Assembly: GCF_009731355.2 (NCBI RefSeq)
Contig: NZ_AP022810.1
Location: forward strand, 2,632,001-2,696,000
DNA: 64,000 nucleotides
Direction: 5' to 3'
Origin: Desulfuromonas sp. AOP6
Lineage (GTDB): Bacteria > Desulfobacterota > Desulfuromonadia > Desulfuromonadales > SZUA-540
Shown: positions 1-64,000 of the stretch, piece by piece
Layout: each line of letters opens with the position of its first letter
Position numbering within the stretch: position 1 is the first letter of the stretch
The notes under the pieces: generated by a model
Seen by the model: only the letters and a program-made list of their open reading frames with translations
What the model was told of the DNA's origin: nothing
Databases searched by the model: none
Program-made: the position numbers and the translations under genes

Positions 1-1147
1 GGCAGCACATGGAACGGGCATCGGCCGGGTCCATGTCCGAGTTGATGAAATTGCTGAAATAGGGGATGCCGTATTTGGAGGTCATCTCCCAGATCGGCTG
101 AAACCTGGGGCTCTCCCAGTCAAAGCCGACAGTAATATTGTAGGTGGGGATAGGGAAAGAGAAGATGCGCCCTGAACTGTCTCCCTCCATCATAACCTCA
201 CAGAAGGCCTGGTTGAACAGATCCATCTCCTCCTGGAAATCTCCGTAGGTCACATCCATGAGCTCGCCACCAATAACCACGGCCTCGTCCTTCATGTTGC
301 TGGGCGGGGTCATGTCCATGGTGATATTGGTAAAGGGGGTCTGGAAGCCAACGCGCGTGGGCACGTTCATGTTGAAAATGAACTCCTGAACGGCCTGCTT
401 GACTTCTTTGTAATTGAGCTTGTCGTAGCGGATAAAAGGGGCCAACAGGGTATCGAAGTTGGCGAAGGCCTGAGCCCCGGCCGCCTCCCCCTGCAGGGTA
501 TAGAAGAAATTGACCGCCTGACCGAGAGCGGTGCGAAAGTGCTTGGCGGGGCCGCTCTGCACCTTGCCGTAGGCGCCGGTGAAGCCCTTGAGCAGCAGCT
601 CTTTCAGATCCCAGCCACAGCAGTAGACGGACAGCATGCCGAGATCGTGGAGATGGAAGGCCCCCTCACGGTGCGCATCGGCGATATAGCCCGGATAGAT
701 TTTGTTCAGCCAGTAGTTGCTGGTGATATTGGCGGCAATGTGGTTGTTGAGGCCCTGCAGCGAATAACCCATGTTGGCGTTCTCGTTGACGCGCCAATCC
801 TCCTGGCTCAGGTAGGAATCGATCGCCTCGATCGACTCCTTCATGAACTCCTTGGTTCGGCGCAGATTGTCGTGCTGCTGCCGGTAGAGGATATAGGTTT
901 TGGCGGTCTGGGCGTGGCCATTTTCGATGAGGCTCTTCTCGACCAGATCCTGCACATTTTCAACGGTGGGAATGCGGCCATCCTTGTAGATGACCTCCAG
1001 GATGCCGACGACCTGATGGGCAATACGGCCCGCCTTGTCCATGTCCTTGCCACCGACGGCGCGCACGGCCTTCTGAATGGCCTCATTGATCTTTCGTTCC
1101 TCAAAAGCGACCAGCCGGCCATCCCGTTTGCGAATGTATTCGAGCAT
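1..1147 (-). CDS. nrdD: Anaerobic ribonucleoside-triphosphate reductase, 5' part (C-terminus outside window)
   Basis: This is the class III ribonucleotide reductase, which reduces NTPs to dNTPs without oxygen using a glycyl radical. About 382 N-terminal codons are visible and the gene runs off the left edge, so the glycyl-radical loop and any nrdG activase cannot be seen. The protein starts MLEYIRKRDGRLVAFEE, an ATP-cone regulatory domain over about the first 90 residues. The NrdD core follows, with stretches such as FHLHDLGMLSVYCCGW, FNMNVPTRVGFQTPFTN and FINSDMDPADARSMCC at the edge. The ATG at 1147 has a strong AAAGGAGG ribosome site seven bases upstream. A sigma-70 type promoter and two NrdR-like boxes lie just upstream. 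The family assignment is secure. Confidence 0.95.
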   Translation of the reverse strand, partial: MLEYIRKRDGRLVAFEERKINEAIQKAVRAVGGKDMDKAGRIAHQVVGILEVIYKDGRIPTVENVQDLVEKSLIENGHAQTAKTYILYRQQHDNLRRTKEFMKESIEAIDSYLSQEDWRVNENANMGYSLQGLNNHIAANITSNYWLNKIYPGYIADAHREGAFHLHDLGMLSVYCCGWDLKELLLKGFTGAYGKVQSGPAKHFRTALGQAVNFFYTLQGEAAGAQAFANFDTLLAPFIRYDKLNYKEVKQAVQEFIFNMNVPTRVGFQTPFTNITMDMTPPSNMKDEAVVIGGELMDVTYGDFQEEMDLFNQAFCEVMMEGDSSGRIFSFPIPTYNITVGFDWESPRFQPIWEMTSKYGIPYFSNFINSDMDPADARSMCC

Positions 1148-1182
1148 CCCTCTTCCCTCCTTTGTGCGGAATCAACAGTGCG

Positions 1183-1210
1183 AATTTAGCACAGGAAGAA
1201 ACCCTGTCAA
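1183..1210 (-). promoter_or_regulatory. Sigma-70 type promoter of nrdD
   Basis: Read leftwards, TTGACA (1210-1205) and TAAATT (1188-1183) are separated by 16 bp and lie about 36 bp before the nrdD start. The -35 hexamer is a perfect match to consensus. Seen in sequence; use as a promoter is inferred. Confidence 0.6.
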
Positions 1211-1218
1211 GGCAAAAA

Positions 1219-1266
1219 ACACAACATATAGACATTGCAAATTCACGCACCCACAATATCTGGTGA
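1219..1266. promoter_or_regulatory. Tandem NrdR-like boxes upstream of nrdD
   Basis: Two 16-bp elements, ACACAACATATAGACA (1219-1234) and CCACAATATCTGGTGA (1251-1266), both resemble the NrdR box consensus ACACWATATMTTGTGT. They start 32 bp apart, about three helical turns, which is the usual spacing of paired NrdR boxes. They sit directly upstream of the nrdD -35 element. NrdR is the ATP/dATP-sensing repressor of ribonucleotide reductase genes. Its gene is not in this window. Confidence 0.7.
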
Positions 1267-1325
1267 TATAGCGGGCATAACCTGTGAAATAACGGTGGAC
1301 AGAAACGGCCAAGTCCCCAATATTC

Positions 1326-1354
1326 TTGACCCTCCTGGAAAGGCGTGCTAAAGA
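1326..1354 (+). promoter_or_regulatory. Possible promoter of nikR
   Basis: TTGACC (1326-1331) and TAAAGA (1349-1354) are separated by 17 bp and end about 35 bp before nikR. The -10 is a weak match. A 9-bp inverted pair, TGGTGATAT at 1261-1269 and ATATCACCA at 1362-1370, brackets this promoter. Confidence 0.35.
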
Positions 1355-1389
1355 CTCTGGAATATCACCACACCAACAGGGATTTTACG

Positions 1390-1809
1390 ATGGCCGATCT
1401 GACACGCTTCGGCATTTCCATGGATGAGCGACTGCTGTCGCGCTTCGATGAACTCATCACCGGCAAGGGCTACGTCAACCGCTCCGAGGCCATTCGCGAT
1501 CTCATTCGCAATGCCCTGGTGGAAGACCGCTGGGCCCGGGATGACGAGGAAATCGTCGGCACGGTGACCCTGGTCTATGATCACCATACCCGTGATCTGG
1601 GAGACAAACTTATCGAGCGCCAGCATACCCACCATCAGGCCATCATCTCGACCCTGCATGTCCACCTCGACGCCCATCACTGTCTGGAGGTCCTGGTCGT
1701 CAAGGGGACGTCCGCCAAGGTCAGGCATTTGGCCGACGAACTCATCGGTACCCGCGGCGTCAAGCACGGCAAACTGGTCACTACCACAACGGGCCAGGAC
1801 CTGGCCTGA
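1390..1809 (+). CDS. nikR: Nickel-responsive transcriptional regulator NikR
   Basis: NikR represses nickel uptake genes when nickel is plentiful. The 139-residue protein has an N-terminal ribbon-helix-helix domain (about residues 3-45, with [11 protein letters not shown] and [14 protein letters not shown]) and a C-terminal ACT-like metal domain. The four nickel ligands of the family appear as His79, His90, His92 and Cys98, in the context [22 protein letters not shown]. An in-frame GTG at 1345 would add 15 unconserved residues, so the ATG at 1390 is preferred. Its position ahead of cbiQ-cbiO suggests that this transporter is its target and carries nickel, or cobalt and nickel. Confidence 0.95.
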
Positions 1810-1883
1810 TCACCGGCGCGCGGAGGCACCTTGACGCCCACCCGTGCCACGAAAGCGCCATTCGTAACACCGAAGGCTCCGCC

Positions 1884-2696
1884 ATGGCCCCTATCGACAC
1901 AGCCCTCTTCAACCTGGGAAAACTGGACGACCTGGCCGCGCGGCAGAGCCCTCTGCACCGCCTGGACCCCCGCGCCAAGGTTCTCACCACCCTGGTCTTT
2001 ATCATCACGGTCGCTTCTTTCGGAAAATACCAGGTCTCGGCCCTGCTCCCCTTTCTGCTCTTTCCCCTCTGGCAGATCGGTGTCGCCAGCCTGCCGCTGG
2101 GTTACCTCATCCGTCGCATACTTTGGGTTACCCCCTTCATTCTGTTCATCGCCATCCTCAATCCCGTGCTGGATCGGGAGATTCTTCTGCATGCCGGCCC
2201 TCTGCCCGTCAGCGGTGGCTGGCTTTCCCTGGCCTCCATAATGCTGCGCTTCGTACTGACCATCGGTGCGGCCCTCATCCTGATCGCCACCACCAGCTTT
2301 CCTGGGGTTTGCCGCGCCCTGGGGCAACTGGGCGCTCCCCGGATTTTCATCGTCCAGCTGCTCTTCCTTTATCGTTACATCTTTGTTCTCATCGAAGAGG
2401 GATTGCGCATGGCCCGGGCCAGAGCGCTGCGATCCTTTGGCAAAAAAGGGCTGGAATGGCGCGTCTACGCCTTGATGGCCGGGCAGCTGCTCATGCGATC
2501 GCTGCAGCGAGCCGAACGCATTCACCAGGCCATGCGTTGCCGTGGTTTTGATGGGCAACTGCCCTCGCTGCACCAGGGGCGTTTCGGAAGCAGAGAGCTC
2601 CTCTTCACTCTCGGCTGGAGCGCCTCCTTTATTCTCTTGCGCGTCTGGAACCTACCGGAATGGATGGGGGGACTATTGATGGAGCTATGGTCATGA
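1884..2696 (+). CDS. cbiQ: Energy-coupling factor transporter transmembrane protein (CbiQ/NikQ type)
   Basis: This is the T component of an ECF-type cobalt/nickel importer; it couples ATP hydrolysis by CbiO to the substrate-binding membrane subunit. The 270-residue protein has several hydrophobic helices. It also has the two Ala-Arg-Gly-type cytoplasmic coupling motifs of the family, ARARALRSF and AMRCRGFDG, between residues 170 and 230. It follows nikR by 74 bp and overlaps cbiO by 4 bp (ATGA). No CbiM/NikM substrate-capture subunit is adjacent, which is unusual. Nickel is favoured over cobalt only because of nikR. Confidence 0.88.
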   Translation: MAPIDTALFNLGKLDDLAARQSPLHRLDPRAKVLTTLVFIITVASFGKYQVSALLPFLLFPLWQIGVASLPLGYLIRRILWVTPFILFIAILNPVLDREILLHAGPLPVSGGWLSLASIMLRFVLTIGAALILIATTSFPGVCRALGQLGAPRIFIVQLLFLYRYIFVLIEEGLRMARARALRSFGKKGLEWRVYALMAGQLLMRSLQRAERIHQAMRCRGFDGQLPSLHQGRFGSRELLFTLGWSASFILLRVWNLPEWMGGLLMELWS

Positions 2697-3457
2697 CAGA
2701 GCCCGTGATCAAGACGAACGACCTTCGATACAGCTATCCTGACGGGACCTGCGCCCTGCAAGAGATTTCCTTCGAGGTCTTCCAGGGACAGTCCCTGGCC
2801 GTCACCGGGGCCAACGGCGCCGGCAAGTCGACCCTTCTGCTCCATCTGAATGGCCTGCTGACGGCCATGTCAGGATCGCTGACGATCAGCGGGCTCGCCC
2901 TCGGCCCCAAAAACCGGGAGAAGGTACAGCGCCTGGTCGGTCTGGTCTTCCAAAACCCGGACGACCAGCTTTTCATGCCGACCGTCTGGCAGGATGTAAC
3001 CTTCGGCCCCCTGAACCTGGGCTTGCCCGCCGACGAGGTTGCGGCCCGAGCCACGGAAGCCCTGACCCAGGTCGATTCCCTTCACTTGCGAGATCGCCCG
3101 CCCTTCCGCCTTTCCGCCGGTGAAAAGCGCCGGGTGGCCCTGGCGACGGTGCTGGCCATGCGGCCGGATATCCTCGTGCTCGACGAACCGACCACCGGCC
3201 TCGATCCCTGCAGCCGCCGTCAGCTCATCCATCTGCTCAACGGATTTGGGCACACGCTCATCATCGCCAGTCATGACCTCGACCTGGTCATGGATGTGTG
3301 CGAAAGGACCATCGTTCTGTACGAAGGAAGGATTGCCGGGCAAGGCCCGACCCGAGAGATTTTTGACGATGGGGAGCTGCTGCAGCGCTGTCGTCTGGAA
3401 TCACCGCTGGGGATGCGGGGATGTCCTGTTTGCGGAGGGTTGAAGCCAAGGTCTTGA
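2693..3457 (+). CDS. cbiO: Energy-coupling factor ABC transporter ATPase (CbiO/NikO type)
   Basis: This is the ATPase of the metal ECF transporter. The 254-residue protein contains Walker A GANGAGKST, a Q-loop region VFQNPDDQLFMPTVWQDV typical of CbiO/EcfA, signature LSAGEKRR, Walker B ILVLDEPTTGLD and the switch histidine in ASHDLDL. The start at 2693 is chosen because it forms a 4-bp ATGA overlap with cbiQ and has GGAG eight bases upstream. An in-frame ATG lies at 2687. It is translationally coupled to cbiQ. Confidence 0.92.
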   Translation: MTEPVIKTNDLRYSYPDGTCALQEISFEVFQGQSLAVTGANGAGKSTLLLHLNGLLTAMSGSLTISGLALGPKNREKVQRLVGLVFQNPDDQLFMPTVWQDVTFGPLNLGLPADEVAARATEALTQVDSLHLRDRPPFRLSAGEKRRVALATVLAMRPDILVLDEPTTGLDPCSRRQLIHLLNGFGHTLIIASHDLDLVMDVCERTIVLYEGRIAGQGPTREIFDDGELLQRCRLESPLGMRGCPVCGGLKPRS

Positions 3458-3466
3458 GAAGCCCGC

Positions 3467-4378
3467 CTATCCTTCCTCTTTCAGTAGAGTTTCCAGCCGG
3501 GCCACCCGTTCGTCCAGACGCTCCAGGCGCTTGACGAGATCGGCCGAGGCGGAGTTGGCCTGCTGGGCCTGCAGAGCCGCCGTGATGAGTTGGGGATGCT
3601 GGCTGGCGTAACCGGGACCGAACAGTTTGTCGATCTGAGCCACGATGCGGGACAGATCGGCGGACAAGGTCTCCGTCGATTCGTCTTCCTTGCCGGCCAG
3701 CTCAGCAGCCAGAACCGAGAGATCCTTATCTTCCTTGGACAAAGTCACCTCGGCGCTGGTCGGCTCATCATCACCCCCGCCCGGCGGTGTTTCGTCCGTT
3801 GCCGTCTCCTCACTTCCAGCCTGCTGTGCCAGTGTCTCCGCCGCAAACCGCTCCAGCCTGTCCAGGGATTCTCCCCGGGTTCCCCGCAGCTCAGGTTCAG
3901 GCCTGTCTGCAGTCACAGGATTGACAGTTTCTGTGTCGGCTTCCTCGACAACCGCAGCCTTTGGCAGCTCGACAACAGCCTCTTCTTTCTCATCTTTTTC
4001 GGCCTCTACAACCGGCTCTGCCGCAATCGGCGGCTTTTCCACTCGGGCAGGGCGCGAGGCCGGTTTTTCCCGCACCTCTTTTTCCGATTGGCGGGCTACC
4101 GTACTGGTGGCCTTCCGGTCCGTCGCAATTTCCGTTGTTGGACCCTCCTTGGCTGTCACCGGCGCCTTTCCACCGGTGGTGGCTTTTGGGTGTTCAGGTG
4201 TTGGCGATTTAAAGAGCTCAGGCGACGCGTCCCCGCCGAGAGTGGAACCCGTCAATGATGCGTTCGCCTTAAGAACCGCTCCACACTTCGGGCAACGGGA
4301 AACTCGCGCACCGGTGGACGTGAGCATAGAAACCTTGCGCCCGCATTCGGGGCATTTACTTTCACTGATAGCTGCCAT
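3467..4378 (-). CDS. Zinc-ribbon protein with long acidic linker and C-terminal coiled coil, function unknown
   Basis: I do not recognise a named family for the full 303-residue protein. The N-terminus has two CxxC pairs (CPECGRK at about residues 9-15 and CPKCGAV at about 29-35) that should form a zinc ribbon of the type also found at the start of some MJ0042-like proteins. Residues of about 45-225 are low complexity and rich in Glu, Ala, Thr and Pro. The last 70 residues (LSRIVAQIDKLFGPGY, then LVKRLERLDERVARLETLL) end in a short heptad coiled coil. There is no signal peptide or membrane segment. It converges with cbiO and stands alone. A scaffold or adaptor role would be a guess. Confidence 0.6.
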   Translation of the reverse strand: MAAISESKCPECGRKVSMLTSTGARVSRCPKCGAVLKANASLTGSTLGGDASPELFKSPTPEHPKATTGGKAPVTAKEGPTTEIATDRKATSTVARQSEKEVREKPASRPARVEKPPIAAEPVVEAEKDEKEEAVVELPKAAVVEEADTETVNPVTADRPEPELRGTRGESLDRLERFAAETLAQQAGSEETATDETPPGGGDDEPTSAEVTLSKEDKDLSVLAAELAGKEDESTETLSADLSRIVAQIDKLFGPGYASQHPQLITAALQAQQANSASADLVKRLERLDERVARLETLLKEEG

Positions 4379-4497
4379 TTTTCAATCCTTTTCACTATTT
4401 GGAAAAGGGTAGCATAAAATTCCCGCGAGGGAATGGGTGGCATGCAAAAACTTTGCTGCACAAGGAAAACCGAGGCGCAATCCATTATTTTCAAGAC

Positions 4498-4625
4498 CTT
4501 TTCACCACGAAGACACCAAGGCACCAAGAAACCTCCAAGCGTTGCCTAAATAGAATCAGTTTGGATATCCTGCCTTTGGGAGGTTGTACGATTTTCTTGG
4601 TGTCTTCGTGACTTGGTGGTGCGAG
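4498..4625. repeat. Imperfect inverted repeat element with CACGAAGACACCAAG arms
   Basis: The left arm at 4501-4530 (CACCACGAAGACACCAAGG, then CACCAAGAA) is mirrored at 4593-4625, whose reverse complement contains CACGAAGACACCAAGAA. Inside, AAACCTCC (4529-4536) pairs with GGGAGGTT (4578-4585). The roughly 125-bp unit can therefore fold into a long imperfect hairpin. It has no coding capacity. From memory, similar sequences are scattered in many bacterial genomes, which suggests a MITE or REP-like element. The rest of the 4379-4687 gap holds only the leader of the 3467-4378 gene and the terminator below. Confidence 0.6.
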
Positions 4626-4631
4626 GTCTAT

Positions 4632-4662
4632 AAAAAAAGGGCCGGCAAAACCGGCCCTTCTT
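4632..4662 (-). terminator. Intrinsic terminator of the CZB chemoreceptor gene
   Basis: Read leftwards, GGGCCGG-TTTTG-CCGGCCC (arms within 4639-4657) is followed by a run of seven T. It lies 25 bp after the stop of the receptor at 4688-6916. Confidence 0.85.
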
Positions 4663-4687
4663 AAAAGATTCGACTAAAAAACAAGGA

Positions 4688-6916
4688 TCAGTAACGCCCG
4701 AACTCCTCGTCATCCAGGGCGATGACCTGCGAAGCATGCTGATCTTTTGAGGCGGCCGGTGACGGCTTGGCATCCCAGCCGCTAGACGGCGTCGGCTTCG
4801 TAACTGACGCGGGCCTGGATGAAGACGACGGGGGAAGGCTCAAGGAGGGCTTGATTGCCCGGACGGGTTCGGCGTAATCCTGACCAAGGTTCTTCAGAGA
4901 AAAGCGCGCGAGCATCTGCTGCAGTTGGGCGGCCTGGCTCGACAGCTCTTCGGCGGCGGCGGCGCTCTCTTCGGCGTTGGCCGTATTCTGCTGGGTGACC
5001 TGGTCGATCTGGCCCAACCCCTGATTGATCTGGGCGATGCCCTGGGCCTGCTCGTTGGAGGCGGCGGCAATCTCGGCCACCAGGTCTGTCGCCTTGGAAA
5101 TGCCGGTCACGATCTCGCCCAGGGCGGCGGCGGTGCGGTCGGCGATTTCCGAACCGTTCTGGGCTTTCTTCACCGACCCCTCGATGAGCTCGGCCGTTTC
5201 GGCGGCCGCCTTGGCACTGCGGGCCGCCAGATTGCGTACCTCTTCCGCCACGACGGCGAAGCCCTTACCGTGCTGGCCGGCACGAGCCGCTTCGACGGCG
5301 GCGTTCAGGGCCAGCAGGTTGGTCTGGAAGGCGATTTCATCGATGACCTTGATGATGCGGGAAATGCTCTCGCCCGAGGCGTTGATGTCGTTCATTGCCG
5401 CCACCATCTGCTGCATCTGGTCGTTGCCATTCTGGGCGGCACCGCGGGCTGTCGTAGCCAGTTGATTGGCCTGGCTGGCGTTTTCGGCGTTGAGACGGGT
5501 CTGGGAAGCCAGCTCGGCCATGGAACTGGTAATCTGCTCCAGTGAACTGGCCTGCTCCGTCGCCCCCTGTGAGAGGGACTGACTTGAATCGGCGACCTGG
5601 GCGCTGCCAGAAGCCATCTGCGAACCGGCCACATGAATCTGGGCCAGAATATTGTTGAGGTCTTCGCCCACCTGGCTGAGGGCGCGGCGAATGACATCCT
5701 GCTCATCGCGCGGGTGCACCTCGAAGGTGAGGTCGCCATCGGCCAGTTTCTGCAAGGAAGCCACCACCTCACCCTGCAGGCTGTCGGCAAAGCCATCCAT
5801 CGCCGCAGCCATCTCACCGATTTCGTCCTGGCGCTGCATGCGCAGGCGCTCGCCAAGATGACCCCGCTCCAGCCCTTGAATCATGGCCACCGCACGTTTC
5901 ATGGCTCTCGAAATATCACGGGAGATAAGCAGGCCCAGGGTGACGGCTAGAATGATGGCCAGAATCACCGCCACCACCATGGCACTGCGGGCCGTGGCGG
6001 CTCCGGCTTGGGCGGCAGCGCTGTCTGCAGCCGATTGCTCGGTGTCGATAATCATGATCTGTTCAAGCAACTTTTCCACAGCAGAAAAAGCCTGGCGTTC
6101 GCTGCCAAAGGCCACCGCTACAGCCTGCTCCAGAAAACCGACATTCTCCCGCACATCGGCAAGCGCCTCATGGAAGACCGTTTCAATGGCGGCCAGGGTC
6201 GGCACGACCTCGGCGTCGAAAAGCGCCCTGGCGGCACGGCTCTTACCGGTGGCCAGCAATTTATTGATCTGCCCGCCATAGCCGTGCAGGCGGTTGTGGG
6301 GTTCGTGGAATTTGGCGATGATGCTGTTAAAATGGGGATCGTCCGAAGTAAAGGTCGCCATCCACTTGCCCATGGCGCACAAAGTCGGATCCATCTGTTT
6401 TTTGAACTGAGCACCCTGGGCAATGCTCATATCCAGCGTGCCGACCCATTTGACATGATCGAGCTGGCGGGCCACCAGAATGGCTTCCAATGTTTCCACG
6501 TCATCAAGCTTCACACGCGAGGCCAGTTCCACCAGCTTGGCATGCTCCCCCTTCCAGGCTTCCAGGGCCGCCCCGAAACGCTTCCAGAGGGCCGCTTCTT
6601 CCTCAGAATGGGACAGGTTGCCATACAGATTGTACCCCTCTTCGAACTTACTCCAGCGCTTCTCAAGGTTTTCGATTTCACGCTGACGGTCTTTGGCGGA
6701 AATACTGGCGATCACCATGGTACGTTCCGCCGATTTGATGGCGTTCATCCCCTCCATCATCAGCGCCAGGCCCCGCAGGGCAGGCACATTGACCTCAGCC
6801 TGATCCCGCAGCGACCCTTCGGTGGCGCGGATGCCGAACCAGCCCACCGCCCCGACAAAGGCGCAGATGAGGGCGACGATGACGAACGAACCCGTGAGTT
6901 TTGCAAAAATTTTCAT
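4688..6916 (-). CDS. Methyl-accepting chemotaxis protein with four-helix-bundle/CZB zinc sensor
   Basis: This is a 742-residue membrane chemoreceptor. TM1 is at about residues 8-28. The sensor region contains a CZB (chemoreceptor zinc-binding) pattern: His154 in HVKW, Cys180 in CAMGKW, and His207/His211 in HNRLH. TM2 is at about 300-325, followed by HAMP and a signalling hairpin with the tip [24 protein letters not shown] domains bind zinc and are linked to oxidant or zinc sensing in the receptors studied. Placement of CZB before TM2 implies a periplasmic domain, whereas many characterised CZBs are cytoplasmic. The C-terminus LDDEEFGRY may be a CheR/CheB tether. It is a paralogue of the receptor at 55371-57569. 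It is transcribed from a consensus sigma-54 promoter. Confidence 0.9.
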
Positions 6917-6992
6917 AAACCAGTCTACCTCCCGTATCGTTTTCCAAAAAACAGCAAAAGTCTAAAAATCCAGTGGATCATGGTACCCGTTA

Positions 6993-7008
6993 AGCAAACA
7001 TGGTGCCA
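6993..7008 (-). promoter_or_regulatory. Sigma-54 promoter of the CZB chemoreceptor gene
   Basis: Read leftwards the site is TGGCAC-CATGT-TTGCT, a perfect match to the -24/-12 consensus TGGCAC-N5-TTGCW. Transcription would begin near 6981, about 65 bp before the start codon at 6916. No copy of the GCAACC-N2-GGTTGC palindrome found at the other two sigma-54 promoters was seen upstream. Confidence 0.85.
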
Positions 7009-7064
7009 TGAATTAAAGCAATTCCGCCCCTTTTTCAGCAGGTTGCGAAGCATTAAAGTCAAAT

Positions 7065-7090
7065 AACCGTCAATTTGTGGCGGTTTTTTG
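7065..7090. terminator. Possible weak terminator hairpin after the heme-GGDEF-EAL gene
   Basis: AACCGTC and GGCGGTT can pair (one G-U) across an 8-base loop, followed by T6 on the plus strand. On the minus strand the stem has one mismatch and a poor T tract. It may end the che operon, but weakly. Confidence 0.3.
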
Positions 7091-7099
7091 TCTTTCCCT

Positions 7100-9874
7100 T
7101 CAGCGACCGGCTATCACAGCGCGGCCCATGAATTCTTCATAAGGGATGGCCTTTTGCAGCAATAGCGCCAGGTCTTCTACCCGGCAGGGGCGGCAGAAGA
7201 AGTACCCCTGCATCTCCAGGCAGTCTCTGGTTTTCAAATAGTCGAGCTGAATCAGGGTTTCGACCCCCTCGGCGATGACCTTCAGGTCGAGACTGCGGGC
7301 CAGGGCCAGGATGGCTTCGACGATGGCCTTGTCGCTGCCATCCTCGGGGAGGCGGCGCACGAAGGATTGATCGATCTTCACCCGGTCGATGGGGAAATTT
7401 TTCAGATAGCTCAGGGACGAGTAACCGGTGCCGAAGTCGTCGATGGCCAGAGTGATACCGCGCACCTTCAAATCCGTGAGAGTCATGATGGTGCTTTCGA
7501 TGTTGTCCATCAGGTGACCTTCGGTCAACTCCAACTCCAGGCAGTCGGAGGGGAGTCCCGTTTCCGCCAGGACACGGTCGATCAGGTCGATGAATTTCGG
7601 CTGTTTGAACTGCATTCCCGAAATATTCACCGCCACCTTCACCTCGGGATTGCCGTTTTCTCGCCAGGTGCGGCACTGGCGGCAGGCGTTGTACAACACC
7701 CATTCGTCAATGGCCAGAATCAGCGCCGTCTCTTCGGCCAGGGGGATGAATTCCCCGGGGGAGACCAGGCCCTTCACCGGATCCTGCCAGCGCACCAGAG
7801 CCTCCAGACAGGTGATGCGCCCTGTCTCCAGGTTGATCTGGGGCTGAAAGCAGAGAAAGAATTCATCGTTGAGCAGGGCCCGGCGGATGCCGTTTTCCAG
7901 CTCAAGTCGCTTCAGGGCCAGACCGTTCATGGCCTCGGCGAAAAAGTGATAGCGATTACGTCCCAGGCGCTTGGCTTCGTACATGGCGATATCGGCGTTT
8001 TTCAGCAGGGTGTCGGCGTCCTCGGCGTCACGGGGGAAAAGGGCGATGCCGATACTGCAGGAGGTGTAAGTCTGATGTTCTCCCACCTGTAAAGGATCGG
8101 CAAAGATATCGAGAATTCGCTGGGCAAAAATCGCCGGGCTGTCGTCATGTTCGACGTCTTCGAGAATAATGGCGAATTCGTCGCCGGAGAGGCGCGCCAC
8201 GGTATCCATATTGCGGGTACACTCTTCCAATCGCCGCGCCACGCGGACTAATAGTTCGTCACCCACCTGATGACCAAGGGAATCGTTGATATTTTTGAAG
8301 CGGTCGAGATCGACGAAGAGCACCGCCAGTTTTTTCTCGCGGCGCTGGACCATTTTCATCGATTGCCACAAGCGGTCCATGAAGAGGCGGCGATTGGGCA
8401 GTCCGGTGAGGGCATCGAAATAAGCCAGTTCGCGGATGCGGCTTTCCGCCTCTTTGCGTTCCGTCACGTCGCGGGAAATGTGTATAATCTGGCGGATCTG
8501 ACCGTCGGCCGCCTTAATGGGGACAGCGACGACCTCCTTAAAGCGGGTTCCCGCAGGCGTCTGCTCCTCGCTCTCGACCACGACCTTCTCACCGGCGGCG
8601 GCACTGCGTACCAGGGAGCAGTCACGGCCGTCATTGAAACAGGGGGAGGAAAATCCGTGGATGACGCCATGGCAGGTGCGACCTAACACGTCCTGCTCAT
8701 GCTCAAAACCGGTCTCCTGCAAAAACACCTCATTGGCAGCCAGAATGCGGTAATCCTGGGCATCAATGACAATCAAAGCGTCATGCAGACTGTTGATGAT
8801 GCTGGCGTTGAATTCGCTCGATTCCCGCAGGGCATCTTCCACCGCCTGGCGCTCCTGAATATCTTCCTCCAGCAGGCGATTGGTTTGATTCAGTTCTTCA
8901 GTGCGCTGAGCCACCTGTGATTCCAGGGTATCCCGGCTGACCTTGAGGTTGGTGGACAGGCTGTTGAAAGCGGCGGCGACTTCATTGAGTTCGCGGGTAG
9001 CAAAGTCGCCGACCTGTTCCCCCAAACATGAATCTTCATGGGCAATCTGGACGACCTTGCTCCGAATGGTCTTCAGGGGGGTGATGAGCAGACGTCGGGA
9101 CAGGAACCACTGCAAAGAGAAAAGCACAACAAGGACGCCGCCGATAACCCCGTAGAGGGCACGGGAAAACCGGTCGGCGCCGGCATAGGCTTCTGCCAGG
9201 GGGATGCGAACGGACAGCGCCGAGACCAGCTGCCCTTCAAAGCGATCGAAGCTCCTCTCCGGCCCGTAGCGGGCCACGAGGTCGGCGGGGGCCATTTGGG
9301 GATCGAGGTGACAGCGTAGGCAGGGGGTTTCCATCGTCTCGCCACGCACCAGAACCTCGAAAAAAGGGTTACCGCCTATTTCCCGCACCCCCGACCACTC
9401 GTTGAGGCTCGGCTCCTGGCGCAGGGCCTCCAGAAACGCTTTCTCATGCTGATCCGCTTCATTGTGCGGACTGCGGGCATCGATTGCCGCCTCTTTGTAG
9501 TAGAGTCCGTCGTTATTTTCCACGTTGCCGTAAAATATCCGGTTGATTTCACGCACGGCATAGGTAGAAGACATCCAGGTCGGATCAAAATAGGCCGGGT
9601 CGACAGGACCGCTCTGTTCCAGTCTCTCAAAGAGTCGGGGCTTAAGCTTGCTGTTGAAGTACTGATGGACGGCCAGGTTGCGCTGCAGAATAACCTGGGC
9701 CCGATTCCGAGCCTCCTCGAGGGCATGGCTTCGCATGCCGTAATTGACAAAAGCCACCAGGGCCAGGCTCGCCAGAATAAACAGCGTCACGTTGACCAAA
9801 CCCAGCACATGGCTGATCCGTGGGGTTTTACGTCCCTGCGTCTGCTTCGGTGTTTGCTGATCCATCTGGGGCAT
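7100..9874 (-). CDS. Membrane c-di-GMP enzyme: heme-type sensor, HAMP, PAS, GGDEF, EAL
   Basis: The 924-residue protein has TM1 at about residues 25-45. A periplasmic DUF3365/Tll0287-like domain follows, with a c-type heme motif CLRCH at 185-189. Next come TM2 (about 220-240), HAMP and coiled coil, a PAS with Cys residues in CFNDGRDC, a GGDEF domain and an EAL domain. The cyclase loop reads SGDEF with an RNMD inhibitory site five residues before it. The EAL domain keeps EALVRW and DDFGTGYSSL. Both activities therefore look possible. It lies 50 bp after cheB in the same direction and is probably the last gene of the che operon, linking the pathway to second-messenger control. The ATG at 9874 follows AGGAAAAGAG. 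Confidence 0.9.
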   Translation of the reverse strand: MPQMDQQTPKQTQGRKTPRISHVLGLVNVTLFILASLALVAFVNYGMRSHALEEARNRAQVILQRNLAVHQYFNSKLKPRLFERLEQSGPVDPAYFDPTWMSSTYAVREINRIFYGNVENNDGLYYKEAAIDARSPHNEADQHEKAFLEALRQEPSLNEWSGVREIGGNPFFEVLVRGETMETPCLRCHLDPQMAPADLVARYGPERSFDRFEGQLVSALSVRIPLAEAYAGADRFSRALYGVIGGVLVVLFSLQWFLSRRLLITPLKTIRSKVVQIAHEDSCLGEQVGDFATRELNEVAAAFNSLSTNLKVSRDTLESQVAQRTEELNQTNRLLEEDIQERQAVEDALRESSEFNASIINSLHDALIVIDAQDYRILAANEVFLQETGFEHEQDVLGRTCHGVIHGFSSPCFNDGRDCSLVRSAAAGEKVVVESEEQTPAGTRFKEVVAVPIKAADGQIRQIIHISRDVTERKEAESRIRELAYFDALTGLPNRRLFMDRLWQSMKMVQRREKKLAVLFVDLDRFKNINDSLGHQVGDELLVRVARRLEECTRNMDTVARLSGDEFAIILEDVEHDDSPAIFAQRILDIFADPLQVGEHQTYTSCSIGIALFPRDAEDADTLLKNADIAMYEAKRLGRNRYHFFAEAMNGLALKRLELENGIRRALLNDEFFLCFQPQINLETGRITCLEALVRWQDPVKGLVSPGEFIPLAEETALILAIDEWVLYNACRQCRTWRENGNPEVKVAVNISGMQFKQPKFIDLIDRVLAETGLPSDCLELELTEGHLMDNIESTIMTLTDLKVRGITLAIDDFGTGYSSLSYLKNFPIDRVKIDQSFVRRLPEDGSDKAIVEAILALARSLDLKVIAEGVETLIQLDYLKTRDCLEMQGYFFCRPCRVEDLALLLQKAIPYEEFMGRAVIAGR

Positions 9875-9924
9875 AAGAAACTCTTTTCCTATCCAACCGG
9901 TTTATTGCATGGCATTGACACGAC

Positions 9925-10992
9925 TTACAGACAGACCCTCAACACCGCCGGGGCCAGCCCTTCGAGAGGCATCACCTTGTCCACCCCCCCCATTTTTATC
10001 GCCTCCTGCGGCATGCCGAAGACGACGCAGGTGGCCTGATCCTGGGCGAAGGTGACGGCGCCGGCCTCTTTGAGTTCGAGCATGCCGCGGGCGCCGTCGT
10101 CCCCCATACCGGTCATGATCACCCCGACGGCGTTTTTGCCGGCATAGCGCGCCGCCGAGCGGAAGAGCACATCGACGGAGGGACGGTGACGGCTGACCAG
10201 GGGACCATCCTTGATCTGTACATAGTAGCGGGCGCCGCTGCGCTTGAGCAGCATATGGTGGTTGCCGGGGGCGATGAGCACGTGGCCGCGCAGCACCGAA
10301 TCGCCATCTTTGGCTTCGGCGACGGAGACGGCGCAGAGGCTGTCGAGACGCTTGGCGAAGTTGGCCGTGAAATTCTCCGGCATGTGCTGTACCACGACCA
10401 CACCGGGGCTGTCCATGGGCAAAGCCTGCAGAAAGACCCGCAACGCCTCGGTGCCGCCCGTGGAGGCGCCGACGGCCACCACCTTTTCGGTCGTCTGCAG
10501 CATGGCGCCCGAGGCCGGCTTCTGCAGCACGGCGTCGGCGGTCAGCTTGGGAGCCGACTTGATGCTGCGCTCGCTGAGGCGGTGCAGCTGGGCCGAGGCG
10601 GCGGCCTTGACCGTATCGCAGATACGCAGGCGGGATTCTTCCAGAAACTGCCGCGTCCCCAGACGGGGCTTCTCGATGATCTCCACGGCGCCGTATTCCA
10701 GAGCCCTGAGGGCCGTCTCCGTCCCCTGGCCGGTGAGGCTGGAGCAGATGACCACCGGAATGGGGTGCTGGCTCATGATCTTCTGCAAAAAGGTGATGCC
10801 ATCCATGCGCGGCATCTCGACGTCAAGGGTGATAACGTCGGGGATCTCCTCCTTCAGGCGGTCGGAGGCGATAAAGGGGTCGGCCGCCGTGGCCATGACC
10901 TCGATCTGCGGATCGGAGGCGAGCAGATCGGACAGGGTCTGACGCACCAGGGCCGAGTCGTCGACGATGAGCACGCGGATTTTTTTCTTCAT
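9925..10992 (-). CDS. cheB: Chemotaxis protein-glutamate methylesterase CheB
   Basis: CheB removes methyl groups from chemoreceptors when phosphorylated by CheA. The 355-residue protein has an N-terminal receiver ([11 protein letters not shown], phospho-Asp in [12 protein letters not shown] near residue 57). The C-terminal esterase domain carries the catalytic triad in GASTGG (Ser), VVQHMP (His) and [11 protein letters not shown] (Asp). The linker is about 60 residues. Its ATG overlaps the cheD stop by 4 bp (ATGA), so the two are translationally coupled. The order cheR-cheD-cheB forms a complete adaptation module. Confidence 0.97.
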
Positions 10993-11474
10993 GACCGCCC
11001 TCCCTGCCCCAGGCGCTTAAGCCAGACTTCCCCGGTATGCGAATGAAATAGAATCTTGCGCCCCTGCTTTCCGCCCGTATCGGAGGAAGCGACACGCAGC
11101 CCCGCCCCCTTGATAAAGTCAAAAGCCGCCCGGATATTTTTGGTCCCCACGGTGCCGCCGGAAAAACCGCCGGAGGTTGCCAGCACATCGGCGCCACCGA
11201 AAACCTTGACCTCGATCTCACGGCGCAGAATCTTGCGACTTTCGAACTGGTCAAGCATGTGGGCCAGGGCGCAGTTGACAAACTTGAAGCAGTCCTCCGT
11301 CGTGCTGGATGGAAGCAGAGCATGACAAATAGCCGCCAGGCCTGTGCGTTTATGGAAGAACGTCACCGCCACGCACGATCCCAAAATGGTGGACACCAGG
11401 GCCGGTTCGCTGAGGATGAGCAGCTCGGCGGGCATCAGGAAGAACGCATTGGGCGGCGGGGCGAAGGTGGTCAT
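10989..11474 (-). CDS. cheD: Chemoreceptor glutamine deamidase CheD
   Basis: CheD deamidates receptor glutamines to create methylation sites, and in some species binds CheC. The 161-residue protein has the catalytic Cys in ILGSCVAV and the catalytic His in AAICHALLP, plus the [11 protein letters not shown] region of the family. It overlaps cheR and cheB by 4 bp each (ATGA junctions). No CheC is visible in the window. Confidence 0.93.
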
Positions 11475-12310
11475 CGCATAAACCTGTACACGGTGGGGGC
11501 GACCTGTTTCAAGGGCACGTTGTAGCCATGCAGCGATTCGGAGTGGCCGAGGAAAAGATAGCCGCCGGGGCGCAGATAACGGCAGAAACGGTTCATGAGC
11601 TGCTCCTGCGTCGGCTTGTCGAAGTAGATGATGACGTTGCGGCAGAAGATGATATCCATGGGCTCGGGCCAGCCGAAGTCGTCATCCATGAAATTCAAGC
11701 GACCGAAAGTCACCTGGGCCCGCAGCTTGGGAACGATGCGCACCAGGGGGCTGTCTGGGTCCTTGCTCTTGAGCAGGTACTTCTTGCGGAAAGCGGGACT
11801 GACCGGGGCGATCAGACGCTTTTCGTACACGGCCCGGCGCGCCTTTTCCAGCACACGGGTACTGATGTCCGTAGCGAAGATGTCAAAATTGAAACCCGGC
11901 ACCGCCTCGGCATAGTCACTCAGCACCATGGCCAGGGTATAGGGCTCCTCCCCGGTGGAACAGCCGGCGCTCCAGAGACGCAGCCGGCGGCGCATTCCGG
12001 CCCCATAGGTGCGAGCCAGTTCAGGCAAGGTAGTGGCGGTCAGGTAATCGAAATGGCTTGGCTCCCGAAAAAAGTCGGTCTTATTGGTGGTGACCGCATC
12101 AAGAAGATGGACCAGCTCTTCGCTCTGTCCCTCTTCGCTGAAGACATGGCGGCAGTAGTCGTCGTGGTTGTCCAGGCCCAGAGCGCGCATGCGCTTGGTC
12201 AGACGCCCCTCAAGCATGGTCTTCTTGCCCGGCGGCATCTTAATGCCCAGCTCATCGTAGATAAAATGGCTGAGCTCGTTGAAGGTTTTGGTGGAAAGGC
12301 CTGATTTCAC
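11471..12310 (-). CDS. cheR: Chemotaxis protein methyltransferase CheR
   Basis: CheR methylates chemoreceptor glutamates with S-adenosylmethionine. The 279-residue protein has the N-terminal helical CheR domain (LSHFIYDELGIKM, then TTNKTDFFREPSHF) and the SAM-binding domain (LWSAGCSTGEEPYTLAM, DIFATDIS, and FCRNVIIYFDK). There is no TPR extension. It follows the HBM receptor by 54 bp and overlaps cheD. Confidence 0.97.
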   Translation of the reverse strand: MKSGLSTKTFNELSHFIYDELGIKMPPGKKTMLEGRLTKRMRALGLDNHDDYCRHVFSEEGQSEELVHLLDAVTTNKTDFFREPSHFDYLTATTLPELARTYGAGMRRRLRLWSAGCSTGEEPYTLAMVLSDYAEAVPGFNFDIFATDISTRVLEKARRAVYEKRLIAPVSPAFRKKYLLKSKDPDSPLVRIVPKLRAQVTFGRLNFMDDDFGWPEPMDIIFCRNVIIYFDKPTQEQLMNRFCRYLRPGGYLFLGHSESLHGYNVPLKQVAPTVYRFMR

Positions 12311-12364
12311 CCGTATCTCCTATGGTCGCCCCCGGCGACGCTACGCCGGGGGCGACTCCTCAGG

Positions 12365-14320
12365 CTAGAAGCGCTCGAACTCGTCGTCCAGCTTGTCGCT
12401 GCCCGACCCCATGTCCAGCTGCAGACCCTTGCCGGCCGTTTTCGGCGCGGAAGCCTTGGCGGCCGGCTTGCCCATGGCCCCTTTGGTGGCAACAGGAGAA
12501 GGCAGAGCTCGGGTAGCAACGCGGGCACCATCACTGCTGTCAACCGTGAAAAACGAGATGGTATGCTGCAGCTGTTCGGCCTGGCTGTTGAGCTCTTCCG
12601 AGGTCGAGGCCATCTCTTCCGAGGCAGAAGAGTTTTGCTGAATGACCTGATCGAGCTGCTGGATGGCCTTGTTGACCTGCTCGGCACCGGCATCCTGCTC
12701 CTTGCTGGCAGCGGCAATCTCCTGCACCAGCTCGGCCGTACGCTGAATATCGGGCACCATGCGTTTCAGCATATCACCAGCTTTTTCCGCCACTTCAACG
12801 CTGCTGCTCGACAGGTCGCTGATCTCGGCGGCGGCATGCTGGCTGCGCTCGGCCAGTTTACGCACCTCGGCGGCGACCACGGCGAAACCCTTGCCATGTT
12901 CCCCGGCCCGGGCGGCCTCGATGGCGGCGTTCAGGGCCAGCAGGTTGGTCTGCCGGGCGATCTCTTCGATAATGCTGATTTTAGCGGCGATATCCTTCAT
13001 GGCCGATACGGTCTCGGCCACGGCCTTGCCGCCTTCCTGGGCGTCCTGGGCCGACTGGGTGGCGATCTTCTCCGTCTGCAGGGCGTTGTCGGCATTCTGC
13101 CGGATGTTGGCGGCCATCTGCTCCATGGAGCTGCTGGCCTCCTCGGCGGCGGCAGCCTGCTCGGTGGCCCCCTGACTCATTTCTTCGGACGAGGCAGAGA
13201 GCTCTTGGCTGCCGGACGCGACATTGTTGGAAGCAGATTTAACGTTCGCAACAACATCCTTAAGCTTGTCCACCATCGTGTTTAAAGCGGAAGCCAGATT
13301 ACCAATCTCATCGTTTTGAACGATATCCAGCCGCTGCGTCAAATCACCCTTGGCGATACTTTCGGCAAATTTAACACCTTTAAAAATTGGTTTAGTGATA
13401 GCTCGCGTTATCAGAAACGCAACAAAAATTGCCAGAACTAGAGCAGCCCCTCCTGACGTGAGGGCAAACATCGATTGTTTCGACAAATTTGAAGCCAGAA
13501 TTGACTGTTCGGTAGCCTTATTTTCGGTAATCTCCAACAGTATTTCATCAATCAGAGGCTCGATTTTGTGGACAGCTTCTCTCATCTGGTTTTCTAGGTC
13601 GGCCACTTCGGTTTTTTTGGCAACCAGGTTTTTAAAATCAGCATGATACTGCTGCAAGCCCGCCAACATAGATTTTTTCAGTTCTTCCCCAGCATTTGAG
13701 CCATTCAGCGCACTTGTTATAGTGCCTATAGTCTTTTCTACGCCTGTGATATATTTACCATCTCCCCTTAATAAATAGTCTTTTTCATCTTTGCGTAGAT
13801 CTAAATAGAGAATTTCTATTTCTGAATTTTTCAAATCCTCGATATACTTTTCAACGGTGTGAGCAGCCTTGCGAAAACCCCCCTGCAATCCCGAGTTTTC
13901 GTCCAGTCCCATGGTCACCCAGCCATCAACCAAGCTATTGAATCCATCTTGGTAGGTTAAGGCATATTGGGCAATATTGGCTGCTTTTTGGGCCAAAGCA
14001 TCATTGCCTAGTTTTTTTTGCATATCGTGCAATTTTGCACTGAGACCGGTGATCTCCTTGACCTTTTTTGTCACCGCCTCACGGTACTTGAGATCCTTGC
14101 GCAAAATAAAATCTTTTTCTGCGCGACGGGACTCCAACATTGAGTGACTGATTTGAATCGAAGCTATCTCTGACCCAATCACATATTCAAGGAGGCGATC
14201 ATTCTCCGTTTTGAACATAGTTAGGGTGGATTGGAAAATCCCCAGAGAAATGAGAAAAATCAGCACGACCGCAAGAAAGCCGCCGCCAATTTTGGTTCCA
14301 AGTTTCAGATTGTTAAACAT
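12365..14320 (-). CDS. Methyl-accepting chemotaxis protein with helical bimodular (HBM) sensor
   Basis: This 651-residue receptor lies inside the che operon between cheW and cheR. TM1 is at about residues 10-32. The long all-helical periplasmic region (about 35-280) has the repeated pattern seen in HBM domains, [13 protein letters not shown] and later [13 protein letters not shown], which in characterised members bind small organic acids. TM2 at about 285-307 is followed by HAMP and a signalling domain with [23 protein letters not shown]. The C-terminus is LDDEFERF. The sensor-coding part (about 13330-14320) is clearly AT-richer than the signalling part and its neighbours, suggesting a mosaic origin. 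Confidence 0.9.
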
Positions 14321-14376
14321 GTTTGACTCTCCTTTCTAAGAATCAAAAGTAGGTATTAGATATTGCGCCTTAAAAC

Positions 14377-14868
14377 CTATACTTGGTTTTCTGCTCCAAA
14401 AACGACCGACAGCTCGTCGTTGGAAAAGACCCGATCAATGTCAAGAATAATGATGAACTGTTCGTCACTCTTGCCCATCCCCTTGATGAACTCGGTACGC
14501 AGCCGCGTGCCGATGCGGGGGGGCGGCTCGATCTGATCGGGCTCCAGATCGAGCACTTCCTGTACCGAATCGGCCAGGGCGCCGATGACGGTGGTCTCCC
14601 CCTCCAGGTCGATCTCGGTGATGATGATGCAGGTGTTGACGGTCTTCTCCGTTCGGGCCATGCCGAACTTGAGGCGCATGTCCACCACTGGCACCACGTT
14701 ACCGCGCAGGTTGATGACCCCGCGCATGAACTCGGGCGTTTGCGGCACCTTGGTCATTTCGGTGAAGTCGAGCACCTCGCGCACCTTGTCGATACCCAGG
14801 GCAAAGACTTCGCCATCCAGCCTGAAGGTCAGGTACTGGTTGGTCTCCATGCCGTTTTCCACACTCAT
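14377..14868 (-). CDS. cheW: Chemotaxis coupling protein CheW (che operon)
   Basis: CheW links receptors to CheA. The 163-residue protein is a single CheW/SH3-like domain: YLTFRLDGEVFALGIDKVREVL, MRGVINLRGNVVPVVDMRLKFG and a C-terminal strand FIIILDIDRVF. It lies between cheA and the HBM receptor. A second cheW is at 49799-50311. The two differ clearly, so they may serve different receptor groups. Confidence 0.95.
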   Translation of the reverse strand: MSVENGMETNQYLTFRLDGEVFALGIDKVREVLDFTEMTKVPQTPEFMRGVINLRGNVVPVVDMRLKFGMARTEKTVNTCIIITEIDLEGETTVIGALADSVQEVLDLEPDQIEPPPRIGTRLRTEFIKGMGKSDEQFIIILDIDRVFSNDELSVVFGAENQV

Positions 14869-14904
14869 AGGTACTCCTTCCTGTTTCGATATATGGGACT
14901 CTGT

Positions 14905-17037
14905 CTATTTACGGTTTTCTAACTGTTTTTCCTGTTCCACCGCCTTGAGCAGAGAGGCGATATCGAGGATGAGAGCCACGGAGCCGTCGCCGAGGATGGT
15001 GGCGCCGGAAACACCCTCGATCCCGCGATAGAAACGCCCCAGGGACTTGATGACAGTCTGGTGCTCGCCGATGACGTGATCGACCACGAAGCCGATCTGC
15101 TGATGATTGACACGGGTGATGACAACCTGTTCGACAGTCGGCCTCTCCCCGTCCACGGCGAACTGCCGGCGCAGGTCAATGTAGGGGATGAGCTGGCCAC
15201 GGACGTTGACCAGGCTGCGGCCTTTGGCCTGGCCGCGCGTCTCGGCGGTCAGCTCGATGCACTCTTCGATGGCGTCGAGGGGCAGCACAAAATGGCTGTC
15301 GCCAAGGCGCACCAGCAGGCTCTCGATAATGGCCAGGGTCAGGGGGATCCGGATGCTGATCAGCGCCCCAACCCCCGGTTGACTGTCGATCTCGAGGCTG
15401 CCGCGCAGGGCTTCGATGGCCCGTTTGACCACATCCATGCCGACGCCACGGCCGGAGACGCTGGTCACCGAGGTGGCGGTAGAGAAACCGGCCGCGAAGA
15501 TAAGCTGATAGAGATCGTGATCGGCCAGCACCTCGCCCTCACTGATCAAGCCCCTTTCGACGGCCTTCTGCCGGATGGCTTCGCGGTTGAGGCCGCCGCC
15601 GTCGTCCTGAATGCGGATGATGACGCTGTCACCCGAATGCTCGGCGGAAAGATGGATGGTGCCCAGGCGAGGTTTGCCCGCCGCCTGCCGTTTTTCCGGC
15701 GACTCGATGCCGTGGTCGATGCTGTTGCGAATGAGGTGGACGAGGGGATCACCCAGTTTTTCGATGACAGTCTTGTCCAGTTCCGTATCGCCGCCGCTGG
15801 TCTGCAGGTCGATCTCCTTGCCCAGTTCGCGGGAGAGATCGCGCACCAGGCGCTTGAATTTGCTGAAGGTGGTGCCGATGGGGAGCATGCGGATATTCAG
15901 GGTATTGTCGCGTAGTTCGGCGGTGAGGCGCTCGACCTCTTCGGCGATGGCCAGCAGGTCAGAGTCGTTACGCTGCGCCGCCACCTGGCTCAGGCGCGAC
16001 TGCACGGTGACCAATTCGCCGACCAGGTCGACCATGGCATCGAGCTTCTCGGCCGGCACCCGCAGGCTGCTCTGGGCTTCTTCCTGCTTGCGCTTTTCCT
16101 GCAGCTGGCGCACCTGGTTCTGTTCGGCCAGCGCCGCTGTCACCTGGCCGGGTTCGACCAGGCGGGACGCAATGAGCTTTTCGCCGATCTTCTGCTGCTG
16201 GCCGAGAAGTTCCTGCAGCTGCGACTGGCTTATATCGCCCCGTTCGACCAGAATCTCACCCAGCCTTCTGGTTTGGCCTTCGGCCAGATCGAGCCCATCA
16301 TCGATGCGGTTAATGCGGATTTCAGCTTCATCCTCGACAAAAATAAAGACATCGCGAATGGCATCAAGCCCGGCTTCAGTCGTCAGCACCACGTCCCAGT
16401 GAACATGACACTCTTCCGGGTCGAGTTCATCGAGAAAAGGAATGTCACTCGGCTGCGCCACGATTTCACAGGGGCCGAGATCACGCAGTTCGTTAAGCAG
16501 GCAGACAGGGTTAGTGCCACCTCGCAACAATTGGGGGAAGGGCTTGAAGCGGATACGGTAAACGGCGGCTTCGGCATCCGCCTTTTTGTCCGCCGCTTTT
16601 TCTGCCCCCTTAGGGCTGCTGGCCGTCGCTTTCTGCCGCGGCTGCATGGCTCGAAAGGCCCCGATCAGCCTGGCTCCTTCCGGTGACTCATCCGCTGCGG
16701 CCGGATCAGCGGCATCCAGCAGCCGTTTGATCTGATCCCGGGCCGCCAGGGACAGATCCACCAGGTCGCGGGTAACGGGCAGTTGCCCGGTGCGCACCAG
16801 GTCAAAGACCGTTTCGACCTCGTGGGTAAAGGAGGCAATCGCCTCGAAGCCGAACATGGCCCCCGATCCTTTGATGGTGTGCATGGCCCGGAAGACCCGA
16901 CCAACCACGTCCATATCCTCGGGACGTTCTTCGAGTTCGAGGAGGGACTCTTCCAGCTCGGCCAGCAGTTCGCCGGCTTCCTCGCGAAAAGCCGCCCGCT
17001 GACTTTCCATCATGGCGCCGATATCGTTATTGGCCAT
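14905..17037 (-). CDS. cheA: Chemotaxis histidine kinase CheA
   Basis: CheA autophosphorylates in response to receptors and passes phosphate to CheY and CheB. The 710-residue protein has an Hpt domain with phospho-His53 in AMHTIKGSGA. An alpha/beta domain follows at about 150-260. A paired repeat at about 265-325 (LGEILVERGDISQSQLQELL, then GEKLIASRLVEPGQVTAAL) resembles MshEN-type segments. Then come the dimerisation helices, the ATPase (HLIRNSIDHGIE, QDDGGGL, SGRGVGMDVV) and a CheW-like C-terminus. The start at 17037 is chosen for its GGAGG six bases upstream; a start at 17073 would lie deeper in the preceding STAS gene, which it overlaps by 11 bp. Confidence 0.96.
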   Translation of the reverse strand: MANNDIGAMMESQRAAFREEAGELLAELEESLLELEERPEDMDVVGRVFRAMHTIKGSGAMFGFEAIASFTHEVETVFDLVRTGQLPVTRDLVDLSLAARDQIKRLLDAADPAAADESPEGARLIGAFRAMQPRQKATASSPKGAEKAADKKADAEAAVYRIRFKPFPQLLRGGTNPVCLLNELRDLGPCEIVAQPSDIPFLDELDPEECHVHWDVVLTTEAGLDAIRDVFIFVEDEAEIRINRIDDGLDLAEGQTRRLGEILVERGDISQSQLQELLGQQQKIGEKLIASRLVEPGQVTAALAEQNQVRQLQEKRKQEEAQSSLRVPAEKLDAMVDLVGELVTVQSRLSQVAAQRNDSDLLAIAEEVERLTAELRDNTLNIRMLPIGTTFSKFKRLVRDLSRELGKEIDLQTSGGDTELDKTVIEKLGDPLVHLIRNSIDHGIESPEKRQAAGKPRLGTIHLSAEHSGDSVIIRIQDDGGGLNREAIRQKAVERGLISEGEVLADHDLYQLIFAAGFSTATSVTSVSGRGVGMDVVKRAIEALRGSLEIDSQPGVGALISIRIPLTLAIIESLLVRLGDSHFVLPLDAIEECIELTAETRGQAKGRSLVNVRGQLIPYIDLRRQFAVDGERPTVEQVVITRVNHQQIGFVVDHVIGEHQTVIKSLGRFYRGIEGVSGATILGDGSVALILDIASLLKAVEQEKQLENRK

Positions 17038-17386
17038 GGTCGTCCTCCACCCAGAGACAGTTGGCTTCAGCATCGCTCAGGGGGCAGCTGCAGTGGCGGT
17101 TGAAGCCCGATTCGGCTTTAAGCGCCTGCATCACCTTGGGCAGGTTGGTCAGGACGAGGGATTTTCCAGCCCGCACTGCAGTGCGGTGAGCGGAGCAGAG
17201 GAGCTGCAGCCAGGGAAAGTCCATCTTTTGCGCCTGCGAGCAGTCGACCACCACCCGGTCGTTTTGCCCCAACGCCTGCTGCAGCACCAATTTCAGTTCG
17301 GTGATTTCCTGAATGGTCAGCGCGCCGCCAAGATGCACGACACTGGCGCCACCTTCTTCGATAATCCGGTATGTCTGTTGTTCCAT
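17027..17386 (-). CDS. STAS-domain protein of the che operon
   Basis: The 119-residue protein has an anti-sigma-factor-antagonist-like STAS fold: VVHLGGALTIQEITELKLVL, then DRVVVDCSQAQKMDFPWLQLL. At the usual phosphosite the sequence is CSQAQKMDFPW, with Asp-Phe in place of the normal Ser/Thr, so phosphorylation there is doubtful. The C-terminal 25 residues are Cys-containing (HCSCPLSDAEANC). It sits between cheY and cheA and overlaps cheA by 11 bp. Single STAS proteins occur in che operons of many Deltaproteobacteria, with an unclear role. Confidence 0.8.
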   Translation of the reverse strand: MEQQTYRIIEEGGASVVHLGGALTIQEITELKLVLQQALGQNDRVVVDCSQAQKMDFPWLQLLCSAHRTAVRAGKSLVLTNLPKVMQALKAESGFNRHCSCPLSDAEANCLWVEDDHGQ

Positions 17387-17415
17387 GGTTTCCCCTTGTC
17401 GGGCCAGCAGCTGAA

Positions 17416-17778
17416 TTATCCGATAAGCTTCTTGACCACCCCGAGCAGCTTGGCCGGGTCGAAGGGCTTGACGAGCCAGCCCGTAGCACCGGCGGCCTTG
17501 CCCTTGGCCTTGAAGTCGTCGCCGGCTTCGGTGGTGAGCATGAGCATGGGGGTGAAGCGGTAGGCCGGCAGTCCCCGCAGATTCTGAATGAGGGTAATAC
17601 CGTCCATGTGGGGCATGTTCAAATCGGTGATGACCAGATCGAAGCTCTGCCCCTGGGCCTGGGTCAAGGCGGCCTGCCCGTCGGCGGCTTCCACCACCTC
17701 GTAACCGGCCCCTTTCAGGGTGAAGCTGACCATTTGCAGAATGGAACGGGAATCGTCTGCTGCCAGAATTTTTTTCAT
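17416..17778 (-). CDS. cheY: Chemotaxis response regulator CheY
   Basis: This is a single-domain receiver of 120 residues: acidic pair in AADDSRS, phospho-Asp52 in LVITDLNMPHMDG, switch Thr in MLTTEAG, and Lys in LVKPFDP. There is no output domain. It lies between the soluble receptor-like gene and the STAS gene, so CheA is the likely phosphodonor and the flagellar motor or a signal sink the target. Confidence 0.93.
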   Translation of the reverse strand: MKKILAADDSRSILQMVSFTLKGAGYEVVEAADGQAALTQAQGQSFDLVITDLNMPHMDGITLIQNLRGLPAYRFTPMLMLTTEAGDDFKAKGKAAGATGWLVKPFDPAKLLGVVKKLIG

Positions 17779-17826
17779 GTGTCCTCCGTATGTTCTAAGT
17801 TTGCAAGCCGCGCCAGGGCGGCATCA

Positions 17827-19020
17827 TTAAAAGAGTTCGATGGAGCCTTCATCCAGGGTCTTCTGCGACACGGGGTTGTGCTGGGCTTGCTCCACCAGGA
17901 TGGCGGCCTGTCCGAGCACATCTCTGAGGGCTCGCAGACGGGCACAGCCGTCGGCCGCGCCCTCCTCTTCCCCATCCTCCGAAACTTTCCCCAAAGGCAG
18001 GGAGGCGAGGTCGTTCAGAACAGCTTCCAGCACCCCCATGCGACCGTTGACATGGCCGAGCACCTGATGGGCCATGTCCTGAAACTGCAGGGAGGTCACC
18101 AGGGAGCGCACCTCCAGGCCGACGCTCTCGGCGATGGCGGAAATCTGGGCGGCGGACTGTTCCACCTGGCTGTCGAATTCGCGACTCTTCTGCAAAAGAC
18201 CGGAGACGCGGCCGCGGGCATCAGCCACCATATGGGCATCCTGGGCGGCCATCTGCTCCATGGCGGCGCCGACAGCGCCCAGCCCGTCGGAAATACCGCT
18301 GACCGCGTCGCCAATCTGGTCGCTGAAGCGGTTGGAGCGAGCCGACAGATTGCGCACCTCTTCGGCGACGACGGCAAAACCCTTCCCCGCCTCGCCGGCT
18401 CGCGCCGCCTCAATAGCAGCGTTCAGCGCCAGCATGTTGGTCTGCCGGGCGATGGTGCGGATTTCCCCCAACTGGCTGAGAACCGAGGAAAAGCGGGTAT
18501 TGGTCTGCTGCATCTCGCGGATGAGCCGCTCGGCCACCTGCCCGTTTTTTTCGGCCGCCTCGACGAAACCGAGGAGCACCGTCTCGATCTCGGAAAGAAA
18601 GGAGGCCAAGGTCTGCTTCCCCCCCTGGGAATCACCGTTGTTCTCCGCCTTGCCGGTCAGCTGCAGCGACAGGTTCTGCTGCTGGCGGGTCTGCTGTTCA
18701 AGACCGGTAAATCCCTGCACCAGTCGGTTGATGGCGTCGTCGAGAATGCCCTGCACCTGCGTATTTTCCGAACGCATGCTGGCGAACTGGCCGTTGAACT
18801 TTTCCTGCAGGTCGGCCATAAGAGTCTGGGTCACCTGCTCCAGCTCAATCACGCCTTCGGTGACGGCCAGGTTACCGGCCGGATCTTCCCCGCCCTGATC
18901 CTGCTTCCTGGAACGCAGCCGACAGGCAATCGCCTCGGCCGCTTTTTGGGTTCCGCTCTGCAGCGGCGGCATGACCCGGCTGAAAACCTTCTGACTGAAT
19001 CGGGACATCTGTGACAGCAT
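17827..19020 (-). CDS. Soluble methyl-accepting-type chemotaxis protein
   Basis: The 397-residue protein has no transmembrane segment. Its centre carries a receptor-type signalling tip ([29 protein letters not shown], interrupted here as three motifs [17 protein letters not shown] and GKGFAVV). The C-terminal part has [14 protein letters not shown], a motif common in cytoplasmic receptor-like proteins that lack a sensor domain. It probably joins cytoplasmic CheA-CheW arrays or interferes with them. The start at 19020 is chosen because AAGGAAA precedes it; an upstream in-frame ATG at 19047 lacks a good ribosome site. It lies 47 bp before cheY. Confidence 0.82.
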
Positions 19021-19052
19021 GAGATTTCCTTTTTTTGATGATTCCAATGGGC

Positions 19053-19442
19053 TTATTCCTTTGAAGAGACTTTATGCCCCAGGATCGAGGCGACCAGGCT
19101 CTGCGCAGGGGCCAGGGGGAGTTCCTTTTCCGCCAGTGATTCCCCCTGGAAGAACAGCTGTCGCGCCAGGCCGCCCTGCACATCGAGCAAGAGCAGAGGT
19201 CTCTCCCCTTCCTGGCGGCACAGTCCTTCAAGAAAATTCGATTTGCGCACCTCGCTCCAGCGGCCCGTCACCAGAACCATAGCCGGTTGCGGCTGCTGAT
19301 CCCCATAGAGCGAAAGCCAATTGATGGCCTCCTCCAAACCCTTGACGTAGACCACCTGATAGCCGGCCAGCTCCAGAAGAAACCCGGTGGATGTGGACGG
19401 TGTGTAATTCTGTTCGCAATACAAAATCATCTGACGGTTCAT
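19053..19442 (-). CDS. Degenerate receiver-like protein, first gene of the che operon
   Basis: I do not recognise a named family. The 129-residue product has the strand-helix rhythm of a receiver domain ([45 protein letters not shown]), but the acidic pocket and phospho-Asp are missing. It is therefore best called a pseudo-receiver. The ATG at 19442 follows AGAGGAG, which is rather close. It is the first gene after the sigma-54 promoter at 19483-19498 and ends 32 bp before the next gene, so it is probably co-expressed with the che operon. Confidence 0.55.
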
Positions 19443-19482
19443 AACTCCTCTACTTTGGCAGCACTTCATGATCATCTACTTG

Positions 19483-19498
19483 AGCAAGGGCAATGCCA
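19483..19498 (-). promoter_or_regulatory. Sigma-54 promoter of the che operon
   Basis: Read leftwards the site is TGGCAT-TGCCC-TTGCT, with the invariant GG and GC dinucleotides at -24 and -12 and one mismatch to TGGCAC-N5-TTGCW. The predicted start is near 19472, about 30 bp before the first gene. Three palindromic elements lie 75-164 bp upstream. Confidence 0.78.
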
Positions 19499-19555
19499 AA
19501 CCGTATACGCTTTATAAGTTATTGGTTTTAAATAGGTTTAGCTCTTTTATAAAAA

Positions 19556-19587
19556 CAAAAAGGCTGCAACCAGGGTTGCAGCCTTTT
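19556..19587. terminator. Bidirectional hairpin containing a GCAACC-N2-GGTTGC palindrome
   Basis: AAAAAGGCTGCAACC-AG-GGTTGCAGCCTTTTT is a near-perfect hairpin with A/T tracts on both sides. It can terminate leftward transcription from the kinase/regulator pair. Its core, GCAACC-AG-GGTTGC (19566-19579), is the same palindrome as the enhancer-like sites at 19655-19668 and 55222-55235. It is centred 74.5 bp upstream of the -24 element. Confidence 0.8.
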
Positions 19588-19636
19588 TAAAATAAAATCA
19601 ATGTTTTGTAATGTTTTTGGTGTGTTAGACGATATT

Positions 19637-19670
19637 TCCACCAAAGTTGACAGTGCAACCCTGGTTGCAC
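19637..19670. promoter_or_regulatory. Paired enhancer-like palindromes upstream of the che promoter
   Basis: The perfect 18-bp palindrome GTGCAACCCTGGTTGCAC (19653-19670) is centred 163.5 bp from the -24 T. A degenerate copy, TCCACCAAAGTTGA (19637-19650), is centred exactly 18 bp closer to the promoter. The same pair with the same 18-bp offset occurs at 55204-55235. Distance and symmetry fit upstream activating sites for a sigma-54 activator. The binding protein is inferred, not shown. Confidence 0.7.
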
Positions 19671-19677
19671 CCTTCCA

Positions 19678-21099
19678 TCAGGAAGCGGTGGGGTTTTTCT
19701 TCAGCCTTTTACTCAAAGCCTGCCGGGATATACCCAGCATGCCCGCGGCGATGCCCTGATTCCCGTTGGCCCGGCGCATGGCTTCGACCACCAGTTGGGA
19801 CGCGGCTTCTTCGATGGTGGGCAACCTTACGGGAAATGAGCAGGTGGCAGCGGCCGCCGTCGTCTCGCCCGAGCCGGATATCTCCGCCCTGCCGTAAGAT
19901 TCCCCCATGGCCTTTTTGAAGGCCGCCATGGAAAGTTTACCCGATTCGTGCAGACTCACAGCGTCGTAGACCATGGCGCGGAGCTCACGGACATTGCCGG
20001 GAAAATGATAGCTGCCGAGCAGCGCCAGGAGTTCAGGGGGTGGCGTAGGGCGTTTTTTGCCCAACTCTTCGGCGGCCTCCGTCAGAAAGCATTCGAGCAG
20101 TAGGACCAGGTCGTCACGGCGCTGGCGCAGCGGCGGCACCTGGGCGTGGTGCCCGCGCAGCCGGTAGTACAGGTCCTTGCGAAAACGCCCCTGCTGCTGC
20201 AGCAGCTCCAGGTCCTGATTGGTGGCCACCACGATACGGGCCCGGCAGCGCTTGAGCTTGTCGCTGCCCAGGGGGAGGTACTCACCCTCCTGCAGCAGAC
20301 GCAGGAGCTTGACTTGCGACAGGGGGCTGAGATCCCCGATCTCGTCGAGGAAGAGTGTGCCGGCTGCGGCCTGCTCAATCATGCCAGGGCGCTGCTGATC
20401 GGCGCCGGTGAAGGCGCCGCGCACATGACCGAAAAGGGTATCGGAGAAAACATTGTCATCGAGCCCTGCTACATTGACGGCGACCCAGGGTTCCTCTTTG
20501 CGGCTGAGCAGATGAACGGCTTTGGCCAGCAGTTCCTTGCCGACGCCGCTCTCGCCCGTAATGAGAACCGGCTGCCCGCTCGGCGCCACCGCTTCAAGGT
20601 AGCGGAACAGGGCCAGCATGCGTGGGTTTTGGGTATGTATGCGACTGAACGCTTCAGGGGTGCGCAGCTCTTCGTTGAGAACCTGCTGCTGAAGGGCGCG
20701 ATTTTCGCCCTGCAGTTCGAGAAAGCGCAGGGCGCGATGGATTCCGGCCAGGAGCGGACCTTCTTCCGATGTTTTCACCAGAAAATCGAAGGCGCCGAGC
20801 TGCATGCATTGCACCGCCGTTTCGACCTGATTGAGGGCCGTATTGACGATAACGGGGATCTCGGGATACTGCTCGACAAGCAGGGGCAGCAGTTCATCGC
20901 CCGGCAGATGGGGCATGGTCAGATCGAGCAGGATCAGACTCACCGGACGCTCGGCCAGAATCCCCAGCACCCGGCGGCTGTCCTGACATTCGATGATGTC
21001 GGTGAACCCCCCGCTGCGCTGCAGGGTGCGGCTCAGTGCCCGCAGCCATAGGGGTTCATCATCGACCAGCAGCAGGGACTTGTTGTGGCATATGGGCAT
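19678..21099 (-). CDS. Sigma-54-dependent response regulator (REC-AAA+-Fis), candidate activator of the che operon
   Basis: This is a 473-residue NtrC-family activator. The receiver has acidic residues in LLVDDEP and phospho-Asp59 in LILLDLTMPHL. The AAA+ domain has Walker A GESGVGKE, the sigma-54-contacting loop GAFTGA (in RGAFTGADQQ), Walker B TLFLDEIGDL and an R-finger region. The Fis-type helix-turn-helix is at the end (NQGIAAGMLGISRQALSKRL). Its ATG is six bases after the kinase stop, with AGAGGAG inside the kinase gene. It ends 7 bp before the enhancer-like palindrome, directly upstream of the che operon, which makes it the leading candidate regulator of that operon. Confidence 0.93.
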   Translation of the reverse strand: MPICHNKSLLLVDDEPLWLRALSRTLQRSGGFTDIIECQDSRRVLGILAERPVSLILLDLTMPHLPGDELLPLLVEQYPEIPVIVNTALNQVETAVQCMQLGAFDFLVKTSEEGPLLAGIHRALRFLELQGENRALQQQVLNEELRTPEAFSRIHTQNPRMLALFRYLEAVAPSGQPVLITGESGVGKELLAKAVHLLSRKEEPWVAVNVAGLDDNVFSDTLFGHVRGAFTGADQQRPGMIEQAAAGTLFLDEIGDLSPLSQVKLLRLLQEGEYLPLGSDKLKRCRARIVVATNQDLELLQQQGRFRKDLYYRLRGHHAQVPPLRQRRDDLVLLLECFLTEAAEELGKKRPTPPPELLALLGSYHFPGNVRELRAMVYDAVSLHESGKLSMAAFKKAMGESYGRAEISGSGETTAAAATCSFPVRLPTIEEAASQLVVEAMRRANGNQGIAAGMLGISRQALSKRLKKNPTAS

Positions 21100-21104
21100 T
21101 TCAA

Positions 21105-23102
21105 CTACTCCTCTGGCGCGACGGGCAGGCGCAGAATCGCCCGCGTCCCCACCCCCGGTGTCGACTCGAAAGACAGGGTGCCGCCGTGTTCCCGCACGAT
21201 GCGTGACGACACGGACAGGCCCAGTCCCGTGCCCCCCTCTTCGCGCCGCGTGGTAAAGAACGATTCGGTGAGGCGGGGCAGATTCTCGGGGGCGATGCCC
21301 ACCCCCTGATCACTGACTTCAAAAACCACTTCTGCCGCCGCGGCGTCGAAGGAGGTGCGTATGCTGATGGCGCGGTTGCGGTCCGGCAGGGCCTGACAGG
21401 CGTTGACCACCAGGTTGATGATGACCTGCTCGATGCGCTGCATGTTGCCATGCAGGGGTGGCAGGTCCGTCGCATAGTGCGTGGAAAAATGGTCGGTGGC
21501 CTTATGGATGGGGTTGGCGACCAGGCGCAGAGCGGCCTGCACCGCCTCATGGAGGAAAAAGTTCTCGTGGCGGTCTGAGTGTTCACGCCGCACGAACTCC
21601 TTCAGATCCTCGACGATGCGCTTGATGCGGCGGGCGCCGCCCTGAACCTCGTCCAGCACAAGAGGGATTTCCTCGCGCATGCGTCTGTAGGGAAAGCCGG
21701 CGAACTCACCATCCGGCGCGTCGCGGAAATGAGCATCGAGAATGGGCAGGGATTCGCTGAAGACGTCCTGCAGCAGGGGAAGGTTGAGCAGGATGAGAGC
21801 GTTGGGGTTATTGATCTCATGGGCCACCCCTGCCGTCAGTTCCCCCAGGGCCGCCAGACGGCTTGATTGGTTGGCCTCTTCGCGCAGCTTGAGCTTTTCG
21901 GTAATATCGCTGGCCAGCTCGATGACCTGGCGCACGGTTCCATTCTCATCCTTCAGGGGAAAAGTCTTAACTCCCCAGATGCGGCCATCGGGAGTGGAGA
22001 TGACCTCCTCCGCCGCTTCGCCCGTGGCGAAGGTAATTCGAGCCGGGCAGTTAAGGCAAGGATTATCGGTCATGTAATGGCAGATCTTCCCGACCATCTC
22101 CTCTGGGGAGACATCTATATAAGCGGCCGAACTCTTGTTAGCCCAGACAATCTTGAAATTACGGTCCAGCAAATGAAGAACATCAGGAATGCCGTCGAGC
22201 AGAGTTTTCAACTGGTCAGAGAGTTCGCGTTTCTGCTGTTCGCTTTCACGCAAAGCCTTTTCGCGCTCTTCAATCGTCGTGGCCATGGCCTTGAATGCCG
22301 TCGAAACTTCGCCGATTTCATCCTCAGGTCCTTCAGGCACGGCAATCCGGTAGTCGCCAGCCGCCACGGCCAGGGCAGCCTGGCGCAGCGGCCGTAAACG
22401 GTTCAGAATGAAGACACTGAGCAGGGTGATAAGAGCGAGGAAAAGAATCAGGTAGCCGATCAGATGATCGACAAAATTCATCCAGAACAGACGGTTGGTC
22501 ATGGTTTTAACTGAAGTTCCCGGCATTTTGATGCTGAAAATACCGACAAGTTGCCCTACCCCGTAGTCATAGCCCGCATCATAGCGGGCCCGTATGCTGG
22601 CGGGAGCGGTAGCATTCTGACCGTGGCAGGTGAGGCAGTAGGTCTCTGTCCGGATGGGGGTGGCGTAATGGTAGATCGTTTGGTCTGATTCTGCCCGATA
22701 GACGTGCAGACGCTCCGTTTCGGCGGGCTTTTCGCGAAAATAGGCGATGGCCTGGCGCTCCATATCGTCCGCCAGGTTATCCGCATTGCGGGGATTTTCC
22801 GAGACGTTATTGAAGCTGATACCGCTTGGATTGCGGGTAGAGAAATCCTTGGAGATGCGCAGCAGGGCGTGGGCCGGGAGAAAACCAAGGGTCTCGTCGG
22901 TAAGAGGGAGGCCGCTGTCGATAAACTGGTGGTGATAGACCTGGCGGGTGGCCATGACCATGCTGTGCAGGGCCCGGGCTTCATTCAATTTGACTTCACG
23001 CACCTCCCAATCCACCCCATGGTAGCGCAGAACTTCTACCAGAAGCAGGGAAACGGCGAAGATGACAAGCATGGCCCAGGTCAGACGGGTACGCAGTCGC
23101 AT
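21105..23102 (-). CDS. Sensor histidine kinase with periplasmic c-type heme domain and PAS
   Basis: The 665-residue kinase has TM1 (about 8-26). A periplasmic DUF3365-like domain follows, with a heme motif CLTCH at 156-160. Next are TM2 (about 200-225), HAMP, a PAS whose C-terminal part carries CLNCP, HisKA with phospho-His in AHEINNP, and HATPase (NLVVNACQAL, DQGVGI, GGTGLGL). It should phosphorylate the regulator encoded immediately downstream. Heme could let it read redox state or a gas, by analogy with this domain family. The start at 23102 has GGAG five bases upstream and is preferred to 23120. Confidence 0.92.
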   Translation of the reverse strand: MRLRTRLTWAMLVIFAVSLLLVEVLRYHGVDWEVREVKLNEARALHSMVMATRQVYHHQFIDSGLPLTDETLGFLPAHALLRISKDFSTRNPSGISFNNVSENPRNADNLADDMERQAIAYFREKPAETERLHVYRAESDQTIYHYATPIRTETYCLTCHGQNATAPASIRARYDAGYDYGVGQLVGIFSIKMPGTSVKTMTNRLFWMNFVDHLIGYLILFLALITLLSVFILNRLRPLRQAALAVAAGDYRIAVPEGPEDEIGEVSTAFKAMATTIEEREKALRESEQQKRELSDQLKTLLDGIPDVLHLLDRNFKIVWANKSSAAYIDVSPEEMVGKICHYMTDNPCLNCPARITFATGEAAEEVISTPDGRIWGVKTFPLKDENGTVRQVIELASDITEKLKLREEANQSSRLAALGELTAGVAHEINNPNALILLNLPLLQDVFSESLPILDAHFRDAPDGEFAGFPYRRMREEIPLVLDEVQGGARRIKRIVEDLKEFVRREHSDRHENFFLHEAVQAALRLVANPIHKATDHFSTHYATDLPPLHGNMQRIEQVIINLVVNACQALPDRNRAISIRTSFDAAAAEVVFEVSDQGVGIAPENLPRLTESFFTTRREEGGTGLGLSVSSRIVREHGGTLSFESTPGVGTRAILRLPVAPEE

Positions 23103-23179
23103 GGGGTCTCCGGGTGTCAATAAATTGGCAAGCTGGTGGTCCGGAGGAGATCAATGCAAACGGCATGCCGCCGGCTGGT

Positions 23180-23887
23180 CTAAAGACCCAGGTAGGCCTT
23201 TTTCACTTCATCGTTATTGAGCAGGTTTGTGGCGGAGTCGACCAGGGTGATGCGACCGTTTTCCATAACATAGCCGCGGTCAGCCAGCTTGAGAGCCTGG
23301 TTGGCGTTCTGCTCCACCAGCAGCACCGTGGTGCCGTATTCCTTGTTGACCTTGCGAATGATCTCGAAGATCTGCTGGATGATCAGGGGCGCCAACCCCA
23401 GCGAGGGTTCGTCGAGAAGCAGCAGGCTGAGGCGAGCCATAAGAGCGCGGGAGATGGCCAGCATCTGCTGTTCGCCGCCGGAGAGAGTGCCGCCGAGCTG
23501 ATGGCGGCGCTGGGCGAGGATGGGAAAAAGCTCGAGGATGATCTGCAGATCCTGCTGGGCCTTTTCTTTGTCCTTGCGCAGAAAGGCCCCCATCTCCAGA
23601 TTTTCCATGACCGTCATATTGGGGAAGATGCGTCGTCCTTCCGGCACCTGGCAGATGCCGAGCTGCACGATTTTTTCGGGGCTCATGCCGTGAATGGGCG
23701 CTCCCTTGAAATAGATTTCGCCCCGGCGCGGCGGCACGATGCCGCAGATGGACATGAGGGTGGTGGTCTTGCCGGCGCCGTTGGCCCCGATGAGGGCGAC
23801 GATCTCCCCTTCGGCGATGTCGATGGAAACATCGTGCAGGGCCTGGATATTGCCGTAGTAGGTCTGGACGTTGCGCAGGCTAAGCAT
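23180..23887 (-). CDS. livF: Branched-chain amino-acid ABC transporter ATPase LivF
   Basis: This is the second ATPase of a high-affinity branched-chain amino-acid importer. The 235-residue protein has Walker A GANGAGKTTT, the LivF feature VPEGRRIFPNMTVMENL, signature LSGGEQQMLA and Walker B LLLLDEPSLGLAP. The start at 23887 is preceded by GAGAGGAAG; an ATG at 23902 contains that ribosome site and is rejected. It overlaps livG by 8 bp and is the last gene of livJHMGF. Confidence 0.95.
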   Translation of the reverse strand: MLSLRNVQTYYGNIQALHDVSIDIAEGEIVALIGANGAGKTTTLMSICGIVPPRRGEIYFKGAPIHGMSPEKIVQLGICQVPEGRRIFPNMTVMENLEMGAFLRKDKEKAQQDLQIILELFPILAQRRHQLGGTLSGGEQQMLAISRALMARLSLLLLDEPSLGLAPLIIQQIFEIIRKVNKEYGTTVLLVEQNANQALKLADRGYVMENGRITLVDSATNLLNNDEVKKAYLGL

Positions 23888-24668
23888 GGACTTCCTCTCC
23901 AAGGTACGCCTCGATGACGCGGGGATTGTGCCGGATCTCCTGGGGAGCGCCTTCGGCGATCTTCTTGCCGTATTCCATGACCGTGATGCGGTCGGAGATG
24001 TTCATAACCAGCTTCATGTCGTGTTCGATGAGCAGAATGGCCATGCCGTCTTCGTCGCGGATGCGGACGATGAGTTCATCGAGGACCCGGGTTTCCTGGG
24101 GATTCATCCCCGCCGCCGGCTCGTCGAGAAGCAGCAGAAAGGGATCGGTGGCCATGGCGCGGGCGATTTCCAGACGGCGCATGGCGCCATAGGGGAGATT
24201 GCGGGCGAATTCATTGGCGAAAGACGCCAGGCCGACCTTCTGCAGCAGACGGTAGCTCTTCTCGATGGTGTCGACCTCTTCCTGCCGCGTTTTTTTGCCG
24301 CGCAGGATGGCACCGAGGATGCTGGTACTGGTGCGGCAGTGGCAGCCGATCATGACGTTTTCAAGCACGGTCATGGCCGGGAAGAGGCGGATGTTCTGAA
24401 AGGTACGGGCCATGCCGAGAGTGGTTATCCGGTTCGGCTTCAGGCCGTTGATACGGCGTCTCTGCCCCTTGGGCGGATGGATGAGGACATCCCCCCGGCT
24501 CGGCTTGTAGATGCCGGTGACGCAGTTGAAGAAGGTCGTCTTGCCGGCGCCGTTGGGGCCGATCAGGGCGACGATTTCCCCCGGACCCACCTGGAGGTCG
24601 ACCCCGTCAATGGCCCGCAGGCCGCCGAAATCCATGGTCAGATTGCTGACTTCAAGCAGTTTTTCCAT
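23880..24668 (-). CDS. livG: Branched-chain amino-acid ABC transporter ATPase LivG
   Basis: The 262-residue ATPase has Walker A GPNGAGKTTF, the LivG-specific long insertion around ARTFQNIRLFPAMTVLENVM, YGAMRRLEIARAMA in place of the canonical signature, and Walker B LLLLDEPAAGMNP. The start at 24668 gives the family length and follows GGGGA. Starts at 24677 and 24713 lack ribosome sites. It overlaps the 3' end of livM by 17 bp. Confidence 0.94.
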   Translation of the reverse strand: MEKLLEVSNLTMDFGGLRAIDGVDLQVGPGEIVALIGPNGAGKTTFFNCVTGIYKPSRGDVLIHPPKGQRRRINGLKPNRITTLGMARTFQNIRLFPAMTVLENVMIGCHCRTSTSILGAILRGKKTRQEEVDTIEKSYRLLQKVGLASFANEFARNLPYGAMRRLEIARAMATDPFLLLLDEPAAGMNPQETRVLDELIVRIRDEDGMAILLIEHDMKLVMNISDRITVMEYGKKIAEGAPQEIRHNPRVIEAYLGEEVHA

Positions 24669-25896
24669 GTTCCCCATTGCCGGCGGGTTCTGCGGAGAGA
24701 CCGCGATATTCATATTTACGGCGGATGTTGCTGACCAGCCCCTGGGGCCGGAAGATCATCATCAGCACCATCACCGCCCCGAACACCAGCATGCGGTAGT
24801 CGGCGAAGGCCCGCAGGTACTCGGGCATGAGGATCAGCACCAGAGCCGCCACGATGACCCCGACGATGGAGCCCATGCCGCCGAGAACGACGATGGAGAG
24901 CACGATGGCCGACTCCATGAAGGTAAAGCTGTTGGGGTTGATGTAGGTGTTGCGAGCGGCGAAAATGACCCCCACCAGACCGGCCCAGAAGGCGCCGAGG
25001 GCGTAGGCGGACAGCTTGGTGCGGGCCATGTCGATGCCCATGGCTACGCAGGCGATCTCGTCCTCGCGCAGGGCGATCCAGGCCCGGCCGATGCGGGAAT
25101 CCTTCAGCCGGTTGACGACGAAGATGGTGAACAACACCAGCAGGATCATCAGGTAGTAGGTATAGATCGTCGCCCCTTCGATACTCATGTCAAGGCCGAA
25201 GAGACCGGGCCTGTCGATATTGGCGATCCCCTTGGCTCCGTTGGTAACGACTTCCCAGTTCTCGATGACGATTTTAGCGATGGACCCGAAGCCGAGGGTG
25301 ACGATGGCGAGATAGTCACCGCGCAGCCGGAGAATGGGGAAGCCCAGCAGGGTGCCGAGTAGAGCGCCGGCCAGCCCGCCCAGAGGGAGGCAGATCCAGA
25401 AGCCCAGGCCGAACTGCGTATTGAGCAGGGCGTAGGTGTAGGCTCCGATGGCGAAAAAGGCGACGTAGCCCAGGTCGAGCAAGCCGGCCAGCCCGACGGT
25501 GATGTTGAGGCCCAAACCCAAAACGACGAAAATGAGAGCCAGCACCATGATGTTGACCTGGTAGACGTCAAAGATCCAGGGGAAGAGAACCGCAAAAGCC
25601 AGGACAGCCCCGATGAGGGGACGGTAGATCTTGGCCTCCTCCAGGATGCGCTGGCCGATTCCCGGCCGCACATTTTCTTCCCCCATCTCCATCTTTTTCG
25701 AACGTTTCGCCCGCCGCGCCAGGGCCCAGCGCCAGATGAAGGAAAGCGCAAAGGCACCAAGGCCAACCCAGAGGACGTTAAACCAGCGCCACTCCACCAG
25801 GTTCTTGAGGGTGTTGACCCTCACCACCACGAAGGGAAAGGTGAGGAACATGAACCAGAGCGCAATGCCGAGAGAATGTTTGATGTGTGCCAACAT
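24652..25896 (-). CDS. livM: Branched-chain amino-acid ABC transporter permease LivM
   Basis: The 414-residue permease is longer than many LivM proteins. Residues 1-75 add two predicted membrane spans and a basic loop (RWALARRAKRSKK) before the conserved permease core. The core contains GLGLNITVGLAGLLDLGYVAF, RLRGDYLAIVTLGF, the ATPase-contact loop RIGRAWIALREDEIACVAMGI and the terminal helix ending FRPQGL. It pairs with LivH. It follows livH by 20 bp. Confidence 0.95.
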   Translation of the reverse strand: MLAHIKHSLGIALWFMFLTFPFVVVRVNTLKNLVEWRWFNVLWVGLGAFALSFIWRWALARRAKRSKKMEMGEENVRPGIGQRILEEAKIYRPLIGAVLAFAVLFPWIFDVYQVNIMVLALIFVVLGLGLNITVGLAGLLDLGYVAFFAIGAYTYALLNTQFGLGFWICLPLGGLAGALLGTLLGFPILRLRGDYLAIVTLGFGSIAKIVIENWEVVTNGAKGIANIDRPGLFGLDMSIEGATIYTYYLMILLVLFTIFVVNRLKDSRIGRAWIALREDEIACVAMGIDMARTKLSAYALGAFWAGLVGVIFAARNTYINPNSFTFMESAIVLSIVVLGGMGSIVGVIVAALVLILMPEYLRAFADYRMLVFGAVMVLMMIFRPQGLVSNIRRKYEYRGLSAEPAGNGEHGKTA

Positions 25897-25916
25897 GGTT
25901 TATACTCCCGCCGCCG

Positions 25917-26819
25917 TCAGACCTTCTGCTTGATGGCCTTGCCCAGCAGGCCGGCCGGTCGCAGGATGAGGATCAGAACGAGGACACCGAAGGCAAAGAC
26001 GTCCTCGTAGGCGCTCGACACGTAACCGGCAGCGAAGGCTTCCGCCAGTCCCAGCACCAGGCCGCCGAGGGCGGCGCCGGGGATATTGCCGATACCGCCC
26101 AGCACCGCGGCCGTGAAGGCTTTGACGCCGGCCATGAAGCCGATGTAGAAGTTGATCTGCCCAATGTAGGAACCCACGAGAACCCCGCCGATGGCCGCCA
26201 GAATCGAGCCGATAATGAAGGTCATGGAGATGACCCGGTCAACGTTGATCCCCACCAGTCGGGCCATGATGAGATCCTGCTGGGTAGCCCGCATCGCCTT
26301 GCCGATGCGCGTGTACTTGATCAGTACGGTCAGGCCGACCATGCTCAGGGCGCTGGTCACCAGAATCACCAGCTCAGCCGAGCCCATGATATGGGCAATG
26401 GGTTCCATAAAGGCGAAATCGGGTACGAGTTGCGGAAAGGGGAGAAAGTCGGGGGTCTGCGCCAGCAGGACGTAGTTTTGCAGAAAGAGCGACATGCCGA
26501 TGGCGCTGATCAACGGCGACAGCCGCGGGGCGTTGCGCAGGGGCCGGTAGGCGATGCGTTCAAGGGTGAAGCCATAGGCGGCGGCATAGATGACGGCGAT
26601 GAGGGCGGCCAGGATAAGGATGGACACCCCGGAAAATCCATAGATGGTCAGAACCCCGGAGACGATCAGGGCCACGAAGGCGCCGATCATGTAGACCTCG
26701 CCGTGGGCGAAGTTGATCAGCTGGATGATGCCGTACACCATGGTGTAGCCCAGGGCGATGAGGGCGTAGATGCTCCCCCGGGTCAGGCCGCTGAGAAAAA
26801 GTTCGAGAAAGTAGTCCAT
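25917..26819 (-). CDS. livH: Branched-chain amino-acid ABC transporter permease LivH
   Basis: The 300-residue protein has about eight hydrophobic helices, with LTRGSIYALIALGYTMVYGIIQLINFAHGE at the N-terminus (given here as typical LivH) and the EAA-like contact loop GKAMRATQQDLIMARLVGINVDR. It follows livJ by 48 bp and precedes livM in the usual order. Confidence 0.95.
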   Translation of the reverse strand: MDYFLELFLSGLTRGSIYALIALGYTMVYGIIQLINFAHGEVYMIGAFVALIVSGVLTIYGFSGVSILILAALIAVIYAAAYGFTLERIAYRPLRNAPRLSPLISAIGMSLFLQNYVLLAQTPDFLPFPQLVPDFAFMEPIAHIMGSAELVILVTSALSMVGLTVLIKYTRIGKAMRATQQDLIMARLVGINVDRVISMTFIIGSILAAIGGVLVGSYIGQINFYIGFMAGVKAFTAAVLGGIGNIPGAALGGLVLGLAEAFAAGYVSSAYEDVFAFGVLVLILILRPAGLLGKAIKQKV

Positions 26820-26867
26820 ACGACTCCAGTAAAAAGGGGGACAGGCCTGAGCCTGTCCCCCTGGACG

Positions 26868-27992
26868 TTACTGAACTTCAACGAAATGGCCGCCCTTGAC
26901 CTGATAGACGGAAAAGCCGACCCCTTCGGCGTCGCCGCGGGCGTCAAAGCGGATCTTGCCCAGCGCCGTGTCGACATAGGAGGTTTTGAGGGCTTCCGAA
27001 AGCTTGGCGTAGTCGACGCCGCCCGCCACCTTGATGGCGTTGAGGGCCGCTTGGATGGCGGCGTAGCCCTGGTCGTAAAAGGTGCCGGGCTCCTTGCCGT
27101 ACTTGGCCTTGTAGGCTTCACGGGCCTCTTTGTTGAGGGGGAAGCGGGAAACATCCATGGGGCCGGTGGCATATACGCCCTCGGCGTTAGCGCCGGCAAT
27201 TTCGAGAAAGCCATCCCCCTTGATGCCGTCGGGGCCGATGAAGGCGACGTCAACCCGCTTCTTCTTCATCTGGCCCACCAGCTTGGACGCCTCGGGGTGA
27301 TAACCGCCGAAGATGACCGCATCCGCCCCTTCGCGCCGGATCTTCTGCACCACGGCCGAGTAATCCATGGCGCCGGGGGTAATCCCTTCATACATTACCA
27401 CCTTGGCCAGCCCACCTTGCTCGATGGTTTGTTGGGCGAAGTCGGCGAACCCTTTGCCGTAATCCCCCTTGTCATGAATGATGGCGACCTTCTTGGCGCC
27501 AAGTTTGCCGGTGACGAACTCAGCCGCGAGCTTGCCCTGCATGTCGTCGGAGGCAATGGTGCGATAGAAGTTGGGATATTCGCCGCTTTGGGTCAAGGTT
27601 GGGGTCGTGGCGGAGGGGGAGATAACGATGACGTTCGCTTCTTTGTAAATGCCGAGAGCCGCCTTGGTGGCGCCGGAGCAGACGTGGCCAATGACGAGGG
27701 AGGCTCCCTGGGACACCAGCCGGGTTGCCACGTTGGTGGCAATTTCGGGCTTGCACTGGTCGTCGAGCAGCAGCAGCTCGATCTGGTGACCGAGCACACC
27801 GCCTTGGGTATTCACCCGGTCAACCACCAGTTGGACAGCCTCCATGGTGGGGATGCCATAGGGGGCCAAGTCTCCGGTATGGGGGCCGGCCACCCCTATC
27901 TTCAAGGGCTCCGCCGCGCCGGCCGGAGCTGTCAGAGTAAAGAGAAATAGACAGAGGATGGAAACAACGCACCTGATACGATAGAAGCTCAT
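26868..27992 (-). CDS. livJ: Branched-chain amino-acid periplasmic binding protein
   Basis: The 374-residue protein has a signal peptide (basic N-terminus, then VVSILCLFLFTLTAPAGA, cleavage near residue 25). A Leu/Ile/Val-binding domain follows: IGVAGPHTGDLAPYG, VIGHVCSGATKAAL, and DYSAVVQKIRREGADAVIFGGYHPEA split over the hinge. The ATG at 27992 has AGGAGG upstream; an in-frame ATG at 28046 would mask the signal peptide. It is the first gene of livJHMGF. The exact ligand cannot be told from sequence. Confidence 0.92.
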   Translation of the reverse strand: MSFYRIRCVVSILCLFLFTLTAPAGAAEPLKIGVAGPHTGDLAPYGIPTMEAVQLVVDRVNTQGGVLGHQIELLLLDDQCKPEIATNVATRLVSQGASLVIGHVCSGATKAALGIYKEANVIVISPSATTPTLTQSGEYPNFYRTIASDDMQGKLAAEFVTGKLGAKKVAIIHDKGDYGKGFADFAQQTIEQGGLAKVVMYEGITPGAMDYSAVVQKIRREGADAVIFGGYHPEASKLVGQMKKKRVDVAFIGPDGIKGDGFLEIAGANAEGVYATGPMDVSRFPLNKEAREAYKAKYGKEPGTFYDQGYAAIQAALNAIKVAGGVDYAKLSEALKTSYVDTALGKIRFDARGDAEGVGFSVYQVKGGHFVEVQ

Positions 27993-28460
27993 ACTTTCCT
28001 CCTGGTCAGATAAAAAAACAGCGTCATGGGGTAACGAACCACACATATAGCTTTAATGCGCAGCTGCCGTCAAGAGCTAATCCACTGAAATAACGATGAA
28101 ATCCATCCAATAATAGGCGTTGAAAAAAGACATCCTGATCGCTCATCGATGTCCGTGAGCAACACCTTGTTACCACACCACCATCCGGTGTTTTCGTCAC
28201 AAAGGAAAGCATACCGCTTTTTTATGCAAACAAAAGGTCGACTTTTTAGGCCGACTCCTGGAAGTGTCGAGAAAACTCTCTAGACTCTGTATAGAGTTTT
28301 TACTTATGGACCAAATATGCGCGAGTCGAATGAGGCGACCCTTCAGTCCCAAAAGCTGTGACTTTTAGCACTTGTCCACCTTGTTATGGCATGGTATAAG
28401 CTGCTTGTTCAGCCATTTTAATACCATCGGCCCAGAACTTCCGGAAAGGGATCCCATTCC
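27993..28460. other. 468-bp divergent intergenic region between livJ and the amino-acid ABC operon
   Basis: No gene is seen here. On the minus strand, TTTGGT (28315-28310) and TATACA (28293-28288), 16 bp apart, could be a livJ promoter with a long leader. An inverted repeat, AAAACTCT (28272-28279) and AGAGTTTT (28293-28300), overlaps that -10. On the plus strand, TGGCAT-GGTAT-AAGC (28387-28401) loosely resembles a sigma-54 site for the rightward operon, with three mismatches to TGGCAC-N5-TTGC. The remainder shows nothing I can name. Confidence 0.35.
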
Positions 28461-28616
28461 ATGAATCGTGGACGCAAAGAACCCGTGCAGGTGGTCTGCC
28501 CCAAGTGCCGGTTCACCGAGATCGTCTATCTGCCCATGGAAGACCTGCCACGCTGCCCCGAATGCAACACGCCCATGCTTATCCAGGAATTGCTGGATGA
28601 AGGAAAATCCTACTGA
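28461..28616 (+). CDS. Small zinc-ribbon protein (51 aa)
   Basis: This short gene encodes MNRGRKEPVQVVCPKCRFTE and continues to a stop at 28614-28616. It has two CPxC pairs (CPKC at about residues 13-16 and CPEC at about 33-36) that should bind one zinc. The hydrophilic C-terminus is MLIQELLDEGKSY. It lies 41 bp before the amino-acid binding-protein gene on the same strand and may share its transcript. The ribosome site is weak (GGAAAGGG, about 12 bases upstream). It is not a shadow of another gene. Function unknown. Confidence 0.65.
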   Translation: MNRGRKEPVQVVCPKCRFTEIVYLPMEDLPRCPECNTPMLIQELLDEGKSY

Positions 28617-28657
28617 TTGCAAGAGGTTCCTATCCACTTACCCCAAGGAGAGATGTC

Positions 28658-29455
28658 ATGAAACGATGGACTCTGCTGCTGCTCCCCCTGCTGCTTCTGC
28701 TGGCCCTTGCTCCCGCCGCCATGGGCGATACCCTCGATGACATCAAGGAGAGGGGCGTGCTGCGCGTCGGCATGGAGCCGGGCTACATGCCCTTTGAACT
28801 GACCAACCAGAAGGGCGAGATCATCGGCTTCGACCCCGACGTGGCCAAGCGGATGGCCAAAAAGCTCGGCGTCAAACTGGAACTGGTCAGCACGGCCTGG
28901 GACGGCATCATCCCTTCGCTGATGACCGGCAAATTCGATATCATCATGAGCGGCATGACCATCACCGACGAACGGGCCGAAGTGGTGGACTTCGCCAAGC
29001 CCTATATCATCATCGGCCAGACGGTGCTGCTGCGCAAGGACCTCGCCGGCGAAGTGACTTCTTACAAGGCCCTCAACGATCCCAAGTACAAGATCGCCTC
29101 CAAGCTGGGCACGACGGGTGAGTTCGCCGCCAAGGAGACTTTCCCCAAAGCCCAGTACTTCTCCTACGAGACCGAGCAGGAGGCCGTCATGGAGGTCGTC
29201 AGTGGCAAAATAGACGCTTTCATCTACGATTCCCCCTACAATGCGGTGGCCTTCGCCGAAAAGGGTCAGGGCAAGCTGGTCTTTCTCGATGAACCCTTCA
29301 CGGAGGAGCGTATCGGCTGGGCCGTGCGCAAAGGCAATCCCAAGATGCTGGCATTCCTCAATAACTTCCTGGAGGAAATCAAGGCCGACGGCACCTATGA
29401 CAAGATCTACACCAAGTGGTTCAAGGACGACACCTGGTTGAAGGAACTTCAGTAA
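28658..29455 (+). CDS. Polar amino-acid ABC transporter substrate-binding protein (family 3)
   Basis: The 265-residue protein has a signal peptide (LLLLPLLLLLALAPAAMG) and a bacterial extracellular solute-binding family 3 domain. Motifs are GVLRVGMEPGYMPFE, GFDPDVAKRMAKKLG, IMSGMTITDERAEVVDFAKPY and DAFIYDSPYN. The ribosome site AAGGAGAG is at good spacing. It forms an operon with the permease and ATPase that follow. The ligand could be glutamine, glutamate, cystine or arginine and is not decided by the sequence. Confidence 0.92.
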   Translation: MKRWTLLLLPLLLLLALAPAAMGDTLDDIKERGVLRVGMEPGYMPFELTNQKGEIIGFDPDVAKRMAKKLGVKLELVSTAWDGIIPSLMTGKFDIIMSGMTITDERAEVVDFAKPYIIIGQTVLLRKDLAGEVTSYKALNDPKYKIASKLGTTGEFAAKETFPKAQYFSYETEQEAVMEVVSGKIDAFIYDSPYNAVAFAEKGQGKLVFLDEPFTEERIGWAVRKGNPKMLAFLNNFLEEIKADGTYDKIYTKWFKDDTWLKELQ

Positions 29456-29525
29456 AGCCTGTCGCCAGTGATTAACGCTAGACGGCCCCGCCAGGGGCCG
29501 CTTCATTGAGGGAAGACCTGACGTT

Positions 29526-30485
29526 TTGAATAGCGGCCAAGATCATTTTTACTCAAAGCTTCTGCTTGCCGCCATCCTCATCCTGGTGGCGGCAGGGATG
29601 TGGGGAGCTACGGCCCGGGTGGATTACACCTGGCGCTGGGAACGCGTACCCCAGTATTTCCTTTACAAAGGGGACGACATTCACAAAGCCGGTCAGGACG
29701 GTCGCGTGGAAAGTGTACGGGTTCAGGGGGAAAGCGCCCTCGTACAGATGCGCTATGACGATGGCGAGGTGGAGGAATTCACCGTTGACTCGGCCACGGT
29801 GAAGGTGACACCCGGCGAAGAGCTCTTCGAAGGGGACATTCTCGGCTTCAGCTCCGCCTGGCATATCGGCCCCCTGATCCAAGGGTTATGGGTCACTCTG
29901 TGGCTTTCGCTGTTGTCGGGCATTCTTGGCCTGGCACTGGGACTGGTGACGGGGCTGTGCCGTGTGTCCAAGAACTACGTCCTCAAAAGCCTGGCTTCCC
30001 TCTACGTGGAACTGATTCGCGGCACGCCGCTTCTGGTGCAGATCTTCATCTTCTACTTCTTCATCGGCACGGTTCTTAACCTCGACCGTATGGTGGCCGG
30101 CGTCGGCGCTCTCGGCATTTTCGCCGGCGCTTATATTGCCGAAATCATCCGGGCCGGCATTCAGTCCATCCCGCGGGGGCAGATGGAAGCCGCGCGCTCC
30201 CTGGGCATGACCGTGCCACAGGCAATGCGCCACATCATCCTGCCGCAGGCCTTCAAACGCACCCTGCCGCCGCTGGCCGGGCAGTTCATCAGCCTGATCA
30301 AGGATTCTTCGCTGGTATCGGTCATCGCCATCACCGATCTCACCAAGAGCGGTCGCGAGGTCATCACCTCGTCCTTTGCCACCTTCGAAGTCTGGTTCAC
30401 CGTGGCCGCTCTCTACCTTATCGTCACGTCCCTGCTGTCGCAGGTGGTTTTCTGGATGGAACGGAGGCTTTCGGTCAGTGATTGA
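29526..30485 (+). CDS. Polar amino-acid ABC transporter permease with N-terminal periplasmic insertion
   Basis: The 319-residue permease (HisM/GlnP family) has TM1 at about residues 10-28. A roughly 85-residue hydrophilic segment follows ([17 protein letters not shown]), predicted periplasmic, and then the standard permease core with the EAA loop [26 protein letters not shown]. The start is a TTG at 29526 with GAGGG about 13 bases upstream; the first ATG (29598) would remove TM1. The insertion is longer than in E. coli homologues. It overlaps the ATPase gene by 8 bp. Confidence 0.88.
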
Positions 30486-31212
30486 TGCACGGCAGGTTGT
30501 AAAAATTTTCCACGGCCGCGGCCAGGTCGTTCGCGCCGTCGACGACGTTTCGACCCACGTTTCCAAAGGCGAGGTTGTGGTCGTCATCGGACCTTCCGGG
30601 TCAGGCAAATCGACTTTTCTGCGCTGTCTGAACGGCCTGGAGACTTTCGATTCCGGCCATATCGTCATCGACGGCATGGATCTGGCCGACCGCCGCACCG
30701 ACATCAATCAGGTGCGCCGTGAGGTGGGCATGGTCTTCCAGCAATTCAACCTCTTTCCCCACAAGACCGTGCTGCAGAACATCACCCTGGCTCAGCAGGT
30801 AGTACGGGGGCGTAAGAATGCCGAGGCAGAAGAGACAGCGCGTGCATTATTGAAAAAGGTCGGCATCGCCGAGAAGGAAGCGGAGTATCCGGCCCGCCTC
30901 TCCGGCGGTCAGCAGCAGCGGGTGGCCATAGCCCGCGCCCTGGCCATGAACCCCAAGGTCATGCTCTTTGACGAGCCGACCAGCGCCCTTGACCCTGAGA
31001 TGGTCGGCGAAGTACTCGATGTCATGAAACAACTGGCCCGCGAGGGGATGACCATGGTGGTGGTGACGCACGAAATGGGCTTTGCCCGCGAGGTGGCGGA
31101 CCGGGTGCTGTTTATGGACGCGGGAAAACTCGTGGAAGAAGGTACCCCGGCGGAAATCTTTTCGAACCCCCGGGAAGAACGCACGAAACTCTTTCTCAAT
31201 CAAGTTCTGTAA
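30478..31212 (+). CDS. glnQ: Polar amino-acid ABC transporter ATPase (GlnQ type)
   Basis: The 244-residue ATPase has Walker [11 protein letters not shown] loop [16 protein letters not shown], signature [10 protein letters not shown], Walker [14 protein letters not shown] and switch His in VVTHEMGFA. The start is a GTG at 30478, overlapping the permease stop by 8 bp, with GGAGG ten bases upstream. This gives the normal family length. A strong terminator follows the gene. The gene symbol reflects the family, not proven glutamine transport. Confidence 0.92.
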
Positions 31213-31234
31213 GCGCCTTAAGCCATCACATCAG

Positions 31235-31263
31235 AAAAGGGCGCCGGCTGGCGCCCTTTTTAT
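31235..31263 (+). terminator. Intrinsic terminator after the amino-acid ABC operon
   Basis: AAAAGGGCGCC-GGCT-GGCGCCCTTTTTA forms a GC-rich 7-bp core stem with an A/T extension and a T run, 23 bp after the glnQ stop. Confidence 0.9.
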
Positions 31264-31288
31264 TTGGGAAAAAATCCGAGGAAAGACA

Positions 31289-32026
31289 GTGACACACAGG
31301 AACAACGCCGCGAATGAGGCGAGACAGGATATTGCGCCGGGCTGGCTGCGCGAGGGACTGGCCGCGGCCGCCCCCATCGCCCTCGGCTACTTTCCCCTGG
31401 GCCTGGCCATGGGCGTACTGGGCCAGAAAGCCGGACTCTCGGCCGGCATGGTCGCCGTGATGTCGCTGCTGGTCTATGCCGGCAGTGCCCAGTTCATCGC
31501 CGTGGCCATGCTGGGAACGGGAGCGGGGCCGGGGGCGATCATCCTGACCACCTTCGTTGTCAACTTCCGCCATCTGCTCATGAGCTTCGCCCTGTCGGTG
31601 CCCCTGCGCGGGGCGCGTCGCGGTTTTTTGTCCCTCTTTTCCTACGGCATCACCGACGAGACCTTCGCAGTCAACATGACCCGTTTCCGCCAGGGGGGCT
31701 GGGATCGGCAGCGCGCCCTGGTGGTTAACGAAGGCTCCCACCTGGCCTGGGTCGGCGCCACCACCTGCGGGGCCTGGGCCGGGGCCTTCATCCCCGCCGG
31801 CGCCTTCGGCATCGACTATGCCCTGGTGGCGATGTTCCTCTGTCTGCTGGTCTTTCAGCTGCAGGGGCGTCTCTATGTACTGACCGCCCTGGCCACGGCG
31901 ATCCTTTCCGTCGTCCTCTACCTGTTCGTTCCCGGCAACGCCTACGTGGTGCTGGCTTCGGTGGGTGGGGCCACCATCGGCTTTCTGCTGCAGAAACGCA
32001 AAAACCGCACGCGGAGGGTGTCATGA
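31289..32026 (+). CDS. azlC: AzlC family branched-chain amino-acid exporter subunit
   Basis: AzlC and AzlD together export branched-chain amino acids. The 245-residue protein has hydrophobic helices and the AzlC hallmarks APIALGYFPLGLAMGVL, LLVYAGSAQFIAVAML and VNFRHLLMSFALS. The start is the GTG at 31289 with GAGGAAAG four bases upstream. It overlaps azlD by 4 bp (ATGA). Confidence 0.92.
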   Translation: MTHRNNAANEARQDIAPGWLREGLAAAAPIALGYFPLGLAMGVLGQKAGLSAGMVAVMSLLVYAGSAQFIAVAMLGTGAGPGAIILTTFVVNFRHLLMSFALSVPLRGARRGFLSLFSYGITDETFAVNMTRFRQGGWDRQRALVVNEGSHLAWVGATTCGAWAGAFIPAGAFGIDYALVAMFLCLLVFQLQGRLYVLTALATAILSVVLYLFVPGNAYVVLASVGGATIGFLLQKRKNRTRRVS

Positions 32027-32343
32027 GTCTGGTGGACTATTTGCTACTGGTCGCCGGAATGGGAGCTGTGACCTACATCCCCCGCTGGCTCCCCCTCTTT
32101 GCCCTGGCCCAGCGCCGACTTCCTCAGGGGCTGGTCGACTGGTTGCGCCTGATCCCCGTGGCCATCCTCAGCGCCCTGGTGGCACCGGCACTGCTGACCG
32201 ATAGCGCCGAGCGTGCCCTGTCCTTGGGCAAACCCGAATTCTGGGTGGCCATCCCCACCCTTCTCTTCGCCTGTCGCACCCGTTCCCTGGCCGGGACCGT
32301 CATCTTCGGCATGTTCCTGTTCTGGCTGGCGGGAAAGTTCTGA
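32023..32343 (+). CDS. azlD: AzlD family branched-chain amino-acid exporter small subunit
   Basis: The 106-residue membrane protein has about four helices and the family motif MGAVTYIPRWLPLFAL near the N-terminus. It is translationally coupled to azlC. Together with livJHMGF it gives this locus both import and export of branched-chain amino acids. Confidence 0.9.
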   Translation: MSLVDYLLLVAGMGAVTYIPRWLPLFALAQRRLPQGLVDWLRLIPVAILSALVAPALLTDSAERALSLGKPEFWVAIPTLLFACRTRSLAGTVIFGMFLFWLAGKF

Positions 32344-32357
32344 AAAGATTTTGAGAA

Positions 32358-32813
32358 TTAAGGGGATGGGGATGATGCCCTCTGGCTGGAACGGTGCGCC
32401 ACCACGGCCAGGGTCAGGCGCGAGATACAGACCAGCTGGCCCTGTTCATTGCTGATACGGATTTCCCACACCTGCGAACGTCCGCCGATATGGATGGGCG
32501 TGGCGATGCCGCTGACAAAGCCCGTGCGCACCGGGCGCAGATGGTTGGCGTTGATCTCCTGACCCACGCAGGCCTGCCGTTCCTGATCGACGCAAAGGTT
32601 CCCGGCGATGCTGCCCAAATGTTCGGCCAAAGCGACGGAAGCGCCACCGTGGAGGACGCCGAAAGGCTGGTGCACCCGAGACTCTACCGGCATCCGGCCT
32701 GTAATGGAACTTTCGCCGATCTCGGTAAATTCGATACCCAGGTGCTCGCCCAGGTTCCCCACCGACATGGCGTTTATTTCTTCCAGAGCATATTCCCTGA
32801 ACCAGATTCCCAT
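32358..32813 (-). CDS. Hotdog-fold acyl-CoA thioesterase (PaaI/YdiI type)
   Basis: The 151-residue protein is a single hotdog domain. It has the active-site stretch QPFGVLHGGASVALAEHLGS (catalytic acid Glu in ALAEH) and the CoA-side region VGQEINANHLRP. It is closest in pattern to YdiI/MenI-type 1,4-dihydroxy-2-naphthoyl-CoA hydrolases, which release the menaquinone precursor, but other acyl-CoA substrates are possible. GGGAG precedes the ATG at 32813. It is convergent with azlD. Confidence 0.82.
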   Translation of the reverse strand: MGIWFREYALEEINAMSVGNLGEHLGIEFTEIGESSITGRMPVESRVHQPFGVLHGGASVALAEHLGSIAGNLCVDQERQACVGQEINANHLRPVRTGFVSGIATPIHIGGRSQVWEIRISNEQGQLVCISRLTLAVVAHRSSQRASSPSP

Positions 32814-32930
32814 CGATCGATTCTCCCGTTGATATTTTCGTCCTAGCTCTCGCCTTCCTTCGATTTTCTGCTTGAATGAATAAAAGGACTAGAACGCGCA
32901 AGGTTTTTGGGATGCCCCGAGGAGGCCACG

Positions 32931-33602
32931 ATGAAACAGGATCGCCTACAGGAGATGCTGCGGGTCATCGACCTGGAATACGGTCAGACCGCCTATGCCA
33001 CGGGGCGCCTCAGGGCACCTGCACGCGTTCTCGAAGCCATGGCCCGCGTGCCCCGGGACGCTTTCGTACCCGCGGAGATGAAAGCCCGCGCCTATGACAA
33101 CAACGCTCTCCCCATCGGTCAGGGGCAGACCATCTCCCAACCCTTCATCGTGGCGCTGATGACCGACCTGCTGGAGCCCGAGCCGGATGACGTCATCCTG
33201 GAGATCGGGACGGGTTCGGGTTATCAGGCGGCGGTTCTGTCTCAGTTGGTGAAACAGGTCTACAGCCTGGAGGTCGTCCCTGACCTGGCCGAGCGCAGCG
33301 CCCGTTTGCTGGCGGAGCAGGGATGCGCCAATGTGGAGGTCATCGGTGGGGACGGCACTAGGGGCCTGCCGGAGCGGGCACCCTTTGACGGCATCATCGT
33401 CACGGCCGCCGCCCGCCATATTCCGCCGGCATTGCCGCAGCAGTTGAAGCCGGGAGGGCACCTGGTCATCCCCGTGGGGCCGGCTTTTGGACACCAGGAA
33501 CTGCTGGTAGTCGACAGAGAGAAAGATGGTCAAATCCGCAGCCGCTCCGTCCTCGGCGTGGTTTTTGTGCCCCTGACGGGCGTGGGGTTGGCCGAGGGAT
33601 AA
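32931..33602 (+). CDS. pcm: Protein-L-isoaspartate O-methyltransferase
   Basis: This enzyme repairs isoaspartyl damage in proteins using SAM. The 223-residue protein has the family features FVPAEMKARAYDNNALPIGQGQTISQP (given as separate motifs AYDNNALPIG and GQTISQPF), the SAM loop LEIGTGSGYQAAVL and DGIIVTAAA. The ATG at 32931 follows GAGGAGG five bases upstream; an ATG at 32907 is rejected. Confidence 0.95.
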   Translation: MKQDRLQEMLRVIDLEYGQTAYATGRLRAPARVLEAMARVPRDAFVPAEMKARAYDNNALPIGQGQTISQPFIVALMTDLLEPEPDDVILEIGTGSGYQAAVLSQLVKQVYSLEVVPDLAERSARLLAEQGCANVEVIGGDGTRGLPERAPFDGIIVTAAARHIPPALPQQLKPGGHLVIPVGPAFGHQELLVVDREKDGQIRSRSVLGVVFVPLTGVGLAEG

Positions 33603-33614
33603 AGACTCCGGCAC

Positions 33615-34508
33615 TCAGTTCTGAAACGCGTCTTCCGGCGGCTCGCTGTTCTCGACGGTTTCACCTACGTCGCCCGACAGCTCGTCCGGGGTCTCCAGGC
33701 TGACACGACCTATTTTCCCCCCGCGCAGTTCGAACAGCAGAATCTCGGCGGCACGATGGCGGTCAACCTCACCGCCGGCGACCAGACAACCCCGCCGGCG
33801 ACCGATCTCATGCAGCAGGTCGGAGGGCGTTGCCGGCAGCTCCGTCAAACGGTAACGGGCCTTCAACCCCTCCGGGTAACGTCGAGTCAGATAATCCAGG
33901 GCGAACAGGGCTACCTCGGGATATTCCATGACCGTGTCGCCGATGGCGCCGCTGGCGGCCAGGCGGTAGGCGCCATCCTGGTCGGCCAGGTTGGGCCAGA
34001 GGATGCCCGGCGTATCCGAAAGGACAATACCGTTTTTCAGGTCGATCTGCTGCTGGCTCTTGGTGATAGCCGGCTTGTCCCCCACCTTGGCGATGGCACG
34101 GCCGGCCAGGGTATTGATAAGAGTGGACTTGCCCACATTGGGGATCCCCACCACCATGACCCGCAGGGGCTTGCCGGGGACACCACGATGGGGTACCAGA
34201 CTGCGGATGAGTTTAAGCAGGCGCGGTACCGACGATCGGTTTTTCGCTTCAAGGGCGATGGCCTTGACGCCATGCTGACGCTCGAAAAAAAGACCCCACT
34301 GGCGGGTCACCTCGGGATCGGCCAGATCGGCCTTGTTGAGCAGCTTGATGCAAGGTTTGCTGCCACGCAGTTCGGCCAGCAACGGATTGGCGCTGGAGGC
34401 GGGCAAACGGGCATCAAGCACTTCGATGACGACATCGATAGTGCGCATGGTCTCGCTGATCAACCGCCGGGCCTTGTTCATGTGCCCGGGATACCATTTT
34501 ATCGCCAT
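33615..34508 (-). CDS. ylqF: Ribosome biogenesis GTPase YlqF/RbgA
   Basis: This is a circularly permuted GTPase of 297 residues that assists late 50S assembly. The G4 motif NKAD (in KLLNKADLADP) comes before G1 GIPNVGKST and G3 DTPGILWP. The N-terminus, KWYPGHMNKARR, is the family signature. The C-terminus ends in an acidic tail (ETVENSEPPED). It converges with pcm. Confidence 0.94.
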   Translation of the reverse strand: MAIKWYPGHMNKARRLISETMRTIDVVIEVLDARLPASSANPLLAELRGSKPCIKLLNKADLADPEVTRQWGLFFERQHGVKAIALEAKNRSSVPRLLKLIRSLVPHRGVPGKPLRVMVVGIPNVGKSTLINTLAGRAIAKVGDKPAITKSQQQIDLKNGIVLSDTPGILWPNLADQDGAYRLAASGAIGDTVMEYPEVALFALDYLTRRYPEGLKARYRLTELPATPSDLLHEIGRRRGCLVAGGEVDRHRAAEILLFELRGGKIGRVSLETPDELSGDVGETVENSEPPEDAFQN

Positions 34509-34719
34509 GAGGTTCTTCGCTTTCGTCGAGTTCGATTCTGAGGCAAGGCGCCCGCACTGTTCAGATGCACAGGTGGGCGACGTGTTTTGTTTCGGGCAAT
34601 TTTACGAATCCCCACGTGGCAGCGAAGGCAGCCACCGGGTATAGTTGAATCATCAACGGATGCTTGTGGCAGAGCAGACGGTAGATAACAAAACTTCTTC
34701 ATCACAGCAGCTCCTTTGG
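34509..34719 (+). ncRNA. Candidate structured RNA upstream of a plus-strand terminator (unassigned)
   Basis: No protein gene is convincing here. The block contains several potential helices: GTGGC with GCCAC around 34615-34634, GTTGA with TCAAC around 34646-34659, and GTGGG with CCCAC. A strong rightward terminator follows at 34720-34758, yet no plus-strand gene lies within 900 bp upstream. This points to an independent small RNA transcript, or a leader of unknown class. No known riboswitch consensus was recognised. Both strand and 5' end are uncertain. Confidence 0.3.
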
Positions 34720-34758
34720 CGCGTCGAATTGCCCTCCTGATCGACGCGTCTTTTTTTT
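34720..34758 (+). terminator. Intrinsic terminator, rightward, with no obvious upstream gene
   Basis: CGCGTCGA (34720-34727) and TCGACGCG (34741-34748) form a perfect 8-bp stem with a 13-base loop, followed by TC and T8. The T tract exists only in the plus direction. Confidence 0.8.
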
Positions 34759-34780
34759 GCGCGCAGATCACTCGACAAAG

Positions 34781-34817
34781 AAACACCCACCAGTCTGCTG
34801 GCGACCGGTGGGTGTTT
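34781..34817 (-). terminator. Intrinsic terminator of the PilZ gene
   Basis: CACCCACC (34784-34791) pairs with GGTGGGTG (34807-34814), extended by AAA/TTT. Read leftwards it is followed by GTTTCTTTG. It lies 23 bp after the PilZ gene stop. Confidence 0.75.
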
Positions 34818-34839
34818 CCTCTAAAAAACGCCGGAAAAG

Positions 34840-35193
34840 CTATTTTCCTTCAGCCGCCCTGAAGGCCTTCAGGTACTTCTGCAGCACCCGTCGACCCCGC
34901 TCATCGATTTCAGTAAACTCGATCCCCGAGCAGATACCCTCATCAGGACAGAATTCCTCGTGCACCACCGAGCCCTTGAGCTCCACCACTTCATCCTCCA
35001 GTCCCAGCGTCAGCAGGACGGTGTGGTACTCTTCCAGCGGCACATGCGTCTGCAGCATCAACCCTTTTTCACAGACATTGCGGGTGCGACCCATCCCCTG
35101 ATCCACCACCTGCCCATTCTGATCCAAAACGACGTAATCCAGAAAATTAAGCGAATCCTTACGCGCAGATTCCCGACGGTCCTGATTCTCCAT
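34840..35193 (-). CDS. PilZ-domain protein, putative c-di-GMP effector
   Basis: The 117-residue protein has an RxxxR element in RRESARK and a downstream element TRNVCEKGLML in place of the usual DxSxxG, followed by the PilZ beta barrel (VVELKGSVVHEE, SGIEFTEID). The Cys for Ser substitution is tolerated in some PilZ proteins, so c-di-GMP binding is possible but not certain. The ATG has AGGAGGG upstream. It stands alone with its own terminator and could answer either GGDEF/EAL enzyme of this window. Confidence 0.78.
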   Translation of the reverse strand: MENQDRRESARKDSLNFLDYVVLDQNGQVVDQGMGRTRNVCEKGLMLQTHVPLEEYHTVLLTLGLEDEVVELKGSVVHEEFCPDEGICSGIEFTEIDERGRRVLQKYLKAFRAAEGK

Positions 35194-35358
35194 ATATTTT
35201 CCCTCCTGAACAAACAGGTCGAAAAGCCTATCCGGCTTCTTGCCAGCCGGGCCATTAAGTTTCCGTAATTCTACCCGGCCATCCCCGGAGATACAAGGGG
35301 TTATTCTCCAGAGAAAAACCGGACTACGCGCCTCGCGGCGACAAGGGACAGGGAATTC

Positions 35359-36570
35359 CTAATCTTTGACGGCCACCACGATAAACACGGGATTGTAAGC
35401 CTCGAACATCTTGTAATCGGTCAAGGGCCGGGTGCGGGCGATATTGATGGTCGTTACCTCGACCTGGTAACCGGCGTTGTCGAAAAATTCGTTGGCGGCG
35501 GTCAGCGTATCGAGGGTGGTGGCATTAAGTACGATACGTCCTTCGGCGGGGAGCCGCCCATCGACCGCTTCAAGGATATCCCAGAGGTTTCCCCCTGAGC
35601 CCCCGATGAAAACACGGTCGGGATCAGGCAGATCGTCGAACACCGTGGGCGCCTCACCTTCAACCAGCGTCACATGGCGGGCATTGAAGCGATTCAGGTT
35701 CTCCTTGATAAAACCGACATACTCGGCATTGCGTTCGATGGCAAAGATGCGTCCATTGGGGAGCAGGGAGTCCGCTTCGATACTGACCGAACCGGAACCC
35801 GCCCCGACGTCCCACAGAATCATGTCGTGGCGCAGATTGAGCTTGGCCAGGGTCACCACCCGGATTTCTTCCTTGGTGATCAGATGTTTGGTGGTCGAAA
35901 ATTCCTCATCGGGAATCCCGAGAGAGGGGATGTAATCGTCACCGCCGCCTTCATATTCCTTGATGAGGATAAGGACATTGAGGGGGGCCGCCTTGTTTTC
36001 CAGCAACCCGCGCACATCGGTGACAACGATGCGCTCTTCGGCCGTCCCGAGGTTCTCGCAGAGATAGGCCGCGTAGCCATCCCGACCCCGCCGGATCATT
36101 TCTTCGGCAATAGCCGCCGGCGTATTGACCTTGTCGGTCAGTACGGCCGCCTTATTGTTGGCGACGACGCGATCAACAGACCCCTTGATGCCCCGGCCTT
36201 CGGCGGAGATGAAAACGGCATCGTCCCAGGGCTCCTTGATCTTGGCGAAGGCATACTGCACCGAACTGACATTCGGTACAAATTCGAGGCATTCCCCGGG
36301 CAGATTGCGCAGCAGGTAGCGCCCGATGCTGAAAAAGAGCGGATCGCCGGTGGCAAGGATCACGGAAATCCCCTTTTCAACGTTCAGACGCTCAAGCAGC
36401 CCGCTGGCGTTACTGTCGACCACCACCTTTTCGCCGGAGAATTTCGGAAAAAGGGCCAGCAGATGCTCGCTGCCAAAGAGACGCGTGGCCTGGTTGATGA
36501 GGTCGAGGGCCCGGCCGCTGAATCCTTCCTGCCCTTCGACACCCGCTCCTATCACATACACTTTTTTCAT
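35359..36570 (-). CDS. cobL: Precorrin-6Y C5,15-methyltransferase (decarboxylating), CbiE-CbiT fusion
   Basis: This enzyme of cobalamin synthesis methylates C5 and C15 of the corrin ring and removes the C12 acetate carboxyl. Residues 1-200 are the CbiE tetrapyrrole methylase domain (VYVIGAGVEGQEG, VILATGDPLFFSIGRYL). Residues 215-403 are the CbiT domain (ITKEEIRVVTLAKL, LWDVGAGSGSVSIEA, VFIGGSGGNL). The fused form, 403 residues, is normal for CobL. The rest of the corrin pathway is not in the window. The metal transporter at 1.9-3.5 kb could supply cobalt. Confidence 0.94.
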   Translation of the reverse strand: MKKVYVIGAGVEGQEGFSGRALDLINQATRLFGSEHLLALFPKFSGEKVVVDSNASGLLERLNVEKGISVILATGDPLFFSIGRYLLRNLPGECLEFVPNVSSVQYAFAKIKEPWDDAVFISAEGRGIKGSVDRVVANNKAAVLTDKVNTPAAIAEEMIRRGRDGYAAYLCENLGTAEERIVVTDVRGLLENKAAPLNVLILIKEYEGGGDDYIPSLGIPDEEFSTTKHLITKEEIRVVTLAKLNLRHDMILWDVGAGSGSVSIEADSLLPNGRIFAIERNAEYVGFIKENLNRFNARHVTLVEGEAPTVFDDLPDPDRVFIGGSGGNLWDILEAVDGRLPAEGRIVLNATTLDTLTAANEFFDNAGYQVEVTTINIARTRPLTDYKMFEAYNPVFIVVAVKD

Positions 36571-36650
36571 ATAAACCCTCTCCGGTTACTGCACTAGGGC
36601 GACAGACCCCAAAACACCGCCCCCGTGAAGGCAGCAACCGCAAAAAACCA

Positions 36651-37250
36651 TCAGCCGTTCAGCAGGGAAACCACCCTGAGGCCGTCGGTATGATAATCGA
36701 TAATATTCAGGCAGCCGTAATCCTGGGCCAGGTGAAACATCTTTTGAAGGGGTGCGCCGATGGCATCCAGCAGAATGAGGCGGTTCACACCGCCGTGCCC
36801 CACAATGACGACCTCTTCCCCAGGGTGGGCACGGAGGATATCCTCCAGAGCCGGCCGCACGCGTTGCGCCAGATCAAGCAGGTTTTCACCGCCGGGAACC
36901 CGATAATGCATCAGATCGTCAAGGCGATCCTGCCATTGTTTCGGATAGCTCGCCTGCAATTCCTGCCAAGTGCGGCCTTCCCACTCGCCGACATGAAGTT
37001 CTCGCAGAGCCGGTTTGATGAGCGGTTCCAGGCCATGGGCGTGGGCGAGAATCCTGGCTCCCTCTACACAGCGCCCCAGGTCGCTGGTATAGACGGCCCT
37101 GATGGCACGCTCCTGCAGACGCATCTGAAGCATGCCGAACTGGGCTCGCCCTTTTTCAGTCAGGGCCACGTCAGTCTGACCATTGTATCGTTTCTGCTCA
37201 TGCCCCTGAACCTGGCCATGTCGAATAAGGTAAACGCGGGTAGGATTCAT
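36651..37250 (-). CDS. Histidine phosphatase family protein, possibly alpha-ribazole phosphatase
   Basis: The 199-residue protein starts MNPTRVYLIRHGQVQGHEQK with the catalytic RHG motif. It also has Arg in YTSDLGRC, Glu in ELHVGEWEGR and the second His in VIVGHGGVNRLIL. Its length and its position 80 bp upstream of cobL on the same strand favour CobC (alpha-ribazole 5'-phosphate phosphatase), but phosphoglycerate mutase-like enzymes share the motifs. The start at 37250 follows GGAG; the longer frame from 37331 is rejected. Confidence 0.78.
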   Translation of the reverse strand: MNPTRVYLIRHGQVQGHEQKRYNGQTDVALTEKGRAQFGMLQMRLQERAIRAVYTSDLGRCVEGARILAHAHGLEPLIKPALRELHVGEWEGRTWQELQASYPKQWQDRLDDLMHYRVPGGENLLDLAQRVRPALEDILRAHPGEEVVIVGHGGVNRLILLDAIGAPLQKMFHLAQDYGCLNIIDYHTDGLRVVSLLNG

Positions 37251-37490
37251 ATTTACTCCAGCTCCATGCGGCACGCTGCCTTGGTTGTAGCAAACCGCCG
37301 GAAAACCTGTCAACGAAATAGAGGCGCACATCCTGTGCGATCGCGGTTCGGGTGCGAACGCCCTGCACGACTCAAAGGTATCGGCGGACGTCAGCTCATG
37401 ACCAGGAGACTATACCATGAAAAACTTCATCAAGGTCCTCACACGCCGCCGCGCCCCCTGCCGTTTCCCTTAAATGTGGCCCTTGGGCTT
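37251..37490. other. Intergenic region with a possible 18-codon peptide
   Basis: On the plus strand, ATG at 37417 follows AGGAG by eight bases and encodes MKNFIKVLTRRRAPCRFP, ending at TAA 37471-37473. No upstream promoter or conserved context is evident. Nothing else was recognised. Confidence 0.2.
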
Positions 37491-38120
37491 TCAGCGATAG
37501 ACACGATCATCCGCCATGATCATTTCGAACAGCTGCATGGGTGATGCGCCATGGCGTTGGGCGAGATCCTTGAGGGTGACTTCGCTCGACTCCGCCGCAT
37601 AGCCCTCTTCTGCGAGCACATCCAGTACACCGGGCAGATTGAGGTCGATGCGCCGGGCCAACTCGGCCAGCGGCATGAGTTCGGCGTGGGGGAAGGGAGG
37701 CTGCACATCTTCGCCGGCATACCAGGCTTTTTTGGCCGCGGCGCCCAGCTCCATAACCTGCAAAAAGGGCGGCCACTGGGCCGCGCTACCGCCGACGACG
37801 ACCAGACCGAGAGCCAGGGCGGCGACCAATTCGCGGCGCAGAGTGAATTGTTGCCGCAGACGGTCCTTGAGATAGGCCATCAGCACCCGCCAGTTGTAAT
37901 AGAGGTGGAAGGCGAGGACGAGAAAAAAGAGGAAACTGAGATTTGTATGAATGCTGCCCCAGGCCTGTTTGCTCAGCCCCAGCAGCCTCCAGTCGGTCCA
38001 GTAGGCTACCCGGCCCTCGGGGACGACATAGAGCACGAAACCGGAGACGGTCATGATCAGACCGCTGAAGGTGACGAGCAGGGTAATGAAGTTGCGCGGA
38101 CGAAAAATTGACGGTGACAT
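37491..38120 (-). CDS. DUF4405-type membrane protein
   Basis: The 209-residue protein has an N-terminal cytochrome b561-like membrane region: TM1 FITLLVTFSGLIMTVSGF, TM2 SIHTNLSFLFFLVLAFHLYY, and a third span LVAALALGLVVVGG. His residues occur in SIHTNL and AFHLYYNW. A soluble region of about 90 residues follows (LAELARRIDLNLPGVLDVL, then VTLKDLAQRHGASPMQLFEMI). The pattern fits DUF4405 proteins of anaerobes, which may bind heme or flavin. Function unknown. It is separated from engB by 126 bp. Confidence 0.7.
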   Translation of the reverse strand: MSPSIFRPRNFITLLVTFSGLIMTVSGFVLYVVPEGRVAYWTDWRLLGLSKQAWGSIHTNLSFLFFLVLAFHLYYNWRVLMAYLKDRLRQQFTLRRELVAALALGLVVVGGSAAQWPPFLQVMELGAAAKKAWYAGEDVQPPFPHAELMPLAELARRIDLNLPGVLDVLAEEGYAAESSEVTLKDLAQRHGASPMQLFEMIMADDRVYR

Positions 38121-38246
38121 GATCTGTTCTCCCCAGGGGTGACAACAAGCGGACCAGGCGGGTCCGCAGCTCCATCTCTTCTTTGCAGGAGGGGCGCCAA
38201 ACCCCTTGAAGCGCGCGGCGGGCTGGCCAGGTAGACGGGCCGAAAA

Positions 38247-38867
38247 TCAGGCGTCCTCTTCGATGATTCCGACTTCCTGGCGATCCTGGGCCAGCGCGTC
38301 CTCGATCCTTTCCCACACTTCGTCCTTGCCTTCGCGGTTAAGGGCGGAAAAGAGGCTGAAGGCGTCCCGCGGCAGTCCCGTAGCCGCCATAATCGGTTTG
38401 ATCTGCTTCTCGCGCTGCCCCCGAGAGACCTTGTCTACCTTGGTGAGAACGGGAATGGTCGGAATCTGGTATTCTTCCAGCCAGTCCAGCAGCTGGAGAT
38501 CCTCCTCCCGGGGAACCCGGCGGATATCGAAAAGAATGACCACCGCCCGCAGGTTGTGGCGCCTCTCCAGAAAGGTCCTCACCATGGGGCCCCAGTCCTT
38601 CTTGACCGCCAAAGGTACCTTCGCAAAACCGTAGCCGGGTAAATCAACCAGGGAAAAGGTGCCGTTGATGTCGAAAAAATTCAGGAGCTGCGTCCGGCCC
38701 GGCGTCGACGACGTTCTGACCAGGGCCTTGCGGTTGACCAACACGTTGATCAGGGTGCTTTTACCCACATTACTGCGACCGGCAAAGGCGACCTCGGGGA
38801 GATCGCTCTCGGGATAGTTGTCGGGACGGGTGGCGCTTTTGACAAATTCTGCGGTTTTAATGAGCAA
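38247..38867 (-). CDS. engB: Ribosome biogenesis GTP-binding protein EngB/YsxC
   Basis: This is an essential GTPase for 50S assembly. The 206-residue protein has G1 GRSNVGKST, the G2 Thr region [16 protein letters not shown]3 DLPGYG and G4 TKVDK. The start codon is a TTG at 38867 with GGGGG four bases upstream; no alternative ATG fits the conserved N-terminus. Confidence 0.94.
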
Positions 38868-38964
38868 GGGACCCCCGTGAAAAAGTGTTGATTTCTGTTA
38901 AACTGAAGGATCGTCAGGATAGCCCAGTTCCCTTGGATTTGCAACGGCGCCGCAGATGGCGCGC

Positions 38965-38993
38965 TGGACAAAGCCAACTGACATGGTTATAAT
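38965..38993 (+). promoter_or_regulatory. Sigma-70 type promoter of the ferritin gene
   Basis: TGGACA (38965-38970) and TATAAT (38988-38993) are 17 bp apart, about 50 bp before the ferritin start. The -10 is perfect. No clear Fur box was seen. Confidence 0.65.
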
Positions 38994-39043
38994 TCTTGCC
39001 GATTCTTGCGAAAAGAACCTTTCAAACGATGAAGGAGACCACC

Positions 39044-39559
39044 ATGCTCAGCCCCAAAATGCAGGATGCCTTGAACGAACAGATGAAAAACGAGTTCTTT
39101 TCCGCCTATCTGTACATGGCCATGGCTGGTTATTTTCAATCGGAAGATCTGCCGGGCATTGCCAGCTGGATGCGCGTTCAGGCTCTGGAAGAGATGACGC
39201 ATGGCGAAATGTTCTTCAATTTTATCTGCGATGCCGGGGGACGCACCCACCTTTTGCCCGTGGATGAGCCCCAGAATGATTTTGCCTCGCCGCTGGGCGC
39301 CTTTGAGTTCGGACTCAAGCATGAACAGTTCGTGACCGAATCCATCGGCAAGCTGCTTGATCTGGCGCGTGCTGAAAACAGTCACGCCGCCCAGGTCTTT
39401 CTGCAATGGTTCGTTACCGAACAGGTCGAGGAAGAGGCCAGCTTTTCCCTGATCATTCGCAAGCTTTCCCGCGTCAAAGATGACGGACGCGGGCTGCTCA
39501 TGGTCGACCAGGAACTGGGACAACGCGTCTTTACACCCCCTGGCGCGGCGGGAGCTTAA
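39044..39559 (+). CDS. ftn: Ferritin
   Basis: The 171-residue protein is a bacterial non-heme ferritin that oxidises and stores iron. It has the di-iron ligand segments NEFFSAYLYMAMAGYF, LEEMTHGEMFFNF (ExxH) and FVTEQVEEEASF. The ATG at 39044 follows AAGGAG six bases upstream; in-frame ATGs at 38996 and 39029 are less likely. A second ferritin-like gene follows 83 bp downstream. Confidence 0.93.
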   Translation: MLSPKMQDALNEQMKNEFFSAYLYMAMAGYFQSEDLPGIASWMRVQALEEMTHGEMFFNFICDAGGRTHLLPVDEPQNDFASPLGAFEFGLKHEQFVTESIGKLLDLARAENSHAAQVFLQWFVTEQVEEEASFSLIIRKLSRVKDDGRGLLMVDQELGQRVFTPPGAAGA

Positions 39560-39642
39560 GGGTTTTTTGCTCTATCCAGGACAAGACTTCACCGGTATTG
39601 CCATTGGGTCAATATCACAATTTACTTTCAAAGGAGAGACAC

Positions 39643-40128
39643 ATGGATTTACAGGAAGCGATCAAACGTTCCATTCAGACGGAAAAAAACGCCATGGATT
39701 TTTATCGTCTGGCGGCTACTCACATGAAAGACGCCGATGCCAAACGGGTTTTCGAGGTACTGGCCCGCGACGAAAAAGAGCATGCGGGCCAGTTCTTTGC
39801 CATCTACAAGGGCAGTGAGATCAACTCATTTGATGACTTTATCGCCACGCCGCCCAAAGAAGAGTCTGATTGGATGGCCGATCTGCGCAAAATGCTCAAC
39901 GCCGACTTCAACGAGCGTCAGGCCATGGAACTGGCCATGAAAAAGGAACAGCAGCTTGAAAAGGCGCTACGGGAGATGGCCGCCAAGGTCGATGATCCCC
40001 AGGTGCGCCAGGTATACGAAGACAACGCCAAATCCACCAATCATCACTACCAGGTTATTGAATCGGAATACGCCCGCCTCATGGGCATGGTGCATGAGAC
40101 GGACATCGATACCTTCGTGCGCGAATAG
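39643..40128 (+). CDS. Rubrerythrin/ferritin-like di-iron protein
   Basis: The 161-residue helical protein has rubrerythrin-type segments: IQTEKNAMDFYRLAATHM, LARDEKEHAGQFFAIYKG (ExxH) and a second pair in STNHHYQVIESEY. It lacks a rubredoxin domain. Such proteins reduce peroxide or store iron in anaerobes. The ATG at 39643 follows AAAGGAGA. It probably shares the ferritin transcript and ends at a strong terminator. Confidence 0.85.
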   Translation: MDLQEAIKRSIQTEKNAMDFYRLAATHMKDADAKRVFEVLARDEKEHAGQFFAIYKGSEINSFDDFIATPPKEESDWMADLRKMLNADFNERQAMELAMKKEQQLEKALREMAAKVDDPQVRQVYEDNAKSTNHHYQVIESEYARLMGMVHETDIDTFVRE

Positions 40129-40151
40129 TTCCACCGCGGGCAAAACGATAG

Positions 40152-40190
40152 AAAAGCCTGCTCCGGCTTCAGCACGGGGCAGGCTTTTTT
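40152..40190 (+). terminator. Intrinsic terminator after the ferritin-rubrerythrin pair
   Basis: AAAAGCCTGC and GCAGGCTTTTTT form a 9-bp stem around a roughly 17-base loop, 24 bp after the rubrerythrin stop. Confidence 0.85.
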
Positions 40191-40215
40191 GTTCAGGCCG
40201 TCAGGACGGACTGCG

Positions 40216-43212
40216 TCACCTCTCAGGCTCCAGGGGTATGGTAAAGCTCACCTTCGTCCCCTTGCCCACCTCGCTCTCCACCCAGATTTTGCCCCCGTGC
40301 ATCTCCACAATGGTTCTGGCGATGCTCATGCCCAGGCCCAGGCCGCCGATGGCCGTGTCGGAGGCGTCGGCTCGATAGAATTTCTCAAAAACCCGCTCGA
40401 CCTGAGCCGGCGTCATGCCGATGCCATCGTCCTCCACCGTCACCAGCAGGCAATCTTTCTGCTTTTCCCCCTGCACCCGGATAGTTCCGCCCTGAGGGGA
40501 GTATTTCACCGCATTGCTGACGAGGTTGTCCAGTACCTGGGCCATCTTGTCCTTGTCCACGAGAACTTCGGTCACATCCTGCGGCACCGAAATCTCGAAG
40601 CGATGCTTGCCCTGTTCACTCCGGTAAGGGCCCAGGACCTTCAGCAGGCAGTCACCCATATCACAGGGAGCCCGGTGGAGAACGATGACCCGGCCCGACT
40701 CAATGCGGCTCAGGTTGAGCAAGTCATCGACGATCTTCTCCAGATGTTGCACCTTGTCATAAATCGTATGGGCGTAGTCCCGGGACTGTTCGTCTCCTAC
40801 TCCATCCTGATGGGCCTGCAGAAGCTCGGCATACCCCATGATCACCGCCAGGGGCGTGCTCAGCTCATGGGCCGCCGTCGCAATAAACTCGCTCTTCATG
40901 CGGTCGATCTCCCGCTCCCGCGTCACATCGTGGAGCAAGGTGATCCACTCTCCGCCGATTCGATCATGCCGCCGCACCGGCGCCGTCCTCGCTTCCATGA
41001 TACGGGCCCCTTCCCTGCTTTCTCCAGGCAACTCGAAGATAAAGGGATCTCCCGTTTCCTCGCCCGCAATCGCCCGCTGCAGGTAGTCGCGCAATAAGGC
41101 TGGCAAGGCGACTTGAGCCAAGGGAAGAAGAGATCCCGAGGGGCATTGCAGGGAGAGGATCTGCTCGGCCACCGGATTGGCCATGACGAGATTTCCACCT
41201 TGGTCGGTAACCAACAGGCCATCGACCACCGAACGCAAAATGGCATCGATGCGGTCGCGGGATTCCTGGGCATTTTCCAGAGCCAACTCGAGCTTGGCTT
41301 CTGCCTCCTGCCGTGCGGTAATATCTTCGTACAGGGCGACCACTTCACCGGAGGGCAAACGATAGAGCCGGTTTTCCTGCCAGCGAACCTTGTCATGCTC
41401 CCCCGGTGACAAAGAGGAAAACATCTCCGGATTCCCGCTTTTCCAAACCCGTTTGAGCGCCTTGAAAATTTCCAGATCACGCATTTCGGGAAAGGACTCA
41501 CTCAAACTTTTGCCAATCAACTCCACATGGGCGACCCCTCCCATGTTCCTGGCGGCCTGATTGCAGTCAACCAGAATGAAATCTTCGCCATTGTCCCGGG
41601 GTTCATAGATGGCCACGCCACTGTTCATGTGGCTGAACAGCTCGGTGAAGCGGGTTTCGCTTTTCTGGCGGGCCTCCTCAGCCTCTTTGCGCTCCGTCGC
41701 GTCCAGGAGAATACCCTCGATGGCCAGCAGGCGCCCGTCCTGGGCGAAGACACCGCAGCCCTGGTCCACGACCCAGCGCTCTCGCCCCCAGATGTCGACC
41801 AGACGGTATTCGACCTGAAATAGACTTTTCTGCTCGACGCTCGCCTGAATATGCTCCCACACCCGTTCCAGGTCCTCGGGATTTATCAAGTCGGCAAAGG
41901 CGACAGTGCGATTGTCGATCAGATCGTCAGGGGTATAACCGGTGAGTTCCTGACTGCCGGCGCTGACAAATTCCAGACTCCAGGGCGGGTCGTTCTTGCT
42001 GCGGTAAACCATGCCCGGCAGGTTGCCCATCAGGGTGGCCAGCTTTCGCTGTTCCTCCCGCAGGTTCGCTCCCACGCGGCGAAGCTGTCGCCTGTTGGCC
42101 TGAAGAGCTACCGACAGCAGGATAAAAAGCAGCAGCGCCCCCGAAACGAGCCAGAAGAAGGTTTTGTTTACCGTATAGACGGGCTCGGGGCGATAAAGAA
42201 CCAGGCTGTTCCGGGGCAGGTCAGAGGCCTTGAGACCGAAACGGCTGAGTTGCCGGTAATCGAACATGCGACGATTGGCCCCTGCAGTCACCACGGGGAT
42301 CGCCTCGGGCGATTCTCCCTGCAGAATACGAACGGCGATGTCAGCCGCCATCTCGCCCTGCGAACTACCGCTCACCAGCACCCCGCCGATGACCCCCTCG
42401 CCGAAATTCAGATCCCAGGGACCCCAAAGGGGAACCGTACTGGCGTCGCTGAGAATCGGCGTCACTTCCTTCGGTGTCAGCACCTGCCCGTGGGAATCGG
42501 TCACGAAGCCGACCATAAGCACAAGATGATCCGGTGGCAGGGTCTTGAGCCGGGATATCACCTCGTCCAGGGAGAGATCGTCCCAGAACCTGAACTGGAG
42601 ACGGTCTTTGAAACTGTCGCCCAAACGCCGCAATTCGGCCTGAATGTTCCGACCTGTTTCATCAACTCTGTTGCCCAAAACTACCAGTGTGCGAGATTGG
42701 GGGCGCAGACGCAGAAGGATATCGAGAGTCTCCGCGTATGAAGGCGTTTCCGCCACGCCGGTTACCCCCCGATGTCCGGCGAGCATCTCGGGACGATAGT
42801 TGTTGACACCGCAGAAAACCACCGGCAGTTCCTGGAAGAGATCATCCCGGTGACGCAGAACGAAGTTCAGTGCATCGTTATCCGACACCATGACCAGGTC
42901 GAAATGCCTATCGGAAAGTTTGCTGACCAGAGCCCGGTCGACGGTCTCCGTGATGTAGAAGGCCCCCGGGTGACGCTTGGTGTCCATGTACTCGGAATAA
43001 ATCCGCACCTTTAGTGGTTGCGAGGCGAACACCCGGGCGACAGCCTTGTCGATGGCCACCGTCCAGGGAAACCCGTGATCATAGGAATGAAGAACGAGGA
43101 CGTCTTTGGCCGCGGAGTACTCGGCGCGACCCTGGGTGGGCAGAAAGGTGCCGGCAGCCAGAAAAAAAACAAAAAAGAGGAGCGTCCTGAAGATGCGGGC
43201 GGTAAGAGGCAT
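40216..43212 (-). CDS. Sensor histidine kinase with ABC-substrate-binding-like periplasmic domain and PAS domains
   Basis: The 998-residue kinase has an N-terminal signal/TM (FRTLLFFVFFLAAGTF) and a periplasmic domain of about 330 residues similar to ABC-type substrate-binding proteins of the PF04392 kind (VLVLHSYDHGFPWT, LPVVFCGVNNYRPEM, VPLWGPWDLNFGEGVIGG). TM2 follows (about 355-375), then PAS domains, HisKA with phospho-His in AAHELSTPLAVIMGYAEL and HATPase (NLVSNAVKYSP, DDGIGM, GGLGLGMSI). No receiver or adjacent response regulator is present, so its partner is unknown. The start at 43212 puts the signal sequence at the N-terminus; 43308 adds unlikely residues. Confidence 0.88.
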   Translation of the reverse strand: MPLTARIFRTLLFFVFFLAAGTFLPTQGRAEYSAAKDVLVLHSYDHGFPWTVAIDKAVARVFASQPLKVRIYSEYMDTKRHPGAFYITETVDRALVSKLSDRHFDLVMVSDNDALNFVLRHRDDLFQELPVVFCGVNNYRPEMLAGHRGVTGVAETPSYAETLDILLRLRPQSRTLVVLGNRVDETGRNIQAELRRLGDSFKDRLQFRFWDDLSLDEVISRLKTLPPDHLVLMVGFVTDSHGQVLTPKEVTPILSDASTVPLWGPWDLNFGEGVIGGVLVSGSSQGEMAADIAVRILQGESPEAIPVVTAGANRRMFDYRQLSRFGLKASDLPRNSLVLYRPEPVYTVNKTFFWLVSGALLLFILLSVALQANRRQLRRVGANLREEQRKLATLMGNLPGMVYRSKNDPPWSLEFVSAGSQELTGYTPDDLIDNRTVAFADLINPEDLERVWEHIQASVEQKSLFQVEYRLVDIWGRERWVVDQGCGVFAQDGRLLAIEGILLDATERKEAEEARQKSETRFTELFSHMNSGVAIYEPRDNGEDFILVDCNQAARNMGGVAHVELIGKSLSESFPEMRDLEIFKALKRVWKSGNPEMFSSLSPGEHDKVRWQENRLYRLPSGEVVALYEDITARQEAEAKLELALENAQESRDRIDAILRSVVDGLLVTDQGGNLVMANPVAEQILSLQCPSGSLLPLAQVALPALLRDYLQRAIAGEETGDPFIFELPGESREGARIMEARTAPVRRHDRIGGEWITLLHDVTREREIDRMKSEFIATAAHELSTPLAVIMGYAELLQAHQDGVGDEQSRDYAHTIYDKVQHLEKIVDDLLNLSRIESGRVIVLHRAPCDMGDCLLKVLGPYRSEQGKHRFEISVPQDVTEVLVDKDKMAQVLDNLVSNAVKYSPQGGTIRVQGEKQKDCLLVTVEDDGIGMTPAQVERVFEKFYRADASDTAIGGLGLGMSIARTIVEMHGGKIWVESEVGKGTKVSFTIPLEPER

Positions 43213-43350
43213 GTGAATCCCTATGGAAGCAAGAGGTGATGCCGCACAGGTGCTGCTAAGTTTAAAGTGAAACGCAGATCGTCCCGGGTGTCTACCCCTG
43301 AAAATCATTTTGTTTCCTGGGGCGAAAGAAAAAGAGGGTTCTTTTCCAAC

Positions 43351-43518
43351 CTAATCGCTGAAAAGGTCCAACTGCTTGAAGTGAGTCTCGGATATTTTGA
43401 AGGGCATCGACTGGAATCGGGGGCACTGCAAAAGAAGGATATCCTGCGACTGTCGACAGCTGCGCAGGCATTTCTGGCAGAGTCTGTTCGCCTCGTGGCG
43501 GGGAATGGTTTTAGGCAC
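43351..43518 (-). CDS. Small cysteine-rich protein (55 aa)
   Basis: A GTG at 43518 with AAAGAGG six bases upstream begins a 55-residue product. It has the pattern C-x2-C-x3-C-x10-C (CQKCLRSCRQ, then LLQCPRFQ) and ends FKQLDLFSD. Four Cys could bind zinc or an iron-sulfur cluster. It lies between the REC-PAS-GGDEF-EAL gene (35 bp upstream) and the large histidine kinase gene, all on the same strand, so it may be in their transcript. I do not recognise a named family. Confidence 0.55.
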   Translation of the reverse strand: MPKTIPRHEANRLCQKCLRSCRQSQDILLLQCPRFQSMPFKISETHFKQLDLFSD

Positions 43519-43552
43519 AGCGCACCTCTTTCGTCCGATTGTTCCGAAAAGC

Positions 43553-46021
43553 TTAGCAGTCGCGCCTGCCCCCGGCAAGAGGGAAAAACCTCTCCACCTC
43601 CTCGGGGGGGACGGGCAGGGCCACCAGGTAACCTTGAACTTCGTCACACCCCTGCTCCCGCAGAAAGACGCGCTGTTCTTCTGTCTCCACCCCCTCGGCC
43701 ACCACCTTCAGACGCATGCTGTGAGCCATGGCGATGATCGCCCGGACAATGGCGGCATCCTGCTCACTGCTGACCACACCCCGCACAAAAGTATGATCGA
43801 TCTTCAGCACATCCAGAGGGAAGCGCCGCAGGTAGTCGAGAGAAGAAAAACCCGTGCCGAAATCATCCAGGGCTATGCGGATCCCCATATTCTTGAGCTT
43901 CCTGAGGATATCGATAGCCCGCTCGGTGTCCTGCAGAATGACGCTTTCGGTGATCTCGAGCTCCAGGCATTGGGGGGACAGGCCTGTATCTCTCAGAGCC
44001 CTGCATACCGTGTCGACCAGGTCTTGCTCGCCGAATTGTTGGGCCGACAAATTGACCGCCACCGGGAAGGGATGATAACCCCGCTCCTGCCATTGGCGAT
44101 TTTGCCGACAGGCTTTTCGCAGGGTCATCTCGCCCAGGGGAACGATGAGACCGGTTTCCTCGGCCAGGGTGATGAAGTGGGCCGGAGCGATCAGGCCGCG
44201 ATCGGGATGCTGCCAGCGGGCCAGCGCTTCGAGGCCGGTGAACTCCCGGGTAACACTATTGAACTTGGGCTGGTAGTGCAGAAGGAACTGGTCACGCTCC
44301 AGACTGCGACGCAGACTCGTCTTCATGGCCAGACGCTCCTGCACCTGCTGGTTCATCGCCTCGGAAAAAAAGATGTAGCGGTTCTTGCCCTGCTCCTTGG
44401 CGCAAACCATGGCCGTTTCAGCTTTCTGGATCAGCTCCTCGGGATCCGTCCCATCAATGTCGCTCAGGGCAATGCCAATACTCAAGGTGACATAAAATTC
44501 CCGGCCGACAAATGCAAAGGGAGTTGACAGGGAATCTACCAGCTTCTGCGCCACAGAGGCCGCATCTCCTCCGGGTACCACTTCCCTCAGGATGACGGCG
44601 AATTCATCGCTGCCGGGACGGGCCACCGTGTCACTGGCCCGGATACACTCTTTAATTTTGCGGGCCACCTCCTGCAGCACGCGATCTCCGGTCTGGCTGC
44701 CCAGGGTGTCGTTGATTTCCTTGAAATCATCCAGATCGATAAAAAGGACAGCAACTTGCCCCTGATGGCTATTTTCGCCGACGAGACTCTGCTGCAGTCG
44801 GTCGAGAAACAGAAGCCTGTTGGGAAGATCGGTAAGAGGATCGAAGTGGGAAAGATAATGCAGCTGTCGTTCTGTCTCCCTCAGGCGGGAGAGGTCGGTG
44901 GCGGAAAAGACGTAATGGCCATTTTCTTCCCCATCGCTTCGCGCCGCGTTGACGGAAACCAGCGCCGGGAAAGATTCGCCGTCCTGGCGCCGACTCCAGA
45001 CCTCTCCCTGCCAAAAGCCCTTGTCCGTCACGGTCTGCCAGATATGCCGGTAGAACTCTGAATCATGCTGACCGGACAGGAGGTCGCCCAAGGGCCAGCC
45101 AACGATCTTTTCGCGACGGAATCCCGTCAATCGACAGAAGGTATCGTTCACATCGACCACCCAACCCTGCATATCGGTAATGAGGATCATATCGCCGCTG
45201 CTGTGGAAGACCTTGCCGGCGAGGGTGAGCTTTTCCTCGATCCGTTTACGTTCGGAGATATCCTGAATGGTGCCGACCAGACGGACCGCGTCCCCGCCGG
45301 CATCAACGATCCTGTCCGCCTGCCCATGCACGAATCTTTCCGTGCCGTCGGGGCGCAGAAGGCGAAAATCGAGATCCAAGGGAGGGCCGTTCTGCCAGAG
45401 CTGGTCGAGGCCGCGGCGGATGGCCTCGCGCTCCCGGGGATGAATATGTTCCAGGTAGGCGGCCAAGGTCAAGGAGACGGCGTCGTCGGCAACGGCCAGA
45501 ATGCGCCGAGCCTCTTCGGAGAGGCGCAGCCTGTCTTCCCCCCGCTCCCACTCCCAATTCCCGAGACGGGCCAGACGTTGCGCATGGGCCAGGCGCTGCT
45601 CTTTCTGACGCAACTCCTCCACATTCAGGCTGGCTCGCAGCATATAGCGCACATGGTGGCGCAGATGAGCGGCATTGATGGGTTTGGGAATAAAGTCCGT
45701 CGCCCCGGCCGCATAGGCCCTCTCGGCCACTTCACGCTCTTCCGAGGCGGTCACCATGAGAATGGGAAGGTGTCGAATTTCGTTAATTTTTCGCAGCTGG
45801 GAACAAACTTCGAACCCGTCCATATCGGGCATGATCACATCGAGCACGATGAGATCAGGATGAATCTGGCGAGCCCTCTCCATGGCTTCACGACCATTGC
45901 TGGCCTCGACAACCCCAAAGCCGGCCGCCTCAAGGGTGTCCCGCAACATGGTCCTCATCAGCCTTTCGTCATCGACGATCAGCACCAGGGGCGTTTTTCT
46001 TTGCGTGCGGCTTTCGGGCAT
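43553..46021 (-). CDS. Response regulator with PAS, degenerate GGDEF and EAL domains
   Basis: The 822-residue soluble protein has a receiver (LVLIVDDERLMR, phospho-Asp in LIVLDVIMPDMDG), two PAS domains, a GGDEF domain and an EAL domain. The cyclase loop reads GSDEF instead of GGDEF, so cyclase activity is doubtful, although an RASD site remains. The EAL domain keeps EALARWQHP and DDFGTGFSSL and is probably an active c-di-GMP phosphodiesterase. The start at 46021 follows AGGAAGG and directly abuts the selU stop. No cognate kinase is adjacent on the upstream side; the kinase at 40216-43212 lies downstream. Confidence 0.9.
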   Translation of the reverse strand: MPESRTQRKTPLVLIVDDERLMRTMLRDTLEAAGFGVVEASNGREAMERARQIHPDLIVLDVIMPDMDGFEVCSQLRKINEIRHLPILMVTASEEREVAERAYAAGATDFIPKPINAAHLRHHVRYMLRASLNVEELRQKEQRLAHAQRLARLGNWEWERGEDRLRLSEEARRILAVADDAVSLTLAAYLEHIHPREREAIRRGLDQLWQNGPPLDLDFRLLRPDGTERFVHGQADRIVDAGGDAVRLVGTIQDISERKRIEEKLTLAGKVFHSSGDMILITDMQGWVVDVNDTFCRLTGFRREKIVGWPLGDLLSGQHDSEFYRHIWQTVTDKGFWQGEVWSRRQDGESFPALVSVNAARSDGEENGHYVFSATDLSRLRETERQLHYLSHFDPLTDLPNRLLFLDRLQQSLVGENSHQGQVAVLFIDLDDFKEINDTLGSQTGDRVLQEVARKIKECIRASDTVARPGSDEFAVILREVVPGGDAASVAQKLVDSLSTPFAFVGREFYVTLSIGIALSDIDGTDPEELIQKAETAMVCAKEQGKNRYIFFSEAMNQQVQERLAMKTSLRRSLERDQFLLHYQPKFNSVTREFTGLEALARWQHPDRGLIAPAHFITLAEETGLIVPLGEMTLRKACRQNRQWQERGYHPFPVAVNLSAQQFGEQDLVDTVCRALRDTGLSPQCLELEITESVILQDTERAIDILRKLKNMGIRIALDDFGTGFSSLDYLRRFPLDVLKIDHTFVRGVVSSEQDAAIVRAIIAMAHSMRLKVVAEGVETEEQRVFLREQGCDEVQGYLVALPVPPEEVERFFPLAGGRRDC

Positions 46022-46023
46022 AG

Positions 46024-47094
46024 CTAGGCCTTCCTGAGACCGTGAACCGAGGGCTCGGCCAGCAGACGGCGGATCGACTCTTTCAGTCGGATTATCCCTT
46101 CTTCTTCCGGTTCCAGGTGAATCTCGATGCGCCGGTCGGGATGGGTGTGAAAATACAGGGGATCGTAATAAAGGCTCATCAGATCGGTCACCAGCTCCCC
46201 CCACTTTCCGGCGTGAAGCAGCGCCAGCAGGCGGTCTACCGTCTCGGCACCAAGACGTCGTTTGAGGGCAACAATGGGGGCGACAAAATCTTCCCGAGGA
46301 ATGCTGTCGACAGGATATTCCTGCAGAATCAGCTGGGTACGGTAATCGAGAGAGGCTTTCAGCCACAAGGACGTTTCCTGCTGCAGAGCCTCGTATACCC
46401 GGGGGGGCAGAACGACCTTGCCGATGTTTTTGCTTTCCCCTTCAGCCAGGGCGTAGCCGTCTTGAGGTATCTTGCGCAGGGCGTCCCAGAGCCTCGCCTC
46501 GAAGGTCTTCTGACTCGGTTGCTCCCCCAGCCCCAAAGCACCAAAGGCGCTGCCCCGATGATTGGCCAGACCCTCCAGATCAAGGACCGGATAGCCTTCC
46601 CCACGCAAGCGGTGCAGGATGCGGGTCTTCCCCACCCCCGTGAGACCGCGCAGGACAAGGAGCCGTCCCCACTCCCCTTTCTCCAGGAACTCGCGCACCT
46701 CGGCCCGGAAGGCTTTGTGGCCACCGGTTAACTGCCGTGCCGAAAAACCGGCGAGATCGAGAAACGCCGTCAAGGCCCGACTGCGCATGCCGCCGCGCCA
46801 GCAGAAGACCACCACCGGGCGCCGGCGGTTATCCAGCACCTCATCGACCTGGCGAATCATGGCCGGAATACGGGGTGAAACAAGATCCACCGCCAGCCTT
46901 CTGGCCGGCCCTGGACCCTCTTCCTTGTAAAGAAGTCCCACTCGAGCGCGCTGCTCGTCGTCAAAAAGGGGGATATTCACGGCCCCGGGAATGGTCGTCT
47001 CGGCGAATTCGGACGGGGTACGGCAGTCGATGAACAGAGCCCCCTCGTCCCGCTGCAGCAGCGCTTTTTGCAGGTCGATTTTCAGATGATGCAT
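46024..47094 (-). CDS. selU: tRNA 2-selenouridine synthase SelU/MnmH
   Basis: This enzyme replaces sulfur by selenium at wobble 2-thiouridine, via a geranylated intermediate, using selenophosphate. The 356-residue protein has a rhodanese domain (FIDCRTPSEF, catalytic Cys in VVFCWRGGMRSRA) and a P-loop domain (LRGLTGVGKTRIL). The start at 47094 (MHHLKIDLQK) fits the family; a longer frame begins at 47136. It implies that selD is present elsewhere. Confidence 0.92.
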   Translation of the reverse strand: MHHLKIDLQKALLQRDEGALFIDCRTPSEFAETTIPGAVNIPLFDDEQRARVGLLYKEEGPGPARRLAVDLVSPRIPAMIRQVDEVLDNRRRPVVVFCWRGGMRSRALTAFLDLAGFSARQLTGGHKAFRAEVREFLEKGEWGRLLVLRGLTGVGKTRILHRLRGEGYPVLDLEGLANHRGSAFGALGLGEQPSQKTFEARLWDALRKIPQDGYALAEGESKNIGKVVLPPRVYEALQQETSLWLKASLDYRTQLILQEYPVDSIPREDFVAPIVALKRRLGAETVDRLLALLHAGKWGELVTDLMSLYYDPLYFHTHPDRRIEIHLEPEEEGIIRLKESIRRLLAEPSVHGLRKA

Positions 47095-47223
47095 GACTGG
47101 ATTCCAAGCCCTCTCAGGCCCCTTTAAGCGGGGCAAGCCAGCATTCTAGCGAAATGCCTGCACTTAAACAAGGAGTTCCATGTTTTCAGACAAAACGGGA
47201 GAAGAAATTTTTAAATTTAATAA

Positions 47224-47252
47224 TTGACAGCGCCAGGGAAAGTGTATATAGT
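47224..47252 (+). promoter_or_regulatory. Sigma-70 promoter of the initiator tRNA gene
   Basis: TTGACA (47224-47229) and TATAGT (47247-47252) are exactly 17 bp apart and end 12 bp before the tRNA. This is a near-perfect housekeeping promoter. Confidence 0.9.
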
Positions 47253-47264
47253 TTTGAATTCTGG

Positions 47265-47341
<77 letters not shown>

Positions 47342-47351
47342 AAAAATATCA

Positions 47352-47387
47352 GGGATCTGCTTTTGCAGATCCCTTTTTTTATTGTCG
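47352..47387 (+). terminator. Intrinsic terminator of the tRNA-fMet gene
   Basis: GGGATCTGC-TTTT-GCAGATCCC is a perfect 9-bp stem followed by T7, 11 bp after the tRNA. Confidence 0.92.
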
Positions 47388-47401
47388 CCATGCCCCTAAG
47401 T

Positions 47402-47434
47402 ATTGTGGGGAGCCCGCACCGGACTCCCCACAAT
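47402..47434 (-). terminator. Hairpin after the DcrH-like receptor gene, possible terminator
   Basis: ATTGTGGGGAG (47402-47412) and CTCCCCACAAT (47424-47434) form a perfect 11-bp stem. It lies 29 bp after the receptor stop. There is no good T tract on either strand, so termination is uncertain. Confidence 0.5.
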
Positions 47435-47462
47435 GTCATACCCATCCCCATAGCCGTCAGAC

Positions 47463-49640
47463 TCAATAAACCCCGCGATCGTTCAGGAACGGACCATAGG
47501 CCTTGTCGGTCTTCTGAATGTGGTTGGTCAGCCAGGACTTGAGAAAGTTGAAAACGTCGCTGGAAAGGGTGGCCTTGCCTTGGCTGAACTGCTCCCGCAA
47601 GGACGCCACCTGCTTGACCAGGTCCGCATGGTGCTTTTTGTGGGCAGCAAGGTCGGGATAACCTTGGTTTTGCATCATCCTCTCTTCGCTGGAGAAATGT
47701 CCCTGCGTGTATGCGATCAACTCGTCGAGGACTTCCCCGAGAACCTGATTCCCCTGTCCGCCCTTGAGAGCCCGATAGAGCTTGTTGACCAGGGCCAGCA
47801 ATTTTTTGTGCTGGCGGTCGATCTCAACAATGCCCACGCTGAAGGCCGGCCCCCAGGCCATGAGGTCACCTGGCGAAGACTCCTCCCCGTCCCAGCCGAG
47901 GGCCGCCTGGCCACCTGCTGGCGCGCGACGTTCTGGAGCCGCAAGCCGGGCAGAAGGGGAAGCCAGCTGAAAACTGGACAGCATCTGGCGCAGATGTTCC
48001 GCCTGACTGGAAAGTTCTTCAGCGGCGGCGGCGCTCTCTTCGGCATTGGCCGTATTCTGCTGGGTAACCTGATCGATCTGCCCGAGCCCTTGATTGACCT
48101 GGGCGATGCCCTGGGCCTGTTCGTTGGAGGAAGCCGCGATCTCGGCAACCAAGTCCGTCACCTTGGTGATGCCCGCCACGATTTCATCCAAGGCGGATGC
48201 GGTCTTGTCGGCGATATCTGAACCATTCTCCGCCTTCTTCACCGAACCTTCAATCAGCTCGGCCGTCTCGCGGGCCGCCTTTGCACTGCGCGCGGCGAGA
48301 TTGCGTACCTCTTCGGCGACTACGGCAAAACCCTTGCCGTGTTGACCGGCCCTGGCCGCCTCCACCGCCGCATTGAGAGCCAGCAGGTTGGTCTGGAAGG
48401 CAATCTCGTCGATGACCTTGATAATCTTGCTGATGTTCTGGCCCGATTCGTTGATGGCGACCATCGCCCCGACCATCTGCTGCATCTGTTCATTGCCCCG
48501 TTCGGCTGCCCCCCGCACATCGGTGGCCAGAGTGTTGGCCTGGGTGGCGTTCTCGGCGTTCTGCCGGGTCTGGGAGGCCATCTGGGTCATGGAGCTGGTG
48601 ATCTGTTCCAGGGAACTGGCCTGCTCCGTCGCCCCCTGGGACAGCGACTGACTGGAATCGGAGACCTGGGACGAACCGGCGGCGATTTGCGAACCGGCGG
48701 TCTGAACCTGACCGAGGATGGCGTTGAGGTCGGTGCCAACCTTCTGCAGAGCCCTGCGGACAACATCGTCCTCATCTTTGGGGATTACCTGAAAGGTCAA
48801 GTCCCCAGCGGCCAACTGCTGCAGCGAGCCGACAACCTCACCCTGCAAACTATCCGCAAAGGCATCCATCGTGCGGCCGATATGCCCGATCTCATCCTGG
48901 GTCGACAGGTTGAGGCGGTGGTCGAGATGGCCTTTATCCATTTCAACGATCATTTTTTCCAGAGAAAGGAGAGGACGTCGAACCAGGGCGCCAAGCAGAG
49001 CATAGACCCCGATGGAAGCCAACACCAGGCAGATAAGGCCCGTGGTGATCCCACTGGACAGGCTTTTGCCAGAAGCACCGGCAATCAGAGCGGCCGTCTG
49101 CGCCTCGGCATCGCGCAGATCCTTGAGACTGTAATCCAGATAGAGGATGCCGGCGAGGTCCCCGTCTTTGACCCCTTCATGACAGCCGAAACATTTGGGC
49201 TCCATGCGCAGGGGCTGAATGACCAGCAGGGTATTGTCGCGCTGGAATTCCCGCAGGGCGGTATCGTCCGACAGCGCGGCCTTGTATGCCTGTTCGTCCA
49301 TGCGTCCGCCGACGGACTTGGTCAGGCTGGAATAATGGATATCCCCATCGGGACCAGCCAGACCGACTTCTTCGACATTGCGAATATCCCCCAGCTCATG
49401 GAGCAGGTCGGCAAAGAGATCCATTTCGCCCTGCTCCACCGAGCCCTGGGTACCGATATGCAGACTTTCGGCTACGCGCCGAGCCTGGTCGTATATGGCG
49501 ACCTCCAGCCGTTGCCGGGAGTCTTCTCCGGCCTGTTTCAGCAGGACCGTTGCCTGGCGGGTGGACACAAAGGTGCTGATGCCGAAAGCGACCAGCAGCA
49601 GCAGGACCAGAAACAGCGTCACTTTTCTCTGGATGTTCAT
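47463..49640 (-). CDS. DcrH-like chemoreceptor: c-type heme sensor, signalling domain, C-terminal hemerythrin
   Basis: This 725-residue receptor joins two metal sensors. The periplasmic domain between TM1 (about 8-25) and TM2 (about 195-220) carries a heme motif CFGCH at 150-154. After HAMP and the signalling hairpin, the last 130 residues are a bacteriohemerythrin domain. Its ligands are visible in [32 protein letters not shown] and [10 protein letters not shown]. In Desulfovibrio DcrH the same arrangement responds to oxygen and redox changes. It follows cheW by 158 bp and is probably the last gene of the receptor block. Confidence 0.93.
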
Positions 49641-49798
49641 TGCAGCGATACCTCATGGTTAAGGTTCAACAACCGCCCCCACATCAAAAGCCTGTCAAAA
49701 ACCTGTCTGGGCCTGTCCCGGGGGCAGGGTGCGCACGCCCAGGGTTCTCAACGGCATAATCATCCGTGATCCGCGTCGGCTTCCGGTCGTGAAGTCTT

Positions 49799-50311
49799 TT
49801 AGGCCTGACTGACGGTATCGAGCTGCTCGAGCTCGTCCTCGTACAGCAGACGGCTGACATCGAGCAAAATTTTGACTTCTTCGCCCACCTTGCCCATGCC
49901 CTGGATGTAGCGGTTCTTGCCCCTGTTGCTACTGGGGGCGGGTTCGATCTGTTCGGCCGGAATTTCCAGAACCTCGCTGACCTCGTCGACCACCAGGCCA
50001 ACGCTCTTGCCGTCAAGATTGACCACGATGATGCAGGTTCGCTCATCGTAAGGACGGCTGGGCAGGTTGAAACGCAGGCGCACATCCATAACCGGAATGA
50101 CTTTGCCCCGCAGATTGATGACACCACGGATAAAGTCGGGCATATCGGGGACGTCGGTGATCTTCTGGATACCGATGATCTCCGTCACGTGCCGGATTTC
50201 AATGCCATAACCGACCTCAGCCAGTTGAAAAGTCAAAAACTTGCCTTTGAGGGTATCTTCATTGTCAGCCAGATGATCCGCTATATCCCACTGCGATACA
50301 GAACTTGCCAT
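49799..50311 (-). CDS. cheW: Chemotaxis coupling protein CheW (receptor block)
   Basis: The 170-residue protein is a single CheW domain with a short N-terminal extension: FLTFQLAEVGYGIEIRHVTEII, FIRGVINLRGKVIPVMDVRLRFN and VKILLDVSRLL. The ATG follows AAGGAG. It lies between two receptor genes, away from cheA, and probably couples those receptors to the CheA encoded at 14.9-17.0 kb, or to another kinase outside the window. Confidence 0.94.
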   Translation of the reverse strand: MASSVSQWDIADHLADNEDTLKGKFLTFQLAEVGYGIEIRHVTEIIGIQKITDVPDMPDFIRGVINLRGKVIPVMDVRLRFNLPSRPYDERTCIIVVNLDGKSVGLVVDEVSEVLEIPAEQIEPAPSSNRGKNRYIQGMGKVGEEVKILLDVSRLLYEDELEQLDTVSQA

Positions 50312-50407
50312 GATTCGCTCCTTAGTCGGGCTAAAGTGATGGGCCGGCAGCCCAAGCTACCGGCCATTTAATGCAAAAACTATGTCAAAAAGTTTCAAGA
50401 ATAAGAT

Positions 50408-52597
50408 CTACTCGCCCCAGCCTATCTGGACTGGCTCCTCGGCGGAAGCGGATTCCACTCGGGCTCGGTGCTCCTCCTGCAGCTTGAAGTGGGTCAGCAT
50501 CTGCCGCAACTGCTCGGCCTGTCCGGACAGCTCCTCGGCGGCCGCCGCGCTCTCTTCAGCGCTGGCCGTATTCTGCTGGGTGACCTGGTCGATCTGACCC
50601 AACCCCTGGTTGACCTGGGCAATCCCCTGGGCCTGTTCGTTGCTGGCGGCGGCGATTTCAGCGACCAGGTCGGTTACCTTGGTGATACCGGTGACGATCT
50701 TGCCCAGAGCCTGTTCAGTCATACCGGCGATTTCGGCGCCGTTTGCAGCCGCCTTGACCGATCCTTCGATCAGTTCAGCCGTTTCCCTTGCTGCCGTGGC
50801 ACTGCGGGCAGCCAGGTTGCGCACTTCTTCAGCGACGACGGCAAACCCCTTGCCGTGCTGGCCCGCCCGGGCCGCTTCCACAGCCGCGTTGAGGGCCAGC
50901 AGATTGGTCTGGAAGGCGATCTCGTCGATCACCTTGATGATCTTGCTGATGTTCTGGCCCGATGCGTTGATGGAAGACATGGCGGTCACCATCTGCTGCA
51001 TGCTGGCATTGCCCATCTCGGCGTCCTGGCGAACCTCGCCGGCCATCCGGTTGGCCAGGGTGGCGTTTTCAGCGTTCTGCTTGGTCTGGGAGGCCATCTC
51101 GGTCATGCTGCTGGTGATCTCCTCCAGGCTGGAGGCCTGCTCGGTGGCTCCCTGCGATAGAGACTGGGCCGAATCGGAGACCTGGGCGCTACCGGAAGCC
51201 ATCTGCTGGGCGCCGTGACTGATATCGCCGATCACCTCGGTCAGGCTGCGCACCATCTTCTGGAAGGACAGTCCCATGGCATCCTTTTCCGACGCCATGG
51301 CGACCTGCACCCGCAGGTCGCCTGACGCAATGGCTTCGGCTTCTTCCGCCTTGCGGCGCAACGATGCGACCATGGTCTGCAGCGAATGCATCAGATCGCC
51401 GACTTCGTCCCTGGAGGTCGCCTGGATATCGTGATCCAGGTCACCCAAGGCGACGGATTCCGTCACCTTCACCGCCCGCTGCAGTGAGGAGGTTACACCC
51501 CGCGCCACCAACACGAGAATACCGAGGATGATCACCAGAGAAACAAACAGACCGCCCCCTAGACGCGTGCGGATAGCACTCTGGGCCTCATCGGCCCGGG
51601 TCTGCATGCCGGCGATCATGCCCTTGACTTCCTTCATGTCAAAAGCGAGCACCATGACGCCGACGGGCTGGCCAGAATAGTCCGGAATTGGAAAGGCCTT
51701 GATGAAATAGCCATCGGCCTCTTTTTCCACCTCGGCCGTGACCGCCGCCTCCAGCAGGTCGGAGTTCACCACGACATCGGTAATTTCCTTGCCGGTGGAG
51801 GTCATAAAGACGAAATTATCGCCGACGGGGGGGTTCTTTTGAGGATCTTTCAGGCCGGTGGCAATGGAGAGCATGGACGAGTCCATATAGACCGCCATCT
51901 GATAGTCGTCACTGACATGATTGGCCTTGAGCAGATTGTCAAAGGACAACAGGATCTCGCAGGAGCCGAGATGACGGCCATCGCTTGCCGTTATCGGGGC
52001 GAGGCCGCGTATGGAGAAACCTCCCCGCCCGACCTCGATGCCACGTATCGGCCGGTGATCACCGCTGTTGATCTCCATGACGGTCTTGCGAAAGGAGGAA
52101 ATATCGTCCGATATGTCGATCTTTTCGCCATTGCGACGGGTCTGCCAGCCGTCCCGCCACACCCGCGCGAGACTGCGACCGTTGGGCAGATGGAAGTGAA
52201 GCTGCAGCTCCTTGATCCCCGTTTGGCGGGAAAACCCGGTCAGAAAGGGCTTCAGTTCGCGACGGAGAAGCTCGCGGGCCTGCTGTCCCTTGGGGTCGGC
52301 CTCATCGTTGATATTACCCGACAGAGCGATTTCATAGGCCTGTTGCACCACGGGGATTTCGGAAAAAAGCGCCGTCATCTCCAGGGCCTTGCTGCCGACC
52401 TCTCCGATACCGTCGGTAATGGCCTCCTGCCGCTCTTTGGCCCGCTCCGCGAGAGAATGGGTGGCATAGTCCTGCACGCGGTCCTTCTGGCTCTGCACCA
52501 GAGCACCGATCATCGCGGTCACCGCAACAAAGGCGATCAGGGCAAAAATCCCGAAGGATGCCGCCACGGGGACAATAAACTTGGTCTGAATTTTCAT
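50408..52597 (-). CDS. Methyl-accepting chemotaxis protein with large double-Cache-type sensor
   Basis: The 729-residue receptor has TM1 (about 8-30) and a periplasmic region of about 300 residues with the dCache_3-like motifs [21 protein letters not shown] (split: [16 protein letters not shown]), [17 protein letters not shown] and [15 protein letters not shown]2 is followed by HAMP and a signalling hairpin ([21 protein letters not shown]). The C-terminus lacks the aromatic pentapeptide seen in its neighbours and ends VQIGWGE. AGGAGG precedes the ATG. Confidence 0.9.
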
Positions 52598-52726
52598 GGA
52601 ACCTCCTGCTTGAATACGGTTAAAAACTGTTCCGCTCCAACTTTTTTTGCTGATTATGGCGGGGCTGGCCGGGACATGTCTCAGAATCGTGCCATCATCC
52701 CTGTGTCTGCCACCCAGCTTTCCGCC

Positions 52727-54967
52727 TCAATATCGGCCGTACTCGTCATCGTCCAGCGAGATGGAAACCCTGGGCGCCACTTTTTTCGGCGGCGCGGCAA
52801 GAGAGGGCCGAACTGACGACTGAACAGAGGGATGACCTTGAACAGCCTGGGGCAGAACAAGGGACGTTGTCCCCTTCTTGAGCTGGAACCGCCGTAGCAT
52901 CTGCTGAAGCTGGGAGGCCTGTCCGGACAGCTCTTCCGCCGCCGCCGCGCTCTGCTCGGCATTGGCTGTGTTCTGCTGCGTCACCTGGTCGATCTGTCCA
53001 AGCCCCTGGTTGACCTGGGCAATACCCTGGGCCTGTTCATTGGACGCCGCGGCAATTTCAGTGACGAGATCATTGACCTTGGTGATGCCGTGGACTATTT
53101 CCGTCAGGGCACCGGCGGTCTTATCAGCAATTTCGGCACCATTCTCGGCCTTCTTAACCGACCCCTCAATCAACGCGGCCGTCTCCGAGGCCGCTCTGGC
53201 ACTGCGGGCCGCCAGATTACGAACTTCTTCAGCGACCACAGCAAACCCTTTGCCGTGCTGCCCTGCCCGGGCTGCCTCCACAGCCGCATTGAGGGCCAGC
53301 AGATTGGTCTGGAAGGCGATCTCATCGATCACCTTGATGATCTTGCTGATATTCTGACCCGATGCGTTGATTTCGCCCATGGCCTGCATCATCTGCTGCA
53401 TCTGCAGGCTACCGTTTTCGGCGGCACCCTGGGCCTGGGTGGCCAGAGTGCTGGCTTGTCCGGCATTCTCGGCGTTATGACGAATCTGCGACGCCATCTC
53501 CGTCATGGAACTGGTAATCTCTTCCAGACTCGCGGCGCTCTCAGTCGCCCCCTGAGAGAGGGACTGGCTGCTGTCCGAAACCTGGGTGCTGCCGGAGGCG
53601 ATCTGCTCGCCAGCCAGCAGAATCTCACCCATCAGCTGATTGAGATCTTCTTCCAGAGCCTTCAGGGCACCGCGGATCGCGTCATTTTCATCCCGTGGGG
53701 TGATGGTGTAGGTCAGGTCTCCCTGGGCCAGACGCTGCAGAGCATCGACCACTTCATGCTGCAGGCTGTCGGCAAAGGCATCCATGGTGCGGGCCATGTG
53801 GCCGAACTCGTCACGTCGATCCAGGTTGAGGCGCCCATCGAGATGTCCCTTCTCCATTTCCGACAGCATATGGCTGACCGCGTTGAGGGGGCGCAGGGTA
53901 CGACGGGCGAACAGGGCCGCAAGAATGGAAGCCGCCAGGGCGATAACCACAGCGCCCACCAGCATGGACGTGCGCAACTGTCCAAAGGAACGTTCGATGA
54001 CCCTGGCGGTGGCCAGAAACTCGTCTTCCGGGATACTGGCCCCAACCACCCAGTCATAATCGGGATAATAAGTGTAGCGGACAATGGTCTGGTGGATCTT
54101 GTTGTCAAAAGGGTTGGTTACTTCGACGCGCTCATCGAGAAATTCACCCGGCTGCGCCTGGACGGCCCTTTCCACCATGTCCTGGATATAGGCACGTCCC
54201 TGCTGATCGGTGGCCTTCAGCATGTTTTTGCCATCATTTTTACCCCCTGGGGAAATAACGAACACCCCTTTGTTCTCTCCTGAACCTGTCAGGGCCCAGA
54301 CGTAGCCATTTTCACCAATCTTGACAGATTTCAGCAGTGTCTTGAGATCCTCCATCTCGCGACGCTCACCCTCGACATCATAGAGTGATTCCAGCTCATC
54401 GATGAAAACCCCGGGAGCAATGATCAGGTCGAGGGGTGCGAAGTAGCGGTAATAAACGGCCTTATCCCGCTTGGCGGTAACGGCATGATAGGTGATGAAA
54501 CCGTCTTTCCGCTGTCGCATCTCATCGATATGCGCCTGACCTGACAAGTCCTTGCCCTCGCTGGAGGGATGGATGGTCAGAACCCCCTGGCTGTTCATCC
54601 CGAAGGCATAGCCCGTCTTGGCAATTTTGTCAGCAAGAAGGATGTCACGGATGCGCGGCCAGTCCTGCTGCGGCGTACTCTGAGCATAGATGGCCTCAAC
54701 CCGGGCCAATTGATTGTCCGCCGTGGAACGCAGATAATTTTTGACGGCGGTAGCCCTCTGCTGGGCAATGGCGTTCTGCTTGGCTTCGGCCAGGTTCAGG
54801 GCACCGGCAATGACGTAGTCGAGGCTGGTACGACCCACTTTCTGCGCCTCTTCCGTCGCTTGCCGACGGGCATCGGCCGAATTGAACTCGGAAACAACGA
54901 GAATTGCCCCGAGAGGCACCAGGACCGCCAAAACGACCATGGCAATGAGCTTGAATTTGAAGGACAC
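52727..54967 (-). CDS. Methyl-accepting chemotaxis protein with double Cache sensor
   Basis: The 746-residue receptor starts at GTG 54967 ([20 protein letters not shown]), with GGAG nine bases upstream. A longer frame to 55084 lacks support and would cross the sigma-54 promoter. The periplasmic region contains two Cache-like modules ([19 protein letters not shown] and [20 protein letters not shown]). TM2 is near residues 335-360, followed by HAMP and the signalling hairpin. The C-terminus [10 protein letters not shown] resembles a tether peptide. It is the first gene of the receptor block behind a perfect sigma-54 promoter. Confidence 0.9.
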
Positions 54968-55050
54968 GGGGTGTAACTCCTTTTTTTGAGATGTCAGGGT
55001 TGGGTCATATATAGAATCCCCGTAAGAGGAATCGACCTGACCCCTATTAC

Positions 55051-55066
55051 AGCAATAGGAGTGCCA
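55051..55066 (-). promoter_or_regulatory. Sigma-54 promoter of the receptor block
   Basis: Read leftwards the site is TGGCAC-TCCTA-TTGCT, a perfect match to TGGCAC-N5-TTGCW. The predicted start near 55040 leaves a leader of about 70 bases before the GTG at 54967. It probably drives the two Cache receptors, cheW and the DcrH-like receptor. Confidence 0.87.
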
Positions 55067-55135
55067 ACCTCTCAAAACGGCCATAAAACATGTTTTTTCA
55101 GTAACTTGCGAGACAAGGACCGCTACCGGAACGAA

Positions 55136-55149
55136 TCAACCAAAGTTGA
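55136..55149. promoter_or_regulatory. Degenerate proximal enhancer-like palindrome
   Basis: TCAACCAAAGTTGA keeps the inner part of GCAACC-N2-GGTTGC with symmetrical end changes. Its centre is 76.5 bp upstream of the -24 T, against 74.5 bp for the equivalent site in the che region. Confidence 0.5.
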
Positions 55150-55203
55150 CAAACCACGATAGATATTTCTTTTTTTTGTATGATATTAAATAGATGGAAG
55201 ATC

Positions 55204-55235
55204 ATAACCCAAGTTATAGGCGCAACCCAGGTTGC
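55204..55235. promoter_or_regulatory. Paired distal enhancer-like palindromes upstream of the receptor block
   Basis: GCAACCCAGGTTGC (55222-55235) is centred 162.5 bp from the -24 T. ATAACCCAAGTTAT (55204-55217), also palindromic, is centred exactly 18 bp closer. Both offsets match those at the che promoter. Confidence 0.68.
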
Positions 55236-55326
55236 CGGGTTCCAAAAAAGCGGGAAAGGGGAGGAGACGGGGAAGCCTGCTGGTGAACAAACCTGTTGTC
55301 GATCAAAAGGAGGGGGGGCATGAAGG

Positions 55327-55363
55327 GCGCAACGGGCAGGGAACAGAATCCTGCCCGTTGCGC
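55327..55363 (-). terminator. Long hairpin after the second CZB receptor gene
   Basis: GCGCAACGGGCAGG (55327-55340) and CCTGCCCGTTGCGC (55350-55363) form a perfect 14-bp stem with a 9-base loop, 7 bp after the receptor stop. There is no strict T tract (CCCTTCAT follows), so it may act as a terminator or an mRNA 3' stabiliser. Confidence 0.7.
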
Positions 55364-55370
55364 TCAGGTT

Positions 55371-57569
55371 TCAATAGCGACCGAACTCGCCATCATCGAG
55401 AGCAATAAAATCCTGGGGGGTTGGATGATTCGTCGCCGCGAGAGCCGGCTGGCGCGCCTCGCGCCGAGCACCTGCCAGATCTTCCCAGGCGATAGCGGCC
55501 GGGGCGGAGGACTCCTCGCCGGCGAGTTCCTGGGCATCGTCCCGCAACATGAAACGCTCCAGCATGTGGTTCAGTTCGGCTGCCTGGGCAGAAAGCTCCT
55601 GGGCGGCTGCCGCGCTCTGCTCGGCGCTGGCCGTATTCTGCTGGGTGACCTTATCGATCTGATCAAGACCCAGGTTGACCTGGGCGATACCCTGCGCCTG
55701 CTCTGTGCTTGCCGCGGCGATTTCCGCCACCAGTTCATTGGATTTGGTGACGTCACTCAGAATCTCTTGCAGAGCCTCGGCCGTGCGGCCGGCTATGGTC
55801 GAACCGTTTTCCGTCTTCCTGACGGTTCCTTCAATGAGAGCAGCCGTTTCCTGGGCCGCCTTGGCGCTACGGGCCGCCAGGCTGCGCACCTCGTCGGCGA
55901 CCACCGCGAACCCCTTGCCATGCTGGCCCGCCCGGGCAGCCTCGACGGCAGCATTCAACGCCAGCAGGTTGGTCTGAAAGGCGATCTCGTCGATCACCTT
56001 GATAATTTTGGAGATATCGTGACTGGCACCGGTAATTTCGTCCATGGCCTGCACCATGGCTCCCATCTGTTCATGTCCCCGCCCCGCCGCCTGGCGGGCG
56101 GCTTCGGTCAGCTGACTGGCCGCATTGGCATTTTCAGCGTTCAGGCGCGTCTGGGAGGTCAGCTCATGCATGGAGGCGGAGATTTCTTCGAGGGAGCTGG
56201 CCTGCTCCGTCGCTCCCTGGGAGAGGGACTGACTCGAATCGGAAACCTGGGCGCTGCTTGAGGCAATGCGCTCTGCCGCAGAACGGACTTTCCACAGCGA
56301 CAGATTGAGCTTCTCACTGACACCCTTAAGAGCCATGCGGGTGGAATCTTTGTCATCACGGGGTTTGGGCTTGAAACGGATATCCCCCTCCGCCAGTTTG
56401 TTGAGGGTCACCAGCAGCACATTCTCAAAGTTTTCCGCCAGAGCATCCATGCTGCGGGCCATTTGTCCCACTTCATCCTTGCGTCCTTTGAGGTTCAGGC
56501 GGTGATAATAGCGGCCCCTCTCGATTTCGTCGATCATCTCGGCGGCCTTGCGGATAGGAATCGAAAGGCCTCTGGCCAGGACGAAGCCAAAACCCAGGGC
56601 CGCCGCCACGCCTACCAGCACGGTACCGACCATAAGGAGGGTCGACCGGGTTTCCAGCGTCGCGGCTTGTGTGCGGGACTGGTCCGCCAGGCGTTGGTTG
56701 AGACCAACCAGAGCCTGGAGTTTCTCTTTGGCCCTTTCAAAAGCAACCATTTCGTCCCCGAAGGCGACCTTGGCGGCAGATCTCAGAAGTTCGATGTCCG
56801 CCCCGATGATGAGCTGAGCCATGTCGAACTGGTCAACAAGTTCCGTGAAGGCCGGTTGGACTTCCTGTTGAAAGACTTGGCGCGCTTGGGCGTAGCGGCC
56901 CCGCCCGAGATGGTCGTTAATGACGGCAGCGCCATGATGGAGCTGTTCGTGCGGCTCGAGAAATCCTTCCATGACCTCGACGAGGTCGGGATTCTTCGCC
57001 TCAAAGGTCTTTAGCCAGGCACCGAATTCACAGCGGGCGGGATCGACCTGCCCAGCGAAAACTTGCCGCCGGTCAATGGCTCTGTCCAGATCATCGACCC
57101 AGGTCACGTGGTCCAGCTTGCGACTGACCAGAATCGTCTCGAGGCGTTCGATATCGTCATCCTTCACCAGAACCGTCATCTCGGTGACGGTCACATTGGC
57201 TGTTTTCCATGCCTCCCAGGCCTGCTGAAACTCCTGCCAGAGTGCCTGCTCGGCCGCCGTTTTTTCCAGGGCCTCAAACCGACTGAACTCCTCTTCAGCC
57301 TGAGCCCAGTAACGGCTGAGATTCTCCAGCTCCTGGAGGCGGTCCTCCCGGCTGACGCTGGGGATAAGCAAGGTTCTTTCCGACGTCGTGATGGCATTCT
57401 GCAGTTCAGCCAGGTTTCCCACCGTTGAAACCGCGGGCAGACGTACCTGGGCAATCTCCTGCACACCTTCATTGGTCTTGTGCAGCCCATACCAGCCGAC
57501 ACCGCCAACCAGGGCGGCGATGACGGCCAGCAGGGAAAAGGCGCTCATTAATTTACCGAAAATCGTCAT
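55371..57569 (-). CDS. Methyl-accepting chemotaxis protein with four-helix-bundle/CZB zinc sensor (second copy)
   Basis: The 732-residue receptor is a paralogue of the one at 4688-6916 with the same order of parts: TM1, helical bundle, CZB pattern, TM2, HAMP and signalling hairpin. CZB residues are seen in LDHVTW, CEFGAW and HEQLHH. The C-terminus LDDGEFGRY again resembles a tether. The ATG at 57569 follows AAAGGAG. It overlaps the stop of a small Cys-rich gene by 17 bp, which suggests translational coupling. It ends at a 14-bp hairpin. Confidence 0.9.
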
Positions 57570-57882
57570 GATCCACTCCTTTCCCTTGAGGCAAGGGATT
57601 CTTATTCTTTGTAACTGTCTTCAGCTGGCCAGAGTAACGGGAATAAATATCACACTCGTTAAAGTGCCCCCCGCAGAAATAGATAGCGGCCTCGGCCGAA
57701 CTGCTCGTCAGGTTGGCGCAGTGACAGGTAGCGTGAGGTGTTTTCACCAAGGGACATATTTTCCCTGAGCGCGGGTTGAGGGCTTCGTTCATCGGGTTAT
57801 CCGTCCTTGGGGAAGAGGTGTCGGGCAGCGCCTTCAGGCGATCTGTCAATACAGACCTCCAAAAGTCATGCCGCTTTTGCAT
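57553..57882 (-). CDS. Small cysteine-rich protein coupled to the CZB receptor
   Basis: This frame ends inside the start of the CZB receptor gene. From ATG 57882 it gives 109 residues; from ATG 57792, 79 residues. Neither start has a strong ribosome site. The conserved-looking core is [16 protein letters not shown], then [16 protein letters not shown]: a C-x8-C-x-C-x14-C-x6-C pattern that could bind a metal or cluster. Its position with a zinc-type receptor suggests a partner role, but this is inference. No named family was recognised. Confidence 0.5.
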
Positions 57883-58027
57883 GGACACTTCATCTATCTC
57901 TAAAGAACGGTCTACTGCGCGATTTAGGGGGTATGGTGCCGTGAAAAAGGACGAACCGAGACAACGGCCGGAGATTTCCGGCGGAAAGAGAGTCGACCTT
58001 CTGTGCCAGTACAGCGCTGCCGTGGTG

Positions 58028-58050
58028 GCCACAGCTGTGCCATGGCACAG
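58028..58050 (-). promoter_or_regulatory. Possible sigma-54 promoter and TGGCACAG palindrome before the Cys-rich/CZB receptor pair
   Basis: Read leftwards, TGGCAC-AGCTG-TGGC (58042-58028) keeps the GG and GC dinucleotides of a sigma-54 site, with one mismatch in the -12 element. It overlaps the perfect palindrome CTGTGCCATGGCACAG (58035-58050); another CTGTGCCA lies at 58001-58008. The regulator gene ends 14 bp upstream. Confidence 0.4.
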
Positions 58051-58063
58051 AAGCCGGAGTGGC

Positions 58064-59758
58064 TTACTCCTGAATATCCAGTTCTTCCATCTTGCGGTAG
58101 ATGGTGCGCCGGCTGATACCGAGAAGCCTCGCCGCCTTGGCCTTGTTCCAGCCGCATTTTTCCAGCGCCTGCCGAATAGTATCCACTTCGTTCTCATCCT
58201 CCCGCAGATGACGACTTCTCGCGCCGGGAATATGCGTATTCAGATCGGGGGGCAAATGCTCCGCCAGGATGTGGGCACCGGGGCAGAGGATAAAGGCGTG
58301 CTCCATGACATGTTCGAGTTCCCGCACGTTGCCGGGCCACTCATAGGACATGAAAAAGCGCATGACCTCGTCGGAAATTCCCCGGATATCCCGCTGGAAA
58401 CGTCCATTGAAGCGCTGGATAAAGAAATCGACGAGCATAGGGATGTCCGTGCGCCTTTCACGCAGGGGTGGCAGGGGGACAGTAACGACCTTCAGGCGAT
58501 AAAACAGGTCTTCCCGGAACTCGCCTCGCTTGATCTTTTCAGGCAGGTTCTGATTGGTGGCAGCCACCACGCGGACATCCACGGCAATGGGCCGGGTGCC
58601 ACCGACCCTTTCTACTTTACGATCCTGCAGAACACGCAGCAGGCGAACCTGCATGGCCGGCGAAATGTCGCCAATTTCATCCAGGAAGATGGTGCCGCCG
58701 TCCGCCATCTCGAATCGTCCCGCCTTATCGCGAATGGCCCCGGTAAAGGAGCCTTTGACATGGCCGAAGAGTTCACTTTCAAGCAGATTTTCCGTCAGGG
58801 CGGCACAGTTGACCTTGACCAGGGGTCCCTGTCTTCTGGCCCCCTGGTAGTGCAGAGCATCGGCAATGAGTTCCTTTCCCGTGCCGCTTTCGCCGGTTAT
58901 CAGCACCGTGCTCGGCACATTCGCCAGCTTTTCCAGCAAGGCGTAAACCTCCTGCATGCGATCGCTGCCGCCCACCAGTTTATGAAAGGAGGTGCGCTCC
59001 TTGAGATCACATTCCAGGGTGTGCAGGCGGGTCTCGTCCCGAATGACGAGTACGGCGCCATACATGGCACCCTCACCGTTGACCAGGGGCGCCGTGGTGG
59101 CTGACACAACCTGTGCCGGCTTGCCGGGACGCTGGCACTCAAAGCGGGGCAGGTCGATGGGCGCCTTTTTTCCCAGGGTTTCCTCGAGAGCGTCTCGACA
59201 GCGGCCCTGACAGTCGAGAGAGAGGGACTTGAAATCCTGCCCGCTCACAGCTGTATCAAAACCACAGAGGCCTGCGGCCGCCTCATTCATACGGACAATG
59301 TGCATCTGGGAATCGACGGTGACGATCCCTTCGGAAACACTATGGAAGATCGCGTCAAGATCGGCCTGATACCTCTTCTTTTCGTCGTTGATACTTTTGT
59401 AGCGCAGAGCCACCTGGGTCGTTCGCAGCAGAATGTCCTGGGTAACGGGTTTGGACAGGTAATCGAACGCCCCCAGCCGCACCGCCTCCCTGGCGGTCTC
59501 CACCCCCGGAAAGCCTGTAATCATGATGACCGGCACATCGATCCCCTGCGACCTGACTTCCTGCAGGATATCGATACCGCTGTCACCGCCCAGAAGAATG
59601 TCACTGAAGATGAGATCGACGCCCCCAGCCGCCAGCCTGTCCATGGCCTCCGTATAATTGGCCGCCGTCTCTACGGCATACCCCTCCTCGACCAGGAAGC
59701 TGGAAAAAGTAAAGCGGATGCTCTCCTCATCATCAATAATCAGTATCTTCTGAGCCAT
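58064..59758 (-). CDS. Sigma-54-dependent response regulator with PAS domain
   Basis: The 564-residue regulator has a receiver (ILIIDDEESIR, phospho-Asp in LIFSDILLGGDSG) and a PAS with Cys in LDCQGRCRDAL. The AAA+ domain has Walker A GESGTGKE, Walker B TIFLDEIGDI and a sigma-54 loop reading GSFTGA, a Ser for Ala variant. It ends in a Fis-type HTH (NKAKAARLLGISRRTIYRKM). It overlaps the end of the kinase gene by 26 bp and is certainly its partner in expression. Its targets may include the downstream CZB receptor unit. Confidence 0.93.
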   Translation of the reverse strand: MAQKILIIDDEESIRFTFSSFLVEEGYAVETAANYTEAMDRLAAGGVDLIFSDILLGGDSGIDILQEVRSQGIDVPVIMITGFPGVETAREAVRLGAFDYLSKPVTQDILLRTTQVALRYKSINDEKKRYQADLDAIFHSVSEGIVTVDSQMHIVRMNEAAAGLCGFDTAVSGQDFKSLSLDCQGRCRDALEETLGKKAPIDLPRFECQRPGKPAQVVSATTAPLVNGEGAMYGAVLVIRDETRLHTLECDLKERTSFHKLVGGSDRMQEVYALLEKLANVPSTVLITGESGTGKELIADALHYQGARRQGPLVKVNCAALTENLLESELFGHVKGSFTGAIRDKAGRFEMADGGTIFLDEIGDISPAMQVRLLRVLQDRKVERVGGTRPIAVDVRVVAATNQNLPEKIKRGEFREDLFYRLKVVTVPLPPLRERRTDIPMLVDFFIQRFNGRFQRDIRGISDEVMRFFMSYEWPGNVRELEHVMEHAFILCPGAHILAEHLPPDLNTHIPGARSRHLREDENEVDTIRQALEKCGWNKAKAARLLGISRRTIYRKMEELDIQE

Positions 59759-61664
59759 CTTGGCAGTCTCCTTTCGCAGCGACAGCGGGCAGATCCATCA
59801 CGACCCGGGTATATTGTCCTTCTGCACTATCAAAGACAAGTCGACCATCATGGTCCCTGACAATGCCATGGCTGATGCTCAGCCCCAGGCCGGTTCCTTT
59901 GTCGTGCGGTTTGGTTGAGAAAAAGGGATTGGTGATACGCTCGATGATATCCAGTGGAATACCGGTACCCTGGTCGTACAGGGTCATGCGCACAAAAGGA
60001 CGACCACCCACGCAGATCGTTTCTCCCGACAGGCGCAGGAGCTTGTCCTGATGGGCTCCGGCATACTTCTCGTTGAGGGCGTAGCGGGCGTTGCTGATCA
60101 GGTTGAGAAAAACCTGCTGAATCTGCTGTTTCAGGGCAAAAACCGGCGGAAGACCCTCAGTCAACTGCAACTCGAAACGGATACCGTCCTTGCGCAGCTG
60201 TGTTTCCACCAGGGCCAGCGAGTCGGCGAGAATCTCCTCCACGGCAACGGGAGCTTTCTTGTCCTTGCGTTCGCGGGCAAAGGAGAGCAGGTTGCGGACG
60301 ATGGTGGCCACCCGGTCGCTTTCTTTGATGATGCGCAGGCTGATGTCCCGCTCCGGGCTCTGCTCCGCCGCCTTGTTGGCCAGAATCTGGGCGTAGTTGA
60401 TGATCCCGTTGATGGGGTTGTTGATTTCGTGGGCGACTCCGGCAGCCAGCTCCCCTAAGGCGGCCAGGTGCCCGGCCCGGATCGTTTCGGTCTGCAGGCG
60501 GATTTTTTCGGTGATGTCGTGAGCCAGCTCGATGACGTTGCTGACCCGCCCCATCTCGTCCTTAATGGGAAAGGTGCGCATCCCCCAGATGCGGCCATCG
60601 CCCGTGGGCATGTGTCCCGACTCGGTCTTGCCGCTCTTCAGACTACGGATGGCGTGGCAGTCATCGCAGGGTGCGGCGCGATGGTGCCAGACTTCATGGC
60701 AACTCTTGCCGATCATATCGGCCGGCCGCCCTTTAATGGCCCGGGCGGCGCCCCGGTTGGCCCAGAGAATTTTCAATTCGGGGGTCAGCACCATGAGGGG
60801 ATCAGGGATGCCGTCAAAAAGGGTTCTGAACTGTTCGAGCAGGCGACGATTTTCCTTTTCGCTCTGGCGCAGGCTCTCCTCCGCCTTCTTGCGCTCGGAG
60901 ATGTCTCGGGCGATAGCCAGCACCGTCTGATGTCCACTCAATTCGAAAAGGTGGGCATTGATCTCAAAGGGGATGACCTGCTGCTGTTTGGTCAACACGT
61001 CCAGCTCCACGACGCCGTGACGCTCGCGCAGCACTATGTCGGCCAGACGATCGAGCTGTGCCTTGGTTTGGCTTGTGACAAAGTCTGCGGGGGTGAGCGC
61101 CTGAAGTTCTTGGCGGGAATAGCCCAGTTTCTGGACAGCAACCGTGTTGGCCTCGATGAAACGCCCCGGCTGATCCCCCTGGTGAAGTTGATACACACAA
61201 ATGACATCATTGCCGCTGTTGAACAAGGCGCGGTAACGTTCCTCATTGCGCTTGAGATCTTCCATGGCCCTGCCGGCGCGCAACATGTAGCGGATGCGCT
61301 GCCCCAGAATCGGCCATTTGATGGGCTTGGTGACAAAATCGGTGGCGCCGGCCTCATACCCGCGCCGGATCGACTCCACATCATCCAGACCCGTCATCAT
61401 AATGATGGGGAGGCCACCGCTCCCCTCTACTTGCCTCATGGCGGCACAGGTTTCGAAACCATCCATCTTCGGCATGACCACATCCAGAAGCACCGTATCG
61501 GGCTTATTGCGAGCAAACAGAGCCAGACCCTCTTCGCCATCGGCAGCCTCATTCACAGCAAAGCCTTCGGCCTGCAAAGCTTCCCGCACCAGGCGACGGA
61601 TGATGCGATCGTCATCAATGACCAGTATGGTTGATTGTCTCGACTCTTGCGGATCATGCAGCAT
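59733..61664 (-). CDS. Soluble hybrid sensor kinase: receiver, PAS-PAS, HisKA, HATPase
   Basis: The 643-residue kinase has no membrane segment. It starts with a receiver (LVIDDDRIIRR, phospho-Asp in TVLLDVVMPKMDG), then two PAS domains; the second carries CDDCH in HHRAAPCDDCHAIRS. HisKA has AHEINNPINGIINYAQIL, and HATPase has NLISNARYAL, DQGTGI and KGTGLGLSI. The start at 61664 follows GGGG nine bases upstream; 61766 is rejected. An N-terminal receiver on a soluble kinase suggests input from another kinase. Confidence 0.9.
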   Translation of the reverse strand: MLHDPQESRQSTILVIDDDRIIRRLVREALQAEGFAVNEAADGEEGLALFARNKPDTVLLDVVMPKMDGFETCAAMRQVEGSGGLPIIMMTGLDDVESIRRGYEAGATDFVTKPIKWPILGQRIRYMLRAGRAMEDLKRNEERYRALFNSGNDVICVYQLHQGDQPGRFIEANTVAVQKLGYSRQELQALTPADFVTSQTKAQLDRLADIVLRERHGVVELDVLTKQQQVIPFEINAHLFELSGHQTVLAIARDISERKKAEESLRQSEKENRRLLEQFRTLFDGIPDPLMVLTPELKILWANRGAARAIKGRPADMIGKSCHEVWHHRAAPCDDCHAIRSLKSGKTESGHMPTGDGRIWGMRTFPIKDEMGRVSNVIELAHDITEKIRLQTETIRAGHLAALGELAAGVAHEINNPINGIINYAQILANKAAEQSPERDISLRIIKESDRVATIVRNLLSFARERKDKKAPVAVEEILADSLALVETQLRKDGIRFELQLTEGLPPVFALKQQIQQVFLNLISNARYALNEKYAGAHQDKLLRLSGETICVGGRPFVRMTLYDQGTGIPLDIIERITNPFFSTKPHDKGTGLGLSISHGIVRDHDGRLVFDSAEGQYTRVVMDLPAVAAKGDCQDGSEDTDY

Positions 61665-61941
61665 AGACTCAATCCCCCTGAAATGCCCTTCGTCCACTCT
61701 GTTGATTGTTAACCAATTTCCACCGATATTCCAGAAAAACCTTTTGTGTCGTCTTATGGCAACCATGTGTTCATTTTTAAAATATGTTCACTTTTTGCAG
61801 AAGATACAAAAAAGATTACAACATGGTCTCCCTTGACCCTTTTTGCGCCATGCTTTAAGATCGCCAAACCCGACTGGACAGGGAAGATATTCTTCTCTGA
61901 GCCAATGCCGCCACGATCAAAGAGAAAGAAAGGGTTTACCT
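61665..61941. other. Divergent intergenic region with repeated TGTTCA
   Basis: Two TGTTCA hexamers at 61768-61773 and 61785-61790 are 17 bp apart in an AT-rich stretch between the kinase gene and the ferredoxin gene. They could be a regulator-binding site. No gene was seen. Confidence 0.3.
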
Positions 61942-62121
61942 ATGAGGATCGCCGTTAATCCTGACTTGTGCCGGGGCACAGGTGACTGTGCCAAAACCTG
62001 TCCCATGGAAGCCATCACTCTCCAGGGAGGAAAAGCCCATATCGACATGGGCCGCTGCGACCTCGATGGCATCTGCATTGCCGCCTGCCCTGAACATGCC
62101 ATCCAGTTCATCGAAGACTGA
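61942..62121 (+). CDS. 2[4Fe-4S] ferredoxin-like protein
   Basis: The 59-residue protein has two four-Cys cluster motifs: CRGTGDCAKTCP at about residues 10-21 and CDLDGICIAACP at about 39-50. The first has an extra residue relative to the CxxCxxC spacing; this is common in single-electron carriers of anaerobes. The ATG at 61942 follows AAAGGG; a frame from 61843 is rejected. It precedes rsmE by 33 bp on the same strand. Electron partners are unknown. Confidence 0.87.
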   Translation: MRIAVNPDLCRGTGDCAKTCPMEAITLQGGKAHIDMGRCDLDGICIAACPEHAIQFIED

Positions 62122-62154
62122 CACGCTCGCTGACTCATCGGCCGATTCGACGCT

Positions 62155-62862
62155 ATGAACCTCATCCTGCTTTTCGAGGAAGATTTTATCTCCTCCGATA
62201 TCGTGCGGCTTTCAGGAAGGCGACAGCAGCACATCCGCGAGATTCACCGTGCCGGTGAAGGGGATACCTTATGTGTCGGCCTGGCCGGAGGCGACATAGG
62301 TCATGGCCAGATCCTCAACTTGAAGGACCGACTCGTGGAGATGCGGGTCTCCTTTGAGCGACAACCTCCCCCGAAACTGCCTCTCACCCTCGTGCTGGCC
62401 CTGCCCCGTCCCAAGGCCCTCAAAAGGATTCTTATTGCCGCCACCTCTTTGGGTGTTGAAGAGATCCACCTTATCCATTCCTGGCGGGTGGAAAAGAGTT
62501 TTTGGCATAGCGACCTGCTGAAACCCGAAGCCTTGCAGGAACCCCTGATTCTCGGGCTCGAGCAGGCCAAGGACACCCACCTCCCGTCCATTGAACTGCA
62601 TCGCCTTTTCAAACCTTTCGCGCAGGACATCCTCCCCGGTCTCAGTGCCAATTCCCAGCGTCTGGTCGCACACCCCGTCGCCGAATCGCCCTGCCCCCGC
62701 AATGTTGGTGAAAGAACAACGCTTGCGATAGGGCCTGAGGGGGGGTTCCTCCCCTATGAAGTGGAACTTTTGGCGGCAGCAGGTTTCAAGCCCGTCCATT
62801 GCGGCCCACGTATACTCAGGGTTGAAACGGCTGTTCCGGCCCTGATTTCAAGGCTTTCCTAG
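62155..62862 (+). CDS. rsmE: 16S rRNA m3U1498 methyltransferase RsmE
   Basis: The 235-residue SPOUT-class enzyme methylates U1498 of 16S rRNA. It has the N-terminal PUA-like region (QQHIREIHRAGEGDTL) and the knotted SAM site (LAIGPEGGFLPYEVELLAAAGF, then GPRILRVETAV). The middle segment, LVLALPRPKALKRIL, is a slightly divergent form of the family motif. It is probably co-transcribed with the ferredoxin gene. Confidence 0.93.
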   Translation: MNLILLFEEDFISSDIVRLSGRRQQHIREIHRAGEGDTLCVGLAGGDIGHGQILNLKDRLVEMRVSFERQPPPKLPLTLVLALPRPKALKRILIAATSLGVEEIHLIHSWRVEKSFWHSDLLKPEALQEPLILGLEQAKDTHLPSIELHRLFKPFAQDILPGLSANSQRLVAHPVAESPCPRNVGERTTLAIGPEGGFLPYEVELLAAAGFKPVHCGPRILRVETAVPALISRLS

Positions 62863-63154
62863 CGCCTTTCCCGAGGCCCCGTGCGCCAGGCCCCGGCGCG
62901 AACCGACACACAATTGTAACTTTTCGCGCGGATTTGTTTGAAAGACTGACCTCGCCATAACACTCTCCCTCCGCGAGTGAAGCAAAAACTTACCATCCTA
63001 CCATTCCATTCCCGTTATTATTTCAAACACTTGCAAAAGTTTGCATCAATTCTTGGCCCTCACCTTTAATGAATAAACGAACGGCCAGCCTGACTGGCAC
63101 GACTCTTGAGAAAGGATTAAGGCAGCATGAATAACTTTCTGAAAGGTGACGCCC
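62863..63154 (+). promoter_or_regulatory. Leader region with sigma-54-like site and short upstream reading frame
   Basis: TGGCAC-GACTC-TTGA (63095-63109) matches the sigma-54 consensus except for A at the last -12 base, which is normally C, so activity is uncertain. It overlaps a small hairpin, GCCAG-CCTGA-CTGGC. An ATG at 63127 with AAGG four bases upstream opens a 42-codon frame overlapping the next gene in another register. The rest of the gap is AT-rich and shows no gene. Confidence 0.35.
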
Positions 63155-63460
63155 TTGAACACCACGCTGGTTCAGCTCGGATTTTTACTCATCGCCCTGT
63201 TTATTGTCTCTTCAGGGGTGGGGGTATTCATAGTTCTTCGCCGTGTTCTGGCTAGCCGTCATCGCAGAACAGACGACGTGATTGGCGCCGCTGAAAAAAC
63301 AAACTTCCATGAAAACTGCTTAGCTGAAAAAGACGCGGGAGAAGCCGTCCAGACGGAACTTGTAACGTGCTCCTTTTGCGGCACCAAATTCTTATACCGT
63401 AAAAACCATGGCACATCCGTCGCCTGCCCCAATTGTGAAAGGCCCTATTCCAACAGATAA
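63155..63460 (+). CDS. Small membrane protein with C-terminal zinc ribbon
   Basis: From TTG 63155 (ribosome site AAAGGTG six bases upstream) the product is 101 residues. It has one N-terminal membrane helix (LVQLGFLLIALFIVSSGVGV), a basic and polar middle, and a zinc ribbon CSFCGTKF and CPNCERPY at the C-terminus. A GTG at 63146 is the alternative start. The cytoplasmic ribbon may bind a nucleic acid or a protein. No named family recognised. Confidence 0.6.
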   Translation: MNTTLVQLGFLLIALFIVSSGVGVFIVLRRVLASRHRRTDDVIGAAEKTNFHENCLAEKDAGEAVQTELVTCSFCGTKFLYRKNHGTSVACPNCERPYSNR

Positions 63461-63609
63461 GTCTGAAAACATACGACCTCCCTTAAGATCAGTTCTCCTT
63501 CCTGGTCCAACGTTTCTTCATTTCATCAAAATGTCCCGGCTCCTGTCCTTTCCGCGCGGTGAAAATCTGTTAGGCTTTTCCTGAACACCCATTGACGAGG
63601 GGATTTTTT

Positions 63610-64000
63610 ATGGCTCAACACCCGGGTTCCCACTGGAATACTCCCGGACGCAGGCCGGTGAGGTTTTTACTATCTTTCCCGGTAGCGACACTGTTCCTTT
63701 TCGTCCTGATGATTCTTGGTCTGCCACGGGAAGGTTCTGCCGAAAGACAAAGCACAGGCGGCCCCACCCTTAGTTTCGACTCAGGGGCACAGCTGATCCT
63801 GGGCCCCGAAGGGGATCCTTATGCTGCCTATCAGGCCGATCTTCACCGGGCCGCCACGGGCATGCACTATCTGACCGTCGCCCAGGCCGATATCCCGGAC
63901 TCCGGTTCCAGGCGCTTCAACCTGCAGGCAGGGGGCCGTTTTGGTCTGCTGCGTTTTGTACCGGCGCAGGCGCCGCACCGACCCTGGCAACTCAGCTTTG
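63610..64000 (+). CDS. Secreted or membrane-anchored protein, N-terminal part (runs off the window)
   Basis: The first 130 codons are visible. An N-terminal signal or anchor (VRFLLSFPVATLFLFVLMIL at about residues 17-36) follows a basic segment. The mature part begins with TLSFDSGAQLILGPEGDPYA and continues with FNLQAGGRFGLLRFVP, suggesting a beta-rich envelope protein. A DUF1207-like outer-membrane family is possible but not established. Confidence 0.5.
   Translation, partial: MAQHPGSHWNTPGRRPVRFLLSFPVATLFLFVLMILGLPREGSAERQSTGGPTLSFDSGAQLILGPEGDPYAAYQADLHRAATGMHYLTVAQADIPDSGSRRFNLQAGGRFGLLRFVPAQAPHRPWQLSF

Follow-up and report, generated by a model that had tools for sequence, protein, structure and literature searches.

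A candidate sigma-54 activator with three-site enhancers at two chemotaxis loci of Desulfuromonas sp. AOP6, and a possible two-residue code for its sites

The window, i.e., the whole stretch of 64,000 nucleotides analysed from Desulfuromonas sp. AOP6, contains a che operon and a separate block of chemotaxis receptor genes, each preceded by a sigma-54 promoter with repeated dyads upstream. The features of the che locus are listed below, with the distances of sites given from their centres to the T of the -24 element.

9925-19047, minus strand: body of the che operon (MCP, CheY-like receiver at 17416-17778, small ORF, CheA, CheW, MCP, CheR, CheD, and CheB, according to Pfam)
19053-19442, minus strand: first gene of the che operon, a small protein with a length of about 129 aa, its start being placed at the ATG behind GAGGAG
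19483-19498, minus strand: che operon sigma-54 promoter, with the -24/-12 element TGGCATTGCCCTTGCT
19515-19527, minus strand: IHF-like site AACCAATAACTTA, differing from WATCARNNNNTTR by one mismatch, 23 bp
19556-19589, minus strand: intrinsic-terminator-like hairpin of 15 pairs behind the activator gene, its stem including site A, followed by TTTTTATAAA
19562-19583, no strand: proximal site A, with the core GCAACCAGGGTTGC at 19566-19579, 74.5 bp
19637-19650, no strand: distal site B, TCCACCAAAGTTGA, weak, 145.5 bp
19655-19668, no strand: distal site C, GCAACCCTGGTTGC, 163.5 bp and 18.0 bp from B
19678-21099, minus strand: NtrC-type response regulator, the proposed activator (Pfam PF00072, PF00158, and PF02954)
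21105-23120, minus strand: sensor histidine kinase, its partner (Tll0287-like domain, CXXCH motif, HAMP, and PAS, according to Pfam)

Upstream of the promoter, sites A, B, and C are all found in the interval up to where the regulator gene ends. The regulator has the composition of an NtrC-type protein: a receiver domain, a sigma-54 AAA+ domain with the GAFTGA motif, and a Fis-type helix-turn-helix with the sequence SRQALSKRL. Of 99 NCBIfam families, the best-scoring 25 were compared with their equivalog cut-offs, and it stayed below each of these (AtoC, 312.3 versus 714; NtrC, 300.7 versus 558.6). The rpoN gene was found in the genome at G000:C1:1447047-1448456 (TIGR02395, 469.8 bits versus a cut-off of 277.35), and a search for IHF subunits gave a best himA-type match of 110.8 bits, with the cut-off at 120.25. 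A paralogous module is located at G000:C1:2762295-2763922 (locus L047) and comprises a regulator with an SQPAL helix and two sites of the AT type, centred at 173.5 bp and 86.5 bp. The paralogous regulator itself (G000:C1:2762522-2763922) is 58% identical to the proposed activator and has its own promoter, with another small gene and then an MCP gene behind it.

The Tll0287-like sensor domain is shared by the kinase and by the GGDEF-EAL protein (7100-9874) behind the che operon, and the CXXCH motif in the kinase copy suggests a haem-based signal. No Pfam or NCBIfam match was obtained for the small protein encoded at 19053-19442. Its relatives of about 130-150 aa also head other che clusters with the scaffold described below (L050, about 7595-8053; L257, 2229-2624; L047, 9803-10252); the copy in the congener G002 gave a sub-threshold FleQ match (E 0.08), ranked behind an unrelated one. 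Judged by eye, and as a guess, this protein could be a degenerate receiver domain.

The receptor sites are situated 35.6 kb from the che sites, with the following features.

47463-54967, minus strand: receptor block (MCP, MCP, CheW, and MCP-haemerythrin, according to Pfam)
55051-55066, minus strand: -24/-12 element of the sigma-54 promoter of the receptor block, TGGCACTCCTATTGCT
55136-55149, no strand: proximal site A', TCAACCAAAGTTGA, 76.5 bp
55204-55217, no strand: distal site B', ATAACCCAAGTTAT, 144.5 bp
55222-55235, no strand: distal site C', GCAACCCAGGTTGC, 162.5 bp and 18.0 bp from B'

The first receptor gene probably starts at GTG 54967, behind AAAAAAAGGAG. The last receptor (47463-49640) combines an MCP signalling domain with a haemerythrin domain and has a CXXCH motif in its N-terminal part. 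Just upstream of the receptor enhancers, at 55325-55365, there is a long inverted repeat, GCGCAACGGGCAGG ... CCTGCCCGTTGCGC, which is probably the terminator of the MCP gene 55371-57569; a similar inverted repeat occurs upstream of the receptor enhancers in the congener G001.

An earlier note on this DNA had placed the che promoter at 19498-19483, and the minus-strand sequence TGGCATTGCCCTTGCT, with its TGGCAY-N5-TTGC element, bore this out. All six site-to-promoter distances given there, three at each promoter, proved exact, as did the outer pair at 18.0 bp centre to centre at both. Three palindrome copies are indeed present at the che promoter, but the middle one, site B, is weak, having a TCCACC half. 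Sites A' and B' also depart from the consensus, and C' is a perfect GC-type site. At both loci the repeated dyads fall within about 70-200 bp upstream of the promoter.

The perfect palindrome GCAACC-N2-GGTTGC occurs three times in the genome of 3,269,909 bases, in every case at the che or receptor promoter. Exact TGGCAY-N5-TTGC matches number 26 in the genome, and only the che and receptor promoters are accompanied, within 250 bp, by a GC-type site having one mismatch or none. Looser versions of the palindrome are common. Those with at most three mismatches were not enriched within the window (35 versus 40.2 expected), nor were those with at most one mismatch genome-wide (9 places versus 14 for the reversed control pattern). 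As to random occurrence, which the earlier note had named as a possible refutation, the perfect matches are confined to the two promoters and the loose ones are frequent. Six one-mismatch GC-type places (145531, 145669, 148569, 856095, 1562159, and 1636369) were considered as further regulon members and rejected: all lie inside ORFs of at least 196 aa, and no exact sigma-54 match lies nearby. Four of these ORFs were scanned and encode NADH dehydrogenase subunits at three places and cytochrome b at one. A third promoter-like element at 7008-6993, ahead of the MCP gene 4688-6916, had no site above the scan threshold in its upstream 5 kb. The ranking of sites by a matrix trained on the six sites was circular and was left aside. 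The case for the reality of the sites is made by the perfect matches, by position, and by conservation; the weaker sites and the spacings are real as well.

Related genomes were another check named in that note, and the che layout was found in two congeners (G001 and G002) and the receptor layout in one (G001). The activator of G001 is 93% identical, and its che distal pair B and C is preserved letter for letter within an alignment of 88% identity. The che promoter of G001 reads TGGCATTGCCTTTGCT, site A is changed internally with the dyad kept (GCAACCGAAGTTGC), and the IHF-like site is a perfect match at the same place. The receptor promoter of G001 (TGGCATTCCTGTTGCT) has sites at 162.5, 144.5, and 74.5 bp, of which A' and C' are conserved and the counterpart of B' is ATAACCAGAGTTAT; the ORFs of the receptor block follow one another as in the window and are similar in size. 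At the che promoter of G002, which reads CGGCAT, the three sites are centred at 153.5, 135.5, and 66.5 bp, each 8-10 bp closer than in the window, and are followed by a similar small gene, an MCP gene, and a receiver protein gene. The G002 regulator gene is a broken-off end reading GISRQALSKRL. An IHF-like site at 23-25 bp was absent from the G002 che promoter and from the receptor promoters of the window genome and G001, and a search with the strict pattern gave no receptor promoter in the G002 assembly, which is 78% complete.

The comparison was extended to loci downstream of related regulator genes. The first set comprised 86 loci, of which 84 were usable (L101 and L103 were dropped), representing 76 non-redundant regions. 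The second set was drawn from among the matches listed and comprised 120 loci (20 and 100, two of these being on the first-set list), with three of the listed places, in G063, G049, and G126, set aside; it gave 109 non-redundant regions, 83 with a promoter. A pair of AACC-N2-GGTT-like dyads 18 bp apart was found in 14 of the 76 first-set regions, including the window's own region and that of G001, versus a mean of 0.02 and a maximum of 1 in 100 shuffles of that set. The second set had this pair in 14 of 109 regions by plain count, the next commonest spacing being 19 bp (three regions). In the 57 first-set regions with a promoter, dyad positions counted from the -24 T had maxima at 80-89, 150-159, and 170-179 bp; the second set showed these maxima again, the family dyads clustering near 85, 153, and 171 bp.

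Among the 16 loci with three sites, the proximal site was 68-71 bp from the pair in 15. Proximal sites, sought at 65-100 bp, were centred at 70.5-74.5 bp in 7 of 46 loci, at 83.5-90.5 bp in 38, and at 95.5 bp in one, two groups separated as helical phasing would give; the window promoters are in or beside the first of these groups and are tighter than the family by roughly one turn of the helix. An IHF-like site (at most one mismatch to the consensus WATCARNNNNTTR (PMC7962754), same strand) was centred 23-25 bp from the -24 T at 29 of 54 loci with sites and at 25 of 84 without. Counted anywhere in the 70 bp scanned, such matches were present at 34 of the 54 loci, versus a mean of 7.9 and a maximum of 15 in 200 shuffles. 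In the second set, 26 of the 109 regions had no promoter match and 49 had a promoter with no site in the position windows, so that 75 regions yielded no scorable site and the layout is far from universal under the search used. Exact AACC-N2-GGTT pairs with variable gaps occurred at 23 places in 21 of 136 genomes (4 for the control pattern), of which only six were spaced by 18 bp and three by 19 bp. Pairs spaced by 19 bp and flanked by TC/GA were noticed at G048:C46:57596-57624 (L106), G089:C1:637281-637309 (L114), and G021:C1:1529814-1529842 (L123), and perhaps form another specificity class. The idea that the arrangement is particular to the two promoters of the window did not survive this comparison, since the layout is common to part of the regulator family. 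What appears to be new here, as far as sequences can tell, is a conserved scaffold together with a putative two-residue code linking the regulators to their sites.

The putative code relates the first two residues of the recognition helix to the outer bases of a site: GC for RQ, AT for QP, and GT or GC for RP. The helix SRQALSKRL of the proposed activator belongs to the class paired with GCAACC sites in the family. In the first set, 22 of the 84 loci, near-duplicates included, were labelled by hand from the site letters before the helices were printed: all 8 GCAACC loci had a helix beginning with [ST]-R-Q, and all 14 ATAACC loci had S-Q-P. The RP and PQ/QQ predictions were derived later from six weak loci, and the QP, RQ, RP, and PQ predictions were fixed before the new loci were fetched. 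Of the 34 new scorable loci, 27 had the predicted letters as the most frequent ones, and in 5 more these letters shared first place (L168, L176, L185, L223, and L230). With ties included, agreement was 19/20 for QP, 6/6 for RQ, 6/6 for RP, and 1/2 for PQ, the misses being L139 (PQ helix, TC letters) and L247 (QP helix, GA/GT letters). With ties treated alike, permuting the labels 20,000 times gave a mean of 14.0 and a maximum of 23, versus the 32 of 34 seen. By half-sites over both sets, QP went with AT in 109 of 118, RQ with GC in 45 of 50, and RP with GT in 14 and GC in 7 of 24; the RP class is thus mixed, and the PQ/QQ class, consisting of two loci, has no established code.

The classes also differ in the genes downstream. 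Regulators with QP precede transporters at 58 loci and chemotaxis genes at 9, and those with RQ or RP precede chemotaxis genes at 24 and the transporters sought at none (Fisher p 6e-15, a value that ignores relatedness). The test set aside genes left without assignment (18 QP, 27 RQ, and 12 RP) and loci with only a small ORF (1, 1, and 4, respectively), and matches to CheY only were excluded from the chemotaxis count. Because the transporter queries were taken from QP loci, the lack of transporters behind RQ and RP regulators is biased, and the contrast is a tendency only.

Shared descent alone could produce the agreement between helices and sites, without residues 459-460 reading the outer bases. 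A tree built without the DNA-binding end required at least 8 helix changes and at least 10 site changes, of which one independent pair fell on well-supported branches, so that descent has to be reckoned with; moreover, the second base is predicted equally well by Q460 and by Q137, a residue of the linker (0.889 for both). For the outer base, however, R459 is clearly the best predictor among 458 alignment columns (0.944, the next being 0.852). It aligns, by a weak match (best E 0.018), with Arg85 of Fis, a residue in contact with the conserved G at +/-7 (PMC4784862), and the number of helix changes in the best tree also speaks against descent as the sole cause, which we regard as quite improbable. 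A different objection concerns site A, whose arms extend 10 bp on each side of a 2-bp centre. It forms the core of AAAAAGGCTGCAACC..GGTTGCAGCCTTTTT, behind which, read along the activator transcript, comes GTTTTTA, and it bears the two sequence marks of an intrinsic terminator, a strong G+C-rich hairpin and then a U-tract (-22.4 kcal/mol, z -5.0). In G001 the loop is changed to cUUCGg and the stem is kept (-22.8, z -4.5). The palindrome 19562-19583 might accordingly be a transcription terminator and nothing else, its likeness to the other sites being coincidental. Against this, the 14-bp core of site A is identical to site C, where a T-run is absent; no such hairpin is present at the receptor site of matching distance; the G001 stem still contains AACC-N2-RGTT; and no long hairpin is present at 40 of the 46 family loci with a proximal site. 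A terminator role alone is hence very unlikely. The proximal sites with 12-15-bp arms, 6 of 46, each stand ahead of che-class genes in about four lineages, and no arms above 10 bp were found among 104 distal dyads; a clear T-tract at the proximal site was seen only in the window, in G001, and at L037.

Another enhancer-binding protein, for example the paralogue at G000:C1:2762522-2763922, might instead control the receptor promoter alone or jointly with the 19678-21099 protein. Counting that protein itself, the genome holds 17 matches to it with E values no higher than 1e-60, and site B' reads ATAACC-CA-AGTTAT, with the letters paired with the SQPAL helix of the paralogue, and is kept in G001; an input from a second regulator is therefore possible. 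On the other hand, C' is a perfect site of the GC type, the receptor geometry equals that of the che promoter, and the paralogue already has its own promoter with AT-type sites, all of which make control by another protein unlikely. The reading preferred for both loci is that of one shared activator, as the earlier note had proposed, which the type of the sites, their geometry, their conservation in congeners, and the class of the helix support at the level of sequence. The 19678-21099 protein is the likely activator of the che and receptor promoters.

Under this shared-activator reading, the kinase 21105-23120, with haem sensing upstream of its signal, would phosphorylate the 19678-21099 response regulator. 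The phosphorylated regulator would bind the three dyads as dimers, cooperatively at the 18-bp pair and also at the site 68-71 bp nearer to the promoter. An AAA+ ring would then assemble on the dyads, and looping of the intervening DNA would bring it onto RNA polymerase with sigma-54, helped at the che promoter by a bend at the IHF-like site 23 bp from -24. The hairpin at site A probably ends the activator transcript, so that che transcription would depend on the sigma-54 promoter. The same protein would act from the matching sites 35.6 kb away, and its presence at both promoters would unite the core che operon and the block of three receptors plus CheW into one regulon. This mechanism as a whole, with three regulator-bound dyads, looping, and a common che and receptor regulon, is considered highly probable.

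A broader reading for part of the sigma-54 activator family is favoured with moderate confidence. It supposes a two-residue code in which the first residue sets the outer base (R for G or Q for A) and the second the next (Q for C or P for T). Through these residues, paralogues would have moved between transporter and chemotaxis control, keeping their enhancers apart in one cell, and the scaffold (the 18-bp pair, the third site 68-71 bp nearer, and the IHF-like bend at 23-25 bp) would have been retained. In some chemotaxis loci, the nearest enhancer would also have become a terminator.

Several known systems can be compared. The three NorR enhancer sites upstream of norVW are reported to be essential and to act as the scaffold on which higher oligomers assemble (PMC2941729, which cites Tucker et al. 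2010), and the che and receptor promoters likewise have three upstream sites. NorR differs in having a GAF sensor domain where the 19678-21099 protein has a receiver domain; no Pfam match to GAF was obtained for the latter at E 0.001. The sequence and spacing of the NorR sites presumably differ as well from those described here. In its working, the che and receptor layout would resemble a three-enhancer promoter of the NorR type without being of that type. Fis offers a likeness in that the first residue of its recognition helix, Arg85, reads G at +/-7 in the position aligned with Arg459, but its contacts are mainly with the backbone, on a core of 15 bp that is A/T-rich in the middle (PMC4784862), unlike the 14-bp AACC-N2-GGTT dyads with variable outer bases. 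In Geobacter, sigma-54 promoter elements have been predicted ahead of che clusters, but no activator or activator sites are named in the relevant passages, and the words "enhancer" and "NtrC" are absent from the main text (Tran et al. 2008, PMC2577667). For the sigma-54 regulome of Desulfovibrio vulgaris (Kazakov et al. 2015, PMC4641369), activator sites were reconstructed by comparison, with activator genes often adjoining their promoters, but chemotaxis is given there among the promoter functions with no activator site found; motif figures apart, neither TAACC nor CAACC appears as a string in the main text. No earlier account of this activator or of the code was found among the literature matches listed, which came mostly from outside subscription journals.

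Sigma-54 control of che genes had thus been predicted already in Geobacter, with no activator or site named for chemotaxis promoters in the relevant passages of these two studies (PMC2577667, PMC4641369). A candidate activator, its sites, and their geometry can now be assigned to two chemotaxis operons. Site A suggests that one DNA element may serve both as enhancer and as terminator. The helix rule might allow the sites of related regulators to be read from protein sequence, and the insulation between paralogous two-component regulators would become testable through two residues.
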